Assembly: GCF_041435015.1 (NCBI RefSeq)
Contig: NZ_CP107989.1
Coordinates: 1,116,001-1,180,000, forward strand
Direction of reading: 5' to 3'
From: Streptomyces canus
GTDB lineage: Bacteria; Actinomycetota; Actinomycetes; Streptomycetales; Streptomycetaceae
DNA: 64,000 nt
Positions 1-64,000 of the stretch are shown here, piece by piece. A model generated the notes under the pieces. The model did no database searches and was not told where the DNA came from. It saw only the letters and a program-made list of their open reading frames with translations. Position numbers and translations under genes: made by a program. Numbering within the stretch: position 1 is the stretch's first letter; each line of letters opens with the position of its first letter.

Positions 1-496
1 CCTCCTCGGTGATGTTGCCGGCGCCCGTGTAGCAGGCGCCGTCGCTCTCCTCCGGATTGGCGTTCATGGCGGTGCCCAGGTCGAGTTCGCGGCCGTCGGC
101 GTCGGTGAGGGTGAGGTCGACGGCCGCGCCGGCACTGTGCGGGGCTATCTCGGGCGGGGAGACATAGCGGCTGGCCGCGCTGCGGATCCGGTCGGCGGAC
201 CAGTCCGGGTGGGCGGCGCGCAGTCCGTCGGCGTACGTCTCGAAGTAGTGCCGCTGGAGGGCGGGCGGCCGGTACCCCTCGACGAAGAGCAGGCGCAGGC
301 CGTCGGGCAGCAGAGCCTGCGCCCGGAGCAGCCGGTCGAGGACACCCTGGCGCAGATGGACCTCGGCACCCCGGGAGTCCTCGTGCTTGCGGTCGTCGAC
401 GCGGAGGTGGGCGCGGACGTCCACGAGGGGTTCGCCGTTCTCCTCGACGGGGACGGCGGCGACACGGGCGTCGGACATCAGGATGATCTCACTCAT
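1..496 (-). CDS. VanX-like D-alanyl-D-alanine dipeptidase (partial, 3' end outside window)
   Basis: The reverse strand is open from an ATG at 496 to the window edge (165 codons). The translation contains VEGYRPPALQ and, later, PHSAGAAVDLTL followed by DLGTAMN. These match the conserved blocks of peptidase family M15D (VanX/DdpX), including the metal-binding SxHxxGxAxD-type motif with one His and one Asp ligand. Enzymes of this family hydrolyse D-Ala-D-Ala or recycle related dipeptides. No signal peptide is visible, so it is probably cytoplasmic. It is not next to other vancomycin-resistance genes here, so a recycling or catabolic role is as likely as resistance. The C-terminal part, with the remaining metal ligand and catalytic residues, lies outside the window. 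Confidence 0.85.
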   Translation of the reverse strand, partial: MSEIILMSDARVAAVPVEENGEPLVDVRAHLRVDDRKHEDSRGAEVHLRQGVLDRLLRAQALLPDGLRLLFVEGYRPPALQRHYFETYADGLRAAHPDWSADRIRSAASRYVSPPEIAPHSAGAAVDLTLTDADGRELDLGTAMNANPEESDGACYTGAGNITEE

Positions 497-531
497 GGGG
501 TGATCATCTCGTGGCCGCGGACCGTGCCGTG

Positions 532-585
532 CACCGCGTGCACCGCGTGCACCGCGTGCACCGCGTGCACCGCGTGCTCCGCGTG
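532..585. repeat. 9-bp tandem repeat, six units
   Basis: Five perfect head-to-tail copies of caccgcgtg (532-576) are followed by one copy with a single change (577-585). The array lies in the short divergent gap between the dipeptidase gene and the epimerase gene, about 60 bases upstream of the latter's start. It could be a slippage-prone microsatellite in a promoter region; no function can be read from it. Confidence 0.9.
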
Positions 586-644
586 CGTCGCGGGGGGTCG
601 GGTACTCGGGGGTTCCCGCCCCAGCGGCCCGAAGGGAGCCGAAC

Positions 645-1673
645 GTGAGCACTTCAACCGGAAGCAGGATCGTGGTCACGGGCGCCACCGGCAACGTGGG
701 AACCAGCGTGGTGCGCCTTCTCTCCGAGGATCCGGAGGTCGGCTCCGTACGGGGCCTGGCCCGGCGGATCCCGGACTGGTCGCCCGCACGGACCGAGTGG
801 TCCGCGGTCGACCTGGCATCGGAACGGACCGATCTGACCGAGGAGTTCGCGGGCGCCGACGCGGTGGTCCATCTGGCGTGGGCGTTCCAGCCGACGCACG
901 ACCCGGCGATGACCTGGCGCACCAACGTCCTCGGCTCGATCCGGGTGTTCGAGGCGGTCGCGGCGGCCAAGGTGCCGGTGCTGGTGCACGCGTCGTCCGT
1001 GGGTGCCTACTCTCCGGGTCCGAAGGAGCACGCGGTGGACGAGTCGTGGCCGACGCACGGCTGGCCGGACGCCGCGTACTGCCGGGAGAAGGCGTATCTG
1101 GAGCGCGCCCTGGACACCTTCGAGCGCGACCACCCCGCCGTCCGGGTCGTACGGATGCGTCCGGCGTTCCTCTTCAAGCGGGAGTCGGCGAGCGAGCAGC
1201 GCCGCATCTTCGGCGGCCGTTTCCTGCCGGGCCAGCTGGCCCGGCCCGATCTGCTGCGCTTCCTCCCCGACGTTCCCGGTCTGCGGGTGCAGGCACTGCA
1301 CACCGACGACGCCGCTCAGGCCTACGCACTGGCGGTGCGCTCGGACGTGAGGGGCGCCTTCAACCTGGCGGGCGAGCCGACGGTCGATGCCGAGCTGCTG
1401 GCCGGGATGCTCGACGCCCGTCCCGTACGGCTGCCGCGCACCGCGGCCCGCTCGGCGATCGCGGCCGCGTGGGGCCTGCATCTGCTGCCCGCGTCCCCGC
1501 ATCTGTTCGACGCGGTCCTGCGGCTGCCCCTGATGGACTGCACGCGTGCGCGTACGGAACTCGGCTGGCACCCGGAGCACACGGCGACCGAGGTGCTGGA
1601 GGAGTTCCTGCACGGGATGCAGCAGGGCGCGGGAGCGCGGACGGAGCCGATGAAGGGCCGCAAGGTCGGCTGA
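645..1673 (+). CDS. NAD-dependent epimerase/dehydratase (extended SDR)
   Basis: This is a 342-residue protein with a Rossmann fold at the N-terminus: TGATGNVG near residues 13-20 is the glycine-rich cofactor loop. YCREK near residue 145 supplies the SDR active-site Tyr and Lys, and a Ser cluster (HASSVGAYS) precedes it. Extended SDRs act on nucleotide sugars or other small carbonyl or hydroxyl compounds; nothing in the sequence fixes the substrate. The chosen GTG at 645 follows a GAAGGGA ribosome site. It is divergent from the dipeptidase gene and followed by a small convergent ORF. Confidence 0.88.
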   Translation: MSTSTGSRIVVTGATGNVGTSVVRLLSEDPEVGSVRGLARRIPDWSPARTEWSAVDLASERTDLTEEFAGADAVVHLAWAFQPTHDPAMTWRTNVLGSIRVFEAVAAAKVPVLVHASSVGAYSPGPKEHAVDESWPTHGWPDAAYCREKAYLERALDTFERDHPAVRVVRMRPAFLFKRESASEQRRIFGGRFLPGQLARPDLLRFLPDVPGLRVQALHTDDAAQAYALAVRSDVRGAFNLAGEPTVDAELLAGMLDARPVRLPRTAARSAIAAAWGLHLLPASPHLFDAVLRLPLMDCTRARTELGWHPEHTATEVLEEFLHGMQQGAGARTEPMKGRKVG

Positions 1674-1694
1674 GCGGCCCCTGCGGCCCAGGCG

Positions 1695-1940
1695 TCAGCC
1701 GGTGGACTCCTCGGCTCCCGGGTGCTCGGGGTGCACGGTGTCCGACCGCGTCGCTCCCTGCCGGCCGGTGCCCGCCTCATCGGTGTCGGGGACGGCCTCG
1801 GGCTCGTCGTCGGTACCGGGCCTCTTGTCCGGGACGTCGGCGACCTCCCAGGGGTCCTCGCCCTCGCCCGCCTGCTGGTCCGGCAGATCCCGCGGGACGG
1901 GGTCACCGTTCTCGCCGGGCGCTTCTTGACGGTGGTCCAC
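1695..1940 (-). CDS. small acidic proline-rich hypothetical protein
   Basis: This 81-residue protein is very rich in Asp, Glu, Pro and Gly, with no hydrophobic stretch, so it is predicted to be disordered and soluble. The GTG start at 1940 has a good GGAGGA site just upstream (1945-1950), which is the main reason for calling it real. No domain is recognised. It lies tail-to-tail with the epimerase gene. Confidence 0.6.
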   Translation of the reverse strand: MDHRQEAPGENGDPVPRDLPDQQAGEGEDPWEVADVPDKRPGTDDEPEAVPDTDEAGTGRQGATRSDTVHPEHPGAEESTG

Positions 1941-2002
1941 GGCGTCCTCCCTTCGCGTTCATGGCGGGAGCGCGAGTACCTCCGCGCAGGTCGGCGAAAC
2001 GT

Positions 2003-3283
2003 TCAGTGCGGGGCCCGCTCCTCCAGGGCCGTCCGCCAGGCCGGTGCCGGTCCTTCGGGGGCGGGTTCGGGTCGCCGGCCGCCGCGGGCGAAGAAGTCGG
2101 CGAGCGGGAGGATGGCCGCGCCGACGGTGACCGCGTCGGGCCCGAGACGGCCGAGGTCGACGGTGACCTTCTCGGCCGGGTACCGCAGTGCGTACGCCGT
2201 CGCGTGGCGCCGTACGGCGGGCAGGAAGCGGGCGCCGAGCTGGAGCCCGGCCCAGCCGCCCACGATGATCCGCTCGGGCTGGAAGAGGTTGATCAGGTCG
2301 GACAGGCCTGCGCCCAGGTACTCGGCGGTCTCCTCCAGGACGGCCAGGGCCACCGGGTCGGGCTCGGCGCCCTCGGCCGGGTGGGCGGCGGAGAGCATCG
2401 CGGTCAGCGCGGTCTCCTCGTCGACGTCCTCGGGCGGGCGGCCGCCCGCTTCCCGCCAGCGCTCGAGCAGCGACTCGGCGCCCGCGTAGGCCTCCAGGCA
2501 GCCGAGGGCACCGCAGCGGCAGCGTCGCCCCCTGACCCGTACGGTCAGATGCCCCCATTCGACCGCCCGGCCGTGCTCCACCTCGGGCGTCACCAGACAG
2601 GCGCCGACACCGGAACCGAGGAGGACCACGACGGCGCTGCGGGCACCGCGGCCGCCGCCGAACCACATCTCGGCCTGGCCGAGGGTCTTGGCACCGTTGT
2701 CGATGAAGTACCGGACGCTGCCGGGCAGCGGGGAGCCGGTGCGCAGCAGTGCCTCCAGCGGGACGGCGTCCCAGCCGATGGTCTGTCCGTGCACGACGGC
2801 CCCGCTCCGGGGGGTGTGCGCGACGATGCCGGGCACGCCGATGCCGACGCCGAGCAGCGCCTCGGGATCGGTCCCGGTGCCGGCGAGCACCTCGGCGATG
2901 CCGTCGCGGATGTGCCCGACGATGGCCTCGACGTCGTAGCTCCGCTGGGTCAACGGCCGTTCGGCGCGGGCGAGTTCGGTGAGGGTCAGGTCGAACAGCT
3001 CGACGCGCACCCGGGTCTCGCCGACGTCGACGCCGATCATGTGGCCGCTCTCGGGCGCCACCCGCAGCAGGGTGCGGGGGCGTCCGCCGTCGGAGTCGAC
3101 GCTGCCCGCCTCCTCCAGCAGGCCGTCGGCCACCAGGTCGGCGACGACATTGCTGACCGAGCCGGAGCTGAGCCCGGTGGCCGGGCCGAGTTCGAAGCGG
3201 CTGAGGGGGCCGTCGAAGTAGAGGCGCTGCAGTACGGCAGTGCGGTTGGCGCGCCTGAGATCGCGTACGGTGCGTCCGTTCAC
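2003..3283 (-). CDS. ROK family transcriptional regulator
   Basis: The 426-residue protein has an N-terminal winged helix-turn-helix (residues about 5-70, with SVSNVVADLV in the recognition region). A ROK sugar-binding domain follows, with an EWGH motif and the zinc signature CRCGALGCLEAYAG near residue 250. ROK repressors bind a sugar or sugar phosphate and control the adjacent transport or catabolic gene. The start is the GTG at 3283, preceded by AGGAG and only 5 bases after the stop of the upstream kinase gene, so the two are probably co-transcribed. A longer open frame upstream overlaps the kinase gene and was not used. Confidence 0.88.
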   Translation of the reverse strand: MNGRTVRDLRRANRTAVLQRLYFDGPLSRFELGPATGLSSGSVSNVVADLVADGLLEEAGSVDSDGGRPRTLLRVAPESGHMIGVDVGETRVRVELFDLTLTELARAERPLTQRSYDVEAIVGHIRDGIAEVLAGTGTDPEALLGVGIGVPGIVAHTPRSGAVVHGQTIGWDAVPLEALLRTGSPLPGSVRYFIDNGAKTLGQAEMWFGGGRGARSAVVVLLGSGVGACLVTPEVEHGRAVEWGHLTVRVRGRRCRCGALGCLEAYAGAESLLERWREAGGRPPEDVDEETALTAMLSAAHPAEGAEPDPVALAVLEETAEYLGAGLSDLINLFQPERIIVGGWAGLQLGARFLPAVRRHATAYALRYPAEKVTVDLGRLGPDAVTVGAAILPLADFFARGGRRPEPAPEGPAPAWRTALEERAPH

Positions 3284-3288
3284 GGGGC

Positions 3289-4332
3289 TCAGGCTCCTGC
3301 GACCCGGGCGAGGGCCTCGATCTCGTCCAGGGCGGCGACGAGTTCCGGGGCCACCGCCGACTGGACCCAGCGTTCCCTCTCGTCGTCGACCGCCCTCGGG
3401 ACGGTCTCGGTGAGCATGATCAGGTAGAGGTAGGCGCGGTAGAGGGCCAGACGCACCCGGGCCGGCACGTCGAACTCGGCCCGGCCGCCCTCCTCCCGGT
3501 AGCCCTCGAGGAACGCCTCGTCCTTCTTGATGTCCCCGAGCAGCGCCAGGGAGACGAAGTCGGCGAGGGGGTCGCCCCAGAGCATCCGCTCCCCGTCGAT
3601 GAGCCCGCCGATACGGAGCTCCCCGTCCGCCCGGCGGTCCAGCAGGATGTTCCCGTCCCACAGGTCGAAGTGGACCAGGGCCGGGACCGTGACCTCGTCG
3701 AGGGCGGGGAAGCCGGCCGTCAGTGTGCTCGCCACCTGGTCGACGGAGCGGGGCAGCCGTGCTCCGTAGTCCCGGGCGTCGTCCAGGATGGCCTCGATCA
3801 TGACCGTGAACGCGGTCCGCCAGTCGGGCGCGAGCGGACCGAGAGCACCGGAGGGGTAGCCGAAGCCCGGTCCGGTCACGGTGTGCAGCCGGGCCACCTG
3901 GCGGCCCAACTCCCTGCGCAGGGGCGCCCGTTCGGCTTCGGTCACCGAGCCGTCCCAGGGCTCGCCGGGACACGCCGTCATCAGCAGATGGGGTACCGCG
4001 GTGTCCTCGCCGAGGGCCACGACATGCGGCGCCGCCACCTCGGCCACGGCGGCGGCGCGATAGAACTCCGCCTCGGAGAGCAGGAGTTCACGCTCGTAGC
4101 GCAGGCCGGGAACGGTGGCCGCGGGCGGGACCTTGAGCACGTAACGGGTGCCGTCGGTGAGAAGGAGCTCCTCGACGGTGTTGTAGGTGCCGCCGCTCAG
4201 CGGCCGCAGCCCGGCCAGGCGGCCCGGGTCGAGACCCGCGCCCTCCAGTACCCGTCGGGCCCATTCCCAGGAGTCCACCAACGTCCCGCCCCCTTCTCCC
4301 TGCTCGGCAGCCGTCCGGTCGGCGTCGGGCAT
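3289..4332 (-). CDS. aminoglycoside phosphotransferase-family small-molecule kinase
   Basis: A protein-kinase-like fold of up to 347 residues. It has a Gly-rich N-lobe (LRPLSGGTYNTV), a Lys in YVLKV, the catalytic loop HFDLWDGN (APH Brenner motif HxDxxxxN) near residue 225, and IDGERMLWGDPLADF as the metal-binding DFG equivalent. Family members phosphorylate aminoglycosides, homoserine, choline, sugars or fructosamines. Pairing with a ROK sugar regulator suggests a sugar-like substrate rather than antibiotic resistance; that is inference. The ATG at 4332 lacks a clear ribosome site. An internal GTG near 4275, before VDSWEWARRV, lies just downstream of a purine-rich stretch and may be the true start. 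Confidence 0.8.
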   Translation of the reverse strand: MPDADRTAAEQGEGGGTLVDSWEWARRVLEGAGLDPGRLAGLRPLSGGTYNTVEELLLTDGTRYVLKVPPAATVPGLRYERELLLSEAEFYRAAAVAEVAAPHVVALGEDTAVPHLLMTACPGEPWDGSVTEAERAPLRRELGRQVARLHTVTGPGFGYPSGALGPLAPDWRTAFTVMIEAILDDARDYGARLPRSVDQVASTLTAGFPALDEVTVPALVHFDLWDGNILLDRRADGELRIGGLIDGERMLWGDPLADFVSLALLGDIKKDEAFLEGYREEGGRAEFDVPARVRLALYRAYLYLIMLTETVPRAVDDERERWVQSAVAPELVAALDEIEALARVAGA

Positions 4333-4339
4333 GTGTTCC

Positions 4340-4537
4340 CGGAACAGGGTACGGAACGCGTCCCGTACACCGGGGGCCGATCGTGGCTACCGTGCCGGTC
4401 CGGGCCGCCCCGAGGCGTACCGATCCCGTCGTCCGGAACATCCGCGTGTTCCTTGAGCCCGGGGTGGTTCGCCAGAGTCCTGGAATACCAGGCAAGGCGA
4501 CCGCCGTACCCGCCACCACCAGTGCCCACGGATTCAC
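4340..4537 (-). pseudogene. possible small single-TM protein gene, apparently frameshifted
   Basis: A GTG at 4537 is preceded by a perfect AGGAGGTG ribosome site (4542-4549) and begins MNPWALVVAGTAVAL, a typical short membrane anchor. After about 16 codons the frame becomes unconvincing. The neighbouring frame instead reads LAWYSRTLANHPGLKEH followed by a polar tail, which looks like the natural continuation. A one-base slip near 4490 would join the two. This is either a decayed small-membrane-protein gene or a chance ORF with a good ribosome site. Confidence 0.3.
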
Positions 4538-4643
4538 GGCCCACCTCCTACGCGCCTGCGACGACGAAGCAGATGACGAGTGCGGTCACCTACCAGGGTC
4601 CTGCGGGCGCATAAGCATCAAACAAGCACGAACCGGTCGCCCC

Positions 4644-5564
4644 CTACCCTGCGCCGACGGAGTCGGCAGTCGCGCCAAGGGACCGCGCGCGTCGCCCCGC
4701 ATGTGCCGTCGTCTCCGGCGCCCCGAAGCGGGCCAGTGTGTGCCAGACCATCTTCAGGTGCTGGAGTTCGTAGCGGCCCGTCCGGGCGGCGTCCCCGATG
4801 ATCCGCGGGTCGACCACTCCGTCCTCGGCGATGCTCGCGCCCAGGTCGGCGTACTCCTGTCCGCGGTAGTGGGCGTGGCGGTGCAGTTCGGCGACGGTGA
4901 TCCGGTAGCCGGGGTGCCACTCGACGGGGACGGGCAGCAGGTGCGCCGCCGCCTCGACGGGGGTGTTCCGGTAGCTCGCGTCCAGGACGAGGGCCTCCAC
5001 ATCGCGGGCCAGGTCCACCCCGCCGTGCACCTGAGCCTCGATGTAGTCGTCGAGGGCGTCCTGCTCGTCCGCCTCCGCGAGGGCTATCAGGGACATGCCT
5101 GCGGCGACCCCGAAGTGGACCGGCTCGGCGGCGCTGTCGGGGTAGCAGAAGGTGGCGCGGGCCAGCGGCTCACCGGTCAGCCGGAAGTGCGAGGACCCGA
5201 ACCGCGGGGCCGCGCCCACCACTTGACGACGGAAGTTCAGCGCGCCGTACACGGGCCGGTCATGGGCGTCCGCGTCGTCGTAGGCGCCGCCGAAGATCCG
5301 GCTCTCCCAGCGCCAGCGGTCGCCGCCGGGGTGCGCGGTCAGCCCGCCGTTGCTCGTGCCGGTGACGAACTGCGAGTGGTAGGCGCCCTCCTGGGCCAGG
5401 GCCCCCAGGAGGGGCAGACCGCGCGCCACGCGGTCCGGATGGAAGTTCAGCGTGATGCGCACCTCCGGGGCGACGGCCGGCCCCTCCGAGACGGCCGCCA
5501 CATGGCTCAGCGCTGCCCGTGCTCGTTCCGACCCCACTGGATCCACCGGCGTCTCCTCACCCAC
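4644..5564 (-). CDS. DUF3626 domain-containing protein
   Basis: A 306-residue protein resembling the actinobacterial DUF3626 family. Diagnostic blocks are RITLNFHPDR near residue 37, TGTSNGGLTAHPGGDRWRWE near residue 70 and FGGAYDD near residue 92. No signal peptide or membrane segment is visible. The family has no established biochemical function; I give none. The gene is on the same strand as the kinase/ROK pair but separated from it by about 310 bases. Confidence 0.8.
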   Translation of the reverse strand: MGEETPVDPVGSERARAALSHVAAVSEGPAVAPEVRITLNFHPDRVARGLPLLGALAQEGAYHSQFVTGTSNGGLTAHPGGDRWRWESRIFGGAYDDADAHDRPVYGALNFRRQVVGAAPRFGSSHFRLTGEPLARATFCYPDSAAEPVHFGVAAGMSLIALAEADEQDALDDYIEAQVHGGVDLARDVEALVLDASYRNTPVEAAAHLLPVPVEWHPGYRITVAELHRHAHYRGQEYADLGASIAEDGVVDPRIIGDAARTGRYELQHLKMVWHTLARFGAPETTAHAGRRARSLGATADSVGAG

Positions 5565-5616
5565 GACTCACCCACGACTCACCGGATGATCACCTGGCGA
5601 GGAGGACGCCCGCATC

Positions 5617-5838
5617 TCATTTGACGAATTCCGGTCCGACCGAGAGCACGATCTTGCCGCGGTTGTCACGCCGTTCCAGCCGCTCGTGGGCGGCCCGCGC
5701 CTCTTCCAGGGGTACGACGGTCTCGATCGGCACGCGATAGCCGCCGGCGGCGACCCGGTCGGCCAGTTCCCGTAGGTCGGGGCGCGGGTCGTAGCCGTGG
5801 ATCTGGATGTTGGTGAGCTGGAAGACCGACGGAGGTGC
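5617..5838 (-). pseudogene. 3' remnant of a zinc/quinone-type alcohol dehydrogenase
   Basis: About 70 codons survive, from LTNIQIHGYDPRPDLREL to the natural end GKIVLSVGPEF. This is the C-terminal end of an MDR-superfamily NADP oxidoreductase: the segment containing VPLEEARAAHERLE and GKIVL is highly typical. The whole GroES-like and cofactor-binding part (roughly 250 residues) is missing. The break is at about 5838, exactly where the oppositely oriented CGNR gene is also broken. Confidence 0.75.
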
Positions 5839-6244
5839 GGTGCGAGTCACCGCTCGGGACTTGACGGACGCCCGCCTCCTGCGCGAGGCCCTGTACGGCC
5901 TGGTCCGCGCCGCGATGGCCGGCCGGGAACCCGACCCGGCCGACGTGGAGCGCGTCAACGCGGTCGCCGCCCAGCCGGATCTCGCGCCCCAACTGGGCCC
6001 GGCCCGCTGGACGGCGCGCAGTCCGGCCCGCGCGGCCCTGGCGACGGTGGCGCGGGACGCCGTACTCCTGGTGCGGGGCCCGCTCCTGGAGCGCGTCAAG
6101 GAGTGCGAGAACCCCGCCTGTTCCCTGCTGTTCCTGGACGACTCGCAGGCCCGCCGCCGCCGCTGGTGCTCGATGGACCGCTGCGGCAACCTCGCGAAGA
6201 TCGCCGGTTACCGATCCCGCAGCCGGGCCGCCTCCACCCGGTGA
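5838..6244 (+). pseudogene. 5'-truncated CGNR zinc-finger (ABATE) regulator
   Basis: The readable part, from VRVTARDLTDARLLREALY to the end, matches the second half of the ABATE domain plus the C-terminal CGNR zinc finger (ECENPACSLLF ... WCSMDRCGN, four Cys ligands). Family members are normally about 180-200 residues, with roughly 60 residues before this point; here they are absent. An ATG at 5807 keeps the frame open but encodes unrelated sequence read from the antisense of the dehydrogenase remnant. The 3' end overlaps the end of the convergent esterase gene by 37 bases. Confidence 0.7.
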
Positions 6245-7515
6245 AGGTGGATCAGAATGTCGTGGGTGCGGGCCAGGGCGACGTCGTGCGGGCCGTCGGG
6301 ATAGGCGGTGCCGATCTGGTAGGTCGGGCGGGCCCGGCGGAGCCACGTGCGCGCCGGTGAGCCGACGGTCCGCAGGTCGAGCGCGTAGTCGCGGTACCTC
6401 ACGCGGTCGAGGGTCCGCTCGTTGCTGCCGAGGGCGGCCGGGCCCACCGTCCAGCGCCGGACGGCGGTCTCGTCCTGGTCGGTGGCGTTGAACGAGCCCC
6501 GGTCGAAGGTCATGCCGATGTTCACGTACGACGCCCCCAGGCCGTCGCGCAGGAAGGCGCCCTGCATCTTCGGGGAGGCGGGGTCGTAGCTCTCGTAGCC
6601 GACATGGGCGTCGTGCGCGGACAGCAGGACCCTTGTCCCGCTGTGCCGTTGCCACCAGAGCACGTTGGCGGCCATCGCCTGGTCGCGGTAGCGCATGGCC
6701 TCGGCGATCTGTCCGGGCTCCTCGAAGTCGAAGGCGTACTGACGGGCGGTGCGGTCGATCGCCGTGGCGTCCTGGACGGTCCGGTCGTCCGCCCCCACCC
6801 GCCTCACCAGCTCCAGCGCCTCGCCGGTGCGTTCGGCCATCTCCCTGCGTTCGGCGTACGGCTTGCCGAGGTAAGCCTCGATGTACGTTCCCGTCGGCAC
6901 GGTGGGCCGCAGCCCGCGGTACAGCCCGTTCAGGCGCTCGCCCGAGGCGGGATCTGCGGCGGCCACACGGGCCACGACCGTGTCGTACACCTCGGGGCCG
7001 GTCCAGGCGGTGTCGTCGCCGATGAAGCGGACGGGGTCGGTCGGGTGGCGGACGTTGTACGCCCGCATCCACTCGACGAGCCGCAGATAGTCGGTGTTGT
7101 TCCACCACAGGTAGTCGCGCTGGAACTCCTCTCGCATGATGCGCCGCGGGTCTCCCTTGCCGTGCACCACGTAGTCGTCGAGCCGCAGGCCGGTGCTCCA
7201 GGGGGCCTCCAGGGCGAAGGTGCGAAAGCCCTTCTTCTCGACGAGGTGGCGGAAGAGGCGGTCCTTGAGGGCGAAGAAGTCGTGCGAGCCGTGCGTGGCC
7301 TCGCCGACGCCGACGACCTCGGCGTCGGCGATCATACGGTCGAGGGGCCGCAGATCGCGGGTGTCGCCGCCGGGTTCGACGGTGCGCAGGGGGTGCGCGG
7401 TCCGGTCGAGGGCCTCGACGACGGACGGGGTCGGTGCCCGGGTCGCCGCCGCCGGCACGACCGTGCCGAGGGTGATGAGCAGGGTCAGGATGGTCGAGGT
7501 CCGTTTCCAGGTCAT
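6208..7515 (-). CDS. secreted erythromycin esterase-family protein
   Basis: A 435-residue protein with an N-terminal signal peptide (charged MTWKR, then a hydrophobic run ending at VPAAATRA). Family landmarks are GEATHGSHDFF near residue 75, EAPWS near residue 105 and LSAHDAHVGY in the C-terminal half, supplying the conserved His and Glu residues of the EreA/EreB fold. Characterised members hydrolyse macrolide lactones, but many environmental homologues have unknown substrates. Export would place this one outside the membrane, unlike cytoplasmic resistance esterases. The start is the ATG at 7515; the in-frame open reading upstream overlaps the divergent exporter gene. Confidence 0.85.
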   Translation of the reverse strand: MTWKRTSTILTLLITLGTVVPAAATRAPTPSVVEALDRTAHPLRTVEPGGDTRDLRPLDRMIADAEVVGVGEATHGSHDFFALKDRLFRHLVEKKGFRTFALEAPWSTGLRLDDYVVHGKGDPRRIMREEFQRDYLWWNNTDYLRLVEWMRAYNVRHPTDPVRFIGDDTAWTGPEVYDTVVARVAAADPASGERLNGLYRGLRPTVPTGTYIEAYLGKPYAERREMAERTGEALELVRRVGADDRTVQDATAIDRTARQYAFDFEEPGQIAEAMRYRDQAMAANVLWWQRHSGTRVLLSAHDAHVGYESYDPASPKMQGAFLRDGLGASYVNIGMTFDRGSFNATDQDETAVRRWTVGPAALGSNERTLDRVRYRDYALDLRTVGSPARTWLRRARPTYQIGTAYPDGPHDVALARTHDILIHLHRVEAARLRDR

Positions 7516-7675
7516 CGCTCCACGCTCTCGCCCCCGACCGGCCGCGGGCCATCCGGCGGTCCACCGTCGACGCCGGGGGTTTTCCCCAGGGATCGCCCGA
7601 GGTCGTGCCGGGTGTCCGCGATCACTGCCCCGGCCCCTTGCCGTCAATCGGCCGCACCCCACAATGTGGGCACGC

Positions 7676-7698
7676 TTGCGGACAGTTACGGTCCGCAA
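7676..7698. promoter_or_regulatory. operator-like inverted repeat upstream of the FUSC exporter
   Basis: TTGCGGAC and GTCCGCAA are perfect 8-base arms separated by 7 bases, about 45 bases upstream of the exporter start. The shape is typical of TetR-family operators. No cognate regulator gene is adjacent. Confidence 0.5.
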
Positions 7699-7740
7699 AG
7701 AGTGCACCGGACGCCTATGTGGAAGAGGAACACACTGAGG

Positions 7741-9018
7741 ATGCGAGATGTACGTGAGTGGACGGCGTCCCTGGTGCGGTTTGTGAAGCGGCGCCGGGAC
7801 CCCGTCGTCGTGCAGACGCTGCGGTCGGCGGGCGCGGCGACGATCGCGTACGTCATCGCGCTGCGGCTCAGCCCCGAATCGGCGCCCCTCACGGCTCCCC
7901 TGACCGCGCTGCTGGTCGTGCAGGTCACCCTCTACTCCACGCTCACCACCGGCATCCGCCGGGTGAACTCGGTGGTGACCGGAGTCCTCGTCGCCATCGC
8001 CTTCAGTCTGCTGGTGGGACTGACCTGGTGGAGCCTGGCCCTGCTGATCGTGGCGTCGCTGGTGGTCGGACGGCTGGTGCGGGTCGAGGAGTTCGTGCCC
8101 GAGGTGGCGATCAGCGCGATGCTGGTGCTCGGGGTGACGACCGTCGGGGACACCGCCTGGGCGCGCGTGGTGGAGACGCTGATCGGCGCGGCCGTCGGCC
8201 TCGCCTGCAATCTGCTGCTCGCTCCCCCGGTGTGGGTGGACGAGGCGGGCGAGTCGATCGAGGGGCTGGCCCGCCGGCAGCGGAAGCTGATGCTGCGGAT
8301 GGGCGAGGAGGCCGCAGGCCGGACACCCGTGGAGCTGGCGACGGCCCGGCTGTACGAGGCGCGCGAGCTCGACCACGACATCGTCGAGGTGGACGCGGCC
8401 CTCCGGCAGGCCGAGGACAGTCTCAAACTGAACCCCAGGGTGAAGGAGGGTCTGCTGCACCGGGTGGTGCTGCGCACCGGCCTGGACACCCTGGAGATCT
8501 GCACGGTCGTGCTGCGGGTCCTCGCCCGCACCCTCACCGACCTCGCCAAGCAACGCGACCCCTTCGCCGACGATCCCTACACGGTCGACGAGGAACAGGC
8601 TCCCGAGCCGCTGTTCGGGCCGGAGACCGGCCGTACGGTGGAGCAGTTGCTGTCCGAGATCGGCGACGCCGTGGTCAGCTTCGCGGTCCTGGTCACCACC
8701 CATGTCAGCGTGAGCGCCGAGTCCGCGGAGGCCCGGCTCACCGCAGAGCTGCGCCAGGCCACGGCGACCCGCGACAAACTGGCCCAGCTGCTGCTGGAGG
8801 AGATCCAGCGCGACTCCCGCCACTGGCAATTGCACGGCGCTGTCCTCACCGAGGTCAACCGCATCCTCGACGAGCTCGACACCGAGCACCGCTCCCGCCG
8901 CCTGCTGGAGGAGCTGGACCGGGCCGCCCGTGAGCAGCGCGAGCGGATGCCGCATCTGACCCGGCTCCAGGAGCGGTGGCGCGGGAACCGCCCGGTGCTC
9001 TCCCGTCGTTCCAGGTGA
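7741..9018 (+). CDS. FUSC / aromatic acid exporter family membrane protein
   Basis: The N-terminal 170 residues contain about five hydrophobic segments (ATIAYVIALRLS, LTALLVVQVTL, VVTGVLVAIAFSLLVGL, LALLIVASLVVGRLV, VVETLIGAAVGLACNLL). A roughly 250-residue, highly charged helical cytoplasmic part follows, with long Leu/Glu-rich coiled stretches. This is the layout of FUSC/ArAE-type exporters of small aromatic acids. ATG 7741 has AGAGGA about 10 bases upstream; an in-frame ATG at 7717 is the alternative and would add 8 residues. It is divergent from the esterase gene, with an operator-like palindrome between them. Confidence 0.8.
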   Translation: MRDVREWTASLVRFVKRRRDPVVVQTLRSAGAATIAYVIALRLSPESAPLTAPLTALLVVQVTLYSTLTTGIRRVNSVVTGVLVAIAFSLLVGLTWWSLALLIVASLVVGRLVRVEEFVPEVAISAMLVLGVTTVGDTAWARVVETLIGAAVGLACNLLLAPPVWVDEAGESIEGLARRQRKLMLRMGEEAAGRTPVELATARLYEARELDHDIVEVDAALRQAEDSLKLNPRVKEGLLHRVVLRTGLDTLEICTVVLRVLARTLTDLAKQRDPFADDPYTVDEEQAPEPLFGPETGRTVEQLLSEIGDAVVSFAVLVTTHVSVSAESAEARLTAELRQATATRDKLAQLLLEEIQRDSRHWQLHGAVLTEVNRILDELDTEHRSRRLLEELDRAAREQRERMPHLTRLQERWRGNRPVLSRRSR

Positions 9019-9053
9019 GGTAGGCACATCGAGCGGACACAGGGGGCGGGCCG

Positions 9054-10076
9054 ATGACCGGCACGAGCGTGCGGATCGACGGGAACACACTGCGGCTGCC
9101 GGGCGGTGCGGCGGTGCGGTTCGTCCGCACCCTGCGGCTGCCCGAGACGGGCACGCATCCGCTGCCGCCGGGGCTCGGCGAGTTCCCGGTGCGCCGCGTC
9201 TCCGACTACCCCGACACCGTGCCGGAGCAGTGGCGGGCCCGTGGCGGGGTGATGCTGCCGGTGTATCTGCGCGAGGCGATGTGGCTGAGCTTCGGCAGCA
9301 CCACCGAGCCCGCCGCCCTCCAGGTCGGGGTGGGCAAGGTGTGCGCGGTCTCCGGGAAACCCTGGAGCGACCGGCTCACGCGTGACCCGCAGAACTACCT
9401 GGTCCTGCCCCGCCAGCCGTGGCTGGACGGCATCAACTCCGGCAAGGGGACCGTCCGCCAGTTCGTCGCCGTGCCGCTCGGGCTGGGCGCGACCGTCGAG
9501 GGGCAGGTCACGGGCGAGGAGGTCTGGGGCGGCGTCCAGCTGCAGTCCTTCCCGCTGGTCGAGGAGCGGCTGACCGAGTGGCGGGAGGCGCAGCGGCGGC
9601 TGCGGTCGGTGAGCAGGCCCGCCATGGGCTACGGCGCTGCCGCGCCCATGGCGATGGCCGCGCCCGCCGCTCCGGCGGGGGCGCCCCGCAGCGCTCCGGC
9701 CATGGGACTCGGCGTCGGCGGCTCCATGCGCCAGGAGGTCTACCGGGACGACCGGCCCCTGTCGGACTGGGCGGACACACCGGCCGGCCGGGTGTTCGTG
9801 CACCTGGTGACACCGCCCGAGTGGCGCCGCATCACCGGCGAGGCTCCCCCTCCGTCGCCCGTGGACCGCGCCGCGTACACCAACGCGGGGCTGCCCTGGT
9901 TCGACTACTACGACCAGGACGCGGAGGACCTCGCCCCCACGGACCCGCTGGAGGGTGTGAAGCCGGTCGGGGACTGGCTCGGGGACGATCACGAGCCCTG
10001 GCAGCCGCCGGGGTCGCACCAGGTCAAGAAGCTGGGGGACGCACCGGGCAAGCCGGTCCAGGACGGCGACTGGTAG
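9054..10076 (+). CDS. conserved hypothetical protein, 340 aa
   Basis: No named domain is recognised. The first 190 residues look globular (VMLPVYLREAMWLSF, QNYLVLPRQPWLDGI, GEEVWGGVQLQ). An Ala/Pro/Met-rich linker (about residues 200-225) is followed by a polar, acidic C-terminal part with WFDYYDQDAEDL. No signal peptide or membrane segment is seen. Codon use and GC at third positions are fully typical of a coding region. It sits 35 bases after the exporter gene on the same strand and may share its transcript. Confidence 0.7.
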   Translation: MTGTSVRIDGNTLRLPGGAAVRFVRTLRLPETGTHPLPPGLGEFPVRRVSDYPDTVPEQWRARGGVMLPVYLREAMWLSFGSTTEPAALQVGVGKVCAVSGKPWSDRLTRDPQNYLVLPRQPWLDGINSGKGTVRQFVAVPLGLGATVEGQVTGEEVWGGVQLQSFPLVEERLTEWREAQRRLRSVSRPAMGYGAAAPMAMAAPAAPAGAPRSAPAMGLGVGGSMRQEVYRDDRPLSDWADTPAGRVFVHLVTPPEWRRITGEAPPPSPVDRAAYTNAGLPWFDYYDQDAEDLAPTDPLEGVKPVGDWLGDDHEPWQPPGSHQVKKLGDAPGKPVQDGDW

Positions 10077-10168
10077 CGGGCCGCGGGGGCTCGGGTTGCA
10101 CGGGCCGCGTGATCCGGGTGAAGGTGGCTGTCACGACCGCGACGATCGATCACCCGGGGTGCGCAGGG

Positions 10169-11386
10169 ATGGGCAGTGCGAACGGCGGCTGCAGCAGGCG
10201 CGGCTTCGTCGGCGTTCTCGCGGGAGCCGCCTCGGGACTCGTCGGCTGCTCGACGTCGTCCGGATCGTCGGCGCAGTCGGTGCCCTCGCGGACTCCCGGC
10301 TCCCCCGGCACGGTCTCACCGAGCCCGACGAAAACCCCGTCGGCGCCGGCTCCGACCGGCCCCCGTCCCTTCTACCTCGGCACCTACACCTCCGTCGAGG
10401 GCGGTGGCAACGGCATCGGCGTCGCCAGGTACGACCCAGACAGCGGTCGTATCACCGGCATCGGCACGATCACCGGCGTCACCAACCCCTCGTATCTCGC
10501 GCTGCACCCCGACGGCCGCACGCTGTACGCGGTCGCCGAGCAGGACGCCGGTGCCGTGACCGCCGTACGCCTGTCCGACCGCAAGGTTCTGGGGAGCCGC
10601 GGCACCGGCGGCGCGGGGCCGTGTCATCTCTCGGTGCATCCGGGCGGCCGCTGGCTGCTCAGCGCGAACTACGGCTCCGGCAGTGTGACCGTGCATCCGA
10701 TCGACTCCTCGGGAGCGCTCGGCGAGCGCAGGGATACGGTCACGCACTCCAGTCCGGCGCCCGGACCCGGCCAGGAGGGTCCGCACGCCCACCAGTTCCT
10801 CACCAGTCCCGACGGCGGCCATGTGCTCGCCGTCGACCTGGGCACGGACACCGTCTACAGCTATCGACTGAACGAACGGACCGGAGCTCTCACGGAGGTC
10901 TCGCGGGCGCACACCCGGGCCGGTGCCGGACCGCGCCATCTCACCTTCCATCCCGGGGGCCGGTACGCCTACCTGGCCAACGAGGCCGACAACACGGTGG
11001 CGGTCTGCGCCTACGACCGCAAGGCGGGCCGCCTCTCCGTCGGGGCGGCGCAGTCCACGGGAACGGGCTCGGGCACCAACTACCCGGCGCAGCTGCTGGT
11101 CACCGCGAACGGCTCGTACGCCTATCTCGCCAACCGGGGCCACAACAGCCTCACGCGCTACGCGGTGGAGGCGGACGGCGCCCGGCTCCGGCTGCTCGAC
11201 ACGGTTCCGGTGAACGGTGACTTCCCGCGGCAGATCGCCTTCTCGCCGGACGGGACCCTGCTGTTCGCGGCCAACCAGAGGTCGAGCAGCGTCAGCGTGT
11301 TCCACGTGAACGCGGCGAGCGGTGACCTGCGGGCCGCCGGCCGGCCGTTCGCCTCACCCGTCGCGGTCTGTGCGCTGCCGCTGTAG
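10169..11386 (+). CDS. Tat-exported lipoprotein of the lactonase (seven-bladed propeller) family
   Basis: A 405-residue protein. The N-terminus has SRRGFVGV (twin-arginine motif), a hydrophobic stretch and LVGC (lipobox), then a Ser/Thr/Pro-rich linker to about residue 65. The rest is a beta-propeller of the 6-phosphogluconolactonase/YkgB type: repeated blocks such as HPDGRTLYAVAE, HPGGRWLLSANYGSG, SPDGGHVLAVDLG and HPGGRYAYLANE. Cytosolic members open 6-phosphogluconolactone; an exported, lipid-anchored version must act on an external substrate, which cannot be named. An upstream in-frame GTG is possible. The 3' end overlaps the convergent DUF2470 gene by 33 bases. Confidence 0.85.
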   Translation: MGSANGGCSRRGFVGVLAGAASGLVGCSTSSGSSAQSVPSRTPGSPGTVSPSPTKTPSAPAPTGPRPFYLGTYTSVEGGGNGIGVARYDPDSGRITGIGTITGVTNPSYLALHPDGRTLYAVAEQDAGAVTAVRLSDRKVLGSRGTGGAGPCHLSVHPGGRWLLSANYGSGSVTVHPIDSSGALGERRDTVTHSSPAPGPGQEGPHAHQFLTSPDGGHVLAVDLGTDTVYSYRLNERTGALTEVSRAHTRAGAGPRHLTFHPGGRYAYLANEADNTVAVCAYDRKAGRLSVGAAQSTGTGSGTNYPAQLLVTANGSYAYLANRGHNSLTRYAVEADGARLRLLDTVPVNGDFPRQIAFSPDGTLLFAANQRSSSVSVFHVNAASGDLRAAGRPFASPVAVCALPL

Positions 11387-12079
11387 GGCACGCGGGCAGG
11401 ACGCTGCGCTCGTCTGGGTCAGCAGGACGTGCATGCGCTCCGTCAGCCGCGCCACGTCGTCGGCGGGTGCGTGGAAGGGCAGGCGTACGTCGCCGTGGGC
11501 ACGGGTGCGCTCGATGCGCAGCGTCAGTCCGTGCCGGTCCACGGCGAGGGGCTGGACGCGGACCGCGCCGTGCAGGCTGTCGGCCTCGACGAGCCGGGTG
11601 AGCCGCTCGACCGCGTCGGGGTGGCAGTCGGCGAGGTGGGTGAGCAGCCGGGCCTCGGCCGTGGCGAGCGGGTCGGGCTCGGCGGCGGCGAAGTCGTCGA
11701 GGTCGACGACCACCGCGCCGGACGGCCGACGCAGCACGACGCGTGTGGCCTTGAACTCGAGCCGGCCGTCCCCGGGGACGAACCAGCCCGCGATCCACAG
11801 CCGGGCGCGGATCCGGCTGCGCACGGGGACGGGTGCCACGTCGGCGAACTCCAGGACGGCGGACGGCTCGCCGCGGGGCGCGCAGATCGCGGCCGCGACC
11901 AGGGTGCTGTCCTCGGGCACGTCCAGTGTCACCCGCCCGTCCTGGGCGACGGTGTGCGCGCCGACGAACTCCTCGCGGCCGCCCTCGGCGGTCACCGCGC
12001 AGGACCACGAGGCGGCGAGCACCGACCGGGCGTGTTCCGCCGCGGAAGGCGCGGCCGTCCAGGTTTGGCTGTCACGCAT
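11354..12079 (-). CDS. DUF2470 domain protein, probably iron-regulated
   Basis: A 241-residue soluble protein. The C-terminal third (LLTHLADCHPDAVERLTRLV, then VRVQPLAVDRHGLTLRIER and DVRLPFHAPADDVARL) matches DUF2470, the domain found at the end of heme-utilisation and pyridoxamine-oxidase-like proteins. The N-terminal half is a split-barrel-like region (WSCAVTAEGG, LEFADVAPVPVRSRIRARLW). The start is the ATG at 12079, with AGGAGG ideally spaced. A 19-base iron box overlaps the ribosome-site region, so expression is probably repressed by DmdR/IdeR when iron is plentiful. A role in heme or iron handling follows from this; it is not proven. Confidence 0.78.
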   Translation of the reverse strand: MRDSQTWTAAPSAAEHARSVLAASWSCAVTAEGGREEFVGAHTVAQDGRVTLDVPEDSTLVAAAICAPRGEPSAVLEFADVAPVPVRSRIRARLWIAGWFVPGDGRLEFKATRVVLRRPSGAVVVDLDDFAAAEPDPLATAEARLLTHLADCHPDAVERLTRLVEADSLHGAVRVQPLAVDRHGLTLRIERTRAHGDVRLPFHAPADDVARLTERMHVLLTQTSAASCPRALQRQRTDRDG

Positions 12080-12090
12080 CCATTGCCTCC

Positions 12091-12109
12091 TAAGGTAAGC
12101 CTTGCCTAA
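12091..12109 (-). promoter_or_regulatory. iron box (DmdR/IdeR operator)
   Basis: On the plus strand it reads taaggtaagccttgcctaa. Its reverse complement matches 15 of 19 positions of the actinobacterial iron-box consensus TTAGGTTAGGCTAACCTAA. It lies immediately upstream of, and touches, the AGGAGG ribosome site of the DUF2470 gene. Confidence 0.8.
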
Positions 12110-12169
12110 CTTATCGAAGATCGGCGATGAAGCCAACCTTGGAAGGCGTGACGGACGTGCGCATCCCCA

Positions 12170-12778
12170 TCAGGGTCGGAGAACGCCGAGCAGGGCCCGC
12201 GCGCACAGATCGCGCACCTGTTCCCGGGAGAGGTCCGAGCCCCTCAGCCACTCCAGACAGACGGCCGTGGTGAAGGCCAGCCAACCGCGGACGGCCAGCC
12301 GAAGGTCGGGGCGCTCTTCGGCCTGGGCCCCGAACTCCGGATCCGCGGCCAGCGCCGCCAGGATCTGCCGCTCCTGTGCGGCCAGCGCCCGCTGGTAGAC
12401 CTTGCGGACGGACTGGTCCCCGGCGGCGTCGGCACGGTGAAAGGCCCGGTAGCCGTGCGCGTGCGCCGACACGTACTCCAGATAGGTGTCCAGCCCCGCG
12501 GTGAGCTGCTCGCGCACCGGGACGCCGGGCACGGCCGCGGTCATGGCCAGCATCCGCCCGCTCTCGCGCTCGACGACCGCCGCGAAGAAGTCCCGCTTCG
12601 TCGGGAAGTAGTGATAGAGCAGCCCGCGCGAGACACCGGCGATCTCCGCGACCTGCTCGATCCACACCTCGTCGTACGGGCTCTCCGAGAACAGCCTCGC
12701 CCCCACCGACAGGAGTTGCTCCCGGCGCTCCCCGGTGCTGAGCCTGCGGCGCGCGCGCTCGCCCTGCTTCCCGGCCAT
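12170..12778 (-). CDS. TetR family transcriptional regulator
   Basis: A 202-residue protein with a classical TetR helix-turn-helix (about residues 18-62: LFSESPYDEVWIEQVAEIAG then SRGLLYHYFPTKRDFF). An all-helical ligand domain follows. It is divergent from the P450 gene with a 107-base gap that contains a matching inverted repeat, so it probably represses itself and the P450 and responds to a P450 substrate or a fatty-acid-like ligand. Confidence 0.9.
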   Translation of the reverse strand: MAGKQGERARRRLSTGERREQLLSVGARLFSESPYDEVWIEQVAEIAGVSRGLLYHYFPTKRDFFAAVVERESGRMLAMTAAVPGVPVREQLTAGLDTYLEYVSAHAHGYRAFHRADAAGDQSVRKVYQRALAAQERQILAALAADPEFGAQAEERPDLRLAVRGWLAFTTAVCLEWLRGSDLSREQVRDLCARALLGVLRP

Positions 12779-12800
12779 GCCCGCACTTTACTTGACGCCG

Positions 12801-12838
12801 GTTCAACAACGGGATCAGACTGAGGCGCGTTATTGAAC
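12801..12838. promoter_or_regulatory. inverted repeat between TetR regulator and P450 (likely TetR operator)
   Basis: gttcaacaacg (12801-12811) and cgttattgaac (12828-12838) are inverted copies with one mismatch over 11 bases, 16 bases apart. They lie midway between the two divergent start codons. This is the expected position for an operator that covers both promoters. Confidence 0.6.
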
Positions 12839-12885
12839 CCACGTACAACGCGCTCAACTGCCGCTGGATCAAGGGAGATCTCGTC

Positions 12886-14406
12886 ATGGCGGAGACGACG
12901 ACAAGGGCCGCGCAGCCGAGGGGTTTCCGCAGTGCCGAGCTGGGCTGGCCGGAACTGCACCGCATTCCGCACCCGCCGCGCCGGCTCCCCCTGCTCGGTG
13001 ACGTGCTCGGCGCCAACCGGGCCACCCCGCTCCAGGACTCCCTGCGCTTCGCTCGCCACTTGGGGCCGATCTACCGGCGCAAGGCGTTCAACCGGGAGTT
13101 CGTGTTCGTCTGGGGTGCCGAGCTGGTGGCGGATCTGGCGGACGAGTCGCGGTTCGCGAAGCATGTCGGTCTGGGGGTCGCCAATCTGCGGCCGGTCGCC
13201 GGCGACGGGCTGTTCACCGCGTACAACCACGAGCCGAACTGGCAGCTGGCACACGACGTGCTGGCACCGGGCTTCAGCCGCGAGGCGATGGAGGCCTACC
13301 ACCCGATGATGCTGGCCGTCGCCGGGCGGCTGACGGACCATTGGGACCGCGAGCAGGCGGCGGGCCGGCCGGTCGACGTCCCCGGTGACATGACCAAGCT
13401 GACTCTGGAGACCATCGCTCGGACGGGGTTCGGCCATGACTTCGGCTCCTTCGAGCGGGATCGGCCGCATCCCTTCGTGACGGCGATGGTGGGCACCCTG
13501 ACCTACGCGCAGCGCCTCAACTCCGTGCCCTTCCCGGCGCTTCTACGACGTGCCGCGCAGCGCAACGCGGACGACATCGCCTACCTCAACCGCATGGTCG
13601 ACGACCTGGTCCGGACCCGGCGCACGGTGGGTGGGGACGGCGACCTTCTCGACCGGATGCTGGAGACGGCCCACCCGGAGACCGGTGAGCGTCTGTCGCC
13701 CGAGAACGTCCGCCGACAGGTCATCACTTTTCTGGTGGCCGGTCACGAGACGACGTCGGGTGCGCTCTCCTTCGCCCTGCACTACCTCTCCCGACACCCC
13801 GAGGTCGCGGCACGCGCGCGTGCCGAGGTGGACCGCGTCTGGGGCGCGGCCGCCGTGCCGGGGTACGACCAGGTGGCGAAGCTGCGGTATGTGCGGCGGG
13901 TGCTGGACGAGTCGCTGCGGCTGTGGCCCACGGCACCCGCGTTCGCCCGGGAGGCCGTCCAGGACACCGTGCTGGCCGGGCGGTACCCGATGCGCCGCGG
14001 GGCGTGGACGCTGGTGCTCACGCCGATGCTGCAGCGCGACCCCGAGGTGTGGGGAGCCGACGCCGAGCGGTTCGATCCGGACCGCTTCGACCCCAAGGCC
14101 GTACGCTCGCGTCCCCCGCATGTCTTCAAGCCGTTCGGCACCGGGGCCCGGGCCTGCATCGGGCGGCAGTTCGCGCTCCACGAGGCCACGCTGGTGCTCG
14201 GGCTGTTGCTGCGCCGCTACGAGCTGCGTGCAGACCCCGGTTACCGGCTCAGCGTGGCCGAGCGGCTGACGCTGATGCCGGAGGGGCTGCGGCTGCACGT
14301 GGAACGGCGGGCGGGCGGTAGCGCTGCGGCCGCCCCCGTAGCGGATTCCGACGAGGCCCCGGCCGCCTCGGCGTCACGCTGTCCAGTGTCCGGGGCGGAT
14401 GACTGA
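12886..14406 (+). CDS. stand-alone CYP102-like cytochrome P450 (fatty acid hydroxylase type)
   Basis: A 506-residue heme domain with strong local identity to P450 BM3. Matching blocks are [14 protein letters not shown] (containing the Phe87 equivalent), [19 protein letters not shown] (I-helix with acid-alcohol pair), the [13 protein letters not shown]-helix and the heme loop [19 protein letters not shown] with the Cys ligand near residue 424. BM3 is a fusion with a reductase; here the protein stops soon after the heme domain, in an Ala-rich tail, so a separate redox partner is needed. That resembles the Streptomyces CYP102B group. Likely substrates are medium- or long-chain fatty acids (family inference). 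The 3' end overlaps the convergent gene by 33 bases. Confidence 0.92.
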
Positions 14407-15195
14407 GTCCGGCAGCCGGGTGCCGGCGCTGCCCCGGGCGGCGTTCAGCTGGGGCTGGGTGAGGAAGAAGGCGCCCGTCAGGTCCGCGTCCGTCAGGTCG
14501 GCGTCGCGCAGATCGGCACCGATCAGATCCGCGCCGCGCAGGTCGGCGCCGGTGAGGTCGGCCGCTATGAGATAGGCGCCGCGAAGGGTGGCTCCGCGCA
14601 GGTCGGCGCCCTGGAGACGGGCGCCCATCAGGTCCGCGCCCCGGCGGTTCTTCCTCCCCTTCGCGACGCCGAATCCGGCCCGCACCAGCTCGCTGGTCCT
14701 CAGCAGAAGGACGTTGACCTCCTGCCGGTGCGCGGCGACGTCCAACGCGGCGAGTTCTTCGGCGGTCCCCCGGGTGAGCGCGTCGGTCCGCTCCCGCATG
14801 CGGCGCAGGTCGGCGTGGACCGGGCGGGCGGCGGGCAGGGTGAGTGCCTCGGTGAGGTACCAGAGCAACTCGTGGAGCTGGCGCACGACCGGGAAGACGT
14901 CGAACATCCGGCGGGCGTCCTCGCGCGGGCCCGTACGCCAGTCCCGGCCGGCGAAGGTGACCTGCGAGACCTTCTGCCCGGCGCCGAAGCAGTCGTAGAC
15001 CGTGCATCCGGTGTAGCCCTCGACGCGCAGTTTCGCGTGGATGCCGCACCGGTGGTCGTCCCGGAGGTTGGGACAGGGCGTGCCGGCCGGCTTGTCGCGG
15101 GCGAAGTCCGCTGAGGCGGTGAAGGGCAGGGCGACACAGCACAGCCCGAAGCACCGCGCGCAGTCGCCGCTGAGATCGATCATTTGTTCTTGCAT
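14374..15195 (-). CDS. pentapeptide-repeat protein with N-terminal Cys cluster
   Basis: A 273-residue protein. Residues 1-75 contain eight cysteines in pairs ([27 protein letters not shown]), suggesting a metal or iron-sulfur site. A helical middle is followed by about twelve pentapeptide repeats A(D/N)LXX (residues about 185-250, such as [14 protein letters not shown]), which fold into a right-handed quadrilateral helix. The function of this architecture is unknown. ATG 15195 is used; ATG 15183 is an alternative. The island end begins only 10 bases upstream, so the native promoter has been replaced or lost. Confidence 0.8.
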
Positions 15196-15307
15196 CGCCG
15201 CCAGCCTAGTAGTGCTTCGTCAGGCCTATGCATGAGCGCTGGAACCCAGCCCCCTGATCTTGGACACACGAGACACTGGATCCTGAGGATCTGAGAACGG
15301 ACATCTC

Positions 15308-15634
15308 GTGGTCATGAAGAACTATCCGCCGCAGTTCAAGGCGGACGCGGTCGCGCTGTACCAGTCGCGGCCCGAGGCGACGATCCGGCAGGTTGCCGCC
15401 GATCTGGGCATCAATCCCGAGCCCCAGCGGAACTGGGGCCGGGCAGCGGGCGCGAGCTGGCCGCGGGGTCACCGGGCAGAGGTAACCTCCGAGCCGCCGA
15501 CGCCGTTGGACGCCGTTGGACGCCGTTGGACGCGGAGAACGCCGCCCTCCGCAAGAAGGTCCTCGGACTGGAAGCGGGAACGCGAGATCCTGCGCAAGGC
15601 AGCGAAGTATTTCGCCGGGGAGACGCGCTGGTGA
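15308..15634 (+). pseudogene. IS3 transposase orfA with compensated frameshift
   Basis: The N-terminus (KNYPPQFKADAVALYQSRPE, then IRQVAADLGI) is a normal IS3 OrfA helix-turn-helix, and the C-terminus (REILRKAAKYFAGETRW) is also normal. Between them about 30 codons are out of frame. Three copies of a 10-base unit where one is expected add 20 bases, and an extra G near 15575 adds one more, so the original frame resumes. Without these changes the region would read the usual LDAENAALRKKV leucine-zipper segment. Confidence 0.75.
15501..15530. repeat. 10-bp triplication inside IS3 orfA
   Basis: Three perfect tandem copies of cgccgttgga. A single copy would restore the family reading frame (PPTPLDAEN), so two copies appear to be a later slippage expansion. 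Confidence 0.9.
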
Positions 15635-15747
15635 CCCGCTTCCAGTTCGTCGCCGACCACCAACCGCAATAACACCCGACGCCGTCACTCCCGCGCCGGG
15701 CACCGCAGCCCCGGGAGCGGGTGCATCCGCGCCGCGGCCGTGGGCCG

Positions 15748-16749
15748 TTAGGGACGTCCAGCGATGTTGTTCGCCCATACCGCGACATGACCAGGGGCGT
15801 AGACGACGAGGTTGCGGTCGTCTTGGAGTTCCAGGATGGAGCCTGGTTTGCCTGACGTGGCGGATGCCCATACGGGGCGGTTGCCTGGGGCGACGACGAC
15901 CAGGTTTCCATCTGCTTGCATGAACAGAACTGAGTTCGAAACCCGGGTGTTGGTGGCCCAGATGGCTCGCCCGCCGGGGATGTATTCGACCAGGTTTCCG
16001 TCGGTCTGCAGGACAAGAACATTGAGTCCGTTGGGGCTGGCCAGTCGGTCGCCGGGGTTGAGGCGTTGTCCGGGGAGCAGCCGCCCCCAAGCGGCTGTCA
16101 GGGACGACGACGCCCGTGAGGGGAACGCAATCCGGACGGGGCCGCCCATCCGGGAGGTCATCTTCGCTGTCTTGTCGGCGAAGACGCACCACGCAGGATC
16201 ACTTCCCCCGTGCCCGAGGCACGACGTGGCTTCCTTCGGGCTGGACTTCCTGGCCCAGTGGCCGCGTTGGAAATTGAGATAGACCTCGGCGTAGTTCTGA
16301 GGGGTGGAGATCTCCCGCACATGCAGTTCTGTGACGTACTCGTGATCGGGCTGGAGCTGCGCGGCCGAGGAGGTGCCGACGGTGAGAGTGCGTCCCGGTC
16401 CGCGGTCGTCGTACTCGGTGTCGAGGTAGGCGTTGGGAAGGTTGGAGCGGTAGGACTTGATGCCGTTCTTCACGCCACCGTAGGTTTCGGCATCCACTTC
16501 GAGAGACCTTGATCCGGTGCATCGCAGTGCTGTGATCTCACTGCGGGAGAAGGTGAAGGCTGTTCGGACGACGAGTTCTTTGAAAGTGTGCCCGGCAGAT
16601 GAGTCCGTGTACTGGACTGTCAGGCTTCCCGCACCTGGCGTCCAGGTGCCGCAGTCGGCGGCTTGCGCCTGAACTGGCTGGAACAGGGAGGCTGTCAATG
16701 CCGCGGTAAACGCAGCAATCGCAGAGATTCCCCGGCGTAGTTGATACAC
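15748..16749 (-). CDS. secreted protein with C-terminal bulb-type mannose-binding lectin domain
   Basis: A 333-residue protein. GTG 16749 follows a purine-rich AAGGGGGA and gives a clean signal peptide (MYQLRRGISAIAAF, hydrophobic core, cleavage near VQAQA). The middle (about residues 30-210) is an unrecognised extracellular domain with four cysteines. The last 110 residues form a B-lectin fold with three QxDxNxVxY-type sites: LQTDGNLVEY, MQADGNLVVV and LQDDRNLVVY. Such lectins bind mannose or similar sugars. A role in surface binding is inferred. It is the first intact gene after the IS3 remnant. Confidence 0.8.
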   Translation of the reverse strand: MYQLRRGISAIAAFTAALTASLFQPVQAQAADCGTWTPGAGSLTVQYTDSSAGHTFKELVVRTAFTFSRSEITALRCTGSRSLEVDAETYGGVKNGIKSYRSNLPNAYLDTEYDDRGPGRTLTVGTSSAAQLQPDHEYVTELHVREISTPQNYAEVYLNFQRGHWARKSSPKEATSCLGHGGSDPAWCVFADKTAKMTSRMGGPVRIAFPSRASSSLTAAWGRLLPGQRLNPGDRLASPNGLNVLVLQTDGNLVEYIPGGRAIWATNTRVSNSVLFMQADGNLVVVAPGNRPVWASATSGKPGSILELQDDRNLVVYAPGHVAVWANNIAGRP

Positions 16750-17244
16750 ACATCCCCCTTGTGCAGCCACCTTTGCATCCGATGGGGATGCTGGTCGCGG
16801 TGTCGTGCGGGCTCATCCTGCGCCATGGACCTGTGTCACAACAGGGCACAACTTCGGCGCAAGGAAGCGCTGCTGGGCGCGAAACGTGGCACGCACGCCC
16901 ACGGTTCACATGTCGATCCGGTGGTGGGCAGTTGGCGTGGGGGGCCTTGACCTCGAATCCTGGACACGGTTATGCGGCTGGTGTCAGCGTAGTTGGTGTT
17001 GTTCGGGACGCTGTTTCGTAGGCGATGGGGTGTCGTCGCCCTCAACACTGCGGGGGTACATAACCGCCTCTCTGCTCGTCCACATCGAGCAGGTCGCACG
17101 GGACGCCGGTTAGGCGCTCCGCGTGGTCTGCGCCCTGGTGCCTGGTCGCTCCCTGAACGCATGGTGCGGGTGGCCGTCGACGCGCCGGGCCGGTGCGGTC
17201 GGGACGAGAGTCGGGCATCCTGGGAAAGACCGAGCGAGGTGCTG
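16750..17244. other. gene-free divergent region inside the island
   Basis: This region of 495 bases separates the divergent lectin and HAD genes. Short open frames exist on both strands, but none has a ribosome site together with convincing codon use. It must contain both promoters; I could not identify them with confidence. Composition is more even in bases than in the core genome, consistent with acquired DNA. Confidence 0.5.
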
Positions 17245-17913
17245 ATGCGATACGACGCCGTCCTCTTCGACTTCTCCGGAACGCTCTTCGGGCGCGCCGA
17301 CGGCTACGCCTGGCTGTTCCCCGAAGGGGAGACGGACGAATCGATCCAGCGCGCCGTGGTGGACGCCCTGCGCTTTCCCGGCCGTCAACTCGGCTCGATG
17401 ACCGGCGCCGAGCGGGAATGCTGGGAGTTTCGCGACCTCTCAGACGAGGCGAACCGGCAGGCCTATCGCGCCCTTTTCCGCATCGCGGGACTCGAATGCG
17501 AGGCATTGTTCGACACCGTCTTCGATCGGCTGACCGACGAACGCCACTGGGCGGCCTACGCGGACACCCGCCCCACCCTGGAACACCTGAGCAGGGCCGG
17601 CCTGCCCGTGGGTGTCCTCAGCAACATCACCTGGGACATCCGCCGGGCCTTCGGACGCGAGGAGTTGACACCGCTGGTGGACGACTTCGTCCTGTCCTAC
17701 GAAGTCGGATGCTGCAAACCGGAGCCGGACATCTTCCGGACCGCCTGCGAGCGGCTGGCAGTGCCTCCGAAGCGCTGCCTGCTGCTGGGTGACGACGAGG
17801 TGACCGACGGCGGCGCCGTACGGGCGGGCCTGGGGTTCGCGCACGTCGCCACGGGACCGGTGGGACGACGGCCCCCGGTGCTGATGGCGGCCCTCGCACA
17901 GCACGGCCTGTGA
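17245..17913 (+). CDS. HAD-superfamily hydrolase
   Basis: A 222-residue protein with the HAD motifs: motif I DFSGTLF (nucleophile Asp9), motif II GVLSNITWD (Ser in LSN), the motif III Lys in CCKPEPDIF, and motif IV LLGDDEVTDGG. The second Asp of the usual DxD is replaced by Ser11, which removes the standard general acid of HAD phosphatases, so the reaction could be dehalogenase-like or an atypical phosphatase. The start is ATG 17245 after GAGG; an upstream extension lacks a ribosome site. It ends 8 bases before the convergent TIR-STAND gene. Confidence 0.82.
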   Translation: MRYDAVLFDFSGTLFGRADGYAWLFPEGETDESIQRAVVDALRFPGRQLGSMTGAERECWEFRDLSDEANRQAYRALFRIAGLECEALFDTVFDRLTDERHWAAYADTRPTLEHLSRAGLPVGVLSNITWDIRRAFGREELTPLVDDFVLSYEVGCCKPEPDIFRTACERLAVPPKRCLLLGDDEVTDGGAVRAGLGFAHVATGPVGRRPPVLMAALAQHGL

Positions 17914-17921
17914 CGGCTCGG

Positions 17922-20900
17922 TCAGTGTGCCCTCCGCCTGGCCTCCTTGATTAGTGTGTGCACGTCACACTCCGGTGCCGACAGGGGACGGGCCGGCCCG
18001 TCAGATAGGTCCCACAGACAGATGCTGCCTGCGGTCGCTGCGGTGACGGCCTGGTCTTCCGAGCCCGTCCATAGGGCCCGTACGACGGGACCTCTGTCCG
18101 CCCGTGCGACGGTGAGCTGCCCGCCGGTCCCCGGGTGCCAGGTGCGCGCGGTCCCATCGTCCGAGGCGGAGAGCAAAGTGGCGCCCTGGGGCGACCACGC
18201 GAGGGAGTTCACGGACGCTGAGTGTCCGTACAGCCGAAGCAGTTCGGTCGCCGATGGGCGGGAGCCCAGTTCCGTACCCAGCATGATCACGGTCCCGTCG
18301 GTGCAGCCCACCGCGAGCCGCTCGCCGTCCGGGCTCCAGGCGAGGCTAGTGAACACCTTGTCCGTCTCCCAGTGGGCCACAGTCTGGTCGAGGGCGTTGA
18401 GGGTGACCATGTTGTCCTGACCGGCGACGGCGAAAATGGGGTGTTCCGGGTGCCAGGCGACGGCCCGCAGGAAGCTGTGGTGGCCGCGCCAGCGCCGGTC
18501 GCCGTCGAGCGGCCGGCCGTCTCGGTCGTACAACCTCGGGCGCCAGGTGCGGTCTCTCGAGACCACGGCGATGTACCGGCCGTCGGAGGACCATTGGGCG
18601 TCCGTGACGCCGTCGTGGGCCCGCGCGATGACGTTCGGCTCCCAACGCGGACGCGTGTCCGTGGTGGGCAGGACGAAGGCCGTACCTTCGAGTGAGCCGA
18701 CGAGGAGGCGTCGGCCGTCCGGGGACCATGCCAGGGAGGACACCTGGTGCGCGTACAGCCGATAGACCTTGCTGGCCCGGTCCGCGAAGTCCAGGTACCC
18801 GCTCTCCACCGCCCCGTCGGCGCGGGTCACGTCGTCCCGAATTCCCACGATCAGGCGGTGGGTGGCTGCGGACCAGGCCAGGCTGGTCACCCTTCCCTCC
18901 CGCATCGTCCTGCGATCCTTCGGTTCCGCCCCGACCTTCCACACACGTGTCTTCCCGTCGTCCGACGCCGAGGCGAGCCGGTCGCCCGCGTGCGACCAGG
19001 CGACGTCACACACGCCTTGCCCGTGATCGGCCAGCGTCAGGAGCTCACCCACCGAGCCCGGCGTCCAGACGCGCACGGTCTCGTCCGCCGAGGCCGTGGC
19101 CACCCGAAGTCCGGACGGCGACCAGCTCACCCGGCGCACTTGGTCCCGGTGCCCCTGAAACGCCCTCGACGCCGAATCGAGCTGGATGACGTGCGCGTTG
19201 TTCGCCTGGTCGCCCGTGGCCACATAGTTCGCATGAGGACTGAACCGCACCGTCCGCACCGTAGGTCGCCCTCTGCCGGGCGGCACAAGATGCCTGACGG
19301 GCGTGAGAGTGTCCCGGGCGTGCAGGTCGACACCACCGTCCTCCCGTGCCGTCGCCACGAACCTCCCATCGGCCGACAAGTCGGCGTCCCACAGCCGCAC
19401 CGGCTGCCCCTCCTCGTCCACACTGGTGTAAGTCCGGACTGGTTCGCGACTGAGCCCGCGTACGGCGTGCAGATACGCCCTGCCGTCCGCGCACGCCACC
19501 AGCACATGGTCACCGGACGAGTCGAAGCGCACTGACCACGGACGGTTGGGCAGGGGAATAAGGTTGGCCTCGCGGCGGTCCGTCCAGGACCAGAGACGTA
19601 CTGTCTCGTCAGTGGCGGCGGAGGCGATCAGGTCGCCTTGCGGTGACCAGTCCACCGAACGGACCCAGCCCGGGTTGTCCCCCCTGCGTTCTTGACCGTG
19701 GGTGAAGCGGGCAAGGCAGGTACCGGAGTTGATGTCCCAGACGCGGACGGAGCCGTCCTTCGAGCCGGTCACGAGCTTGGAGTCGTCCGGCGACCACGCG
19801 ACACCCCACACGCCCTGTTCGTGCCCGAGCAGCGTCCGGGTGAGGCTGACGTCGCCCAGGACGCGGCGCAGGGCGCGTTCCCACGAGGTGATGTCCGGTG
19901 CGTGCAGGAGCATGGTGAGCACGTCGTCGCCCGGTGCGGATCCGGCACCGACGAGCATGCGCAGGGGGGTCTGAGGGTTCGCCACCATGACCAGGGCACG
20001 AGCCACCTCCTCCTCGAGGTTGCGCTGCAGCGACACCTCCATCAGGCGGAGCGCCGCATCGGAGAGTTGGAGGGCGATCAATCTTTCGAGCAGCTCGGGC
20101 CAGCGGTGCTTGAAGACCGGAGGCCGTCCGTCCGGCTTGAGTGGCGGGGAGAGGAAGCTCAGGAGGCGCATGAGACGCGAAGGCGGGAGGAGTTGGTCGT
20201 GAGGGTGGCCCGCCTCCTGCCAGACGAGGGCGAGGTCCTCGATCTCCTGGCGGGCCCGCAGAGAGTCCCGTTCCTGGTCGAGTTCGGCCCGCAGCCGCGG
20301 CCAGTGCAGGAACAGACTCTCGTGGGCTACCTGGACGAAGTTTCGGGTCGTCGTCCGAAAGGTCGTGAGCACCCGGCACTTCACGAACGGCTCCAGCAAC
20401 GAAGTCTCGTCAGGGGGCAGTTCGCCCAACTGCACGGCCCGGCGGGTGTATCTGCCCGATGCGTCGACCGACACCAGGCGGCGCAGCGCCCGCAGCACGC
20501 GCTGCTCGGCCAGCCCCTGAGTGATGGTCCGGCCGACGGCGTTCAGTGCGACGCTGCGGGCTAGCCCGAAGGCCTCTTCGGCCTGTACCCGCAGCACGTC
20601 CTGCACGCACCCGGCCGCCAGGTAGTCGTGCAGGCCGATGATCCTCGGTTCCTGGTGTCCGTCCGGATTGACGTGCCGCCACAGCTCGTCCAACGCGAAC
20701 GCGAGCAGCGGCAGTGCTTCACCGCCGGCGTCCTCCACCACACGGCCCAGGGCCTCGTCGCTCATGCGCCAGCCCAGCCGGTCCAACGGGCCGTTGATGA
20801 TCTGTGGCAGATCGGCTCGGCTTAGCGGTTTGACGAGGAAGTCGTCGCGGACTAGGGGCGCCAGTAACTCCTTGGTCATCAGTGCGTCGAGCAGGTCCGC

Positions 20901-21872
20901 CCGGACCGTGTAGACCAGCCAGGCCTGTTTGTGCGTGGCGGAGATCAGCGCGGAGACCAGAGTCCTGGTCTCGCCCTCTCCCCACAGGAGCTCCTCGGCC
21001 TGGTCGAGGACGATGAGGACGCGGGCCTCCGGCGCGGCCCGAGTGATGTGGGACAGCAACGTGTCGAGGCTGTCGGGCGATTCAGCGATGAACTCTTCGA
21101 CCGCCTCTGCGGTGGACAGGTCCAGCCCCATGTCGCCCCGGATCTCCGCGATCCCCGCGCCCAGTGCGGTGACGCCTTCCTCGGGCCGGAATGGCCCGAG
21201 GACGAGCCATATCGGTGCGGAGCCGTCGCGAGCCGTCGGCCGACGGCGCAGACGAGGCACGAGCCCCGCTCTGACCAACGATGACTTGCCCGCACCCGAG
21301 GGGCCGACCACGGCGAGCGTGCCGCTCCTGCGTGAGCCCAACAGCGGGCGGGCCAGGTGTTCGGTTTCCTCCTGCCGGCCGAAGAAGATGCTCGCGTCGC
21401 CCTCTTCGAAGGTACGCAGGCCGGGGAAGGGTGAGGTGAGCCCGGGCGCCGTGGACACCCCGTGCGAAGACAACAGGCGCACCGCGGTGGCGACGGCGCT
21501 GTCCATCGACGAGGGGTCGTGCCGGTTCACGAACGCGGTCTGGCGGTGGTTCAGGAGGGCACGGCCCTGTTCCAGGTCGCTGCTGACGAACTCCACGACG
21601 AGTGCGTCCGGCTTGCGTTCGCGGAAAACGGCGATCTCCCAGGTGCACCACTCCGCCGTCATCGAGCCCTTTGTGGTCACCACGAGAAGGCCATCGGCGC
21701 CCAGCAGGCTGCTCCGCAGCCCCTGGCGCCACTCATAGGATGCGGGTGGGCCGTGCTCGGCCAGGTTGTACGCGTAACAGTCCTGGAAACCGGCGCGCTC
21801 CAGACCGGCAACCAGCCGGTGCGCGATGTCACGGCCATCCGAGGCGTGGTAACTCACGAAGACACGGCCCAT
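17922..21872 (-). CDS. TIR-STAND NTPase-WD40 protein (candidate NAD-depleting defence sensor)
   Basis: A 1316-residue protein. Residues 1-135 are a TIR domain (VFVSYHASDGRDIAHRL; Glu79 in EWCTWE is the likely NAD-hydrolysing residue). Residues about 145-560 are a STAND-type NTPase with SPFPGLRTFEEGDASIFFGR, Walker A GPSGAGKSS near 190-198 and Walker B VLIVLDQAEELLW near 290, then a winged-helix/helical region. Residues about 680-1300 contain 14 WD40 repeats, probably two seven-bladed propellers. Known relatives are inactive until the propeller senses a trigger; the NTPase then oligomerises and the TIR consumes NAD, stopping phage growth by host shutdown. No Shine-Dalgarno site precedes the ATG, and only 46 bases separate it from the divergent NUDIX start. 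A TTA codon lies at 20865-20867. Confidence 0.85.
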   Translation of the reverse strand: MGRVFVSYHASDGRDIAHRLVAGLERAGFQDCYAYNLAEHGPPASYEWRQGLRSSLLGADGLLVVTTKGSMTAEWCTWEIAVFRERKPDALVVEFVSSDLEQGRALLNHRQTAFVNRHDPSSMDSAVATAVRLLSSHGVSTAPGLTSPFPGLRTFEEGDASIFFGRQEETEHLARPLLGSRRSGTLAVVGPSGAGKSSLVRAGLVPRLRRRPTARDGSAPIWLVLGPFRPEEGVTALGAGIAEIRGDMGLDLSTAEAVEEFIAESPDSLDTLLSHITRAAPEARVLIVLDQAEELLWGEGETRTLVSALISATHKQAWLVYTVRADLLDALMTKELLAPLVRDDFLVKPLSRADLPQIINGPLDRLGWRMSDEALGRVVEDAGGEALPLLAFALDELWRHVNPDGHQEPRIIGLHDYLAAGCVQDVLRVQAEEAFGLARSVALNAVGRTITQGLAEQRVLRALRRLVSVDASGRYTRRAVQLGELPPDETSLLEPFVKCRVLTTFRTTTRNFVQVAHESLFLHWPRLRAELDQERDSLRARQEIEDLALVWQEAGHPHDQLLPPSRLMRLLSFLSPPLKPDGRPPVFKHRWPELLERLIALQLSDAALRLMEVSLQRNLEEEVARALVMVANPQTPLRMLVGAGSAPGDDVLTMLLHAPDITSWERALRRVLGDVSLTRTLLGHEQGVWGVAWSPDDSKLVTGSKDGSVRVWDINSGTCLARFTHGQERRGDNPGWVRSVDWSPQGDLIASAATDETVRLWSWTDRREANLIPLPNRPWSVRFDSSGDHVLVACADGRAYLHAVRGLSREPVRTYTSVDEEGQPVRLWDADLSADGRFVATAREDGGVDLHARDTLTPVRHLVPPGRGRPTVRTVRFSPHANYVATGDQANNAHVIQLDSASRAFQGHRDQVRRVSWSPSGLRVATASADETVRVWTPGSVGELLTLADHGQGVCDVAWSHAGDRLASASDDGKTRVWKVGAEPKDRRTMREGRVTSLAWSAATHRLIVGIRDDVTRADGAVESGYLDFADRASKVYRLYAHQVSSLAWSPDGRRLLVGSLEGTAFVLPTTDTRPRWEPNVIARAHDGVTDAQWSSDGRYIAVVSRDRTWRPRLYDRDGRPLDGDRRWRGHHSFLRAVAWHPEHPIFAVAGQDNMVTLNALDQTVAHWETDKVFTSLAWSPDGERLAVGCTDGTVIMLGTELGSRPSATELLRLYGHSASVNSLAWSPQGATLLSASDDGTARTWHPGTGGQLTVARADRGPVVRALWTGSEDQAVTAATAGSICLWDLSDGPARPLSAPECDVHTLIKEARRRAH

Positions 21873-21918
21873 GCAGACATCGTGCGGGAAGTGCCGGGGG
21901 CGGGATAGGTGGTTGCGT

Positions 21919-22383
21919 ATGAAGAGGGACTACTTGAACGAATCTGACGCGCCGCGAGCGAACAGGCTCTGGCCAGTGGTGAATGTGGCGGTGTTTGGAC
22001 CGCATGGCCTGCTGCTGATCGAGCGCGCCGACGACGGCTACTGGGCCATGCCCGGGGGCATGGTCGATGTGGGAGAGGGCTTCACCGAAGCGGCTGTGCG
22101 GGAGGTGCGTGAGGAGACCGGACTCGAGGTGACCATTACAGGACTGGTCGGCTTGTATTCTGATCCCGGTCATGTCACGGCCTTTGACGACGGAACGGTG
22201 AGCCAGGAGTGTTCGATCGTCTTCCGCGGCCGCGAGGTCGGAGGAACGATCCGCACGAGTGACGAGTCACGCAGCGTGAGATACGTCCCGCTTCCGGAGA
22301 CGGCCCCCCTCATCATGCACCCCTCTATGCGACTGCGCGTCGGTCACGCGGTCATGGAAAGCCACGTTCCGTATCTGGGCTGA
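21919..22383 (+). CDS. NUDIX hydrolase (first of two in the island)
   Basis: A 154-residue single-domain NUDIX protein. The NUDIX box is complete: GGMVDVGEGF then AAVREVREETGLEV (GX5EX7REUXEEXGU) at about residues 46-70, with all metal-binding Glu residues. Such enzymes cut X from nucleoside-diphosphate-X, for example ADP-ribose, NADH or modified dNTPs. It is divergent from the TIR-STAND gene, with a shared 46-base promoter gap, and followed after 25 bases by a membrane-protein gene. The context suggests work on a product or signal of TIR chemistry; the substrate is not determined. Confidence 0.88.
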   Translation: MKRDYLNESDAPRANRLWPVVNVAVFGPHGLLLIERADDGYWAMPGGMVDVGEGFTEAAVREVREETGLEVTITGLVGLYSDPGHVTAFDDGTVSQECSIVFRGREVGGTIRTSDESRSVRYVPLPETAPLIMHPSMRLRVGHAVMESHVPYLG

Positions 22384-22408
22384 GGCCCAGGGAAAGGACT
22401 TTGCCCTC

Positions 22409-22972
22409 ATGGGTTTCCGGGCGGTACTGAGGAACTACGTCGGCACTGCGACGACCCCGCTGGAGGACGTGCGCCCCACCGTGTGGAACCGGCCTTCCCA
22501 ACTGAGTGACAAGCCCCTCGACGGCGGTCGGGACCACGCCGTCCTGCTGGAGCAGTACAAGCTGTACGTGGAGATGGCCGACAGGGTCAGCGCCCGCAGG
22601 AGCCTGACCAACACCTTCTTCCTCACGCTCAACACGACCGTCTTTGCGGCCATCGGCGCCACCTGGAAAGACGGGCCGCACACGGGCTCCTGGCTGCTCG
22701 TCTTCCCTCTCGTCGCGCTGCTTGTGCAGTGCGGTGCCTGGTTCGTCCTGCTGCGGTCCTATCGGCAGTTGAACTCGGCGAAGTACACGGTGATAGGCGT
22801 GCTTGAGGAGAGGCTACCCGCCTCTCCGTATGGGAGGGCGGAGTGGACAGCGCTCGGTGAGGGGAAGGACAAGGCCAAGTACTGGCCGCTGACACATCTG
22901 GAGCAGTGGGTGCCTGTGACGTTCGCCTGCACGTATGCGGGCGGGTTCATCGCGCTATTGGCGTCGCGATGA
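22409..22972 (+). CDS. small membrane protein, RipA-family / SLATT-like
   Basis: A 187-residue protein. A soluble N-terminal part with LLEQYKLYVEMADRVSARR leads into two transmembrane segments (NTFFLTLNTTVFAAIGA and WLLVFPLVALLVQCGAWFVL). A charged loop follows with LGEGKDKAKYWPLTHLEQWV and a last hydrophobic stretch (PVTFACTYAGGFIALLA). The pattern fits the RipA-like family, which is similar in layout to SLATT pore-forming effectors of nucleotide-signalling conflict systems. The ribosome site GGAAAGGA precedes ATG 22409. Co-transcription with the NUDIX gene is likely. Whether it forms a pore is inference. Confidence 0.7.
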   Translation: MGFRAVLRNYVGTATTPLEDVRPTVWNRPSQLSDKPLDGGRDHAVLLEQYKLYVEMADRVSARRSLTNTFFLTLNTTVFAAIGATWKDGPHTGSWLLVFPLVALLVQCGAWFVLLRSYRQLNSAKYTVIGVLEERLPASPYGRAEWTALGEGKDKAKYWPLTHLEQWVPVTFACTYAGGFIALLASR

Positions 22973-23219
22973 CCACGATGCTGCCCGCGTAAGGTTCGGC
23001 GGGGAGGAGGCCCTCGCGTCGTGCAGTAGTGATGCGGCGCAGCGGTAGGCGGCGCCTTGTGCCGCCGTCGCGTATCACCAGCAACTGCGTGTGCGCAGCG
23101 CCGAAGGATCCTCTCCCGATGGACTACCCCGTTATGTTTTCCGCGGTCCTGCAAGGGGACCGCTGGCCTCCGGACCTGGCATGGCTGGTCCCCCCCTGTC
23201 GAACCGATGACCTGGAGGG

Positions 23220-24100
23220 GGGTGGTGCCACCGGATCCGAGAGGCGCCGTTGGAGACCCGCACACCCTGCGCTCGCTGGAGCTGTCCGACGAGATCACCG
23301 CCGAGCTCAGCGTCCTCGTCGGCTTCGACCAGGACCTGGCGGCCGAGGCCACCCGCACCAGCAACCGGATCCGGGGCCTGCTCACCCAGTTCCACCCGTC
23401 CCCGGAACGAGTCCTGGGCCCGCGTCTAGATCACCAGGCGGTCACCTGGCTGCTGGAGCGCTACGGATCCCCCACCAGCTTGCGAAAGGCCGGACGCCGC
23501 AAGCTCGTTGAAGTGATCAGGCCCAACGCCCCACACATGGCGAAGCGGCTGATCGACGATGTCTTCGATGCCCTCGACGAGCAGACCGTCGTGGTCCCGG
23601 GCACCGGCACCCTGGACGTCGTGATCGAGTCGCTGGCCCGCTCGCTCGGCGCCATTCACGAACAAAGGCGGGCGGGAGAAGCCCAGATCACAGCCCTGCT
23701 GGAGGACCAGCCTCTTTCCAAGGTCCTGACGTAGCTGCCCGGCGTCGGCGTCAGGACCGCCGCCGCACTGTTGGTCACCGTCGGCGACGGCACCAGCTTC
23801 CGCACCACCGCCCACCTCGCCTCCTACGCCGCCTCGCCCCGACCACGAAGTCCTCGGGGAGCCCGATCCACGGCGAACACGCACCCCGAGGCGGCAACCG
23901 GCAGCTCAAACGCGCGATGTTCCTCTCCGCGTTCGCCGCCCTGCACGATCGCCTCCCGCACCTACTACGACAAATGCCGGGCCAGAGGAAAGACCGACAC
24001 GCAATCCCTCCTCCGCCTCGCCCGCCAGCGGATCAACGTGCTGTTCGCGATGCTCCGCGACGGCACCTTCTATGAACCCAGACCCCCACGCCTCGCTTGA
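23220..24100 (+). pseudogene. IS110-family transposase remnant
   Basis: The translation from HTLRSLELSDEITAEL onward follows the middle of IS110 transposases (LAAEATRTSNRIRGLLTQ, GRRKLVEVIRPNAPHMA). A TAG at 23732 interrupts it directly before the C-terminal Transposase_20 motif (LPGVGVRTAAALLVTVGDGT). At least two further frameshifts occur around 23830-23940 before YYDKCRARGKTDTQSLLRLA. The N-terminal RuvC-like DEDD catalytic domain is almost entirely missing upstream of about 23240. The element is therefore dead. Between 22973 and 23220 there is no gene, only probable IS debris. Confidence 0.8.
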
Positions 24101-24189
24101 CGAAGGACTGCGTTGGCACCTTGGAGAGATCGCGCTGTTGGGCGTCACACTCCGTTGTGTGCGCCGTTGGAGCCGGAGTTGTGCCACGG

Positions 24190-24801
24190 CTAAATAGAGT
24201 CTGCCTTCATGGCATTGTCCGCCATGAGCAGTGCTGCGGCGGTCTCAACACCGTGAATGGTCCGTCCGACGCTGGTGAGGGCCTCTGCCAGTGGCATGGA
24301 GCAGACGCTCATGTCGAAGTACTTCTCGATCTGCGTGTCCCCGGGAGGCTTTTCGGTTCCTTGGAGCACTGACGATGCCAAGAAGAGGTGGATGTTCCTG
24401 TTGGTTTCAGAAGGCAAGAGGAAGTAGTCGCCCAGATCGATCAGAGAAGACTCCGGGTCCAGCTCAAATCCGGTCTCCTCCCATAGTTCGCGGAGGGCGG
24501 CATCTTTGGGACTTTCCCCTCGCAGGACTGTCCCGGCCGGAAGTTCAAGGGTGTATTTTTTCAGGTTGTGGCGGTACTGACGGATGAGTACGACGTCGCC
24601 GCCTGCCGTAATGGGAACGATCATGACGCTGCTGGGCGTGTCGAGGTAATACCAGTCGATCTCCTCGCCATCCGGCATGCGCAGTTTCTCGCGCACGAAC
24701 CGTTTGGGCCCTTCGGTGATCACCTCCGTCTCCATCAACTCGGCGTTCTGCATGGTGGGTCCTGCAGTCTTTTTGCGTGACCTGCGTTTCAAAGCGAACA
24801 T
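24190..24801 (-). CDS. NUDIX hydrolase, ADP-ribose pyrophosphatase-like, coupled to TIR gene
   Basis: A 203-residue protein. The fold starts near residue 40 (KLRMPDGEEIDWYYLDTPSS), with VVLIRQYRHNLKKYTLELPA and the NUDIX box GTVLRGESPKDAALRELWEETGF near 90-112. The QYR...ELPAG block is typical of ADP-ribose/NDP-sugar pyrophosphatases (NudF type), which turn ADP-ribose into AMP and ribose 5-phosphate. Its ATG lies 3 bases after the stop of the upstream TIR gene, and its ribosome site (GGAAGGGG) lies within that gene's last codons, so translation is coupled. It may remove or modify the TIR reaction product, or act as a brake on the system; this is inference. Confidence 0.85.
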   Translation of the reverse strand: MFALKRRSRKKTAGPTMQNAELMETEVITEGPKRFVREKLRMPDGEEIDWYYLDTPSSVMIVPITAGGDVVLIRQYRHNLKKYTLELPAGTVLRGESPKDAALRELWEETGFELDPESSLIDLGDYFLLPSETNRNIHLFLASSVLQGTEKPPGDTQIEKYFDMSVCSMPLAEALTSVGRTIHGVETAAALLMADNAMKADSI

Positions 24802-24804
24802 CTT

Positions 24805-25860
24805 TCACCCCTTCCATGGTCTCGACTCGACCCACACTTTTTGAAAATGTCGAGAATAGCGAACGAACATTCCATTGGAATCAGCGCTTTCTAGTTCGAA
24901 TGTGGGCGTGTTGTCGCCTGAGATATAGCGCACATAAGGCGTGATGAGAATGCGATCGTCGCCGCGGACGATGCTGACGGTAGGTGGCCCGTCATACACA
25001 TGCACCTTCATTCGTCCGTCGCAGGCTTCAGACATGACGCGAAAGCGAGCAAGGGCTGCCCGGATCCGTGGAGCGATGGTTCCTGACGGGTTGCCCTCCT
25101 CCCGGTCCACACTGAGCGTTCCGCTGTGCTCTGGATCTAACAGGAGCACACGGATGTCGCAGCCTCTGCCCGCCGCGCTCGCCAGCAGTTCGGGGACCTC
25201 GTCGTCGTCGGCGTACCCGTGTTCTGCCATTCCGTAGAGCCAGACGTGTTGGCCGGCACCCTGCAGTACCTCGTTCCAAGTGTGACGCGGTACCGCGCCC
25301 CTGATCGGGTATGCCTTGATCAGGTCAGGCAGTCCTGGTGCCCGCACGGGAGACACCTTTGCCGCTTTCAAATCTTTCAAGATCTGATCTGCGGCAGGGC
25401 GGACCGCATTGGCCAGCTGGTCCAAGTACGTCACCGCGTCCGGCGACGGCGGAGCGCCGTGACACCGGGGATCCTGGTAGAGCACCCAGGTGACGCCGAG
25501 GAGATCGCTGGGCAATGCCAGGTTCTTGGCACAGTGGCCGCACAGTAGGCCGAACGTGCGCTCCCGGCCGAGCGCTCCGATGAACAGGCCCAACTCGAAG
25601 ACGACATTGTCCCGGGGCGTCCAGGAACTGGTTCCCTCCCTGGTGCGGAGATCGTCGGTGGTCAGAACCAGCACAGCGCCGTCGATCTCTGACTGCGCGA
25701 TCTCATCCAATCGCTCGATCACCGTCGTAGAAGCGGCGAAAGCACGGTCGAACCAGGCAGTTGGGGCAGCCGCTAGGGACAAGGCCTCGCGCAGGGCATG
25801 GGCAATATCCTTGGCTTCGCCTGATGAACCAATGAAGATCCGCGGCCTGAACGTCACCAC
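24805..25860 (-). CDS. TIR-like (Cap12/Pycsar type) fused to DUF5919 sensor domain
   Basis: A 351-residue protein. Residues 5-150 form the TIR-like domain of CBASS Cap12 and Pycsar effectors: RIFIGSSGEAKDIAHALREAL, AVLVLTTDDL, and PRDNVVFELGLFIGALGR with Glu89 as the likely catalytic residue for NAD cleavage. Residues about 178-350 match DUF5919: PIRGAVPRHTWNEVL, GCDIRVLLLDPEHSG, RIRAALARF, VSIVRGDDRILI and a YSRHFQKVW end. In other actinobacterial proteins DUF5919 is usually joined to a helix-turn-helix, so joining it to a TIR effector is unusual; it probably senses a ligand. GTG 25860 is the start. A TTA codon lies at 25138-25140. The composition is less GC-rich than the core genome. Confidence 0.82.
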   Translation of the reverse strand: MVTFRPRIFIGSSGEAKDIAHALREALSLAAAPTAWFDRAFAASTTVIERLDEIAQSEIDGAVLVLTTDDLRTREGTSSWTPRDNVVFELGLFIGALGRERTFGLLCGHCAKNLALPSDLLGVTWVLYQDPRCHGAPPSPDAVTYLDQLANAVRPAADQILKDLKAAKVSPVRAPGLPDLIKAYPIRGAVPRHTWNEVLQGAGQHVWLYGMAEHGYADDDEVPELLASAAGRGCDIRVLLLDPEHSGTLSVDREEGNPSGTIAPRIRAALARFRVMSEACDGRMKVHVYDGPPTVSIVRGDDRILITPYVRYISGDNTPTFELESADSNGMFVRYSRHFQKVWVESRPWKG

Positions 25861-25893
25861 TGCCAGCGCCCCCGCCCGGTGTCACGCACACCC

Positions 25894-26118
25894 TCAGCTC
25901 TCCATGAGAGTCTCGCACTCAGGAACCCATTTTATGCACCGAGGACAAAAGTCGAGCCCGCCCGCCGTCGTCGATGATCGCGGACAGTCTGGCATCGCTT
26001 CCCGGTTCGTGAGGCCCTGTCGAACTGGGCGATGGAACGCGGGAGTGCTGCTGCTCGAAGGAGGCTGGGTCCGCACCAGTCCACGCCAGACGCGGCCGGC
26101 GTGACCTGCAATAGCCAC
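25894..26118 (-). CDS. doubtful 74-codon ORF upstream of the TIR gene
   Basis: The frame ends with DFCPRCIKWVPECETLMES, a possible CXXC zinc ribbon, 33 bases before the TIR start on the same strand. The start (GTG 26118) has only a weak ribosome site, and the first 45 residues look like random translation. It may be a real small protein, a remnant, or chance. Confidence 0.2.
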   Translation of the reverse strand: MAIAGHAGRVWRGLVRTQPPSSSSTPAFHRPVRQGLTNREAMPDCPRSSTTAGGLDFCPRCIKWVPECETLMES

Positions 26119-26385
26119 CGCTCTCGGAGTTGAGGTTGGGAGCTGACGTCATGGTGCGGACTGTGGTGGCCGCCACCGACAACGAGCCCGTGGATCCTCG
26201 CACGGTCGGTGCCGGTCGGTATGCCGCTGGGGGTTCAGAAGCCGTCGAGGAAGTCGAGGTAGCCCCATCTTGGCCTCGTCGGCCCGCTGGACGTACCGGG
26301 CGGCACAGAGCCGCCGAACGAGCACGGTTCACTTCATGTGTGTCCACACACCCCACATGCTCTTGGTCAGCATCAACGAATTGAC
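26119..26385. other. non-coding or decayed segment at the right end of the island
   Basis: No convincing gene is seen on either strand. The last 20-30 bases are the right inverted end of the island. The rest probably represents eroded insertion-sequence DNA, since several short frames (for example one ending RPRWGYLDFLDGF on the minus strand) look like broken protein ends. Confidence 0.4.
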
Positions 26386-26402
26386 CTAACGAAGCACTAC
26401 TA

Positions 26403-26542
26403 GGGCCTGTCCGGCGGATCAGGCCGACTTCAAGCAACGGTGTCTGATCAGTGCGGGTGGGCGGGTCATGGGCGTCTCGGCTTCGCTCGAGCGGGGTGCG
26501 TGCCAGACCCCGCGACGGCGGCATGATCCGCCGGACAGGCCC
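26403..26542. mobile_element. 140-bp MITE-like element with perfect 19-bp terminal inverted repeats
   Basis: gggcctgtccggcggatca (26403-26421) is repeated perfectly inverted at 26524-26542. The 102-base interior has no start codon with a ribosome site and no transposase; it reads through as a Arg/Pro-rich translation on the minus strand only by chance. The structure is that of a non-autonomous miniature element mobilised in trans. No clear target duplication was found. It abuts the right end of the 11-kb island. Confidence 0.8.
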
Positions 26543-26692
26543 CAACGGCCCCGCCGACCGGCCGACCTGACGAGAACTCACCGATGAGTTTCCGGTGATG
26601 TGGGGGTCTCCTCATCCAACGGAAAACAAGCTCGGCTACCACAGATACACCGGCCGAACCGAGGCAGGAGCCGAACGCATCGAGGAGACGTC

Positions 26693-26893
26693 ATGTGCAG
26701 CCACCAGCCCCCGTGCCCCACCGCCGACAGCCCCTGTCACCACACCGCGGTGATCGTCTCGGCCCATCCCGAACAGGGCTGGAGCCTGCTGTGCAACGGC
26801 ACCATCGTCTTCGACGACACCGGTGAACTCCTGCCGGACGGACGGGTCGTGAGCCCGCACCGCACCCCCGGCGCGCTGGCCACGGCCGCCTGA
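26693..26893 (+). CDS. DUF5999 family protein
   Basis: A 66-residue protein beginning MCSHQPPCPTADS and continuing HPEQGWSLLCNGTIVFDDTG and ELLPDGRVVSPHR, the full signature of the Streptomyces DUF5999 family. Three cysteines and His residues near the N-terminus could bind a metal. GAGGAGAC precedes ATG 26693 at good spacing. The function is unknown. It is convergent with the lipoprotein gene, with one base between the stops. Confidence 0.88.
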   Translation: MCSHQPPCPTADSPCHHTAVIVSAHPEQGWSLLCNGTIVFDDTGELLPDGRVVSPHRTPGALATAA

Positions 26894-26894
26894 G

Positions 26895-27500
26895 TCAATA
26901 CCGTTGCGCCTTCGCCAGCCTGGGTGTCAGCACCGGCTCGGTGGGCTTGCGGCTGACGGCGACCGGCTGCGCCTTCTCCCCCGGCTCGAGGTCCTCGGCG
27001 CCGACGTACCGGGTCTCCACCACCTTGCCGGACGAGTCGAGGAAGTCGACCTGGGCGGCGTACGAGGCCGTCTTGTCGGTCTTGTTGGTGATGGTGACGA
27101 CGACGGCGAGCAGACCGCCGGTCTCGGAGCGCGGCTTGCCGGTCATGGTGACGTCGGACATCGCGTTGCCCTGTCCGTCGACCTTGGCGAGTTCTGTCCG
27201 CGCGGCTTTGTTGGCACGCTCCACCTCCGCGGAGACGGAGGCCTCGAAGGAGGAGGCGGCAGCCGAGGCGGACGCGGCCCGCTGGGAGGCCTCGGCCCGC
27301 ACCGAGGCCTTGGCGGACGCGAGCGCGGAGGCCGCGTTGCCGGAGAAGGAGGCCGTGTCCGGGGCCGTGGGCGTGGCGGAGGACGTCGACGAGCCGCCGG
27401 AGTCGTCGTCGCAGGCCGCCAGGGTGAGCGCGCTCGCGGCGGCCAGGGCCACGGCGAGGGCGGCGATCCGGGACCGTCCGTGGGGTGACGGTGTGCTCAT
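26895..27500 (-). CDS. lipoprotein with FxLyD domain
   Basis: A 201-residue protein. ATG 27500 gives a short basic N-terminus, a hydrophobic run and the lipobox LAAC (Cys near residue 29). A Ser/Ala-rich, helix-forming spacer (ALASAKASVRAEASQRAA and following) is probably a coiled coil lying in the cell wall. The last 90 residues form an FxLyD beta-sandwich (VVVTITNKTDKTASYAAQVD, then GAEDLEPGEKAQ). FxLyD proteins are extracellular; no enzymatic role is known. Confidence 0.85.
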   Translation of the reverse strand: MSTPSPHGRSRIAALAVALAAASALTLAACDDDSGGSSTSSATPTAPDTASFSGNAASALASAKASVRAEASQRAASASAAASSFEASVSAEVERANKAARTELAKVDGQGNAMSDVTMTGKPRSETGGLLAVVVTITNKTDKTASYAAQVDFLDSSGKVVETRYVGAEDLEPGEKAQPVAVSRKPTEPVLTPRLAKAQRY

Positions 27501-27608
27501 CGACTGACGTCCTCTCGACTCCGGCGTCGACACATGGCCGAAATGAACCTTATGCCGGAATCGAGAGTCGGGCATGTCGCCGCCCACGGGCCGTCCGGGT
27601 GTCCGGCG

Positions 27609-28910
27609 TCAGGCCTCCTCACGGGCGAGGGCGAGCAGCCGGTCCAGGACGCGGGGGCCGCCCGCACGGATTCCGTCGTGCTCGAACTCGTCCGTCACCC
27701 AGGTGCGCAGACCGCGGATCGCGCGGGCGGTCTCCAGGGAGTGGACCGTGTCGACGTACATGTCGTCGTGGTAGACGGCGGCGGCGACGGGGACCTCGTT
27801 GACGGCGAGGCGGGCCGGGTCGTAGAGAGGCTGCCAGTCGGTGCGGGCGGCGAGGAGTTCGGCCGTCTCGCGCAGCGGGCGCAGGGCCGGGTCGCAGTCG
27901 AACAGCCAGGGGTGGATGGACTCGCCGGTGAACAGCAACGGCTCGTCGCCGGCGAGGGTCTTGGCCGCGTCGAACTGTGGGAACTCGGCGCGCACCCGTT
28001 CGGCCGACCAGGCGGTGGGGCGCTCGTCCTGGCCGTAGGTCGCCTCGTGGACGAGGGCGTAGAGCGGGTGGGGCGCGTAGGAGAGGAGGCCCTGGACCTC
28101 TTCCTGGAACGCGTCGGAGAGCTCCGGACCCTGCGGGGAGCGGACGAAGGCGTGCTCCAGCAGGTAGTGCAGCCGGTGACTGCCCTCGCCGCCGCCGAGG
28201 AGGATGCCGAGGGACTGGAAGGCCTCGACGGTCAGGCGGTAGCCGTTCGGCAGGGTGACGTCGCGGGTGAGGAGATGGTCGGCGATACGACGGGCCCGTT
28301 CGACGTCCTGCGGATAGCGGGCGTAGTGCGCGGCGACCTTGCGCTCCACACGCGGGTAGGCGGCCCGGTAGACGTCGTCGGCGTGGGCGTCGAGGGAGGG
28401 CAGACCGCCGGTGATGACGGCGGCGGTGAGGCCCTCGGGGGCGAGGGACAGATAGGTCGTGGCGCAGAAACCGCCGAAGCTCTGGCCCAGGACGGTCCAG
28501 GGGGCGCCGCCGGTCACCTGGGCGCGGATCGCCTCGCAGTCGCGGACGATGGAGTCGGCTCGGAAGCGGGCCAGGTAGTCGGCCTGTTCGGCGGGACCGC
28601 CGCGCAGCGGCAGCGTCTGACGGTTGGCCGGTGTGGAGTGGCCGGTGCCGCGCTGGTCGAGCAGGAGGACGCGGAACTCCTTCAGGGCCCGGCCGAACCA
28701 GGCCCCCTTGCCGACGAAACGGTTCGCCCCGAAGCCCGGGCCGCCCTGGAGATAGACCAGCCACGGCAGGTTCTGGCCCGCCTTGTCGCTCGCGACGGCC
28801 TCGCGGGCGTAGAGCTCGATCGTCTCCCCGGCCGGGTCGTCGTGGTCGAGGGGGACGGTGAAGCGGCGATCGGTGAGGACGAGGCCGGGCTGGCGGTAGG
28901 TCGCGGTCAA
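27609..28910 (-). CDS. alpha/beta hydrolase, peptidase S33 (prolyl aminopeptidase type)
   Basis: A 433-residue protein with an alpha/beta hydrolase core. LVYLQGGPGFGANR is the oxyanion-hole segment, LLLDQRGTGHS follows, and GQSFGGF near residue 145 carries the nucleophile Ser. The large cap domain and the end HDDMYVDTVHS (catalytic His region) fit the S33 family, which removes N-terminal proline or acts on related amides and esters. No signal peptide is visible. The start is taken as TTG 28910 after GGGAG; the frame upstream has no better start. Confidence 0.82.
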   Translation of the reverse strand: MTATYRQPGLVLTDRRFTVPLDHDDPAGETIELYAREAVASDKAGQNLPWLVYLQGGPGFGANRFVGKGAWFGRALKEFRVLLLDQRGTGHSTPANRQTLPLRGGPAEQADYLARFRADSIVRDCEAIRAQVTGGAPWTVLGQSFGGFCATTYLSLAPEGLTAAVITGGLPSLDAHADDVYRAAYPRVERKVAAHYARYPQDVERARRIADHLLTRDVTLPNGYRLTVEAFQSLGILLGGGEGSHRLHYLLEHAFVRSPQGPELSDAFQEEVQGLLSYAPHPLYALVHEATYGQDERPTAWSAERVRAEFPQFDAAKTLAGDEPLLFTGESIHPWLFDCDPALRPLRETAELLAARTDWQPLYDPARLAVNEVPVAAAVYHDDMYVDTVHSLETARAIRGLRTWVTDEFEHDGIRAGGPRVLDRLLALAREEA

Positions 28911-29014
28911 CAGGGCTCCCGGGACGGACGGACATGCTGTGGACGCGTCCCAGTTCAGCACATGTTCGTCCGCCGTCCGACCCCTTCGATCATGAAATCT
29001 TACTGACTCCCGGG

Positions 29015-30040
29015 TCAGCGGGCCGCCAGGCTGGAGCGCCGTACCACCAGTTCGGGCTGGAGCACCACCCGGCGGTGGTCGTGCCGCTTGCCGGTGGTCT
29101 CCGCCTCCGTCTCCTCCAGAAGCAGTTCGGCGGCCAGGGCGCCCATGGTGACCGCGGGCTGCCGGACCGAGGTGAGCGGGACGGCCGCGGCGGCGGCGAA
29201 CTCGATGTCGTCGTAGCCGACGATGGCGAGGTCGTCGGGGACCGTGATCCCGGCCGCGTACATGGCCTGCAGGACGCCGAGGGCGAGCAGGTCGTTGGCG
29301 CAGAACACGGCGGTCGGGCGGTCGGCGAGGCCGAGGAGACGGGCGCCGGCGTCCCGGCCCGCGGCCACGTCGAGCCGTTCGGTGGGCAGCTCGCGCAGAT
29401 TCTCGGGACCCAGGCCCGCCTCTGCCAGCGCGTTGAGGGCGCCGGTGCGGCGGTCGCGGACCTGGTTGAGGCCGGGCGGGCCGCTGACGTAGGCGATGGA
29501 GCGGTGCCCGGCGTCCACGAGGTGGCGGACGGCCAGGGCGCCGCCGGCCACGTCGTCGACGGAGACCGAGCACTCGGTGGTGCCCTCGGCGACCCGGTCG
29601 ACGAGGACGAAGGGGATGCCGTGGCGGCGGAAGGAGTCGATGTTGCGGCCGGAGGCGTCGGTCGGGGTGAGCAGGACGCCCCGGACCCGCTGCTCCGCGA
29701 AGAGGGACAGGTACTCCGCCTCCTCGCTCGCGCTCTGGGCGCTGTTGCAGACCATGACGCCGAGACCGTCCTCGCGGGCGGCCCGCTCGGCGCCTCGCGC
29801 GACGTCCACGAAGAAGGGGTTGCCCATGTCGAGCACGAGCAGACCCATGATCCGGCTGCGGCCCGCGCGCAGTTGCCGCGCGGACTCGCTGCGGACATAG
29901 CCGAGCCGGTCTATCGCGGACAGGACGCGCGCCCGGGTCTCGGTGGCGACGGAGTCCGGACGATTGATGACGTTCGAGACCGTGCCGACGGAGACTCCGG
30001 CGGCGCGGGCGACGTCCTTGATACCCACCGACTGGGCCAT
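29015..30040 (-). CDS. LacI family regulator, probable rhamnose regulator
   Basis: A 341-residue LacI-type protein. The N-terminal headpiece (IKDVARAAGVSVGTVSNVIN) is followed by the hinge and a periplasmic-binding-like effector domain (AVFCANDLLALGVLQAM, IVGYDDIEFAAAAAVPLTSV). It is the last gene on the rhamnose transport strand, 80 bases after the BNR_4 gene, so it is probably transcribed with the operon it controls. It most likely binds the TGAAA/TTTCA-type palindromes in the rhaT-rhaI gap and releases them in the presence of rhamnose or a rhamnose metabolite; this assignment rests on position only. Confidence 0.85.
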   Translation of the reverse strand: MAQSVGIKDVARAAGVSVGTVSNVINRPDSVATETRARVLSAIDRLGYVRSESARQLRAGRSRIMGLLVLDMGNPFFVDVARGAERAAREDGLGVMVCNSAQSASEEAEYLSLFAEQRVRGVLLTPTDASGRNIDSFRRHGIPFVLVDRVAEGTTECSVSVDDVAGGALAVRHLVDAGHRSIAYVSGPPGLNQVRDRRTGALNALAEAGLGPENLRELPTERLDVAAGRDAGARLLGLADRPTAVFCANDLLALGVLQAMYAAGITVPDDLAIVGYDDIEFAAAAAVPLTSVRQPAVTMGALAAELLLEETEAETTGKRHDHRRVVLQPELVVRRSSLAAR

Positions 30041-30120
30041 CGGGCAGGGACCTCCAGGAAGACGGGGGGCGACAGGACGACCTTCACATTATCGTCGAGT
30101 CGCCCCCACACCGGTCACGA

Positions 30121-31545
30121 TCAGGCAGGCAGTGCGAAGTCGACGACGTGGAGCGCCGAGGGGGTCGTACCGCTCGACTTCTCCTGGTACATGAACGACA
30201 GCACGTTGCTCTGCGCGATCCGCATCTCGTCGATCACGACCTCGCCGAAGGCGTTGAGGCCGCTGCCGTCGAACAGGACCGTCCAGTCGGTGTACCCGGA
30301 CGCCTTGGAGGCACCGGCGATCCGGCCGAACGGGAAGATCGCGTAGGCATTGTCGTACTTGTCCAGGATCAGTTTGGTGCGCTGGCTGGAGCCGAGCACG
30401 ACCGGTATCTCGGTCTTCTGCCAGCTGCCCGAGGAGTTCTTGCGGACGTGGAAGGCGCGGCCGTTGGCGGTGCGGTCGGAGACGTAGTTCGTGGTGCACT
30501 GGCCGAAGCGGCCGGGGACGTACGAGATGATCGCGTGCGGCAGACCCGAGGAGTCCGTGAACTGGCTCTCCTGGTTCATCAGGGAGTGGTCCGGGTTCAG
30601 CGCGTCGATGACCAGGCCGCTGTCGGTGACGGCGACCTTGTCGGAGCCGCCGGTGGTGCCGACGACGGTGCCGGCGTTGGTGCGCCAGGTGCGGCCGCGG
30701 TCGTCGGAGTAGACGTAGCCGGTGTCGTGGTTGGTGATGCCGCCGCTGCTGCACATCACGGCGGCGTTCTGCTCGCGCCAGGTGAAGAAGGAGTGCAGCC
30801 GGCCGTTCTTGTCGTAGTCGATGCCGTGCAGGTACATGTTGCGGGCCGTCGAGGAGCCGTGCTCGCTGGTGTAGGTGCCGGTGGAGGCGGACCACTCGCC
30901 GAGGTTGGTCCAGGTCGAACCGTCGTACTCCGCCAGGGCGTTGCGGCCGTTGCCGGATATCCCGGCCCGGTAGCTGAGCTGGAGCTTGCCGTCGGGTGTG
31001 GAGACGAACTGCGGGTAGGTGAACTGCGACGTGAGGGCCAGGCCGTCCAGGGTGGACTGGGGTGCGCCGAACCGGGCCGCGGTCCAGCTCAGTCCTGACG
31101 GGTTGTCCATGAGGCCGGCGACCGACTTGACGTAGGTGAAGCCGTCGCTGTGCGAGTCCATGTTGAGGTGGAGGCGGCCGTCCACCTTGGAGACGCCCAT
31201 GGAGATGACGTTGTGGGAGTCGCTGGTCTTGAGCGTGTGTCCGACCTGGACGGTGGACCAGGTGCTCCCCCCGAGGACGCGGCGGCCGACGACGGCGTTC
31301 TTGTCGGCGGTGTACCAGACGGCGTACTGGTAGCCCTTGTAGGTCAGCAGGCCGTTCTTCTGGAACGAGTTGTTGTTGACGAGGCCGTCGTAGGAGACGA
31401 AGAAGACCGCCTGGTTGTCGAGCGTGGTGGTGCCGGTCCGGGTGACGGAGGGACCGGGGTCGGCGGCGCGGGCGGTGCCGCCGGTGAGCGCGGTGGTGGA
31501 CATGGCGGACACGATGGCACCTGCCAGCAGTGTGCGTCTTCTCAT
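30121..31545 (-). CDS. secreted BNR_4 beta-propeller protein (possible rhamnose-polysaccharide enzyme)
   Basis: A 474-residue protein with a Tat-like or Sec signal (MRRRTLLAGAIVSAMSTTAL, cleavage near TARA). A seven-bladed BNR_4 propeller follows, with NNNSFQKNGLLTYKGYQYAVWYT, DSHNVISMGVSKVDGRLHL, an SEHGSSTARNMYLHG strand and YSDDRGRTWRT (Asp-box). The BNR_4 fold is shared by GH145 L-rhamnosyl-glucuronate hydrolases and PL24/PL25 ulvan lyases. Its place inside a rhamnose operon suggests that it releases rhamnose-containing oligosaccharides outside the cell, for example from ulvan or plant gums. AGGAG precedes ATG 31545 at good spacing. Confidence 0.8.
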   Translation of the reverse strand: MRRRTLLAGAIVSAMSTTALTGGTARAADPGPSVTRTGTTTLDNQAVFFVSYDGLVNNNSFQKNGLLTYKGYQYAVWYTADKNAVVGRRVLGGSTWSTVQVGHTLKTSDSHNVISMGVSKVDGRLHLNMDSHSDGFTYVKSVAGLMDNPSGLSWTAARFGAPQSTLDGLALTSQFTYPQFVSTPDGKLQLSYRAGISGNGRNALAEYDGSTWTNLGEWSASTGTYTSEHGSSTARNMYLHGIDYDKNGRLHSFFTWREQNAAVMCSSGGITNHDTGYVYSDDRGRTWRTNAGTVVGTTGGSDKVAVTDSGLVIDALNPDHSLMNQESQFTDSSGLPHAIISYVPGRFGQCTTNYVSDRTANGRAFHVRKNSSGSWQKTEIPVVLGSSQRTKLILDKYDNAYAIFPFGRIAGASKASGYTDWTVLFDGSGLNAFGEVVIDEMRIAQSNVLSFMYQEKSSGTTPSALHVVDFALPA

Positions 31546-31577
31546 GGGTGCGGCTCCTGATGTCCTGATGGGGAAGG

Positions 31578-31898
31578 TCAGGCGAGGTGGAACACCTCGG
31601 TGAGCGGTTTCATCGCCTCGTCCGGGCGGGCTCCGTCGAGGGACTCGAAGAACTCGCCCATCTCGGCCTGCCAGCGGGCGTTGACCTCGGTGGCTTCCAT
31701 ACCGGCCTTGGCGGCCTCGAAGTCCTCGGTCTCCAGGTAGCCGACGAGCAGGCCGTCGTCGCGCAGGAAGAGCGAGTAGTTGTGCCAGCCGGTGGCCGAG
31801 AGTGCTTCGAGCATCTCCGGCCACACGGCGGCGTGTCGTTCGCGGTACTCGGCGAGCTTGTCCTGACGGACCTTGAGGAGGAAACAGACGCGCTGCAT
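31578..31898 (-). CDS. rhaM: L-rhamnose mutarotase
   Basis: A 106-residue dimeric alpha/beta-barrel-type protein. It begins MQRVCFLLKVRQDKLAEYRE, contains HAAVWPEMLEALSATGWHNY with the catalytic His, and has WQAEMGEFFE near the end, all conserved in RhaM. It interconverts alpha and beta anomers of L-rhamnose so that the isomerase receives its preferred form. It lies 17 bases after rhaS and 32 before the BNR_4 gene. Confidence 0.92.
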   Translation of the reverse strand: MQRVCFLLKVRQDKLAEYRERHAAVWPEMLEALSATGWHNYSLFLRDDGLLVGYLETEDFEAAKAGMEATEVNARWQAEMGEFFESLDGARPDEAMKPLTEVFHLA

Positions 31899-31915
31899 GA
31901 AGTACCGCTCCGCAA

Positions 31916-32995
31916 TCAGAAGTTGAACTGGTCGATGTTCTTGGCGGTGAACACGGTCGGCTTGCCGAGGTTGATCACGCCGTCCTTGCCGATGGTGTAC
32001 GTGGTGCCGCCGGCCTTGAAGGTCTCGCCCTCCTTGCCGGTGATCTGGCCGGAGACCAGGGCCACGGCGGTCTGGGCGGCCAGCGCGCCGAGCTTCGCCG
32101 GGTCCCACAGCTCGAAGCCCTCGACGGTGCCGTTCTTGACGTACTTGCGCATGTCGTTGGGGGTGCCGAGGCCGGTCAGCTTGACCTTGCCCTTGTACTT
32201 GGAGCCGGAGAGGTACTGGGCGGCGGCCTTGATGCCGACGGTGGTCGGGGAGATGATCCCCTTCAGGTTCGGGTACTCCTGGAGCAGGCCCTGGGTCTGC
32301 TGGAAGGACTGCTGGGCGTCGTCGTTGCCGTAGGCGACCTTGACGAGCTTGATGTTCTTGTACTTCGGGTCCTTCAGCTCGTCCTTCATGAAGTCGATCC
32401 AGGTGTTCTGGTTCGTCGCCGTCTGCGCGGCGGACAGGATCGCGATCTCGCCCTTGTAGCCGATCTGCTCGGCGAGCAGCTGCACCTCGGTGCGGCCCAG
32501 GTCCTCGGCGGAGGCCTGCGACACGAAGGCGTTGCGGCACTCCGGCTTGGTGTCGGAGTCGTAGGTGACGACCTTGATGTCGTTCGACATGGCCTGCTTG
32601 AGGGCGGTGCACAGGGCGCCCGGGTCCTGCGCGGACACGGCCATCGCGTTCACCTGCTGCTGGGTGAGCGTGTTGACGTAGGAGACCTGCCCGGCGGTGT
32701 CGGTGGCGCTGGACGGACCGACCTCCTTGTACTTCGAGCCCAGCTCCGTCAGGGCCACCTCGCCGCCCTTGTCGGCGGAGGTGAAGTAGGGGTTGTTGAC
32801 CTGCTTGGGCAGGAAGCCGACGGTCAGGCCCTTCTTGGTGGCCGCGTTCGGGTCCGCCTTGGCGGTCGAGGCGGCCGAGGCGCCCTCGTCCTGCACGTCC
32901 TTCTTGGTGGTGCCGCCGCACGCGGTGAGCGCGAGGGCGAGGGAGGTGCCGGCGGCGAGGGCCGCGCAGGAACGGCGGAGCGATGACTTACGCAT
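31916..32995 (-). CDS. rhaS: rhamnose ABC transporter substrate-binding lipoprotein
   Basis: A 359-residue lipoprotein (signal peptide with lipobox LTAC, Cys near residue 26). It has the periplasmic-binding-protein type 1 fold of pentose/rhamnose binders: GLTVGFLPKQVNNPYFTSAD at the N-terminus of the mature protein, and VVTYDSDTKPECRNAFVSQA in the middle. The family close to RhaS of Rhizobium delivers L-rhamnose to the RhaPQT importer. It is co-directional with the permeases and 56 bases downstream of rhaQ. Confidence 0.9.
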   Translation of the reverse strand: MRKSSLRRSCAALAAGTSLALALTACGGTTKKDVQDEGASAASTAKADPNAATKKGLTVGFLPKQVNNPYFTSADKGGEVALTELGSKYKEVGPSSATDTAGQVSYVNTLTQQQVNAMAVSAQDPGALCTALKQAMSNDIKVVTYDSDTKPECRNAFVSQASAEDLGRTEVQLLAEQIGYKGEIAILSAAQTATNQNTWIDFMKDELKDPKYKNIKLVKVAYGNDDAQQSFQQTQGLLQEYPNLKGIISPTTVGIKAAAQYLSGSKYKGKVKLTGLGTPNDMRKYVKNGTVEGFELWDPAKLGALAAQTAVALVSGQITGKEGETFKAGGTTYTIGKDGVINLGKPTVFTAKNIDQFNF

Positions 32996-33051
32996 GACGG
33001 ATTCTTCCTTACGACGGTGAGCGGATACGAGGTTTCCTTGGGCGCCCGGAC

Positions 33052-34062
33052 CTACGCGGCCGGTGTGGGCGCCTTGGACGCCGGTGTCGAGGCGGCTCGG
33101 CGGCCGGCCCTCGCAACCGAGATCTGCCGTGCGACCCGGGGGCCGAGCACGGAGAGGACGAGCAGAACGCCGGTGACGACGATCTGGGACTGGGCGGAGA
33201 CGTCCTGGAGGCTCATCACGTTCTGCAGTGCGCCGAGCAGGAAGACTCCCGCGATCGCACCGCCGAGCGTGCCCTTGCCTCCGTCGAAGTCGATACCGCC
33301 GAGCAGCACCGCGGCGACCACGGAGAGTTCGAGGCCGGTCGCGTTGTCATAGCGGGCGCTGGCGTAGTGCAGTGCCCAGAAGATGCCGGTGAGGGAGGCC
33401 ATCATGCCGGTCACCGTGAACAGGATCAGCTTCTGGCGCTTGACCCGGATGCCCGCGAAACGCGCCGCCTCCTCGCTCGCGCCGGTCGCGAACACCGACC
33501 GCCCGAACGGCGTGGCGTGCAGGACGACCACGGCGATCGCGAGCAGGACGAGGAAGGGCAGGAAGGCCTGAGGGATGAACGTGTCCCCGATACGACCCGC
33601 CGCGAAGTCCAGGTACTGCGTCGGGAAGTCGGTCACCGCGTCGGAGCCGAGCACGATCTGCGCGATGCCCCGGTAGGCGGCGAGGGTGCCGATGGTGACG
33701 GCGAGGGAGGGCAGGCCCAGCCGGGTGACGAGCAGGCCGTTGACCAGCCCGCACACCACTCCGAGGACCAGGCAGATCGGGATGATCACCTCGATCGTCA
33801 GGCCCTGGTTCCACAGGGCGCCCATCACGGCGCCGGACAGACCCGCTGTGGAGGCGACCGAGAGGTCGATCTCGCCGGAGACCACGAGCATGGTCATCGG
33901 CAGGGCGATCAGCGCGATCGGCAGGGTGTTGCCGATCAGGAAGGACAGGTTGAGGGCGTTGCCGAAGCCGTCGACCGTACTGAAGGACAGCAGCAGGACG
34001 ACGATCAGGAGCGCGCCGACGACCGTGTCCCAGCGGACCGCACGCGTCAGGGAGTCAGGCAT
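33052..34062 (-). CDS. rhaQ: rhamnose ABC transporter permease
   Basis: A 336-residue integral membrane protein of the BPD_transp_2 (ribose-type) family with about eight to ten hydrophobic segments. It has the motif GEIDLSVASTAGLSGAV near residue 63 and GGIDFDGGKGTLGGAIAGV near the end. It starts 8 bases inside the end of rhaP, showing translational coupling. Confidence 0.9.
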   Translation of the reverse strand: MPDSLTRAVRWDTVVGALLIVVLLLSFSTVDGFGNALNLSFLIGNTLPIALIALPMTMLVVSGEIDLSVASTAGLSGAVMGALWNQGLTIEVIIPICLVLGVVCGLVNGLLVTRLGLPSLAVTIGTLAAYRGIAQIVLGSDAVTDFPTQYLDFAAGRIGDTFIPQAFLPFLVLLAIAVVVLHATPFGRSVFATGASEEAARFAGIRVKRQKLILFTVTGMMASLTGIFWALHYASARYDNATGLELSVVAAVLLGGIDFDGGKGTLGGAIAGVFLLGALQNVMSLQDVSAQSQIVVTGVLLVLSVLGPRVARQISVARAGRRAASTPASKAPTPAA

Positions 34063-35095
34063 GGCGGGCGTTCCTCTTCTTCAGGGCGGAGGCCACGCGC
34101 AGCGCGACGATCCGGTCGACCGCGATGGCGAGGATGAGCAGGATGCCGTTGATGGCGAGCACCCAGACCGAGCTGACGCCGAGGGCGGGCAGCACACTGT
34201 TGATGGAGGTCAGCAGCAGGGCGCCGAGAGCCGCGCCGTAGACGCTGCCGGAGCCGCCGGTGAAGACGACACCGCCGACCACGACCGCGCTGACGACGGT
34301 CAGTTCGTAGCCGTTGCCGGTGCTCGAGTCGACGTTGCCGAACCGGGCCAGATACATCGCACCGGCGAGACCGGCGAGGCCGCCGCAGAAGGTGTACGCG
34401 GCCAGGATCCGCTTGCGCACCGGGATGCCGGCGAGCCGTGCGGCCTCGGGGTTGGAGCCGAGCGCGTACAGCTCGCGTCCGCTGCCGAAGTGCTTGAGGT
34501 AGTAGGCGGTGGCGACGAGCACCGCCAGCGCGATCAGGGCCAGCCAGGGCACCGCGGAGATGCCGCCGGAGCCGAAGTTCACGAAGCCGTCCGGGAGGTC
34601 GGCCGCCGTGATCTGGCGGGAGCCGACCCAGATGGAGTCGATGCCCCGGATGATGTAGAGCGTGCCGAGGGTGACCACGAGCGCGGGCACCTGGCCGAGG
34701 CTGACGAGGAGGCCGTTGAGCAGGCCGAAGCCGATGCCGAACAGGACCGCGAGCCCGATCGCCACGACGGGGTTCCCGCCGCCCTGGAGATAGGTACCGG
34801 CGGCGAAGGCGCTGATCCCGAGGATGGAGCCGACCGAGAGGTCGACGTTCCTCGTGATGACCACCAGCGACTGTCCGGTGGCGACCAGGACCAGGATCGT
34901 GGCGTTCAGCAGCAGGTCCTTGATGCCCTGCTCGGTGAGGAAGTCGCTGTTCCCGATCTGGGTGACGACGATCATCGCCAGGAAGACGAGCAGGATGGCG
35001 AGCTCGCGCATCTTGAAGACGCGGTCCACGAGTCGGGTGGCACCGGCCTTCGGCACCTCGGCGGGAGGGGCCTGCTGGGGGGTGGTGACCGTCAT
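34055..35095 (-). CDS. rhaP: rhamnose ABC transporter permease
   Basis: A 346-residue membrane protein, same family as the next gene. It has a short polar N-terminus, about nine transmembrane segments, [20 protein letters not shown] near residue 85 and the late [20 protein letters not shown]. It starts within the last bases of rhaT (ATGA overlap) and overlaps rhaQ by 8 bases. The longer open frame upstream overlaps rhaT and is not the start. Confidence 0.9.
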
Positions 35096-36609
35096 GCGGC
35101 GGCCCTCCCGGTGGCTGCGGCCATCACGGTTTCCTCGGTGGCGTCGGAGCGCGGGATCTCGGCGGTGAGGCGGCCCTCGTGCATCACGAGCACGCGGTCG
35201 GCCATGCCGAGGATCTCGGGCAGGTCGGAGGAGATCATCAGGATGGCCACCCCGTCGGCGGCCAGCTCGCTGAGCAGCCGGTGCACCTCGGCCTTGGTGC
35301 CGACGTCGATGCCGCGGGTCGGCTCGTCGACGATGAGCACCTTGGGGCCGGTGGCCAGCCACTTCGCGAGGACGACCTTCTGCTGGTTGCCGCCCGACAG
35401 GGTGTTGACGGTGTCGGCGATCCGGGCGTACTTCACCTGGAGCTTGACGGCCCAGTCGAGCGAACGGCTGCGTTCGGCACCGCGGTCCATGAGGCCCGCC
35501 TTGACGGTCGTACGGAGTCCGGTGAGGCCGATGTTGCGCTCGATGGACATGTCCATCACGAGGCCCTGGGCGCGCCGGTCCTCGGGGACCAGGGCGAGTC
35601 CTGCGGCCATCGCGGTGGACGGGGCGCCGTTGACCAGGGCCCTGCCGTCCACGGAGACCTCTCCTGCGTCCCAGCGGTCGATGCCGAACACGGCTCGCGC
35701 GACCTCGGTACGGCCCGCTCCGACGAGCCCCGCGAGGCCGACGATCTCGCCCTGCCTGACCTCGAAGGAGACGTCGGTGAAGACGCCCTCCCGGGTGAGC
35801 CGGCGCACCGTGAGCGCGACCTCGCCGGGGCGTACGTCCTGCTTGGGGTACAGCTCGTCGAGGTCGCGGCCGACCATGCGGCGGACCAGGTCGTCCTCGG
35901 TCATGCCCTCGATCGGCTCGCTGGCGATCCAGGCGCCGTCGCGCAGGGTGGTGACCCGCTGGCAGATCTGGAAGATCTCCTCCATGCGGTGCGAGATGAA
36001 CAGGACGGCGGCGCCCTGCTCGCGCAGCGCCTTGACGACGCCGAAGAGTCGGGCCACCTCGCTGCCGGTGAGGGCGGCGGTCGGCTCGTCCATGATCAGG
36101 ACCCGGGCCTCGAAGGACAGCGCCTTGGCGATCTCGACGATCTGCTGGTCGGCGATGGACAGGCCGCGCGCCGGGCGGTCGGGGTCGAGCTCGACCCCGA
36201 GACGCTGCATCAGCGCCAGGGTCGCGGCGTGCGTGGCCTTGTGGTCGATCCGGCCGAGGGCGCGCCGGGGCTGGCGGCCCATGAAGATGTTCTCGGCGAT
36301 CGACAGGTCGGGGAAGAGCGTGGGCTCCTGGTAGATCACGGCGATACCGGCGTCGCGGGCGTCACCGGGACCGTGGAAGAGGACCGGTTCGCCGTCGAGC
36401 ACGACCTGGCCGGTGTCCGGCCGGTGCACTCCCGCGAGGGTCTTGATGAGGGTCGACTTGCCCGCGCCGTTCTCGCCGGCGAGGGCGTGTACCTCCCCGG
36501 GAAACAGCTCCAGGGAGACGTCCCGCAGGGCGCGAACCGCGCCGAAGGACTTCGAAATGTCCCTGAGCGCGAGAACCGGGGCCGGACCCGTGGTGGACGG
36601 GTGGGTCAT
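35092..36609 (-). CDS. rhaT: rhamnose ABC transporter ATP-binding protein (tandem ATPase)
   Basis: A 505-residue protein with two ABC cassettes. The first has a complete Walker A ([16 protein letters not shown] near residue 42) and Walker B ([11 protein letters not shown]). The second has a degenerate P-loop ([16 protein letters not shown]) but a full signature [15 protein letters not shown] and [12 protein letters not shown], the normal layout for ribose/rhamnose-type sugar importers. It is the first gene of the leftward operon; its promoter and operator lie 45-100 bases upstream. Confidence 0.92.
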
Positions 36610-36654
36610 TGGGGGCTCCTCGACGACGCCGGCGGGACGACCCTCTCGGCGTCG

Positions 36655-36666
36655 TGAAAGGTTTCA
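36655..36666. promoter_or_regulatory. LacI-type operator of the rhaT operon
   Basis: TGAAAGGTTTCA: perfect 5-base arms (TGAAA/TTTCA) around two bases. It lies just downstream of the predicted leftward promoter and overlaps its expected transcript start region. It shares arms with the palindrome at 36821. Confidence 0.6.
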
Positions 36667-36680
36667 ACTTGGTTGCCGGG

Positions 36681-36710
36681 ACGTTAGGCATGGAGCGCAT
36701 GTCGCGTCAA
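36681..36710 (-). promoter_or_regulatory. predicted promoter for rhaTPQSM operon
   Basis: On the minus strand TTGACG (36710-36705) and TAACGT (36686-36681) are separated by 18 bases, a good match to the housekeeping sigma consensus. Transcription would start near 36675. Confidence 0.5.
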
Positions 36711-36720
36711 TGGGTTCGTG

Positions 36721-36735
36721 TCGAAAATGTTTCGA
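36721..36735. promoter_or_regulatory. central palindrome in the rha divergent region
   Basis: TCGAAAATGTTTCGA: perfect 6-base arms with a 3-base spacer. It sits about 55-65 bases from each predicted promoter start and shares the GAAA/TTTC core with the two flanking operators, so it may be an auxiliary site for the same LacI regulator or a catabolite-control site. Confidence 0.5.
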
Positions 36736-36784
36736 TGGACTCAGGTCACGGCAGGGTCACGGGCAACAGCCTTGGCCGCAGGGG

Positions 36785-36813
36785 TTGACACCCCTTCGAG
36801 GTCGCCATACTTT
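36785..36813 (+). promoter_or_regulatory. predicted promoter for rhaI operon
   Basis: TTGACA (36785-36790), 17-base spacer, TACTTT (36808-36813). The predicted start is near 36820, directly at the operator 36821-36832. Confidence 0.6.
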
Positions 36814-36820
36814 CGCGTCT

Positions 36821-36832
36821 TGAATCGTTTCA
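36821..36832. promoter_or_regulatory. LacI-type operator of the rhaI operon
   Basis: TGAATCGTTTCA: TGAA/TTCA arms around four bases, overlapping the predicted transcript start of rhaI. It is a variant of the site at 36655-36666. Confidence 0.5.
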
Positions 36833-36883
36833 CAGTGAAGCTGTTCGCAAGCCCTTCGGACCCGACGTCACAGGAGCCCTCAA

Positions 36884-38044
36884 GTGACCGAGCTCGCCGC
36901 GGTGAAGGCCGCGCTCAAGACCCAGGCAGTCGAGACGCCGTCGTGGGCGTACGGGAACTCCGGAACCCGCTTCAAGGTCTTCGCCCAGCAGGGGGTACCG
37001 CGTACTCCGCAGGAGAAGCTGGAGGACGCGGCGCAGGTGCACGCGTTCACCGGGGTGGCCCCGACCGTCGCCCTGCACATCCCCTGGGACAAGGTCGAGG
37101 ACTACGCCGCACTGGCGAAGTTCGCCGAGGAGCGGGGCGTGCAGCTGGGCGCCATCAACTCCAACACGTTCCAGGACGACGACTACAAGCTGGGCAGCAT
37201 CTGCCATCCGGACGCCTCCGTGCGGCGGAAGGCTCTCGATCATCTGCTGGAGTGCGTCGACATCATGGACGCGACCGGGTCCCACGACCTGAAGCTCTGG
37301 TTCGCCGACGGCACGAACTATCCCGGTCAGGATGATCTGCGGGCTCGGCAGGACCGGCTGTCCGAGGGCCTCTCCGAGGTGTACGACCGTCTGGGCGAGG
37401 GGCAGCGGATGCTGCTCGAGTACAAGTTCTTCGAGCCGGCCTTCTACTCGACGGACGTGCCGGACTGGGGGACGGCGTACGCGCACTGTCTGAAGCTCGG
37501 CCCCAAGGCGCAGGTCGTCGTCGACACCGGCCACCACGCTCCCGGCACCAACATCGAGTTCATCGTCGCCACACTGCTGCGGGAAGGGAAGCTCGGCGGG
37601 TTCGACTTCAACTCACGGTTCTACGCCGACGACGACCTCATGGTGGGGGCGGCCGATCCGTTCCAGCTGTTCCGGATCATGTACGAGGTCATCCGTGGTG
37701 GCGGGTACACGCCCGACGTCGCCTTCATGCTCGACCAGTGCCACAACATCGAGGCGAAGATCCCGGCGATCATCCGGTCGGTGATGAACGTCCAGGAAGC
37801 GACCGCCAAGGCACTCCTGGTCGACCGGGACGCTCTTGCCGTGGCTCAGCGCGAGGGTGATGTTCTGGAGGCGAACGCGGTGCTGATGGACGCGTACAAC
37901 ACCGACGTGCGGCCGCTTCTTGCCGAGGTGCGCGAAGAGATGGGGTTGGACGCCAATCCGATTGCTGCGTACAAGCGGTCCGGGTGGGCCGAGAAGATCG
38001 TGGCCGAGCGGGTTGGTGGGGAACAGGCTGGTTGGGGGGCGTGA
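36884..38044 (+). CDS. rhaI: L-rhamnose isomerase (RhaI type)
   Basis: A 386-residue TIM-barrel isomerase of the Pseudomonas stutzeri RhaI type, distinct from E. coli RhaA. Landmarks are [68 protein letters not shown] (metal-ligand strand) and [20 protein letters not shown]. It converts L-rhamnose to L-rhamnulose. The start is the GTG or ATG-equivalent at 36884, after an 80-base leader carrying the promoter and operator. It is first in the rightward catabolic operon. Confidence 0.93.
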
Positions 38045-38070
38045 GCGTCTGCCGGGATCTGTGTCGTTGC

Positions 38071-38140
38071 GGGGTGCGGGCCGTATGTGGCTGGTCGCGC
38101 CCGCGCGGCGGAGCCGCACATTGATACAGCCCCGCGCCCC
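38071..38140. repeat. Streptomyces dispersed intergenic repeat with stem-loop
   Basis: ggggtgcggg (38071-38080) pairs with cccgcgcccc (38131-38140) with one mismatch. Inside it a smaller perfect hairpin GCGGC-GGA-GCCGC lies at 38105-38117, together with the TGTGGCTGGTCGCGC stretch that I recognise from many Streptomyces intergenic regions. It may attenuate or stabilise transcripts between rhaI and rhaD. Confidence 0.6.
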
Positions 38141-38184
38141 CAGGTAGGAACACTCCCCCCTCTTTCAAGAAGGACTGAACGTTC

Positions 38185-40224
38185 ATGGCAATCCACCCAG
38201 AAGCCGCTGCCCTCCTCGCCCGGTCCCGTCGGCTTGGCTCTGATCCCCGTAACACCAACTACGCCGGCGGCAACGCGTCCGCCAAGGGCACCGACACCGA
38301 CCCCGTCACCGGTGGTGATGTCGAGCTGATGTGGGTCAAGGGGTCCGGGGGTGACCTCGGGACGCTCACCGAAGGTGGGCTCGCCGTGCTGCGGCTCGAC
38401 CGGATGCGGGCGCTCGTCGACGTGTACCCGGGTGTCGAGCGCGAGGACGAGATGGTCGCCGCGTTCGACTACTGCCTGCACGGCAAGGGCGGAGCGGCTC
38501 CGTCCATCGACACCGCCATGCACGGGCTGGTCGAGGCCGCCCATGTCGATCATCTGCACCCGGACTCCGGTATCGCGCTGGCCTGTGCCGCCGACGGGGA
38601 GAAGCTGACCGCCGAGTGTTTCGGCGACACCGTCGCCTGGGTGCCGTGGCGGCGCCCCGGGTTCCAGCTGGGGCTGGACATCGCCGCCATCAAGGCCGCC
38701 AACCCACAGGCGATCGGTGTCGTCCTCGGCGGGCACGGGATCACCGCCTGGGGTGACACCGCCGAGGAGTGCGAGCGGAACTCGCTGCACATCATCCGGA
38801 CCGCCGAGACGTTCCTGGAGGAGCGCGGCAAGGCCGAGCCCTTCGGGCACGTCATCGAGGGCTACGGCGCCCTTCCCGAGGCCGACCGGCGGGAGCGGGC
38901 GGCCGCCCTCGCGCCGTACGTCCGCGCCGTCGCCTCCCAGGACAAGCCGCAGGTCGGGCACTTCAACGACTCCGAGGCCGTCCTGGAGTTCCTGGCCCGC
39001 GCCGAGCACCCCCGGCTCGCCGCGCTCGGGACCTCCTGCCCCGATCACTTCCTGCGGACCAAGGTGCGGCCGCTCGTCCTGGACCTGCCGCCGACGGCTC
39101 CGGTGGAGGAGGCCATCGCGCGGCTCGACGTCCTGCACGCCGAGTACCGCGAGGAGTACGCCGCCTACTACCAGCGGCACGCGCTGCCCGACTCCCCCGC
39201 CATGCGCGGAGCCGACCCGGCGATCGTGCTCGTCCCGGGTGTCGGCATGTTCTCCTTCGGCAAGGACAAGCAGACCGCCCGGGTCGCGGGTGAGTTCTAC
39301 GTCAACGCGATCAACGTGATGCGGGGCGCCGAGGCCGTCTCGGCGTACGCGCCCATCGAGGAGTCCGAGAAGTTCCGCATCGAGTACTGGGCCCTCGAGG
39401 AGGCCAAGCTCCAGCGGATGCCGAAACCCAAGCCGCTCGCGACCCGCGTGGCGCTGGTGACCGGCGCCGGCAGCGGCATCGGGAAGGCCATCGCGCAGCG
39501 CCTGGTCGCCGAGGGGGCGTGTGTCGTCGTCGCGGACCTCAACGCAGAGAACGCCTCCGCCGTCGCCGAGGAGCTCGGCGGGCCCGACAAGGCCGTCGCC
39601 GTGACCGTCGACGTCACGTCCGAGGAACAGATCGCCGAGTCCTTCCGCGCCGCGGTTCTGGCCTTCGGCGGGGTGGACCTCGTCGTGAACAACGCGGGCA
39701 TCTCCATCTCCAAGCCGCTCCTGGAGACCTCCGCCAAGGACTGGGACCTCCAGCACGACATCATGGCGCGCGGTTCCTTCCTGGTGTCGCGGGAGGCGGC
39801 CCGGGTGATGATCGCGCAGAAGCTCGGCGGCGACATCGTCTACATCGCCTCCAAGAACGCCGTCTTCGCCGGGCCCAACAACATCGCCTACTCCGCCACC
39901 AAGGCCGACCAGGCCCACCAGGTGCGGCTGCTGGCCGCCGAGCTGGGCGAGCACGGCGTCCGCGTCAACGGTGTCAACCCGGACGGCGTGGTGCGCGGGT
40001 CCGGGATCTTCGCCGGGGGCTGGGGTGCCAAGCGCGCGGCCGTGTACGGCGTGGAGGAGGAGAAGCTGGGCGAGTTCTACGCGCAGCGGACCATCCTCAA
40101 GCGCGAGGTGCTCCCCGAGCACGTGGCCAACGCCGTGTTCGCGCTGACCGGCGGGGAGCTGACGCACACCACCGGGCTGCACGTCCCGGTCGACGCCGGC
40201 GTCGCGGCCGCCTTCCTGCGATGA
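38185..40224 (+). CDS. rhaD: bifunctional rhamnulose-1-phosphate aldolase / lactaldehyde dehydrogenase (RhaEW type)
   Basis: A 679-residue fusion. Residues about 15-400 are a class II aldolase/adducin domain (NYAGGNASAK, VKGSGGDLGTL, DHLHPDSGIA and VLGGHGITAWGD, giving the zinc His residues). Residues about 425-679 are a short-chain dehydrogenase (TGAGSGIGKAIAQRL, NNAGIS, YSATKAD with catalytic Tyr and Lys). Known relatives split L-rhamnulose 1-phosphate into dihydroxyacetone phosphate and L-lactaldehyde and oxidise the latter to L-lactate. The ATG overlaps nothing; AGAAGGA lies 10 bases upstream. The stop overlaps the rhaB start (ATGA). Confidence 0.92.
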   Translation: MAIHPEAAALLARSRRLGSDPRNTNYAGGNASAKGTDTDPVTGGDVELMWVKGSGGDLGTLTEGGLAVLRLDRMRALVDVYPGVEREDEMVAAFDYCLHGKGGAAPSIDTAMHGLVEAAHVDHLHPDSGIALACAADGEKLTAECFGDTVAWVPWRRPGFQLGLDIAAIKAANPQAIGVVLGGHGITAWGDTAEECERNSLHIIRTAETFLEERGKAEPFGHVIEGYGALPEADRRERAAALAPYVRAVASQDKPQVGHFNDSEAVLEFLARAEHPRLAALGTSCPDHFLRTKVRPLVLDLPPTAPVEEAIARLDVLHAEYREEYAAYYQRHALPDSPAMRGADPAIVLVPGVGMFSFGKDKQTARVAGEFYVNAINVMRGAEAVSAYAPIEESEKFRIEYWALEEAKLQRMPKPKPLATRVALVTGAGSGIGKAIAQRLVAEGACVVVADLNAENASAVAEELGGPDKAVAVTVDVTSEEQIAESFRAAVLAFGGVDLVVNNAGISISKPLLETSAKDWDLQHDIMARGSFLVSREAARVMIAQKLGGDIVYIASKNAVFAGPNNIAYSATKADQAHQVRLLAAELGEHGVRVNGVNPDGVVRGSGIFAGGWGAKRAAVYGVEEEKLGEFYAQRTILKREVLPEHVANAVFALTGGELTHTTGLHVPVDAGVAAAFLR

Positions 40225-41657
40225 GCGCGTCCGTGAAGTCGTACGCCGCGGTCGACCTCGGCGCGTCCAGCGGACGTGTCATGGTCGGCCGCGTCGGCCC
40301 CGACAGCCTGGAGCTGTCCGAGGCACACCGGTTCGTGAACCGTCCGGTCCGGGTCCCGGAAGGCCTGCGCTGGGACATCCTCTCGCTGTACGGCGGTGTC
40401 CTGGACGGGCTCAGGGCCGCCGGGCAGGTCGACTCCGTCGGCATCGACAGCTGGGCCGTGGACTACGGGCTGCTGGACGCCGACGGGGCGCTGCTCGGCA
40501 ATCCGGTGCACTACCGGGACTCCCGTACCGAAGGCATCGCGCAGAAGGTGTGGGCGACCGTGCCCGCGCCGGAGCTCTATGCGGCGACCGGGCTCCAGTA
40601 CGCGCCGTTCAACACGCTGTACCAGCTCGTGGCGGACCGACTCGTGGGCGCGCAGCGACTGTTGCTCATTCCCGACCTGCTCACCTACTGGCTGACCGGC
40701 GAGCAGGGCACCGAGCTGACCAACGCCTCGACCACCCAGCTGATCGATCCCCGGACGCGGGCGTGGTCGTACGAGATCGCCGAGCGGCTCGGGATCGACC
40801 TGGAGCTGTTCGCGCCGCTGCGACAGCCGGGTGATCCGGCCGGACTGCTGCGGCCCGAGGTGCTGGAGGAGACCGGGCTCCGCGGGCCCGTGCCCGTGAC
40901 GGCCGTCGGATCGCACGACACCGCCTCCGCGGTGGCCGCCGTGCCCGCGTCCGGCGAGCGGTTCGCCTACATCTGCACCGGCACCTGGTCTCTCGCGGGC
41001 CTTGAGCTCGACGCTCCGGTGCTGACCGAGGAGAGCCGGGCCGCCAACTTCACCAACGAGCTGGGGCTCGACGGCACGGTCCGGTATCTGCGGAACATCA
41101 TGGGGCTGTGGCTGCTCCAGGAGTGCGTACGGGCCTGGGGCGACCCGGACCTGGGTGAACTGCTGCCGGCCGCGGCGAAGGTGCCGGCACTGCGGTCGGT
41201 GGTGGACGCCGGGGACGCGATGTTCCTCGCGCCGGGCCGGATGCCGGAGCGGATCGCCGAGGCGTGCCGTGCTTCGGGGCAGCCGGTACCCGTCTCCCCC
41301 GCCGAGATCACGCGGTGCATCCTCGACTCCCTCGCACTGGCCCACCGCAAGGCCGTCGACGAGGCGCAGCGGCTGGCCGGCCACCCTGTCGACGTCGTGC
41401 ACGTCGTCGGGGGCGGTACCCGCAACGCCCTGCTGTGCCAGCTGACCGCCGACGCCTGCGGGCTGCCGGTGGTGGCGGGGCCGACCGAGGCGGCCGCGCT
41501 CGGCAACGTCCTGGTCCAGGCGCGGGCCCACGGCCTCGTGAGTGACCTCGCGGGCGGGCGCGAGCTGCTGACCCGGACCCAGCCGCTCACCCGGTACGAG
41601 CCGCAGGGCGACTCCGCGCGCTGGCGCGAGGCGCAGGCCCGGCTCGCCGGGCACTGA
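40221..41657 (+). CDS. rhaB: rhamnulokinase
   Basis: A 478-residue FGGY-family sugar kinase: YAAVDLGASSGRVMVG (phosphate-binding), SVGIDSWAVDYGLLD, GSHDTASAVAAVPA, CTGTWSLAGLEL and VVHVVGGGTRNALLCQLTAD in the C-terminal ATPase lobe. This is the set typical of RhaB, which makes L-rhamnulose 1-phosphate. Translation is coupled to rhaD by a 4-base overlap. The reaction precedes that of RhaD although the gene follows it. Confidence 0.93.
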   Translation: MSASVKSYAAVDLGASSGRVMVGRVGPDSLELSEAHRFVNRPVRVPEGLRWDILSLYGGVLDGLRAAGQVDSVGIDSWAVDYGLLDADGALLGNPVHYRDSRTEGIAQKVWATVPAPELYAATGLQYAPFNTLYQLVADRLVGAQRLLLIPDLLTYWLTGEQGTELTNASTTQLIDPRTRAWSYEIAERLGIDLELFAPLRQPGDPAGLLRPEVLEETGLRGPVPVTAVGSHDTASAVAAVPASGERFAYICTGTWSLAGLELDAPVLTEESRAANFTNELGLDGTVRYLRNIMGLWLLQECVRAWGDPDLGELLPAAAKVPALRSVVDAGDAMFLAPGRMPERIAEACRASGQPVPVSPAEITRCILDSLALAHRKAVDEAQRLAGHPVDVVHVVGGGTRNALLCQLTADACGLPVVAGPTEAAALGNVLVQARAHGLVSDLAGGRELLTRTQPLTRYEPQGDSARWREAQARLAGH

Positions 41658-41728
41658 CCGGGGTCTCCCCTCGACTTGCACGCCGGACTACGCTTCACTC
41701 ATCCGATGATCGACCACAAGGAGCCGCG

Positions 41729-42484
41729 ATGCGTGTCGCCCTGTTCCTGACCTGTGTCAATGACACGCTCTATCCGGACACCGGGCGCGCCGTGGTGAAA
41801 CTGCTGACCAGGCTGGGCGTCGACGTCGACTTCCCGATGTCCCAGACCTGCTGCGGGCAGGCGCACTACAACACCGGCTACCGGCATGAGGCGGAACCGC
41901 TGGCTCGGCATTTCTCCGATGTCTTCCGGGACTATGAGGCGATCGTGACGCCGTCCGGATCATGCGGGGCGATGGTGCGGGAGCTGTATCCGCGGATGGG
42001 TGAGCGGGCCCGGGCCGAGGGGCGCGGGGAAAGCCTCGCGACCACGCTCGCGCCGGTGGTGCCGAAGACCTACGAGCTGACGGAGTTCCTGGTGGACGTG
42101 CTGGGGGTGACGGACGTCGGGGCGCACTACCCGCACACGGTGACGTACCACCCGACCTGTCACGGACTGCGGGGCCTCGGGCTCGGTGACCGGCCCCGGC
42201 GGCTGCTCCAGGCGGTCAAGGGGCTTGAGCTCAAGGAGCTTCCGGGCGCCGACGAGTGCTGCGGCTTCGGTGGCACGTTCGCGCTGAAGAACGCCGATGT
42301 CTCGGCGGCGATGGGCGCGGACAAGGTACGCAACGCCGAGTCGACGGGCGCGGAGGTGCTGTGCGCCGCCGACAACTCGTGCCTCATGCACATCGGGGGA
42401 ACGATGGGCCGGCTGGAGTCGGGCATGCGGCCGGTGCACATCGCGGAGATCCTGGCGAGCACGGAGGAGGAACCGGCCGTATGA
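41729..42484 (+). CDS. lutA: L-lactate oxidation complex subunit LutA (Cys-rich Fe-S oxidoreductase)
   Basis: A 251-residue protein with two CCG (DUF3483-type) cysteine-rich domains: QTCCGQAHYN near residue 40 and DECCGFGGTF near residue 175, which bind iron-sulfur clusters. It is the LutA/LldE subunit of the cytoplasmic L-lactate oxidation complex. AAGGAG precedes ATG 41729. It is 71 bases after rhaB and overlaps lutB by ATGA. Confidence 0.93.
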   Translation: MRVALFLTCVNDTLYPDTGRAVVKLLTRLGVDVDFPMSQTCCGQAHYNTGYRHEAEPLARHFSDVFRDYEAIVTPSGSCGAMVRELYPRMGERARAEGRGESLATTLAPVVPKTYELTEFLVDVLGVTDVGAHYPHTVTYHPTCHGLRGLGLGDRPRRLLQAVKGLELKELPGADECCGFGGTFALKNADVSAAMGADKVRNAESTGAEVLCAADNSCLMHIGGTMGRLESGMRPVHIAEILASTEEEPAV

Positions 42485-43974
42485 GCGGAACGTTCGTAGG
42501 GATGCCGGCCTTCCCCGAGGCCGCGCACGAGGCGGTCAACAACCGGACGCTGCGCGGCAATCTGCGCCACGCCACGCACACGATCCGCGCCAAGCGGGAG
42601 AAGGCCGTCAGCGAGGTCTCCGACTGGGCGGAGCTGCGCGAGGCGGGCAAGCAGATCAAGGACCACACGCTGCGTCATCTCGACCGCTATCTCGTGCAGT
42701 TGGAGGAGTCGGTCGTGGCGGCGGGCGGTACCGTCCACTGGGCCGCCGACGCCGACGAGGCCAACGAGATCGTGACCAAGCTCGTCCAGATGACCGGCGA
42801 GTCGGAGGTCGTCAAGGTCAAGTCGATGGCCACGCAGGAGATCGGGCTCAACGAGGCTCTGGAGGCCGAGGGCATCCGGGCCTACGAGACCGATCTCGCC
42901 GAGCTGATCGTGCAGTTGGGCAAGGACCGGCCCTCGCACATCCTCGTCCCGGCCATCCACCGCAACCGGGGCGAGATCCGGGACATCTTCGCGCGCGAGA
43001 TGAGCGAGTGGGGCCGACCGGCCCCCGAGGGCCTCACCGACACGCCCGCCGAACTGGCGGAGGCCGCACGGCTGCACCTGCGGGAGAAGTTCCTGCGCGC
43101 CAAGGTCGGCATCTCCGGCGCCAACTTCATGGTCGCCGACACCGGCACCCTGGTGGTCGTGGAGTCCGAGGGCAACGGCCGGATGTGCCTGACCCTGCCC
43201 GAGACGCTGATCTCGGTCGTCGGCATCGAGAAGATCGTGCCGACCTGGCAGGACCTGGAAGTCTTCCTCCAGACGCTCCCCCGCTCCTCGACGGCCGAGC
43301 GCATGAACCCGTACACGTCCACGTGGACCGGCACCAGGGACGGCCGCGCCGGGGAAGGGGACGGCCCGCAGAACTTCCATCTGGTGCTGCTCGACAACGG
43401 GCGCTCCGACACCCTCGCCGACGAGGTCGGCCGCCAGGCCCTGCGCTGCATCCGCTGCTCGGCCTGCCTGAACGTCTGCCCGGTGTACGAGCGGGCCGGC
43501 GGCCACGCCTACGGCTCGGTCTACCCGGGCCCGATCGGTGCGATCCTCAGCCCCCAACTCCGGGGCACGGCAAGCGAGATCGACGCCTCGCTGCCGTATG
43601 CGTCGAGCCTCTGCGGGGCCTGCTACGAGGTCTGCCCGGTCGCCATCGACATCCCCGAGGTGCTGGTGCATCTGCGGGAGCGGATCGTGGAGGGCGGGCC
43701 GGTGGTCCGCGAGGGCAACAAGGTGGTCCTGAAGCCCGCCAAGGGACACGCGGCCGAGCGGGCGGCGATGCGGGCGGCCCGCTGGGCGTTCGCCCACCCG
43801 GGTGCACTGCGCACCGGCCAGCGGCTGGCCTCGCGCACCCGGCGCCTGCATCCGCGCAGTCTGCCGGGTCCCGGCAAGGCGTGGAGCGGTACCCGGGATC
43901 TGCCTGCCGTGCCCGCGGAACCCTTCCGCGACTGGTGGCAGCGCACCAACGGCGGCAAGGAGAGCGGCAAGTGA
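42481..43974 (+). CDS. lutB: L-lactate oxidation complex subunit LutB
   Basis: A 497-residue protein. The large N-terminal LUD domain (about residues 60-300, VVKVKSMATQEIGLNEALEA, ISGANFMVADTGTLVVVESE) is followed by two ferredoxin-type 4Fe-4S motifs (CIRCSACLNVCPVY near 325 and CGACYEVCPVAIDI near 380). A C-terminal LutB domain ends with EPFRDWWQRT. It transfers electrons during L-lactate to pyruvate oxidation. The start is fixed by the ATGA overlap with lutA. Confidence 0.93.
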   Translation: MSGTFVGMPAFPEAAHEAVNNRTLRGNLRHATHTIRAKREKAVSEVSDWAELREAGKQIKDHTLRHLDRYLVQLEESVVAAGGTVHWAADADEANEIVTKLVQMTGESEVVKVKSMATQEIGLNEALEAEGIRAYETDLAELIVQLGKDRPSHILVPAIHRNRGEIRDIFAREMSEWGRPAPEGLTDTPAELAEAARLHLREKFLRAKVGISGANFMVADTGTLVVVESEGNGRMCLTLPETLISVVGIEKIVPTWQDLEVFLQTLPRSSTAERMNPYTSTWTGTRDGRAGEGDGPQNFHLVLLDNGRSDTLADEVGRQALRCIRCSACLNVCPVYERAGGHAYGSVYPGPIGAILSPQLRGTASEIDASLPYASSLCGACYEVCPVAIDIPEVLVHLRERIVEGGPVVREGNKVVLKPAKGHAAERAAMRAARWAFAHPGALRTGQRLASRTRRLHPRSLPGPGKAWSGTRDLPAVPAEPFRDWWQRTNGGKESGK

Positions 43975-44627
43975 GCAGCAGGGAACGGATCCTGGGCCGG
44001 GTGCGGCGCGCGCTGGCCGATGTCCCGAGCGAGGACACCCCGATCGAGCGCGCGTACCTGCGCGAGCACGGCGACCGGAGCGTCGAGGAGACGGTGGAAC
44101 TGCTGGCCGAGAACCTCGCGGACTACCGGGCGATCGTGCACCGCTGCACGGCGGCCGACCTGCCGGCGACGCTCGCCGGGATGCTGGCGGCACGGGGCGC
44201 GAAGACGGTCCTCGTACCGCCGGGGCTGGAGCGGTCATGGCTGGCGGAGGCCGACACCGAGCAGGTCCCGGACCGGGTCGAGAGCACCCCGCACGAACTG
44301 GACCGGATCGACAGCGTGGTCACGGCGTGCGCGGTGGCCGTCGCCGAGACCGGCACCATCGTGCTGGACGGGGGCCCGGACCAGGGTCGCCGCCGCATCA
44401 CCCTCGTCCCGGACCATCACATCTGTGTCGTACGGGTCCCGGACCAAGTCGTCTCCTCGGTGCCGCAGGCCCTCGAACGCCTCGACCCGGCACGCCCGTT
44501 GACATGGATCTCGGGTCCCTCGGCGACCAGCGACATCGAACTGGACCGGGTCGAGGGGGTGCACGGTCCGCGCACCCTCGAGGTGGTACTGGTGGACACT
44601 CAGGCGAGTGCGGAGGTCAACTCGTAG
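43971..44627 (+). CDS. lutC: L-lactate oxidation complex subunit LutC
   Basis: A 218-residue LUD-domain protein: SSRERILGRVRRALAD at the start, CAVAVAETGTIVLDGGPDQG in the middle and WISGPSATSDIELDRVEGVH near the end, all typical of LutC. The GTG start overlaps the lutB stop (GTGA). It completes LutABC, placed to oxidise the L-lactate formed by the RhaD dehydrogenase domain. The end overlaps the convergent GH78 gene by 28 bases. Confidence 0.93.
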   Translation: MSSRERILGRVRRALADVPSEDTPIERAYLREHGDRSVEETVELLAENLADYRAIVHRCTAADLPATLAGMLAARGAKTVLVPPGLERSWLAEADTEQVPDRVESTPHELDRIDSVVTACAVAVAETGTIVLDGGPDQGRRRITLVPDHHICVVRVPDQVVSSVPQALERLDPARPLTWISGPSATSDIELDRVEGVHGPRTLEVVLVDTQASAEVNS

Positions 44628-47587
44628 CGCCCTGAGGGGAGTTCGAAGGACGCGGTGCCGTCCTCGAAGCCCAGGTACTTCACCCCCTTGACGCGTGACA
44701 GGGGGGTGCGGCTCTCGCGCACGGAGTCGGGGTCACACGTGGGGACGCGCAGGGTCGCGGTGCTGTTGGCGGGCACCGCGACCCGGTGCCCGAACTCGCT
44801 CTCCCGCACCGCCCATGCGCTGACGATCTCGCCGTAGGGCGACCGGTGCGAGCCGGAGACCCGGGTGATCCTGCCGGTCGGGTCGAGGTGCGGCCGCAGG
44901 AAGAAGTGCTTGAAGCCCGGGTGGGCCGGGTCCTTGGCGATGCCGGCCATGCTCTCGTACATCCACTCCATGATCGCGCCGTAGGAGTAGTGGTTGAACG
45001 AGTTCATCTCGACCGGCCCGAAGCCCTCCTCCCGCGCGTACGAGTTCCAGCGCTCCCAGACCGTCGTCGCGCCGTTCCTCACCGAGTACAGCCAGGACGG
45101 CATCGCGTCCTGGTGCAACACCTTGTACGCCAGCTCCACCTGGCCCTCCTCGGTGAGGACGGGGGCCAGGACGTTCACGCCGAGGAAGCCGACGGAGAGG
45201 GTGTTCTCGGCGTACCCGACACGGGTGCTGCCGGGGTGAGCGGCCTTGTAGGCGGCGTCGTTGCCGATGTTCTGGACGAGGAGCTCGACGAGGGCACGGC
45301 GCTGGACCTGGGTGTCGTACAAGCCGAGTTTGAGGACCCAGAGCAGCGCGGTCTGGCTGTCGTCCTCGGTCTGGGTGGGACTGCCTCCCGGGGTCCACGG
45401 CGGCGGCGAGCCGAGACTGGAACGCACGGTGAGGCGGCCGTCCTCGGTGCTCAGGTACGTGGTGATGAACGCCCGCTTGATGTGGGAGAAGAGCTCCTCG
45501 TAGGCGTGGGCCTCGTCGGCGCGGCCGGTGGCGCGCGCCATGTCCGCCATGAGCCGCGCGCTGTAGCCGTAGTAGACGTCGCTGATGAGCTGGGTGCTGG
45601 TCACCTGGAAGGCCAGCCAGTCGCCGAAGATCGCGCCCTGTCCGGCGTAGGTGTCCCCGGTGCGCGCGCGGATCCAGTCCATGTAGGCCGTCATCGCCTC
45701 CCAGCTGCGCTCGACGAGGGTGGTGTCACCGCTCATCTGCCACACCGTCCAGGGGACGACGACCCCGCAGTCCGCCCAACCGCTCGCCGGAACCGGCTCG
45801 TTGTAGCGGGCCCCGGGGGCGATCCAGGTGAACTGGGCGCCGTCCGCGCCATAGGTGCGCTGGGAGTCGATCAGGATGTCCTGGAAGTGGCTCAGGAAGG
45901 CGACCGCATCGGTGTTGTAGAGACCGGTGTGGGAGAAGAGCTGGGTGTCGCCGGTCCAGCCGCAGCGTTCGTCGCGTTGCGGGCAGTCGGTGGGCACCCA
46001 CACGTAGTTGCCGCGCTGGCCCCAACGGACGTTGCTGATCAGCTGGTTGACGTCGGGGGCGTCCGTTTCGACGGTGCCGATGTCGCGGAGGGCGGAGGTG
46101 GCGACCCTGCCGGTCAGGTCGGTGAGGGTGACGGTGGCGGTCGTGGTGACGGAGACGTAGCGAAAGCCGTAGAAGGTCAGGGAGTCCTGGTGGGTCTCGC
46201 CCTTCGGGTCGCCCTTGAGAATGTATGTACTGGTGGCTTTGGCGGTACGAAGGTTGGCCCGGTAGACGGAGCCCTCCGGGCCGTCGGCGCCCGCGCCGGC
46301 GTCGTTGAGCATCTCCCCCGGTGTGAAAACCACTTCGGCGCCCGCGGGGCCGCGGAGGGTGTAGCGGGGGACACCGACCAGGTTCTGGCCGAGGTCGATC
46401 ACGGCGGTCTCGCCGGGGTGCAGGGTGGTGTGGGTAGTGGCGGCCCTGGAGGGATCGGTGACCGTGCGGGCGGGGTCGGGGACGAAGTCGCCGCCGGTGT
46501 AGACGGTGATCGACCGCGGCCTGCGGTCCCATGCGGGCATCAGCCGGGCCGACTCGCCGGGGTAGGCGACCAGCCGGGACTCGGGGAACCGGGTGGTGAA
46601 GTCGTGCTCCTCGACACCGGACCAGGCGGAGGCGTCGAAGCCGTTCGCGGTCCAGCCGGGCAGTTCCCTGCGGGCGTCGTAGGTCTGGCCGTCGTAGATG
46701 TCGTCGGCGCGGTAGGGGCCGGTGTCCGTGGCCCTCCAGTCGTCGCCGGGCGCGGTCACGACGGTCTGGGTCGAGCCGTCCTCGTAACGGATCAGGAGCT
46801 TGGCCTTGAGGGCGAGGCGGTTGCCGTCCTCGAGGTAGTACACGCTGTTGTCGGAGACGCGGCCGTTGAACCAGCCGTTGCCCAGCACCGCCGCGAGGGT
46901 GACCTGCGGCTTCCCCACCACCGGGCCCGTCACGTCGTAGGTGAAGTAGCTGACGGTGGTGTCGTAGTTGGTCCAGCCAGGGGTGAGGAGTTCGTGGGTG
47001 GTGCCGCCGTCCTGGGGCACGGTGACCCGGCGGCCGTTGACGTAGGCGTCGTACACGCCGAGCGCGGAGACGTAGAGCCGGGCCTCGCGCACCCGGCCGG
47101 CTTTCAGGTCCGCCTGCCGTCTCAGGAGCGGCGAGCCCGCGCTGTTCGGCGCCTTGCCCGCCATGCTGATCCACTTCGCGCCGTCCCAGCCGGTCACGCC
47201 GTCGGTGCTGAGCAGGCCGGTCTCGAAGCGGGCGGTCGGGGCCTCGGGGAGCCTGCGGTCGTTCTCGTCCCAGACCTGGACCGTCCAGTGGTAGCGGGTC
47301 GAGGCGTGCAGCCCGGGGCCCGCGTACCGTACGGCCACCGAGTCCGCCGAGTCGACCCGGCCGCTGTCCCAGACGTCCGCGCGGCCGTCGGCCAGGCGGT
47401 CGGGGGTGGAGGCGACCAGGAGACGGTACGCCGTCTGACGCCGGCCACGGACCCGGGACGCGGTGCGCCAGCCGAATCTCGGGCGGGCCGCGTCCACGCC
47501 GAGCGGATCGGTGCGGTGCTCCACCGTGAGGCCCTCCACGGCGGTCCGGTCGGCGGCCGTGTTCGCCCTGTCGACTCCGTCGGTCAT
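44600..47587 (-). CDS. GH78 alpha-L-rhamnosidase, probably intracellular
   Basis: A 995-residue protein. The N-terminal fibronectin-like and jelly-roll domains (LTVEHRTDPLGVDAARPRFG, VYDAYVNGRRV) lead to an (alpha/alpha)6 barrel with VWVPTDCPQRDERCGWTGD (acid-site region) near residue 535 and ATTVWERW near 835 (general-base Glu), then a C-terminal beta-sandwich. No signal peptide is present, so it likely cleaves imported rhamnosides, feeding rhamnose to RhaM and RhaI. It converges on lutC. An upstream LacI-type site was not identified. Confidence 0.92.
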   Translation of the reverse strand: MTDGVDRANTAADRTAVEGLTVEHRTDPLGVDAARPRFGWRTASRVRGRRQTAYRLLVASTPDRLADGRADVWDSGRVDSADSVAVRYAGPGLHASTRYHWTVQVWDENDRRLPEAPTARFETGLLSTDGVTGWDGAKWISMAGKAPNSAGSPLLRRQADLKAGRVREARLYVSALGVYDAYVNGRRVTVPQDGGTTHELLTPGWTNYDTTVSYFTYDVTGPVVGKPQVTLAAVLGNGWFNGRVSDNSVYYLEDGNRLALKAKLLIRYEDGSTQTVVTAPGDDWRATDTGPYRADDIYDGQTYDARRELPGWTANGFDASAWSGVEEHDFTTRFPESRLVAYPGESARLMPAWDRRPRSITVYTGGDFVPDPARTVTDPSRAATTHTTLHPGETAVIDLGQNLVGVPRYTLRGPAGAEVVFTPGEMLNDAGAGADGPEGSVYRANLRTAKATSTYILKGDPKGETHQDSLTFYGFRYVSVTTTATVTLTDLTGRVATSALRDIGTVETDAPDVNQLISNVRWGQRGNYVWVPTDCPQRDERCGWTGDTQLFSHTGLYNTDAVAFLSHFQDILIDSQRTYGADGAQFTWIAPGARYNEPVPASGWADCGVVVPWTVWQMSGDTTLVERSWEAMTAYMDWIRARTGDTYAGQGAIFGDWLAFQVTSTQLISDVYYGYSARLMADMARATGRADEAHAYEELFSHIKRAFITTYLSTEDGRLTVRSSLGSPPPWTPGGSPTQTEDDSQTALLWVLKLGLYDTQVQRRALVELLVQNIGNDAAYKAAHPGSTRVGYAENTLSVGFLGVNVLAPVLTEEGQVELAYKVLHQDAMPSWLYSVRNGATTVWERWNSYAREEGFGPVEMNSFNHYSYGAIMEWMYESMAGIAKDPAHPGFKHFFLRPHLDPTGRITRVSGSHRSPYGEIVSAWAVRESEFGHRVAVPANSTATLRVPTCDPDSVRESRTPLSRVKGVKYLGFEDGTASFELPSGRYELTSALA

Positions 47588-47647
47588 GCCGTTGTCCCTT
47601 CGGCTGTTCTGAGTTGTCTCTACTTCTGCTGCACAGCCGGGGTGACC

Positions 47648-48241
47648 TCAGGAGTAGACGATCGGACACCCCCGCCGCAGCGAGTGCTGAGCGGCGCGCA
47701 GATACAGCGCCACATAGAACGCCGCGTCCAGGTCCTCGCCCCACGGTCCGGGCCGGGTGGCCGCCACCCGCTCCGCCTCGCCGTCGAGGAACCACATGGT
47801 GAGGTCGAGGTTGTCGCAGGCTTCGGGTATCTCGTCGAGGGGCAGGCGCACGGCCTCGGCCAGCCGTCGCGCGAGGTCGAGGATCTGCGGGGCTCCGGCG
47901 ATCACCGTGGTGTCCGAGTAGGAGGACTCGACGGGCAGTTCGACCTCCACGTCCAGCGACACCGGCACCAGCACCGACCAGTCGAGGAGGGCCTCCGGCT
48001 CGGAGGGCGCCAGATGCTCACGCGCCAGCCGCACGAGGCCGTCCATGGACGGCACCAGCTTCTCCTCGAACCGCAGCCCCGACCCACGGACGAACTCCGT
48101 GTCCTCGGGCACGGACTCGTACGGCGGCAGCCCCCGGCGGCGCAGTTCCTCGTTCAGCCCCGCGGCGACCGCCCCCCGGCCCTCCTCCTCGTCCGCGTCG
48201 AACCACTCCCGCGCACCCACGCTCACCAGATAGATCCCCAT
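47648..48241 (-). CDS. conserved actinobacterial hypothetical protein
   Basis: A 197-residue soluble acidic protein beginning MGIYLVSVGAREWFDADEEE, with RRRGLPPYESVPEDTEF, FEEKLVPSMDGLVRLA and LDLTMWFLDGEAER. It resembles a protein frequent in Streptomyces without an assigned function. ATG 48241 is chosen because homologue-like sequence begins exactly there; ten further codons upstream are open. It is on the same strand as, and just downstream of, the next hypothetical gene. Confidence 0.7.
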   Translation of the reverse strand: MGIYLVSVGAREWFDADEEEGRGAVAAGLNEELRRRGLPPYESVPEDTEFVRGSGLRFEEKLVPSMDGLVRLAREHLAPSEPEALLDWSVLVPVSLDVEVELPVESSYSDTTVIAGAPQILDLARRLAEAVRLPLDEIPEACDNLDLTMWFLDGEAERVAATRPGPWGEDLDAAFYVALYLRAAQHSLRRGCPIVYS

Positions 48242-48296
48242 GCCCGGAAACGTACAGCGCCCCACTGACAACGCCGACCGCCGCCGGCCTTCGAGG

Positions 48297-48941
48297 TCAC
48301 GGTGCGGTCAGCAGGAGCGTCGGCAGGGTGTCCTCCAGGATCCGCTCGCGGGGCAGAGTGAGGCCGAAGTGCCGTTGGACGACCTCCAGGCAGGCCCGGT
48401 GCACGGCACGGCGGTCCAACGCGTCGTCGGGCAGTCCGGCGGCGGTGAGCCGTTCCTGGACGGCGGCGGCCACCTCGGGGTCGCCCTCGGGACTGCCGTG
48501 CGCCCAGCTGCCGTCGAGGTGCAGGTTGAACGTGCACATCAGGTTCTCGTCGTGGCGGTAGGTGAAGCGCGGGGGCACCGGCTTGCCGTTCTCCTCCTCG
48601 TACTCCAGGTGGAAGACGTGCAGCCCGCCCCGGTCGACGGGTCGGCCGACGGAGCCGAACCTGCCCTGCCAGCCGCCGTACTTGATGACGTAGGACCATT
48701 CGTCGAGCTCACCGTGGCGCAGGGCGATGCCCTCGCGGACTCCTCCGTAGAGGCCTTCCAGCAGGTCCTGCACCTGGCGGCCGGTCAGCTCCCCGATGGG
48801 GCGGGGCCGGTACCGTCCCGGGGCGGTCTCGGCGATCCGTCTCGCCAGTGATTCCGACTCGAGGTCGGGGGCGATCACCACGCTGTAGCCGCCGTAGGCG
48901 ATGGACTGGGGCTCGGCGAGCCAGGCTGTTCCGTCGGTCAT
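48297..48941 (-). CDS. conserved hypothetical protein
   Basis: A 214-residue soluble protein with no recognised named domain. The ordered core includes SIAYGGYSVVIAPDLESESL, WSYVIKYGGWQGRFG, FHLEYEEENGKPVPPRFTY and FGLTLPRERI. A Trp/Tyr-rich core and lack of catalytic motifs suggest a binding or immunity-like role, which is speculative. ATG 48941 is preferred over TTG 48950 because AGGG lies 11 bases upstream of it. It is divergent from the ABC transporter genes. Confidence 0.65.
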   Translation of the reverse strand: MTDGTAWLAEPQSIAYGGYSVVIAPDLESESLARRIAETAPGRYRPRPIGELTGRQVQDLLEGLYGGVREGIALRHGELDEWSYVIKYGGWQGRFGSVGRPVDRGGLHVFHLEYEEENGKPVPPRFTYRHDENLMCTFNLHLDGSWAHGSPEGDPEVAAAVQERLTAAGLPDDALDRRAVHRACLEVVQRHFGLTLPRERILEDTLPTLLLTAP

Positions 48942-49082
48942 GGCGATCAACCCTGCCGTATCCGCGCGGGGGTGTCACTGAATACACCCCGGAAGACGGG
49001 TTCTGCGCCCCATGTGCCCCGGCCCGCGGCTCCGTAGCTTCTTGAGCGAGGCACACGGCGTGCCGGACGAAGGGGGACGACG

Positions 49083-49868
49083 ATGTTTCGCACAGGCTCA
49101 CGACGCAGGCACGACACGGGACCCGCCGCCGAGGCGCTGCGGCTCGTGAAGGTCAGCAAGACGTACGGCACCGACGACAGTGCCGTGACCGCCCTGGACG
49201 GAGTGACGCTGAGCCTCGGCCGGGGCACCTTCACCGCGGTGATGGGGCCATCGGGGTCCGGCAAGTCCACGCTGCTGCAGTGCGCGGCCGGTCTCGACCG
49301 GCCGGACAGCGGGATCGTACGGGTGGACGGCACGGAGCTGACGGGCGGTGGCGAGGCGGCGCTGACGAGGTTCCGGCGCGGGCGCGTCGGGTTCGTGTTC
49401 CAGCAGTACAACCTGCTGGAGACGCTGACGGTCGCGCAGAACACGGTGCTGCCGCTGAAGCTCGCGGGCCGAAAGGTCGACCGGAGGAGGGCGGAGGAGG
49501 TCCTCACCTCGGTCGGGCTCGGCGACCGCCTCGGCCATCGCCCCGACCAGCTCTCCGGCGGTCAGAAGCAGCGGGTCGCCATCGCCCGCGCGCTGGTCAC
49601 GGACCCTCGGGTGATCTTCGCGGACGAGCCTACGGGCGCTCTGGACACCCGTAGTGCGCGGGATGTGCTGCGGTTGCTCCAGGAGGCGGTGCAGGTGCAC
49701 GGCCGGACCGTGGTGATGGTGACCCATGACCCGGTCGCCGCCTCGTACGCCGATTCCGTGGTGTTCCTGGCGGACGGCCGGCTTGTGGGCCGGATGGACG
49801 CACCGACACCGGACGCGGTGGCCGAGCGCCTCGCGCACCTGGGCGACGACGTGACGGCGGGGGTGTGA
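49083..49868 (+). CDS. ABC transporter ATP-binding protein (MacB/LolD type)
   Basis: A 261-residue ATPase: Walker A GPSGSGKSTLLQCAAGLD near residue 55, Q-loop FVFQQYNLLETLT, signature LSGGQKQRVAIARAL, Walker B VIFADEPTGALD and H-loop VMVTHD. The close fit to the MacB/LolD/BceA group indicates a mechanotransmission or antibiotic/peptide-related exporter. It is followed after 3 bases by its permease. Confidence 0.92.
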   Translation: MFRTGSRRRHDTGPAAEALRLVKVSKTYGTDDSAVTALDGVTLSLGRGTFTAVMGPSGSGKSTLLQCAAGLDRPDSGIVRVDGTELTGGGEAALTRFRRGRVGFVFQQYNLLETLTVAQNTVLPLKLAGRKVDRRRAEEVLTSVGLGDRLGHRPDQLSGGQKQRVAIARALVTDPRVIFADEPTGALDTRSARDVLRLLQEAVQVHGRTVVMVTHDPVAASYADSVVFLADGRLVGRMDAPTPDAVAERLAHLGDDVTAGV

Positions 49869-49871
49869 GCG

Positions 49872-51182
49872 ATGTTCATGCTGGCGATGCGGTCGATAGG
49901 GCAACGGCCCGGACGGTTCCTCGCGACACTGCTGGCCGCCTTCCTGGGCGCGGGGATCATCATGACGTTCAACTCGCTGTACGACACGGCGGGCCGGCCG
50001 GGCGTGGACCCGGTGAGCTCGGAGACGCTGACCACGTCGGCGAGTGTCGTCGGCGGCTACGGCACCCTCCTGGTGTTCTTCGCCGTGGCCTCGACGCTGA
50101 CGGTCAACGTCCGCCAGCGCGCGGGTGAGTTGGAGCTGCTGCGCTGCTCGGGGGCTACTCCGGGGCAGATCAGGCGGATGGTCGTGGGTGAGGCCGTGGC
50201 CGTCGCCCTGATCGGTGCCGTGCTGGCGATCGGTCCGGCGATGCTCGGCGGACAGGCCCTGTTGGACGCCTTCCAGGACAGCGGGCAGGTCGACGGCTCG
50301 GTCGACCACTCCTTCGGCCCCGTGGCGCTGCTGTCGGGTGTCGACATCACGCTGGTCGCCGCGGCGGGCGCCGCCTTCCTCGCCGTACGGCGGGCCACGC
50401 GCACACCCCGACGGCGCGGCCGGGCGCGGACGTTCCTCGCGTACGCGGCTCTCGGTATCGGTGCCGTGGCGGCTACCTCCACCTTCGCCTTCTCGGCGAC
50501 GGACGAGGCACTCATGGCGACACCGGCGTACGGGGCGATCCTGCTGTCCGTGGGGTTCGCCCTGCTGGCGCCGCGGCTGCTGAAGGGTGTCCTGGACCGG
50601 TTGCCGCTGACCGGCTCGAGCGGCTGGCTGGCCGTGCGGAACCTGCGTCGGCGGGCGGACCACCTGTCCGGGATCCTGATGTCGCTGATCCTGTTCACGG
50701 CGGTGTCCGTCGCCACGCTCTACATGCAGGGTGTGGAGAGCGACGCCACGCGGGCCTCGGGCGCGGTCAGGACCGTCGACGCGAAGAACCTTCAGACACT
50801 GAACCTCACGGTCGTCGGCATCATCGTGGTGTTCGTCTGCGTGATGCTGATCAACTCGCTGTACGCGGCGACGACTTACCGCAGGCGGGAGTTCGGGCAG
50901 CAGCGCCTCGCCGGGGCGACCCCGGGGCAGGTGCTGGGCACGGTGGGCGTGGAAGGGCTGGTCCTCACGACCGTCGGGCTGTGCTTCGGCACGGTGGCGG
51001 CGCTGGCCGGGATCATTCCGTTCACGGTCGTGCGCTCCGACTCGGTGCTGCCTCACCAGGGCCTCGGCATCTGGCTGGCGGTGGCGTCGATCGCGGCGGC
51101 CGCGACGATCGGGACGGGTCTGGTCACGGCCCGCAGGGTGCTGCGCACTCCGGCGGTGGAGGCGGTGGGGTCGGCAGCGTGA
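49872..51182 (+). CDS. FtsX-like ABC transporter permease
   Basis: A 436-residue membrane protein with two FtsX units. Each has a large soluble segment and TM clusters: LATLLAAFLGAGIIMTFNSL at the N-terminus, RQRAGELELLRCSGATPGQI (the conserved cytoplasmic motif) near residue 78, and the second copy YRRREFGQQRLAGATPGQV near 340. Four core TM segments per half are visible. It pairs with the preceding ATPase; typical partners export peptides, lipids or antibiotics or pump out cell-envelope-active drugs. No adjacent two-component system is present. Confidence 0.88.
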   Translation: MFMLAMRSIGQRPGRFLATLLAAFLGAGIIMTFNSLYDTAGRPGVDPVSSETLTTSASVVGGYGTLLVFFAVASTLTVNVRQRAGELELLRCSGATPGQIRRMVVGEAVAVALIGAVLAIGPAMLGGQALLDAFQDSGQVDGSVDHSFGPVALLSGVDITLVAAAGAAFLAVRRATRTPRRRGRARTFLAYAALGIGAVAATSTFAFSATDEALMATPAYGAILLSVGFALLAPRLLKGVLDRLPLTGSSGWLAVRNLRRRADHLSGILMSLILFTAVSVATLYMQGVESDATRASGAVRTVDAKNLQTLNLTVVGIIVVFVCVMLINSLYAATTYRRREFGQQRLAGATPGQVLGTVGVEGLVLTTVGLCFGTVAALAGIIPFTVVRSDSVLPHQGLGIWLAVASIAAAATIGTGLVTARRVLRTPAVEAVGSAA

Positions 51183-51194
51183 GGGGCAGCGGTC

Positions 51195-51222
51195 AGGGGG
51201 CGTCACTTCGGTGACGCCCCCT
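51195..51222 (+). terminator. strong stem-loop terminator after the ABC operon
   Basis: AGGGGGCGTCAC and GTGACGCCCCCT form a perfect 12-base stem closed by a TTCG tetraloop, 12 bases after the permease stop. A short T run (ttt) follows. Confidence 0.85.
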
Positions 51223-51264
51223 TTCCTGCTGCGCTCCGGCCTCGTCCGGCGGCCTCGGGGCGCC

Positions 51265-51281
51265 TTGTCACCCCGTGACAA
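51265..51281. promoter_or_regulatory. perfect palindrome in the MoxR promoter region
   Basis: TTGTCAC-CCC-GTGACAA, 7-base arms with a 3-base spacer, about 65 bases upstream of the chosen start. A possible -10 (TAGATA near 51300) follows, so the palindrome covers a -35 position and may be an operator. Confidence 0.45.
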
Positions 51282-51343
51282 AGGCGGTGAACAAGCGCTT
51301 AGATAGTGGACGGACACGAGTTCGCGCCGCGCAGGAGGCCCCG

Positions 51344-52204
51344 TTGCTGTTCACATCCGTCGACGACGTCTCCGCACGCCTCGCCGAGACCGGCTACCTC
51401 GCCTCGCCCGCGGTCGCGACCACCGTCTTCCTCGCCGACCGCCTCGGCAAGCCGCTCCTGGTCGAGGGCCCCGCCGGGGTCGGCAAGACGGAGCTGGCCA
51501 AGGCGGTGGCCGAGGTCGCGCAGGCCCGGCTGGTCCGTTTGCAGTGCTACGAGGGTGTGGACGAGTCCCGGGCGTTGTACGAGTGGAACCACGCCAAGCA
51601 GCTCCTGCGGATCAGCGCGGGGCGCGACGAGACCTGGGACGAGGCGCGCACGGACATCTTCAGCGAGGAGTTCCTGCTCTCCCGGCCCCTGCTCACGGCG
51701 ATCCGCGGCGACGAGCCCACGGTGCTGCTGATCGACGAGACCGACAAGGCGGACGTCGAGGTCGAGGGCCTGCTCCTCGAGGTGCTCAGCGACTTCCAGG
51801 TCACGGTCCCCGAGCTGGGCACGATCACCGCGTCCCGCCGCCCCTTCGTCGTCCTGACCTCCAACGCCAGCCGTGAACTGTCGGAGGCCCTGCGCCGCCG
51901 CTGCCTGTTCCTGCACATCGGGTTCCCCGAGGAGGAGCTGGAGCGGCGGATCGTACGGCTGAGGGTGCCTGGTCTGGACGAGGCGCTGGCGAAGTCCGTG
52001 GTCCGGGTCGTGGGGGCGCTCAGGGCCATGGACCTGCGCAAGGTGCCCTCGGTCGCGGAGACCATCGACTGGGCGCGGACGCTGCTCGCGCTCGGCGCGG
52101 ACCATCTCGACGAGACGGTCGTACGGGACAGTCTGGGTGTGCTGCTCAAGCACCAGGACGACATCCTCAAGGCGGGGGCCAAGCTCGACCTGGACGCGGT
52201 GTGA
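51344..52204 (+). CDS. MoxR-type AAA+ ATPase
   Basis: A 286-residue AAA+ protein: Walker A GPAGVGKTELAKAVAE near residue 43, Walker B TVLLIDETDKAD near 115, sensor 1 VVLTSNASRELSEALRRRC with the arginine finger. MoxR ATPases act as chaperones with VWA-domain proteins to mature enzymes, often metal-containing dehydrogenases (CoxD/CoxE). TTG 51344 is preferred because GCAGGAGG lies just upstream; GTG 51275 is a longer alternative. The stop overlaps the next gene by GTGA. Confidence 0.88.
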   Translation: MLFTSVDDVSARLAETGYLASPAVATTVFLADRLGKPLLVEGPAGVGKTELAKAVAEVAQARLVRLQCYEGVDESRALYEWNHAKQLLRISAGRDETWDEARTDIFSEEFLLSRPLLTAIRGDEPTVLLIDETDKADVEVEGLLLEVLSDFQVTVPELGTITASRRPFVVLTSNASRELSEALRRRCLFLHIGFPEEELERRIVRLRVPGLDEALAKSVVRVVGALRAMDLRKVPSVAETIDWARTLLALGADHLDETVVRDSLGVLLKHQDDILKAGAKLDLDAV

Positions 52205-53547
52205 GCACCGCCGAGCGGCTCACCTCCCTCGTCGGCGCCCTGCGCGCGCACGGTGTCCGGATCGGGACCGGCGAGACCGTGGACGCGGCCCAGGCCGTCG
52301 AGGCGCTGGGCCTCGCGGACCGGGAACGGCTGCGGGAGGGCCTGGCGGCGACCCTGCTGCACGGCACGGCCCAACGGCAGGTGTTCGACCCGGTCTTCGA
52401 CCTGTACTTCCCACGGGGCGTCGGCGCGCCCGAAGAGACCTCCGGGGACCGGGACGACCTGCGCGAACGCCTCGCCAAGGCCCTCGCCGCGAACGACGAG
52501 ACCCTGATGGCCCGGCTCGCGGTCGAGGCGGTCGACGGGTTCGGCGGGTACGGCAACTCCCCCGCGTCGGACGGCTGGTCGTCGTACCAGACCCTCGACC
52601 GGCTGCGCCCGCAGACGCTGCTCGCGCGCGTCCGCGACGACGTCCGGGGGCAGCAGGGCATGTCCGGGTTCACGGACCGACTACTGGAGGACGAGCTCCG
52701 GCGGCGCATCGAGGCGTTCCGCGTGCTGGTGGCGGCGGAGGCCCGGCGGCGGGTCGCCGAGCGGCGGGGCAGGGACGAGATCGCGCGGCGGGCGGTGGCC
52801 CCGACGACGGACCGGGTCGACTTCCTGTTCGCCGGGAAGGACCGGCTGGCCGAACTTCGGCGCACGGTACAGCCGTTGGCCCGCAAGCTCGCCACCCGGC
52901 TCGCGGCCCGTCGTCGCCGTGCCGCGCGGGGCAGTATCGATCTACGGCGGACTCTGCGCGGTTCCTTGTCCACGGGCGGGGTGCCGATGAAACCGGTACT
53001 GCGGCGGCGCAGGCCGGCCCGGCCCGAACTGGTGCTGCTGTGCGATGTGTCGGGCTCGGTGTCGGGGTTCTCGGACTTCACGATGCTGCTGGTGCAGGCG
53101 CTGCACGACCAGTTCAGCAAGGTGCGGGTGTTCGCCTTCGTCAACCGGCTCGACGAGATCACCCGGCTCCTCGAACACGGCGCGGCCGACCCGGAGGGGC
53201 TCGGCGCCCGCATCCGGGCCGAGGCCACACTGACGGGGTGGCACGGCAGCAGCGACTACGGCGTGGCGCTCGGCGAGTTCGCGTCGCTGTACGCGGATGC
53301 GCTGAGCCCGCGCACGACGGTGTTCGTACTCGGTGACGCCCGCACCAACATGAGCGACCCGAACCTGTCCGCCGTACAGGCGATCACCGAACGGGCGCGC
53401 CGCGTCTACTGGTTGAACCCGGAGGAGCGCGCGCAGTGGGGCACGGGCGACTCGGCCGCGTACGAGTACGCGGAGTCGGTGGAGATGCACGAGTGCCGCA
53501 ATGTGCGGCAGCTCAGCGCACTGGTGGGACGGCTGCTGCCGATCTGA
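52201..53547 (+). CDS. VWA-domain CoxE-like protein
   Basis: A 448-residue protein. A helical, basic N-terminal region (residues about 1-270, with FDPVFDLYFPRG) is followed by a von Willebrand A domain with a full MIDAS motif (CDVSGSVSGFSD near residue 280, then TGWHGSSDYGVAL and VLGDARTNMSDP). It is the normal partner of the preceding MoxR ATPase; translation is coupled. No carbon-monoxide-dehydrogenase or other metalloenzyme target is in the window. Confidence 0.88.
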   Translation: MSTAERLTSLVGALRAHGVRIGTGETVDAAQAVEALGLADRERLREGLAATLLHGTAQRQVFDPVFDLYFPRGVGAPEETSGDRDDLRERLAKALAANDETLMARLAVEAVDGFGGYGNSPASDGWSSYQTLDRLRPQTLLARVRDDVRGQQGMSGFTDRLLEDELRRRIEAFRVLVAAEARRRVAERRGRDEIARRAVAPTTDRVDFLFAGKDRLAELRRTVQPLARKLATRLAARRRRAARGSIDLRRTLRGSLSTGGVPMKPVLRRRRPARPELVLLCDVSGSVSGFSDFTMLLVQALHDQFSKVRVFAFVNRLDEITRLLEHGAADPEGLGARIRAEATLTGWHGSSDYGVALGEFASLYADALSPRTTVFVLGDARTNMSDPNLSAVQAITERARRVYWLNPEERAQWGTGDSAAYEYAESVEMHECRNVRQLSALVGRLLPI

Positions 53548-53679
53548 CCCGAGACCGGCACCGACGAACTCACGCCCATGACCGCCGCCCACGCCGCCCC
53601 GCTCAGGATCGCCGCCCTCCACGAGGCGGCCGAGGCCATCCGGCATCTGGAGCTGGAACCGGTCCGGAACGGGTGCGCC

Positions 53680-54039
53680 TCACTTGCCCTTCGCGTAGTC
53701 CTTCGCCATGCCGCCCGCGAAGTCGTAGACCACGCACTGCTCGTCGCCGACCACCCAGGCATCGTGTCCGGGTGTCACCACGAAGATGTCGCCGGGACCC
53801 AATTCGCCCTCGCCGCCTTCGTCCATGGAGATGCGCATGCGGCCCTGGACCACATATCCGTTGTGGTGGACCTCGCAGCTCTTGGTGCCCGCGATGGGTG
53901 CCACGGACTCGGACCAGCGCCAGCCCGGTTCGAAGGTGCCCACGGCGAAGTCCAGTCCGCTCATGTGGACCGCTTCGAGGTGGCCACGCGGGAAATCGCG
54001 GCGCTCGTCCGGCTTGTCGAGCGTCTTCACCTCAAACAT
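53680..54039 (-). CDS. cupin-domain protein
   Basis: A 119-residue protein with the two cupin motifs: FEPGWRWSESVAPI ... CEVHHNGYVVQGRM near 45-70 and LGPGDIFVVTPGHDAWVVGDE near 85-105. This is a single conserved beta-barrel domain; metal ligands are only partly conserved. GGGAGAG lies ahead of ATG 54039. The gap to the preceding VWA gene (53548-53679) shows no convincing gene. The substrate is unknown. Confidence 0.82.
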   Translation of the reverse strand: MFEVKTLDKPDERRDFPRGHLEAVHMSGLDFAVGTFEPGWRWSESVAPIAGTKSCEVHHNGYVVQGRMRISMDEGGEGELGPGDIFVVTPGHDAWVVGDEQCVVYDFAGGMAKDYAKGK

Positions 54040-54202
54040 GACGGCTCTCCCTTCCGGCCGTGTTTCGGTACGGCCGGGGCCGGTCTCCGTCTCCCGCCCT
54101 TCCTGGACGGCACCGGCGGCGGCCGAGCCCCACCACTCCATCGTCCGCCTGTCCAGCCCGGCCTGCCATTCGAGTGACGAAGCCCGCTCTGGCCCCGTCC
54201 CC

Positions 54203-55180
54203 TCAGACCCCGCCCGCACAGAGCCGCGCGAAGCGCTCCGCGTCGACATTGCCACCGGAGACGATCACACCGATCCGGTCCGGGAGACCGCTCACCCGGC
54301 CGCCGAGCAGGGCGGCCAGCGGAGTGGCGCCACTCGGCTCGACGACGATCTTCAGCCGCTCGAAAGCGAACCGCATGGCTTCGCGGATCTCGTCGTCGGA
54401 GACCAGCACGATCTCGTCGACCAGCCGCCTGTTCACCGAGAAGGTCAGCTCGCCGGGCGTGTGCAGGGCCTGTCCGTCGGCGATGGTCTTCGGTACGGGA
54501 ATGGCGATGCGCCGCCCCGCCTCCAGGGACCGCTTGGTGTCGTCGCCGGCCTCCGGTTCCACGCCGACCATGCGGATACCCGGGTGCAGCCCCTTGGCGG
54601 CGGTCGCGCTGCCCGCCATCAGTCCGCCGCCTCCGACCGGCGTGAGCAACGCACCCAACTCGCCCGTCTCCTGCAGGAGTTCGAGGGCGGCCGTGCCCTG
54701 TCCCGCCATCACGTGCGGGTGTTCGTACGGCGGAATGAGGGCCAGGCCCCGCTCGGCGGCCAGGGCCTCGGCGATGGCCTCGCGGTCGCCGGTGTAGCGG
54801 TCGTACGTGACGATCTCGGCGCCGTAGCCCTCGGTGGCCGCCCGCTTGGAGGGTGGGGCGTCCTCGGGCATGACGATCACCGCGGTGGTGCCGAGCTCGC
54901 GGGCGGCCAGGGCGACGGCCTGGGCGTGGTTCCCCGAGGAGTAGGCGGCGATGCCCCGGGTCAGTTGCTCCGGGGTCAGCCGGGAGGCCGCGTTGTAGGC
55001 GCCGCGGAACTTGAAGGCGCCGACCCGCTGGAAGTTCTCGCACTTGAGGAAGACCTCGGCGCCGACGAGCGCGTCGAGGGTCCGTGAGCGCAGCACCGGT
55101 GTGCGGTGCGCGACGCCCTTGAGCCGGGTGGCCGCGTCCTGGACGTCGTCCAGGGTGACCGGCGGGGTGGTGGTCGTCAC
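54203..55180 (-). CDS. threonine/serine dehydratase-like PLP enzyme
   Basis: A 325-residue fold-type II PLP enzyme: FLKCENFQRVGAFKFRGAYN contains the PLP Lys, SSGNHAQAVALAA binds the substrate carboxylate, and LLTPVGGGGLMAGSATA binds phosphate. No C-terminal regulatory ACT domain is present, so it is of the catabolic threonine ammonia-lyase/serine racemase/threo-hydroxyaspartate dehydratase type. GTG 55180 follows GGAGGG and overlaps the stop of the upstream regulator gene (GTGA). The operon with a YheO-type regulator suggests a specific catabolic amino-acid role. Confidence 0.88.
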   Translation of the reverse strand: MTTTTPPVTLDDVQDAATRLKGVAHRTPVLRSRTLDALVGAEVFLKCENFQRVGAFKFRGAYNAASRLTPEQLTRGIAAYSSGNHAQAVALAARELGTTAVIVMPEDAPPSKRAATEGYGAEIVTYDRYTGDREAIAEALAAERGLALIPPYEHPHVMAGQGTAALELLQETGELGALLTPVGGGGLMAGSATAAKGLHPGIRMVGVEPEAGDDTKRSLEAGRRIAIPVPKTIADGQALHTPGELTFSVNRRLVDEIVLVSDDEIREAMRFAFERLKIVVEPSGATPLAALLGGRVSGLPDRIGVIVSGGNVDAERFARLCAGGV

Positions 55181-55833
55181 GAGTGCCCTCCAGTGGTCGC
55201 CTGTTTCCGGGACTGGGAGAGGTAGCTGTAGGCGGAGGCGCGCGAGATCCCGAGCCGTCCTGCCACCTGCTCGATCGCCCGCCGGACCGCGAACACGCCC
55301 CGTTCGTCCAGGCTGCGGAACAGGTCCAGGCGCCCGGTGCGGTCGAGCAGCGCCCACGACTGATGCCGGTGCGCGTCGAGCATGACGTCGACGACGGAGT
55401 CGATGTCGTCGCCGAAGGTGGTGACGGGCCGCTCCTCCTCGGGGAGTGTGCCGGTCCCTGCCAGGGCTCCCAGCAAGGCGTGGACCTCGCTCGCCGCGGT
55501 GACGTCGACATTGACACACAGCGCACCGAAGACCGCGCCCGAGGAGTCCCGGAGCAGCATCGTCGACGACTTGACCAGTTTGCCGGCGTCGGTCCGGGTG
55601 ACGTAGTTCAGCTCGTCGGCCGCCTCGTCGCCACGGGCGACCATCCGCAGGCCGATCTCGCTCATCGCCCCGCCGACTCTGCGCCCGGTCACCGAGCCGG
55701 CGATGGCCACCACCGAGTTCTCCGGCCTGCGGTAGTCGTGCAGCACCACCTCGCACACCGGCCCGAAGGTCGCCGCGATCCCGTCGACGACCGAGGTGAG
55801 CGCGGCGATGATCGCGTCCTGCTCGACCTCCAT
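55177..55833 (-). CDS. YheO/DauR-type PAS-HTH regulator
   Basis: A 218-residue protein. The N-terminal YheO PAS-like domain (FGPVCEVVLHDYRRPENSVV, GLRMVARG, LVKSSTMLLRDSSGAVFGAL) is followed by a C-terminal helix-turn-helix (FAVRRAIEQVAGRLGISRAS then AYSYLSQSR). Relatives regulate D-amino-acid or hydroxy-amino-acid catabolism (DauR). ATG 55833 is chosen over 55845 because GGAGGG is 5 bases upstream. Translation is coupled to the dehydratase. Confidence 0.87.
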   Translation of the reverse strand: MEVEQDAIIAALTSVVDGIAATFGPVCEVVLHDYRRPENSVVAIAGSVTGRRVGGAMSEIGLRMVARGDEAADELNYVTRTDAGKLVKSSTMLLRDSSGAVFGALCVNVDVTAASEVHALLGALAGTGTLPEEERPVTTFGDDIDSVVDVMLDAHRHQSWALLDRTGRLDLFRSLDERGVFAVRRAIEQVAGRLGISRASAYSYLSQSRKQATTGGHS

Positions 55834-55929
55834 CACACCCTCCACTCAGCCAGTCTCCCTAGACTAGCAATCCAGCCACTGGACCACCAGTCCAATCGCT
55901 CGGCGCTTTCCGTCTTCTGTCCGCGGATC

Positions 55930-55957
55930 TTGACGGCTCGAATGTTACCGGTAACAT
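55930..55957 (+). promoter_or_regulatory. promoter with overlapping perfect LacI operator upstream of MFS gene
   Basis: TTGACG (55930-55935), 16-base spacer and TAACAT (55952-55957). The palindrome ATGTTACCGGTAACAT at 55942-55957 is perfect over 16 bases and covers the spacer and -10, the classic layout of LacI/GalR repression in actinomycetes. The predicted transcript starts at about 55964, two bases before the ATG. Confidence 0.75.
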
Positions 55958-55965
55958 CATTGCCC

Positions 55966-57132
55966 ATGTCCTCGACGCTGGCGCCCGCGCGCACTCCGGT
56001 CTTCAGCCCGGCCGCCGTGGTCGCCTCCTGCGTCGGGTTCGTGCTCATCGGCGCGCTCCAGGCGCTGTACGGCCCGGCGATCCCCGCGTTCCGCGAGGAG
56101 TTCGGGTTGTCTCCCTCGGGAGCCGGACTCGGTCTCAGCGCCCATTTCGTCGGCGGGGTCGCCGGGGTCCTGCTGTTCGACCGGCTCTTCGGCGGGATCG
56201 GCAACCGGCGGATCCTGGGCGCCTCGTACCTGCTGATGGCGCTCGGCGCGGCGGGCTTCGCACTCGCGCCGAACTGGCCGAGCGCCCTGGCCGCGGCGCT
56301 GCTCGCCGGTCTCGGCTTCGGCGGCATCGACTACGGCCTGAACCAGCTGTTCGCGGTCGGCTTCGGCCACCGTTCCACCGCGATGCTGAACATTCTCAAC
56401 GCACATTTCGGCGTGGGCGCGATCCTCGGTCCGGCGCTGATCGGCGTGGTGGGTGCCGGACACTATCCGGCGGTCTTCCTCGGCTTCGCGCTCGCCAACC
56501 TGCCGTTGCTGCTGTGCCTGAAGGGCGTACGGAACCGGGCGCCCCAGCCGTCCGGCACGGCTCCCGACTCCCCCGGCGTTCTCGGCCGCAGTCTGGCCTC
56601 GGTGCTCTGCGTGTTCGTCGCGCTCTACGTCCTGCACGTGGGCATCGAGGCGGGCGTCGGCGGCTGGGAACCCACCCATCTGCGGACCGTGGGATACGGC
56701 GCCGGCGTGGCCGCGACCGCCACCTCCGTCTACTGGCTGATGATGACGGTGGGCCGCTTCCTGGTCGCCCCGATCGCGCTGCGCTTCTCGGCACAGGCCA
56801 TCATCACCGTGTCCTGCGCGGGGATGACGGTCTGTCTTTTGCTGGCGTCCGTACGGGAGTTGGCGCCGTACGCGTATGCCGGTGTCGGTCTGTTCATCGC
56901 GCCGATCTTCCCCACCGGCCTGCCCTGGCTGCACCGGGCCGCCCCCGGCGCCCGACGCGCCGGCGCGCTGGTCATCGCCGCCTCGATGATCGGCGGTGTG
57001 GCGGCGGGACCGGCGCTGGGCAAGGCCATCGAATGGTCCGGGATCCGGGCCGTTCCGCTGCTGCTGAGCGGTGTCTCCGCGCTGTGTCTCGCCGCCACGC
57101 TCTGGCTCATCCGCAGTACCCGAACCCGCTGA
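55966..57132 (+). CDS. MFS transporter, probable galactoside/sugar importer
   Basis: A 388-residue major-facilitator protein with about 11-12 hydrophobic helices (AAVVASCVGFVLIGALQAL, SYLLMALGAAGFALA, LIGVVGAGHYPAVFLGFALA and further). The FucP/NagP-like feature LNILNAHFGVGAILGPALIGV in helix 5 region is seen in sugar carriers. ATG 55966 has no Shine-Dalgarno and lies next to the predicted transcription start, so the message is probably leaderless. The following GH35 gene starts 29 bases after the stop and is presumably in the same operon. Confidence 0.82.
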   Translation: MSSTLAPARTPVFSPAAVVASCVGFVLIGALQALYGPAIPAFREEFGLSPSGAGLGLSAHFVGGVAGVLLFDRLFGGIGNRRILGASYLLMALGAAGFALAPNWPSALAAALLAGLGFGGIDYGLNQLFAVGFGHRSTAMLNILNAHFGVGAILGPALIGVVGAGHYPAVFLGFALANLPLLLCLKGVRNRAPQPSGTAPDSPGVLGRSLASVLCVFVALYVLHVGIEAGVGGWEPTHLRTVGYGAGVAATATSVYWLMMTVGRFLVAPIALRFSAQAIITVSCAGMTVCLLLASVRELAPYAYAGVGLFIAPIFPTGLPWLHRAAPGARRAGALVIAASMIGGVAAGPALGKAIEWSGIRAVPLLLSGVSALCLAATLWLIRSTRTR

Positions 57133-57161
57133 ACTCCCCCTGACTCGAAGGGATGCCCCGC

Positions 57162-58919
57162 ATGCCCGCTCTGACGACGTCCTCCGACGGTTTCCTCCTG
57201 CACGGCGAGCCGTTCCGGATCATCTCCGGAGCCATGCACTACTTCCGGATCCATCCCGACCAGTGGACCGACCGGCTGCGCAAGGCCCGTCTGATGGGCC
57301 TCAACACGATCGAGACGTATCTGCCGTGGAACCTCCACGAGCCCGAACCCGGCACCCTGGTCCTGGACGGCTTCCTCGATCTGCCCCGCTGGCTGCGCCT
57401 CGCCCAGGAGGAGGGTCTGCATGTCCTGCTGCGCCCGGGGCCGTTCATCTGCGCCGAGTGGGACGACGGTGGTCTGCCCGCCTCGCTGCTCGCGGACCCC
57501 GACATCCGGCTGCGCAGCAGCGACCCCCGCTTCACGGCGGCGTTCGACGGCTACCTCGACCGACTCCTGCCCGCACTGCGGCCGTTCATGGCCGGGCACG
57601 GCGGCCCGGTGATCGCCGTACAGGTGGAGAACGAGTACGGGGCGTACGGCGACGACACCGCGTATCTCAAGCACGTCCAGCAGGCGTTGCGGGACCGTGG
57701 CGTCGAGGAACTGCTGTACACATGCGACCAGGCCAACGCCGAGCACCTGGCGGCCGGCACCCTCCCGGGCACGCTCGCCACGGTCACCTTCGGCAGCCGG
57801 GTCGAGGAGAACCTGGCCGCGCTCCGCGCCCACCAGCCCCAAGGCCCGCTGATGTGCTCGGAGTTCTGGATCGGCTGGTTCGACCACTGGGGCGGCCCGC
57901 ACCACGTACGGTCGGCCGCCGACGCCGCGGCCGACCTGGACCGGCTGCTGGCGGCGGGGGCCTCGGTCAACATCTACATGTTCCACGGCGGCACCAACTT
58001 CGGCTTCACCAACGGCGCCAACCACAAACACGCCTACGAGCCCACCGTCACGTCCTACGACTACGACGCCGCGCTCACCGAGAGCGGTGACCCCGGTCCC
58101 AAGTACCACGCTTTCCGCGCGGTGATCGCCCGCCACACGGCCACACCCGGCGAACCCGCGCCCTCACCGGCCCCCAAACTCCCGGTCACCGACGTCGAGT
58201 TGGATCACCGGGCGCCGCTGCTGCCGTACGTCCGCGGGCTGTCGTCGACGAACACCGAGGCCCCGGTGACGATGAACGAACTGGGTGCGCACACCGGTTA
58301 CGTGCTCTACCGCACCACGCTTCCGGGCTCGGGCGACGGTCTGCTGCACTTCACGGGCGGGGTGGGCGACCGCGCCCAGGTCTTCGTGGACGGCGCCTCC
58401 GTCGGCGTCCTTGAGCGGGAACGGCACGACGAGACCCTGTCCGTGCGGGTGCCGCACGCCGGTGCCGTCCTCGAAGTCCTCGTGGAGAACATGGGCGGCG
58501 TCAACTACGGGCCGCGCATCGGGGCGCCCAAGGGGCTGCTCGGCCCGGTGTCCTTCCAGGGCGCCGAACTGCGCGGCTGGGAGTGCCGGGCCGTGCCCCT
58601 GGACCACCTGGCCGCCGTGCCGTTCGGCCCGTCCGAGGCGACCACGGACTCCGTACCCGCCTTCCACCGGGGCACCTTCGAGGTCGACACCCCGGCCGAC
58701 ACCTTCCTCGCCCTGCCCGGCTGGACCAAGGGCCAGGCCTGGGTCAACGGGTTCCATCTCGGCCGTTACTGGAACCGCGGTCCTCAGCACACCCTGTACG
58801 TCCCCGCGCCCGTCCTGCGCCCCGGCGCCAACGAACTGGTCCTGCTGGAGCTGCACGCCACCATCGGCACGCGCGCCCAGCTCACCGACACGCCCGACCT
58901 CGGACCGGAGATCGACTGA
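57162..58919 (+). CDS. GH35 beta-galactosidase (585 aa)
   Basis: A 585-residue GH35 enzyme: ISGAMHYFRIHPDQW and LNTIETYLPWNLHEPEPG (barrel start), VQVENEYGAYGDD (acid/base Glu), LMCSEFWIGWFDHWGG (nucleophile Glu), FHGGTNFGFTNGA and two C-terminal jelly rolls ending near WVNGFHLGRYWNRGPQHTLY. The family removes terminal beta-galactose. No signal peptide is seen, so it acts on imported galactosides. ATG 57162 follows GAAGGG at better spacing than ATG 57153. Its stop overlaps the next start by one base (TGATG). Confidence 0.92.
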   Translation: MPALTTSSDGFLLHGEPFRIISGAMHYFRIHPDQWTDRLRKARLMGLNTIETYLPWNLHEPEPGTLVLDGFLDLPRWLRLAQEEGLHVLLRPGPFICAEWDDGGLPASLLADPDIRLRSSDPRFTAAFDGYLDRLLPALRPFMAGHGGPVIAVQVENEYGAYGDDTAYLKHVQQALRDRGVEELLYTCDQANAEHLAAGTLPGTLATVTFGSRVEENLAALRAHQPQGPLMCSEFWIGWFDHWGGPHHVRSAADAAADLDRLLAAGASVNIYMFHGGTNFGFTNGANHKHAYEPTVTSYDYDAALTESGDPGPKYHAFRAVIARHTATPGEPAPSPAPKLPVTDVELDHRAPLLPYVRGLSSTNTEAPVTMNELGAHTGYVLYRTTLPGSGDGLLHFTGGVGDRAQVFVDGASVGVLERERHDETLSVRVPHAGAVLEVLVENMGGVNYGPRIGAPKGLLGPVSFQGAELRGWECRAVPLDHLAAVPFGPSEATTDSVPAFHRGTFEVDTPADTFLALPGWTKGQAWVNGFHLGRYWNRGPQHTLYVPAPVLRPGANELVLLELHATIGTRAQLTDTPDLGPEID

Positions 58920-61303
58920 TGTCCCACCCGCACCACCTGCGCCTGCCCTCCCCCGCCGGGCCTCCGCAGACCGGGCACCTGCCCTTCGCGGACGCCCCGG
59001 GGGTGCCCGACCCGATCGAGGTGACCAGCCGTTGGCTCACCCGTGGCGGCCGGCCGTGGTTCCCGGTCTCCGGTGAGTTCCACTACTCCCGCTACCCCGC
59101 CGGGGAGTGGGAGGAGGAGCTGCTGAAGATGAAGGCGGGCGGTGTCACCGCCGTCGCCAGTTACCTCATCTGGATCCACCATGAGGAGATCGAGGGCCGC
59201 GTCCGCTTCGACGGCGACCGTGACCTGCGCCGCTTCGCCGAGCTGTGCGCCCGCCACGACCTGGACTTCATCCCCCGCGTCGGCCCCTGGTCGCACGCGG
59301 AGGTCCGGAACGGCGGCCTGCCCGACTGGGTCCTGGCCCGGGACTGCGTGCCCCGCACCGATGATCCCGTGTACCTGGACGCCGTACGCCCCTGGTTCGC
59401 GGCGATCGCCGAGCAGTTGAGCGGCCTCGACCGGGCGCACGGCGGCCCGATCGTGGCGATCCAGATCGAGAACGAGCTCTACGACCAGCCCGGCCATCTG
59501 CTGACGCTGAAGCGGATGGCCCAGGAGGCCGGTCTGAGCGCACCCCTGTGGACCTCGACGGCCTGGGGCGGTGTCCGACTCCCGCCGGACGAACTGCTTC
59601 CGCTCTACGGCGGCTACACCGAGGCCTTCTGGACCGAGGCCGACGGCGGTTGGCCCGACACCTGCCGCAAGCACTTCTTCTTCACCCACCAGCGCGACGA
59701 CGAGGGCATCGGATCCGACCTGCGCCCGGTCAGCGTGCGGGGCGGCGAGCCCGACGCCTTCGCGGACCGATTCCCCTGGGCCACCTGCGAGTTGGGCGGC
59801 GGCATGGCGGTGTCGTACCACCGTCGGCCGTATATCGATCCCGACGACATCGGCGCGCTCGGCCTCACCAAGATCGGCTGCGGCTCGGTGTGGCAGGGCT
59901 ACTACATGTTCCACGGCGGCACGAACCCGGCGGGCGAGCTCAGCACCCTGCAGGAGTCGCACGCCAGCGGCTATCCGAACGACCTGCCCGTCCTCACGTA
60001 CGACTTCCAGGCACCGCTCGGCGAGTACGGCCAGTATCGGCGGACGTACCACGAACTCCGGCTCCAGCACCTGCTGTTGGCCGACTTCGGACACCTGATC
60101 GCCCCCATGGAGTCGGCGCTGCCCGAGCGGCGGCCGGAGGGGCAGTTCGACCGGGACACCTTGCGCTGGGCGGTGCGTGGTGATGGCACCTCGGGGTTCC
60201 TGTTCGTCAACAACCACCAGCCGCACGAACAGCTCCCGGAGCACCCGGAGACCTCGTTCGCGGTCGAATTCCCGTCCAGTGGCGGCGAGTTGACCCTGCC
60301 CAGCGTTCCTGTCACGGTTCCGAGCGGCGCGTACTTCTGCTGGCCACTGCGTCTCGAGGTGGCCGGCCTGCGGCTGGAGTGGGCCACCGCCCAGCCGGTG
60401 TGCACGGTGGACGTCGACGGCCGTGCGGTCCTGGTGCTGGCCGCGACGGACGGTATCGCGCCCGAACTCGCCCTGGACACGGCCACGGTGTCGGCTCTGC
60501 GCACGCCCACCGGCGATGTCACCCCGGTCGGCGACCGGCTGCTGGTGACCGGGCTGCGTCCCGGCACCGACGCCCTGGTGGAGGTGGACACCGCCGACGG
60601 CGGGCGGGTCGGCCTGCTGGTGCTGGACGCGGCGACGGCCCGTACCGCCTACCGGGGCCCTGCATGGGGTGCCGAGCGGCTGGTGTTGTGCGGTGACGGT
60701 GTGGTCTTCGACCGGGACGAGGTACGGCTGCACGGTTCGGGGACGGCGACGTCGTTCGCCGCGCTGCCCGCACCCGAGCGGGCGCCCGTGGTGGAGGGGG
60801 TCACAGCGGAGGCGGTCACGGACGGGGTGTTCACCCGTTACGCCGTCCCGAAGGCGCCGGCCGGCGAGGTCTCCGCGGTGCAGGTCACCCTCGTCCGGGC
60901 CGCCGGGCCCGCCCCCGAGACCGTCACCGGGGTCCAGGGCCGGGCGAGTGCTCCCGCCGACAAGTACTTCGACACCGTGGCCGCCGAGTACCGCGTCGAG
61001 GTGCCGGACGCGCTGCCGCCCGGGACGCTGCTGCGGCTGCGCTGGAGCGGGGACGTGGGGCGGGCGTACGTGGGAGACACGCTCGTCGCCGACCAGTTCT
61101 GCGCGGGACGGGTCTGGGACATCGGCCTGGACCGGCTGCCCGCCGAGGCCCTGCGGGCCGAGGGTCTGCGGCTGCGGATACTGCCACTGCGTGCCGGGGC
61201 GCCGGTGCATCTGCCGGAGCAGGCGCGTGGCGAGCGGGAGACGGCCGCCGTCACCCACGCCGAGTGGATCACCCGGCGCACCTGGTCGGTCCGGGCGGGC
61301 TGA
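58919..61303 (+). CDS. second GH35 beta-galactosidase, large divergent form (794 aa)
   Basis: A 794-residue GH35 protein: WFPVSGEFHYSRYPAGEWEE, YLIWIHHEEIEGRVRF, FIPRVGPWSHAEVRNGGLP, IQIENELYDQPG (acid/base Glu), WATCELGGGMAVSYHRRP (nucleophile Glu) and YYMFHGGTNPAGELSTL. Long C-terminal beta-rich domains follow (about residues 420-790). It is only distantly related to the preceding GH35 copy, so the two probably act on different linkages or chain lengths. No signal peptide is seen. The start is fixed by the TGATG overlap. Confidence 0.9.
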   Translation: MSHPHHLRLPSPAGPPQTGHLPFADAPGVPDPIEVTSRWLTRGGRPWFPVSGEFHYSRYPAGEWEEELLKMKAGGVTAVASYLIWIHHEEIEGRVRFDGDRDLRRFAELCARHDLDFIPRVGPWSHAEVRNGGLPDWVLARDCVPRTDDPVYLDAVRPWFAAIAEQLSGLDRAHGGPIVAIQIENELYDQPGHLLTLKRMAQEAGLSAPLWTSTAWGGVRLPPDELLPLYGGYTEAFWTEADGGWPDTCRKHFFFTHQRDDEGIGSDLRPVSVRGGEPDAFADRFPWATCELGGGMAVSYHRRPYIDPDDIGALGLTKIGCGSVWQGYYMFHGGTNPAGELSTLQESHASGYPNDLPVLTYDFQAPLGEYGQYRRTYHELRLQHLLLADFGHLIAPMESALPERRPEGQFDRDTLRWAVRGDGTSGFLFVNNHQPHEQLPEHPETSFAVEFPSSGGELTLPSVPVTVPSGAYFCWPLRLEVAGLRLEWATAQPVCTVDVDGRAVLVLAATDGIAPELALDTATVSALRTPTGDVTPVGDRLLVTGLRPGTDALVEVDTADGGRVGLLVLDAATARTAYRGPAWGAERLVLCGDGVVFDRDEVRLHGSGTATSFAALPAPERAPVVEGVTAEAVTDGVFTRYAVPKAPAGEVSAVQVTLVRAAGPAPETVTGVQGRASAPADKYFDTVAAEYRVEVPDALPPGTLLRLRWSGDVGRAYVGDTLVADQFCAGRVWDIGLDRLPAEALRAEGLRLRILPLRAGAPVHLPEQARGERETAAVTHAEWITRRTWSVRAG

Positions 61304-61421
61304 CCTGCCCCGGAGCCCGATGCCGCCACCGGATCCTCGGGACCGGCCCGCCTATGCTGTGCTCCCGGGGCGGGCCGGGACCGCCGTACCACCGCCACCA
61401 CACGTCGAGGAAACCGTCACC

Positions 61422-62489
61422 ATGACCCCAAGCGCCGCCGAGGGAGCCGTCCCGAAGGGGCGCAGCCGACGCAACTTCGCCGGCTCGCGCCCGGTGATGG
61501 ACGACGTGGCCCGGCTGGCCGGTGTCTCCAAGCAGACCGTCTCCCGTGTGCTCAACGAGCATCCGTCCGTCCGCCCCGAGACCCGCGAGGCGGTCCTGAC
61601 GGCCATGCGGACCCTCGGCTACCGGCCCAGCCGCAGCGCCCGGTCGCTGGCCAGCGGGCGGACCCGGATGCTCGGGGTCATCACCTTCGACGCGGCGCGC
61701 TACGGACCGTCCGCGATCCTGACCGCGATCAACACCGCCGCCCAGGAGGCCGGTTATCTGCTCAGCTCCATCTCCCTGGACACGGCCGAGCACGACACGG
61801 TCGTCGAGGCCGTCGACCGGCTCTCGGCCGAGGGCGCGGACGGCGTGATCGCCATCGCCCCGCAGCTGTGGGTGGGCCACGCCCTGGCGGACACCCGGTT
61901 CGACACCCCGCTGGTGGTGCTGGAGAACGGTTTCGACCCGGAGACCGAGCGGCTCACCGGTGACTCCCGCAAGGGCGCCCGCAAGGCCACCGAGCATCTG
62001 CTGGGGCTCGGCCACCCGACCGTCTGGCACATCGCGGGGCCGAGCGGCTGGACCTCCGCAGACCACCGGTTGGCAAGCTGGCGCTCCACGCTGGAGGCGG
62101 CCGGAGCGCGGATCCCCGAGCCGTTGTTCGGCGACTGGAGCGCCGACTCCGGCTACCATCTGGGACGCCGACTGGCCCGGCGTACGGACGTCACCGCGGT
62201 GTTCGTGTCCAACGACCAGATGGCCCTAGGCGTCCTGCACGCCTTCCACGAGGCGGGGCGCTCGGTGCCGGGCGAGATCAGCGTGGTGGGCTACGACGAC
62301 ATCCCCGAGGCCGCGCATCTGCTGCCGCCGCTGACCACCGTGCGCACGGACTTCGCGGAGATCGGCACCCGGTCCCTGCGGCTCCTGCTGAGCCGGATCG
62401 ACGACTCGGCAAGACCGCCGCACCCCGAGTCACTCGTCCCCGTCGACCTCGTGATCCGCGCGAGCAGCGGGGCGGTGCCGGGACACTGA
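61422..62489 (+). CDS. LacI family regulator of the GH35 operon
   Basis: A 355-residue LacI repressor with headpiece VMDDVARLAGVSKQTVSRVL (residues about 24-45), then the effector domain (MLGVITFDAARYGPSAILTA, VFVSNDQMALGVLHAF, SVVGYDDIPEAAHLLPPLTT). It is the last gene of the galactoside cluster and the obvious candidate to bind the 16-base palindrome in front of the MFS gene. GAGGAA lies 11 bases upstream of ATG 61422. The gap after the second GH35 gene is 118 bases. Confidence 0.9.
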   Translation: MTPSAAEGAVPKGRSRRNFAGSRPVMDDVARLAGVSKQTVSRVLNEHPSVRPETREAVLTAMRTLGYRPSRSARSLASGRTRMLGVITFDAARYGPSAILTAINTAAQEAGYLLSSISLDTAEHDTVVEAVDRLSAEGADGVIAIAPQLWVGHALADTRFDTPLVVLENGFDPETERLTGDSRKGARKATEHLLGLGHPTVWHIAGPSGWTSADHRLASWRSTLEAAGARIPEPLFGDWSADSGYHLGRRLARRTDVTAVFVSNDQMALGVLHAFHEAGRSVPGEISVVGYDDIPEAAHLLPPLTTVRTDFAEIGTRSLRLLLSRIDDSARPPHPESLVPVDLVIRASSGAVPGH

Positions 62490-62512
62490 GAGCCGTGTCC
62501 TGGCCTGACCCT

Positions 62513-63025
62513 TCAGTCGCGCGGGAACAGAGCCGGGGCACGACGTGTGAGCCACGCGCCGGCCAGGCCGATGGCGGCACCGGCGGCGACATCACTGGGG
62601 TAGTGGGCGCCCGACTGCACCCGTTCCACGGCCACCAGGGCGGTCGGCACCGCGCACAGCGCGCCCGCGGCCGGCCAGGTGGGGGCGGCGGTGAAGGCGA
62701 CCGCGGCCGCCGTGTGCCCGGAGGGGAAGGAGGACGAGTCGGGGCGGTCGGCGACCTCGTCGTGCGGGATCCACTCCGCGGGCGGCCGGGGCCGGTCGGC
62801 CAGTTGCTTGCACAGGCCGTTCGACGCCAGTTGGGCGACCACCATGGCCACGAGTCCGGCGGCGGCCCTGCGGCCCCGCCACCCGCCCCGCCACGCCATC
62901 GCGGCGGCAGCAGCACACCACAGCTTGCTGCTCTCCGCGGACTCCTCCACCGCCGACAGCGCCTTGGCCACGCCCGGCGGGATCCGGGAAGCCGCCTGCT
63001 GTGTCAGAGCCCGATCGACCGTCAC
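62513..63025 (-). CDS. PAP2-family membrane phosphatase
   Basis: A 170-residue protein with the three PAP2 motifs: KQLADRPRP (KX6RP), SSFPSGHTAA (PSGH) and RVQSGAHYPSDV (SRX5HX3D). Several hydrophobic helices surround them. The family removes phosphate from lipid phosphates such as phosphatidate or undecaprenyl diphosphate. GTG 63025 overlaps the stop of the upstream gene (GTGA), indicating coupling; a longer version starting at 63079 is open but overlaps that gene more. Confidence 0.87.
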   Translation of the reverse strand: MTVDRALTQQAASRIPPGVAKALSAVEESAESSKLWCAAAAAMAWRGGWRGRRAAAGLVAMVVAQLASNGLCKQLADRPRPPAEWIPHDEVADRPDSSSFPSGHTAAAVAFTAAPTWPAAGALCAVPTALVAVERVQSGAHYPSDVAAGAAIGLAGAWLTRRAPALFPRD

Positions 63026-64000
63026 CCGCTGTGCGCCGGTCCCGAGTCGTCGAGCCGGCGCAGGTCCTGCTCGTCCCACGTCCTGGTGTCACGCGGCTCC
63101 GTGTAGGGCTCCTTGTCGGGCGGCAGGCCGCCGGCGATGGCCCGCTGCCGGACCGTCTCGGCGTCGAACTCCAGGCCCAGAAGAATCGCCAGGTTGCTGA
63201 TCCACAGCCAGACCAGGAAGACGATGACACCGGCCATGGTGCCGTAGGTCTTGTTGTACGAGGCGAAGTTGGCGACGTAGAAAGCGAATCCCGCGGACGC
63301 GAGCAGCCAGATGACCAGGGCGAGGAAGCTGCCCGGTGTGATCCACCTGAACCCCTTCACCTTGGCGTTCGGCGTGCCCCAGTACAGGAGCGCGATCATG
63401 ATCGTGACCAGGACCACCAGGACGGGCCACTTGGCGATCGACCACACCGTGAGGCCGGTGTCGCCGATCCCGATCGCCGTGCCCGCCTTGCGGGCCAGAG
63501 TGCCGGTGAAGACCACGATCAGGGCACTGACGACGGCGAGCACCATCAGGACGACCGTCAGGCCGACCCGCACCGGAAGGATCTTCCAGATCGGGCGGCC
63601 CTCCGGCATGTCGTAGACCCGGTTGGCCGCGCGCATGAACGCGGCCACGTACCCGGACGCCGACCACACCGCCAGGACGATGCCGACGATCGCCATGATC
63701 GATCCGACGCCCGCGTTGTTCTGCAGCTGCTCGACGGCTCCGGTGATGATGTCGCGGGCGGAACCCGGAGTGAACTGCTTGAGATTCCTGAGCACCGTGT
63801 CCGTGGCGGACTTGCCGGTCAGGCCGAGCAGCGACACCAGGACCAGCAGGGCCGGGAAGAGCGACAACAGGCCGTAGTACGTCAGCGCGGCGGCCCGGTC
63901 GGTGAGCTCGTCGTCCTTGAACTCCCGCAGGCTGCCGCGCAGCACCGCCCCCCAGGCCGGCTTCGGCAGCTGCGTGGGCGTGTCCGGCGCATGCCGCTCC
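63022..64000 (-). CDS. YihY/BrkB family membrane protein (partial, 5' end outside window)
   Basis: The frame is open from the right edge (ERHAPDTPTQLPKPAWGAVL) to the stop at 63022, 325 residues in total. The family core is clear: EFKDDELTDRAAALTYYGLL near the start, then about six transmembrane helices, VWSASGYVAAFMRAANRVYD, GTMAGVIVFLVWLWISNLAILLG and EFDAETVR. Proteins of this type were once called ribonuclease BN; that activity is not accepted and the true role is unknown. The start codon lies beyond base 64000. It is followed by the overlapping PAP2 gene. Confidence 0.88.
   Translation of the reverse strand, partial: ERHAPDTPTQLPKPAWGAVLRGSLREFKDDELTDRAAALTYYGLLSLFPALLVLVSLLGLTGKSATDTVLRNLKQFTPGSARDIITGAVEQLQNNAGVGSIMAIVGIVLAVWSASGYVAAFMRAANRVYDMPEGRPIWKILPVRVGLTVVLMVLAVVSALIVVFTGTLARKAGTAIGIGDTGLTVWSIAKWPVLVVLVTIMIALLYWGTPNAKVKGFRWITPGSFLALVIWLLASAGFAFYVANFASYNKTYGTMAGVIVFLVWLWISNLAILLGLEFDAETVRQRAIAGGLPPDKEPYTEPRDTRTWDEQDLRRLDDSGPAHSG

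Follow-up and report, generated by a model that had tools for sequence, protein, structure and literature searches.

The described proteins that come closest to the locus analysed here are TIR effectors of CBASS and Pycsar, the TrmB/TrmBL2 proteins of archaea and NrtR-type regulators. Cap12 TIR-STING of CBASS combines in one protein a C-terminal sensor and a PF10137 TIR domain with the motif RDNVVFE, whose Glu we take to be catalytic in Cap12. PycTIR of Pycsar has a TIR domain of the same family. In TrmB and TrmBL2 a PLD-like ligand domain stands behind a DNA-binding domain. NrtR-type regulators connect a NUDIX domain to the control of transcription in NAD/ADPR metabolism (PMC9503650).

The locus lies in a 64-kb stretch of Streptomyces canus DNA (the window). 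Judged by its sequence, it is a TIR effector that carries its own sensor: a TIR domain is joined to a DUF5919 domain, and a NUDIX gene follows. It shares with Cap12 the TIR family, the motif and the sensor in the same chain, but the sensor appears to be PLD-like instead of STING, an SMODS CD-NTase is absent and a NUDIX partner is present. The order of domains in TrmB recurs in relatives where DUF5919 follows an HTH; however, that HTH is of the Cro/C1 type, identity to TrmB-type ligand domains in the structural alignment of the predicted fold is about 12%, and in our protein the HTH place is taken by TIR. In NrtR-type regulators the NUDIX domain is the sensor and is fused to HTH; the NUDIX of our locus is encoded separately and its catalytic box is intact. 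No literature mentioning DUF5919 was found within the search coverage, beyond which lie the majority of subscription papers and of preprints not in PMC. With the same coverage limit, titles and abstracts on TIR-NUDIX, PF10137, NUDIX in conflict or XRE contexts, Cap12/Pycsar-NUDIX and TrmB-PLD did not describe the pair. We give about even chances to the reading that the operon encodes a ligand-gated NADase together with an enzyme that resets it.

Organization of the two-gene locus

Both genes are on the minus strand, the TIR-DUF5919 gene first (24805..25860, GTG start, 351 aa) and the NUDIX gene downstream (24190..24801, 203 aa), with 3 nt between the stop codon of the former and the start of the latter. 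As read from the junction sequence, GGAAGGGG (24808..24815, minus strand) is the likely ribosome site for NUDIX translation; it falls within the last codons of the TIR gene, immediately before the stop of that gene, and ends 6 nt before the NUDIX ATG. An earlier note on this DNA had claimed the fusion, the NUDIX gene 3 nt past the stop and the ribosome site inside the TIR gene; ORFs, Pfam matches and the junction confirm all of these. The 3-nt gap and a purine-rich site are also found at the junctions of three related loci (L011, L012 and L013, described below); the arrangement is not due to chance. A hairpin 3′ of the NUDIX gene (24141..24165, minus strand) is a weak candidate for a terminator; the inverted repeat is similar behind L011–L013, and the folding z is −0.94 in the window, −2.34 in L011 and +0.26 in L012.

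The TIR domain (25474..25842, minus strand, residues 7–129) matches PF10137, the CAP12/Pycsar TIR family, above cut-off (E 2.6e-26). The motif PRDNVVFE is present with its Glu at residue 89 (25594-25596), as the earlier note had it, and this Glu is kept in 21/21 TIR rows covering the site in alignment A1. A profile search of the whole genome found this one PF10137 protein in total. The domain is probably NAD-destroying. The full-length Cap12 models of NCBIfam give 79 and 56 bits versus a cut-off of 450, and the PADLOC match to PycTIR (E 1.7e-20) recognizes the TIR half only of the 351-aa protein. TIR-STING chains align well to residues 4–171 only; the C-terminal domain has the DUF5919/PLD-like fold, as predicted, and not that of STING. 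Membership in CBASS was rejected on two grounds: DUF5919 takes the place of STING, and SMODS CD-NTase (PF18144) has no match in the whole genome or among the neighbours scanned. Membership in Pycsar was rejected as well, no pyrimidine cyclase domain being found among the neighbour genes scanned (11354-30040). The distinction from both systems drawn in the earlier note thus stands.

The DUF5919 region (24811..25326, minus strand, residues 179–350) matches PF19319 above cut-off at residues 226–348 (E 1.5e-8). Its predicted structure is a phospholipase-D fold, with the ligand domains of archaeal TrmB and TrmBL2 among the nearest folds of solved structure; PLD nucleases and FAM83 domains score near TrmB in the same comparison. 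The catalytic motif HxKxxxxD (HKD) was found in 0/33 rows of A1 and 0/49 DUF5919 ORFs, with HxK alone present in two A1 rows. The TrmB family gave no Pfam match in the window protein or in the DUF5919 relatives scanned. The predicted model suggests that DUF5919 is an enzymatically dead PLD-fold ligand sensor of the TrmB type. Of the earlier proposal for DUF5919, the role as ligand sensor gains support, because the predicted fold is PLD-like, TrmB-like and inactive.

Most DUF5919 relatives start with an HTH-like segment (mostly judged by eye). Among seven non-TIR DUF5919 proteins scanned, HTH was above the Pfam cut-off in two (L041 and L028), and DUF5919 was below it in two (L068 and L028), both of which rest on a custom profile. 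In L026 the HTH segment and DUF5919 are in different frames. A further relative of this kind is the HTH-DUF5919-type regulator of phage Alderaan (MT711975.1, 26622-27353; L083 4821-5552), near a Cro-like gene; no NUDIX box was found beside it, and it may be a regulator of lysogeny that uses this type of sensor.

NUDIX genes as companions of DUF5919

The NUDIX ORF matches PF00293 (E 9e-16) and contains a complete Nudix box, GTVLRGESPKDAALRELWEETG (24469..24534, minus strand, residues 90–111), also complete in 18/18 rows of alignment A2. The nearest solved structures are mostly ADPR pyrophosphatases. Curated ADPRase models are below cut-off (PRK10729, 13.4 bits versus 248; TIGR00052, 23.9 versus 79.55), and the best curated model is NudE with 58 bits versus a cut-off of 169.

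To characterize the pairing, we used 49 DUF5919 ORFs from 45 loci, the stronger matches among relatives of the window's protein; the set excludes the weaker ones, most of which are longer ORFs that align only around residues 226–348. A same-strand NUDIX box occurs 60–600 nt past the stop in 37/49 of these ORFs. NUDIX is missing in the other 12, one of them at a contig end. No ORF of the 49 has NUDIX within 900 nt upstream, and none has it on the opposite strand within 1 kb. The background was one other ORF with the Nudix box pattern in 338.6 kb; one further NUDIX, detected by profile only and lacking the box pattern, is 3 kb from the pair in L028. The genome of the window itself has an HTH-DUF5919-NUDIX pair at 4.31 Mb (L068).

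The NUDIX genes beside DUF5919 fall into two subfamilies. Most HTH-DUF5919 forms have a short NUDIX of about 155 aa; the 203-aa ADPRase-like type goes with TIR forms and also with those five DUF5919 loci, all from a sister family, that most resemble the window's. Hence the partnership belongs to DUF5919, not to TIR. The pairing of NUDIX with TIR claimed earlier holds in that the gene is directly downstream; it is not specific to TIR, as NUDIX accompanies HTH-like DUF5919 proteins too. Elsewhere in the window, a second NUDIX gene (21871-22383, plus strand) is a member of the short subfamily, with identities of up to 52% across about 152 aa. It has no DUF5919 gene beside it and precedes a gene for an octameric membrane protein, 8xMP (PF24838; 22409-22972, plus strand), found in 3/41 genomes at E 1e-10, own genome included. 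A check for a connection between 8xMP and the module found no NUDIX box in the flanks examined of the three other 8xMP copies.

The partners also diverge in parallel. Distances correlate at 0.939 over 53 DUF5919-NUDIX pairs (permutation maximum 0.159) and at 0.839 within 21 ADPRase-type pairs (permutation maximum 0.361); ten HTH-type and three TIR pairs among them were matched by equal record length and the rest by DNA. Since the common ancestry of neighbouring genes contributes, we read the correlation as a sign of long companionship and not of contact. Together with the coupled two-gene order, this parallel divergence is what would speak for NUDIX as an antidote acting through direct protein contact, in the manner of a toxin-antitoxin pair. 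We regard such an antidote as highly improbable: mere binding would not need the Nudix box, which is intact in all 18 rows, and two different subfamilies serve beside the same domain.

The earlier note proposed that NUDIX clears the ADP-ribose produced by TIR. In a form of this explanation, the enzyme would act on the TIR product, converting ADP-ribose to AMP and ribose 5-phosphate, and would either limit damage or deny phages the ADPR from which their NARP1 enzymes rebuild NAD+ (PMC13232231 and PMC12774641). This possibility, which we consider rather unlikely, agrees with the nature of the closest solved relatives and with the reported rebuilding of NAD+ by phages (PMC12774641 and PMC13232231), and if the tree is rooted on HTH forms with short NUDIX, the ADPRase-type partner could have come with TIR. 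On the other hand, the same ADPRase-type NUDIX is found beside TIR-less HTH forms, most HTH forms have a different NUDIX, and the scores against the curated ADPRase and NudE models stay far under the cut-offs. Because NUDIX also follows HTH-DUF5919, the pairing in general cannot be explained by clearance of ADP-ribose made by TIR; as a general explanation the earlier proposal was not borne out, leaving the HTH pairs without TIR unexplained. The reading in which NUDIX resets a ligand-gated NADase concerns the ligand of the sensor instead. NUDIX enzymes cleave NDP-X compounds (PMC9503650), therefore the DUF5919 ligand would probably be of the NDP-X kind.

The order of domain swaps was approached with a careful tree of 69 rows, from which P0010, P0013, P0065 and a row from Acaryochloris were omitted and whose root was placed on the HTH group with short NUDIX. 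So rooted, TIR forms make a basal grade, and all 44 non-TIR forms of the ADPRase type fall into one nested clade (94/87); the root branch is very long, and the tree as drawn needs two output changes. A constraint uniting all 19 TIR rows was not rejected (AU p 0.194). The scenario in which HTH was replaced by TIR once was thus tested and not established, with TIR basal as rooted and yet a single TIR clade admitted at this p value.

Recurrence and genomic surroundings

The pair, with NUDIX directly behind the TIR gene, was read as DNA in Streptomyces althioticus (L011), S. resistomycificus (L012) and S. pseudogriseolus (L013); L011 and L013 are near-identical and were counted as one. Their TIR proteins have 77–83% identity to the window's over the whole length. 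The fusion and its NUDIX pairing, for which the earlier note had considered uniqueness to this genome, therefore recur. Four more TIR-DUF5919 proteins (P0001, P0002, P0006 and P0243) have a NUDIX relative on a record of exactly equal length; this pairing by record length drew on 124 DUF5919 proteins and 118/120 listed NUDIX rows (the best 120 of 175 and the best 120 of 386).

Both genes are under purifying selection. In comparisons of the window with L011–L013, where dS is close to 1 or higher, dN/dS is 0.07–0.12 for TIR-DUF5919 and 0.12–0.15 for NUDIX; for the TIR genes of L011–L013 against each other dN/dS is 0.40 at dS 0.035. These loci and the window have little in common beyond the two genes: homologous DNA spans 24131-25937 for L011 and L013 and 24211-25864 for L012, which has one more match of 193 columns, to an IS110-like remnant.

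The unit is rare and its distribution sporadic. A genus sample of 392 genomes contained, besides the window, one whole-length match to the TIR-DUF5919 protein, which by record length is that of L012, and a search for the NUDIX protein across the class (394 genomes, E 1e-35) returned the window's own copy alone. Four further DUF5919 loci came from a sample of the phylum (396 genomes, E 1e-12). In two of them (L078 and L081) the NUDIX box is in a same-strand ORF that overlaps the DUF5919 ORF and extends beyond its end; in L079 it is about 0.9 kb downstream with one ORF between, and in L082 none was found within 1.5 kb of flank examined. Spread by phages was rejected after a pattern scan of viral contigs found no relative; in the phage collection the sole match to the TIR protein was the Alderaan regulator. 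Spread by plasmids was rejected too: the only match covering at least 80% was an Acaryochloris protein with 24% identity and no NUDIX annotated nearby. This TIR protein, from Acaryochloris marina plasmid pREC4 (L016 5998-7071), has a C-terminal part weakly like DUF5919 (Pfam 14.9 bits, below cut-off).

GC3 of the two genes (0.70 and 0.73) is below that of most genes called in the window. A degenerate IS110-family transposase (23057-24100, plus strand) adjoins the module, and in S. resistomycificus an IS110-related stretch is on its other side (L012 5517-5700). Behind the pair in L011 and L013, a short ORF (7738-7953) resembles the start of 8xMP by eye, with no Pfam match. At 2.3 kb from the module is an nSTAND1-WD40 gene (17922-21872, minus strand, 1316 aa), probably a conflict gene; over its N-terminal 90 residues it has a weak similarity to models of Thoeris TIR proteins. 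The S. resistomycificus copy has a VMAP-M2 gene some 3.7 kb away and a small ParD/Arc-like gene, with matches below cut-off, 1.5 kb away; VMAP systems are described as conflict systems (PMC7159879). A role of TIR-DUF5919/NUDIX in anti-phage defence has circumstantial support.

Some HTH-DUF5919-NUDIX pairs (L027 and L028; G043 and G046) are beside genes for lanthipeptide-type RiPP-like enzymes, as judged by eye; therefore the defence role would not be general. The TIR protein might instead regulate the NAD level in stress or development and have no anti-phage function. Its relatives are mostly HTH regulators, some of them beside RiPP-like or radical-SAM genes (by eye), as such a regulator would lead one to expect. 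Still, we judge it unlikely, given a TIR family that is the one of CBASS and Pycsar effectors, the conflict genes nearby, the sporadic distribution and the shared DNA with L011/L013 that hardly exceeds two genes.

A proposed sensor with two outputs

The reading of a ligand-gated NADase with a resetting enzyme builds on computed domains, predicted fold, coupling, recurrence, DUF5919-NUDIX linkage, parallel divergence and selection. NAD cleavage, the ligand, the NUDIX substrate and the role in defence are what we infer. DUF5919 would be a dead PLD-fold sensor of the TrmB type, with an HTH-like partner in most relatives and a Cap12-type TIR here. Ligand binding may alter the assembly of the N-terminal domain and so affect either DNA binding (HTH) or TIR assembly. 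NUDIX would hydrolyse the ligand, a nucleoside-diphosphate-linked metabolite, setting the threshold; most likely it removes the ligand of the sensor and holds TIR off. If the ligand increased, for instance upon phage infection, TIR domains would assemble and destroy NAD+, causing growth stop or cell death. Several facts count against this: the 12/49 DUF5919 ORFs, the phage HTH-DUF5919 gene and the Acaryochloris TIR protein are all without NUDIX, PLD nucleases and FAM83 score close to TrmB, and HTH pairs occur beside RiPP-like genes.

Because NUDIX is partnered with a sensor domain that serves two outputs, the finding goes beyond a TIR protein with an ADP-ribose cleaner. Tentatively, and with somewhat less confidence than in the reading of the operon, we propose that DUF5919 together with NUDIX constitutes a signalling module, widespread in actinobacteria and so far undescribed, of dead-PLD sensor, ligand eraser and interchangeable HTH or TIR output, whose TIR version would be a new defence class without CD-NTase or cyclase, armed by a metabolite that NUDIX keeps low. 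For a domain of unknown function the analysis provides a fold prediction, a type of role and a regular enzymatic partner. It connects one sensor with gene regulation on one side and NAD-depleting immunity on the other, outputs that are as a rule treated separately, and TIR control by means other than STING or cyclic-nucleotide binding is offered. If true, DUF5919 would respond to an intracellular signal so far unrecognised in actinobacteria, one that could be found through the substrates of the partner NUDIX enzymes.
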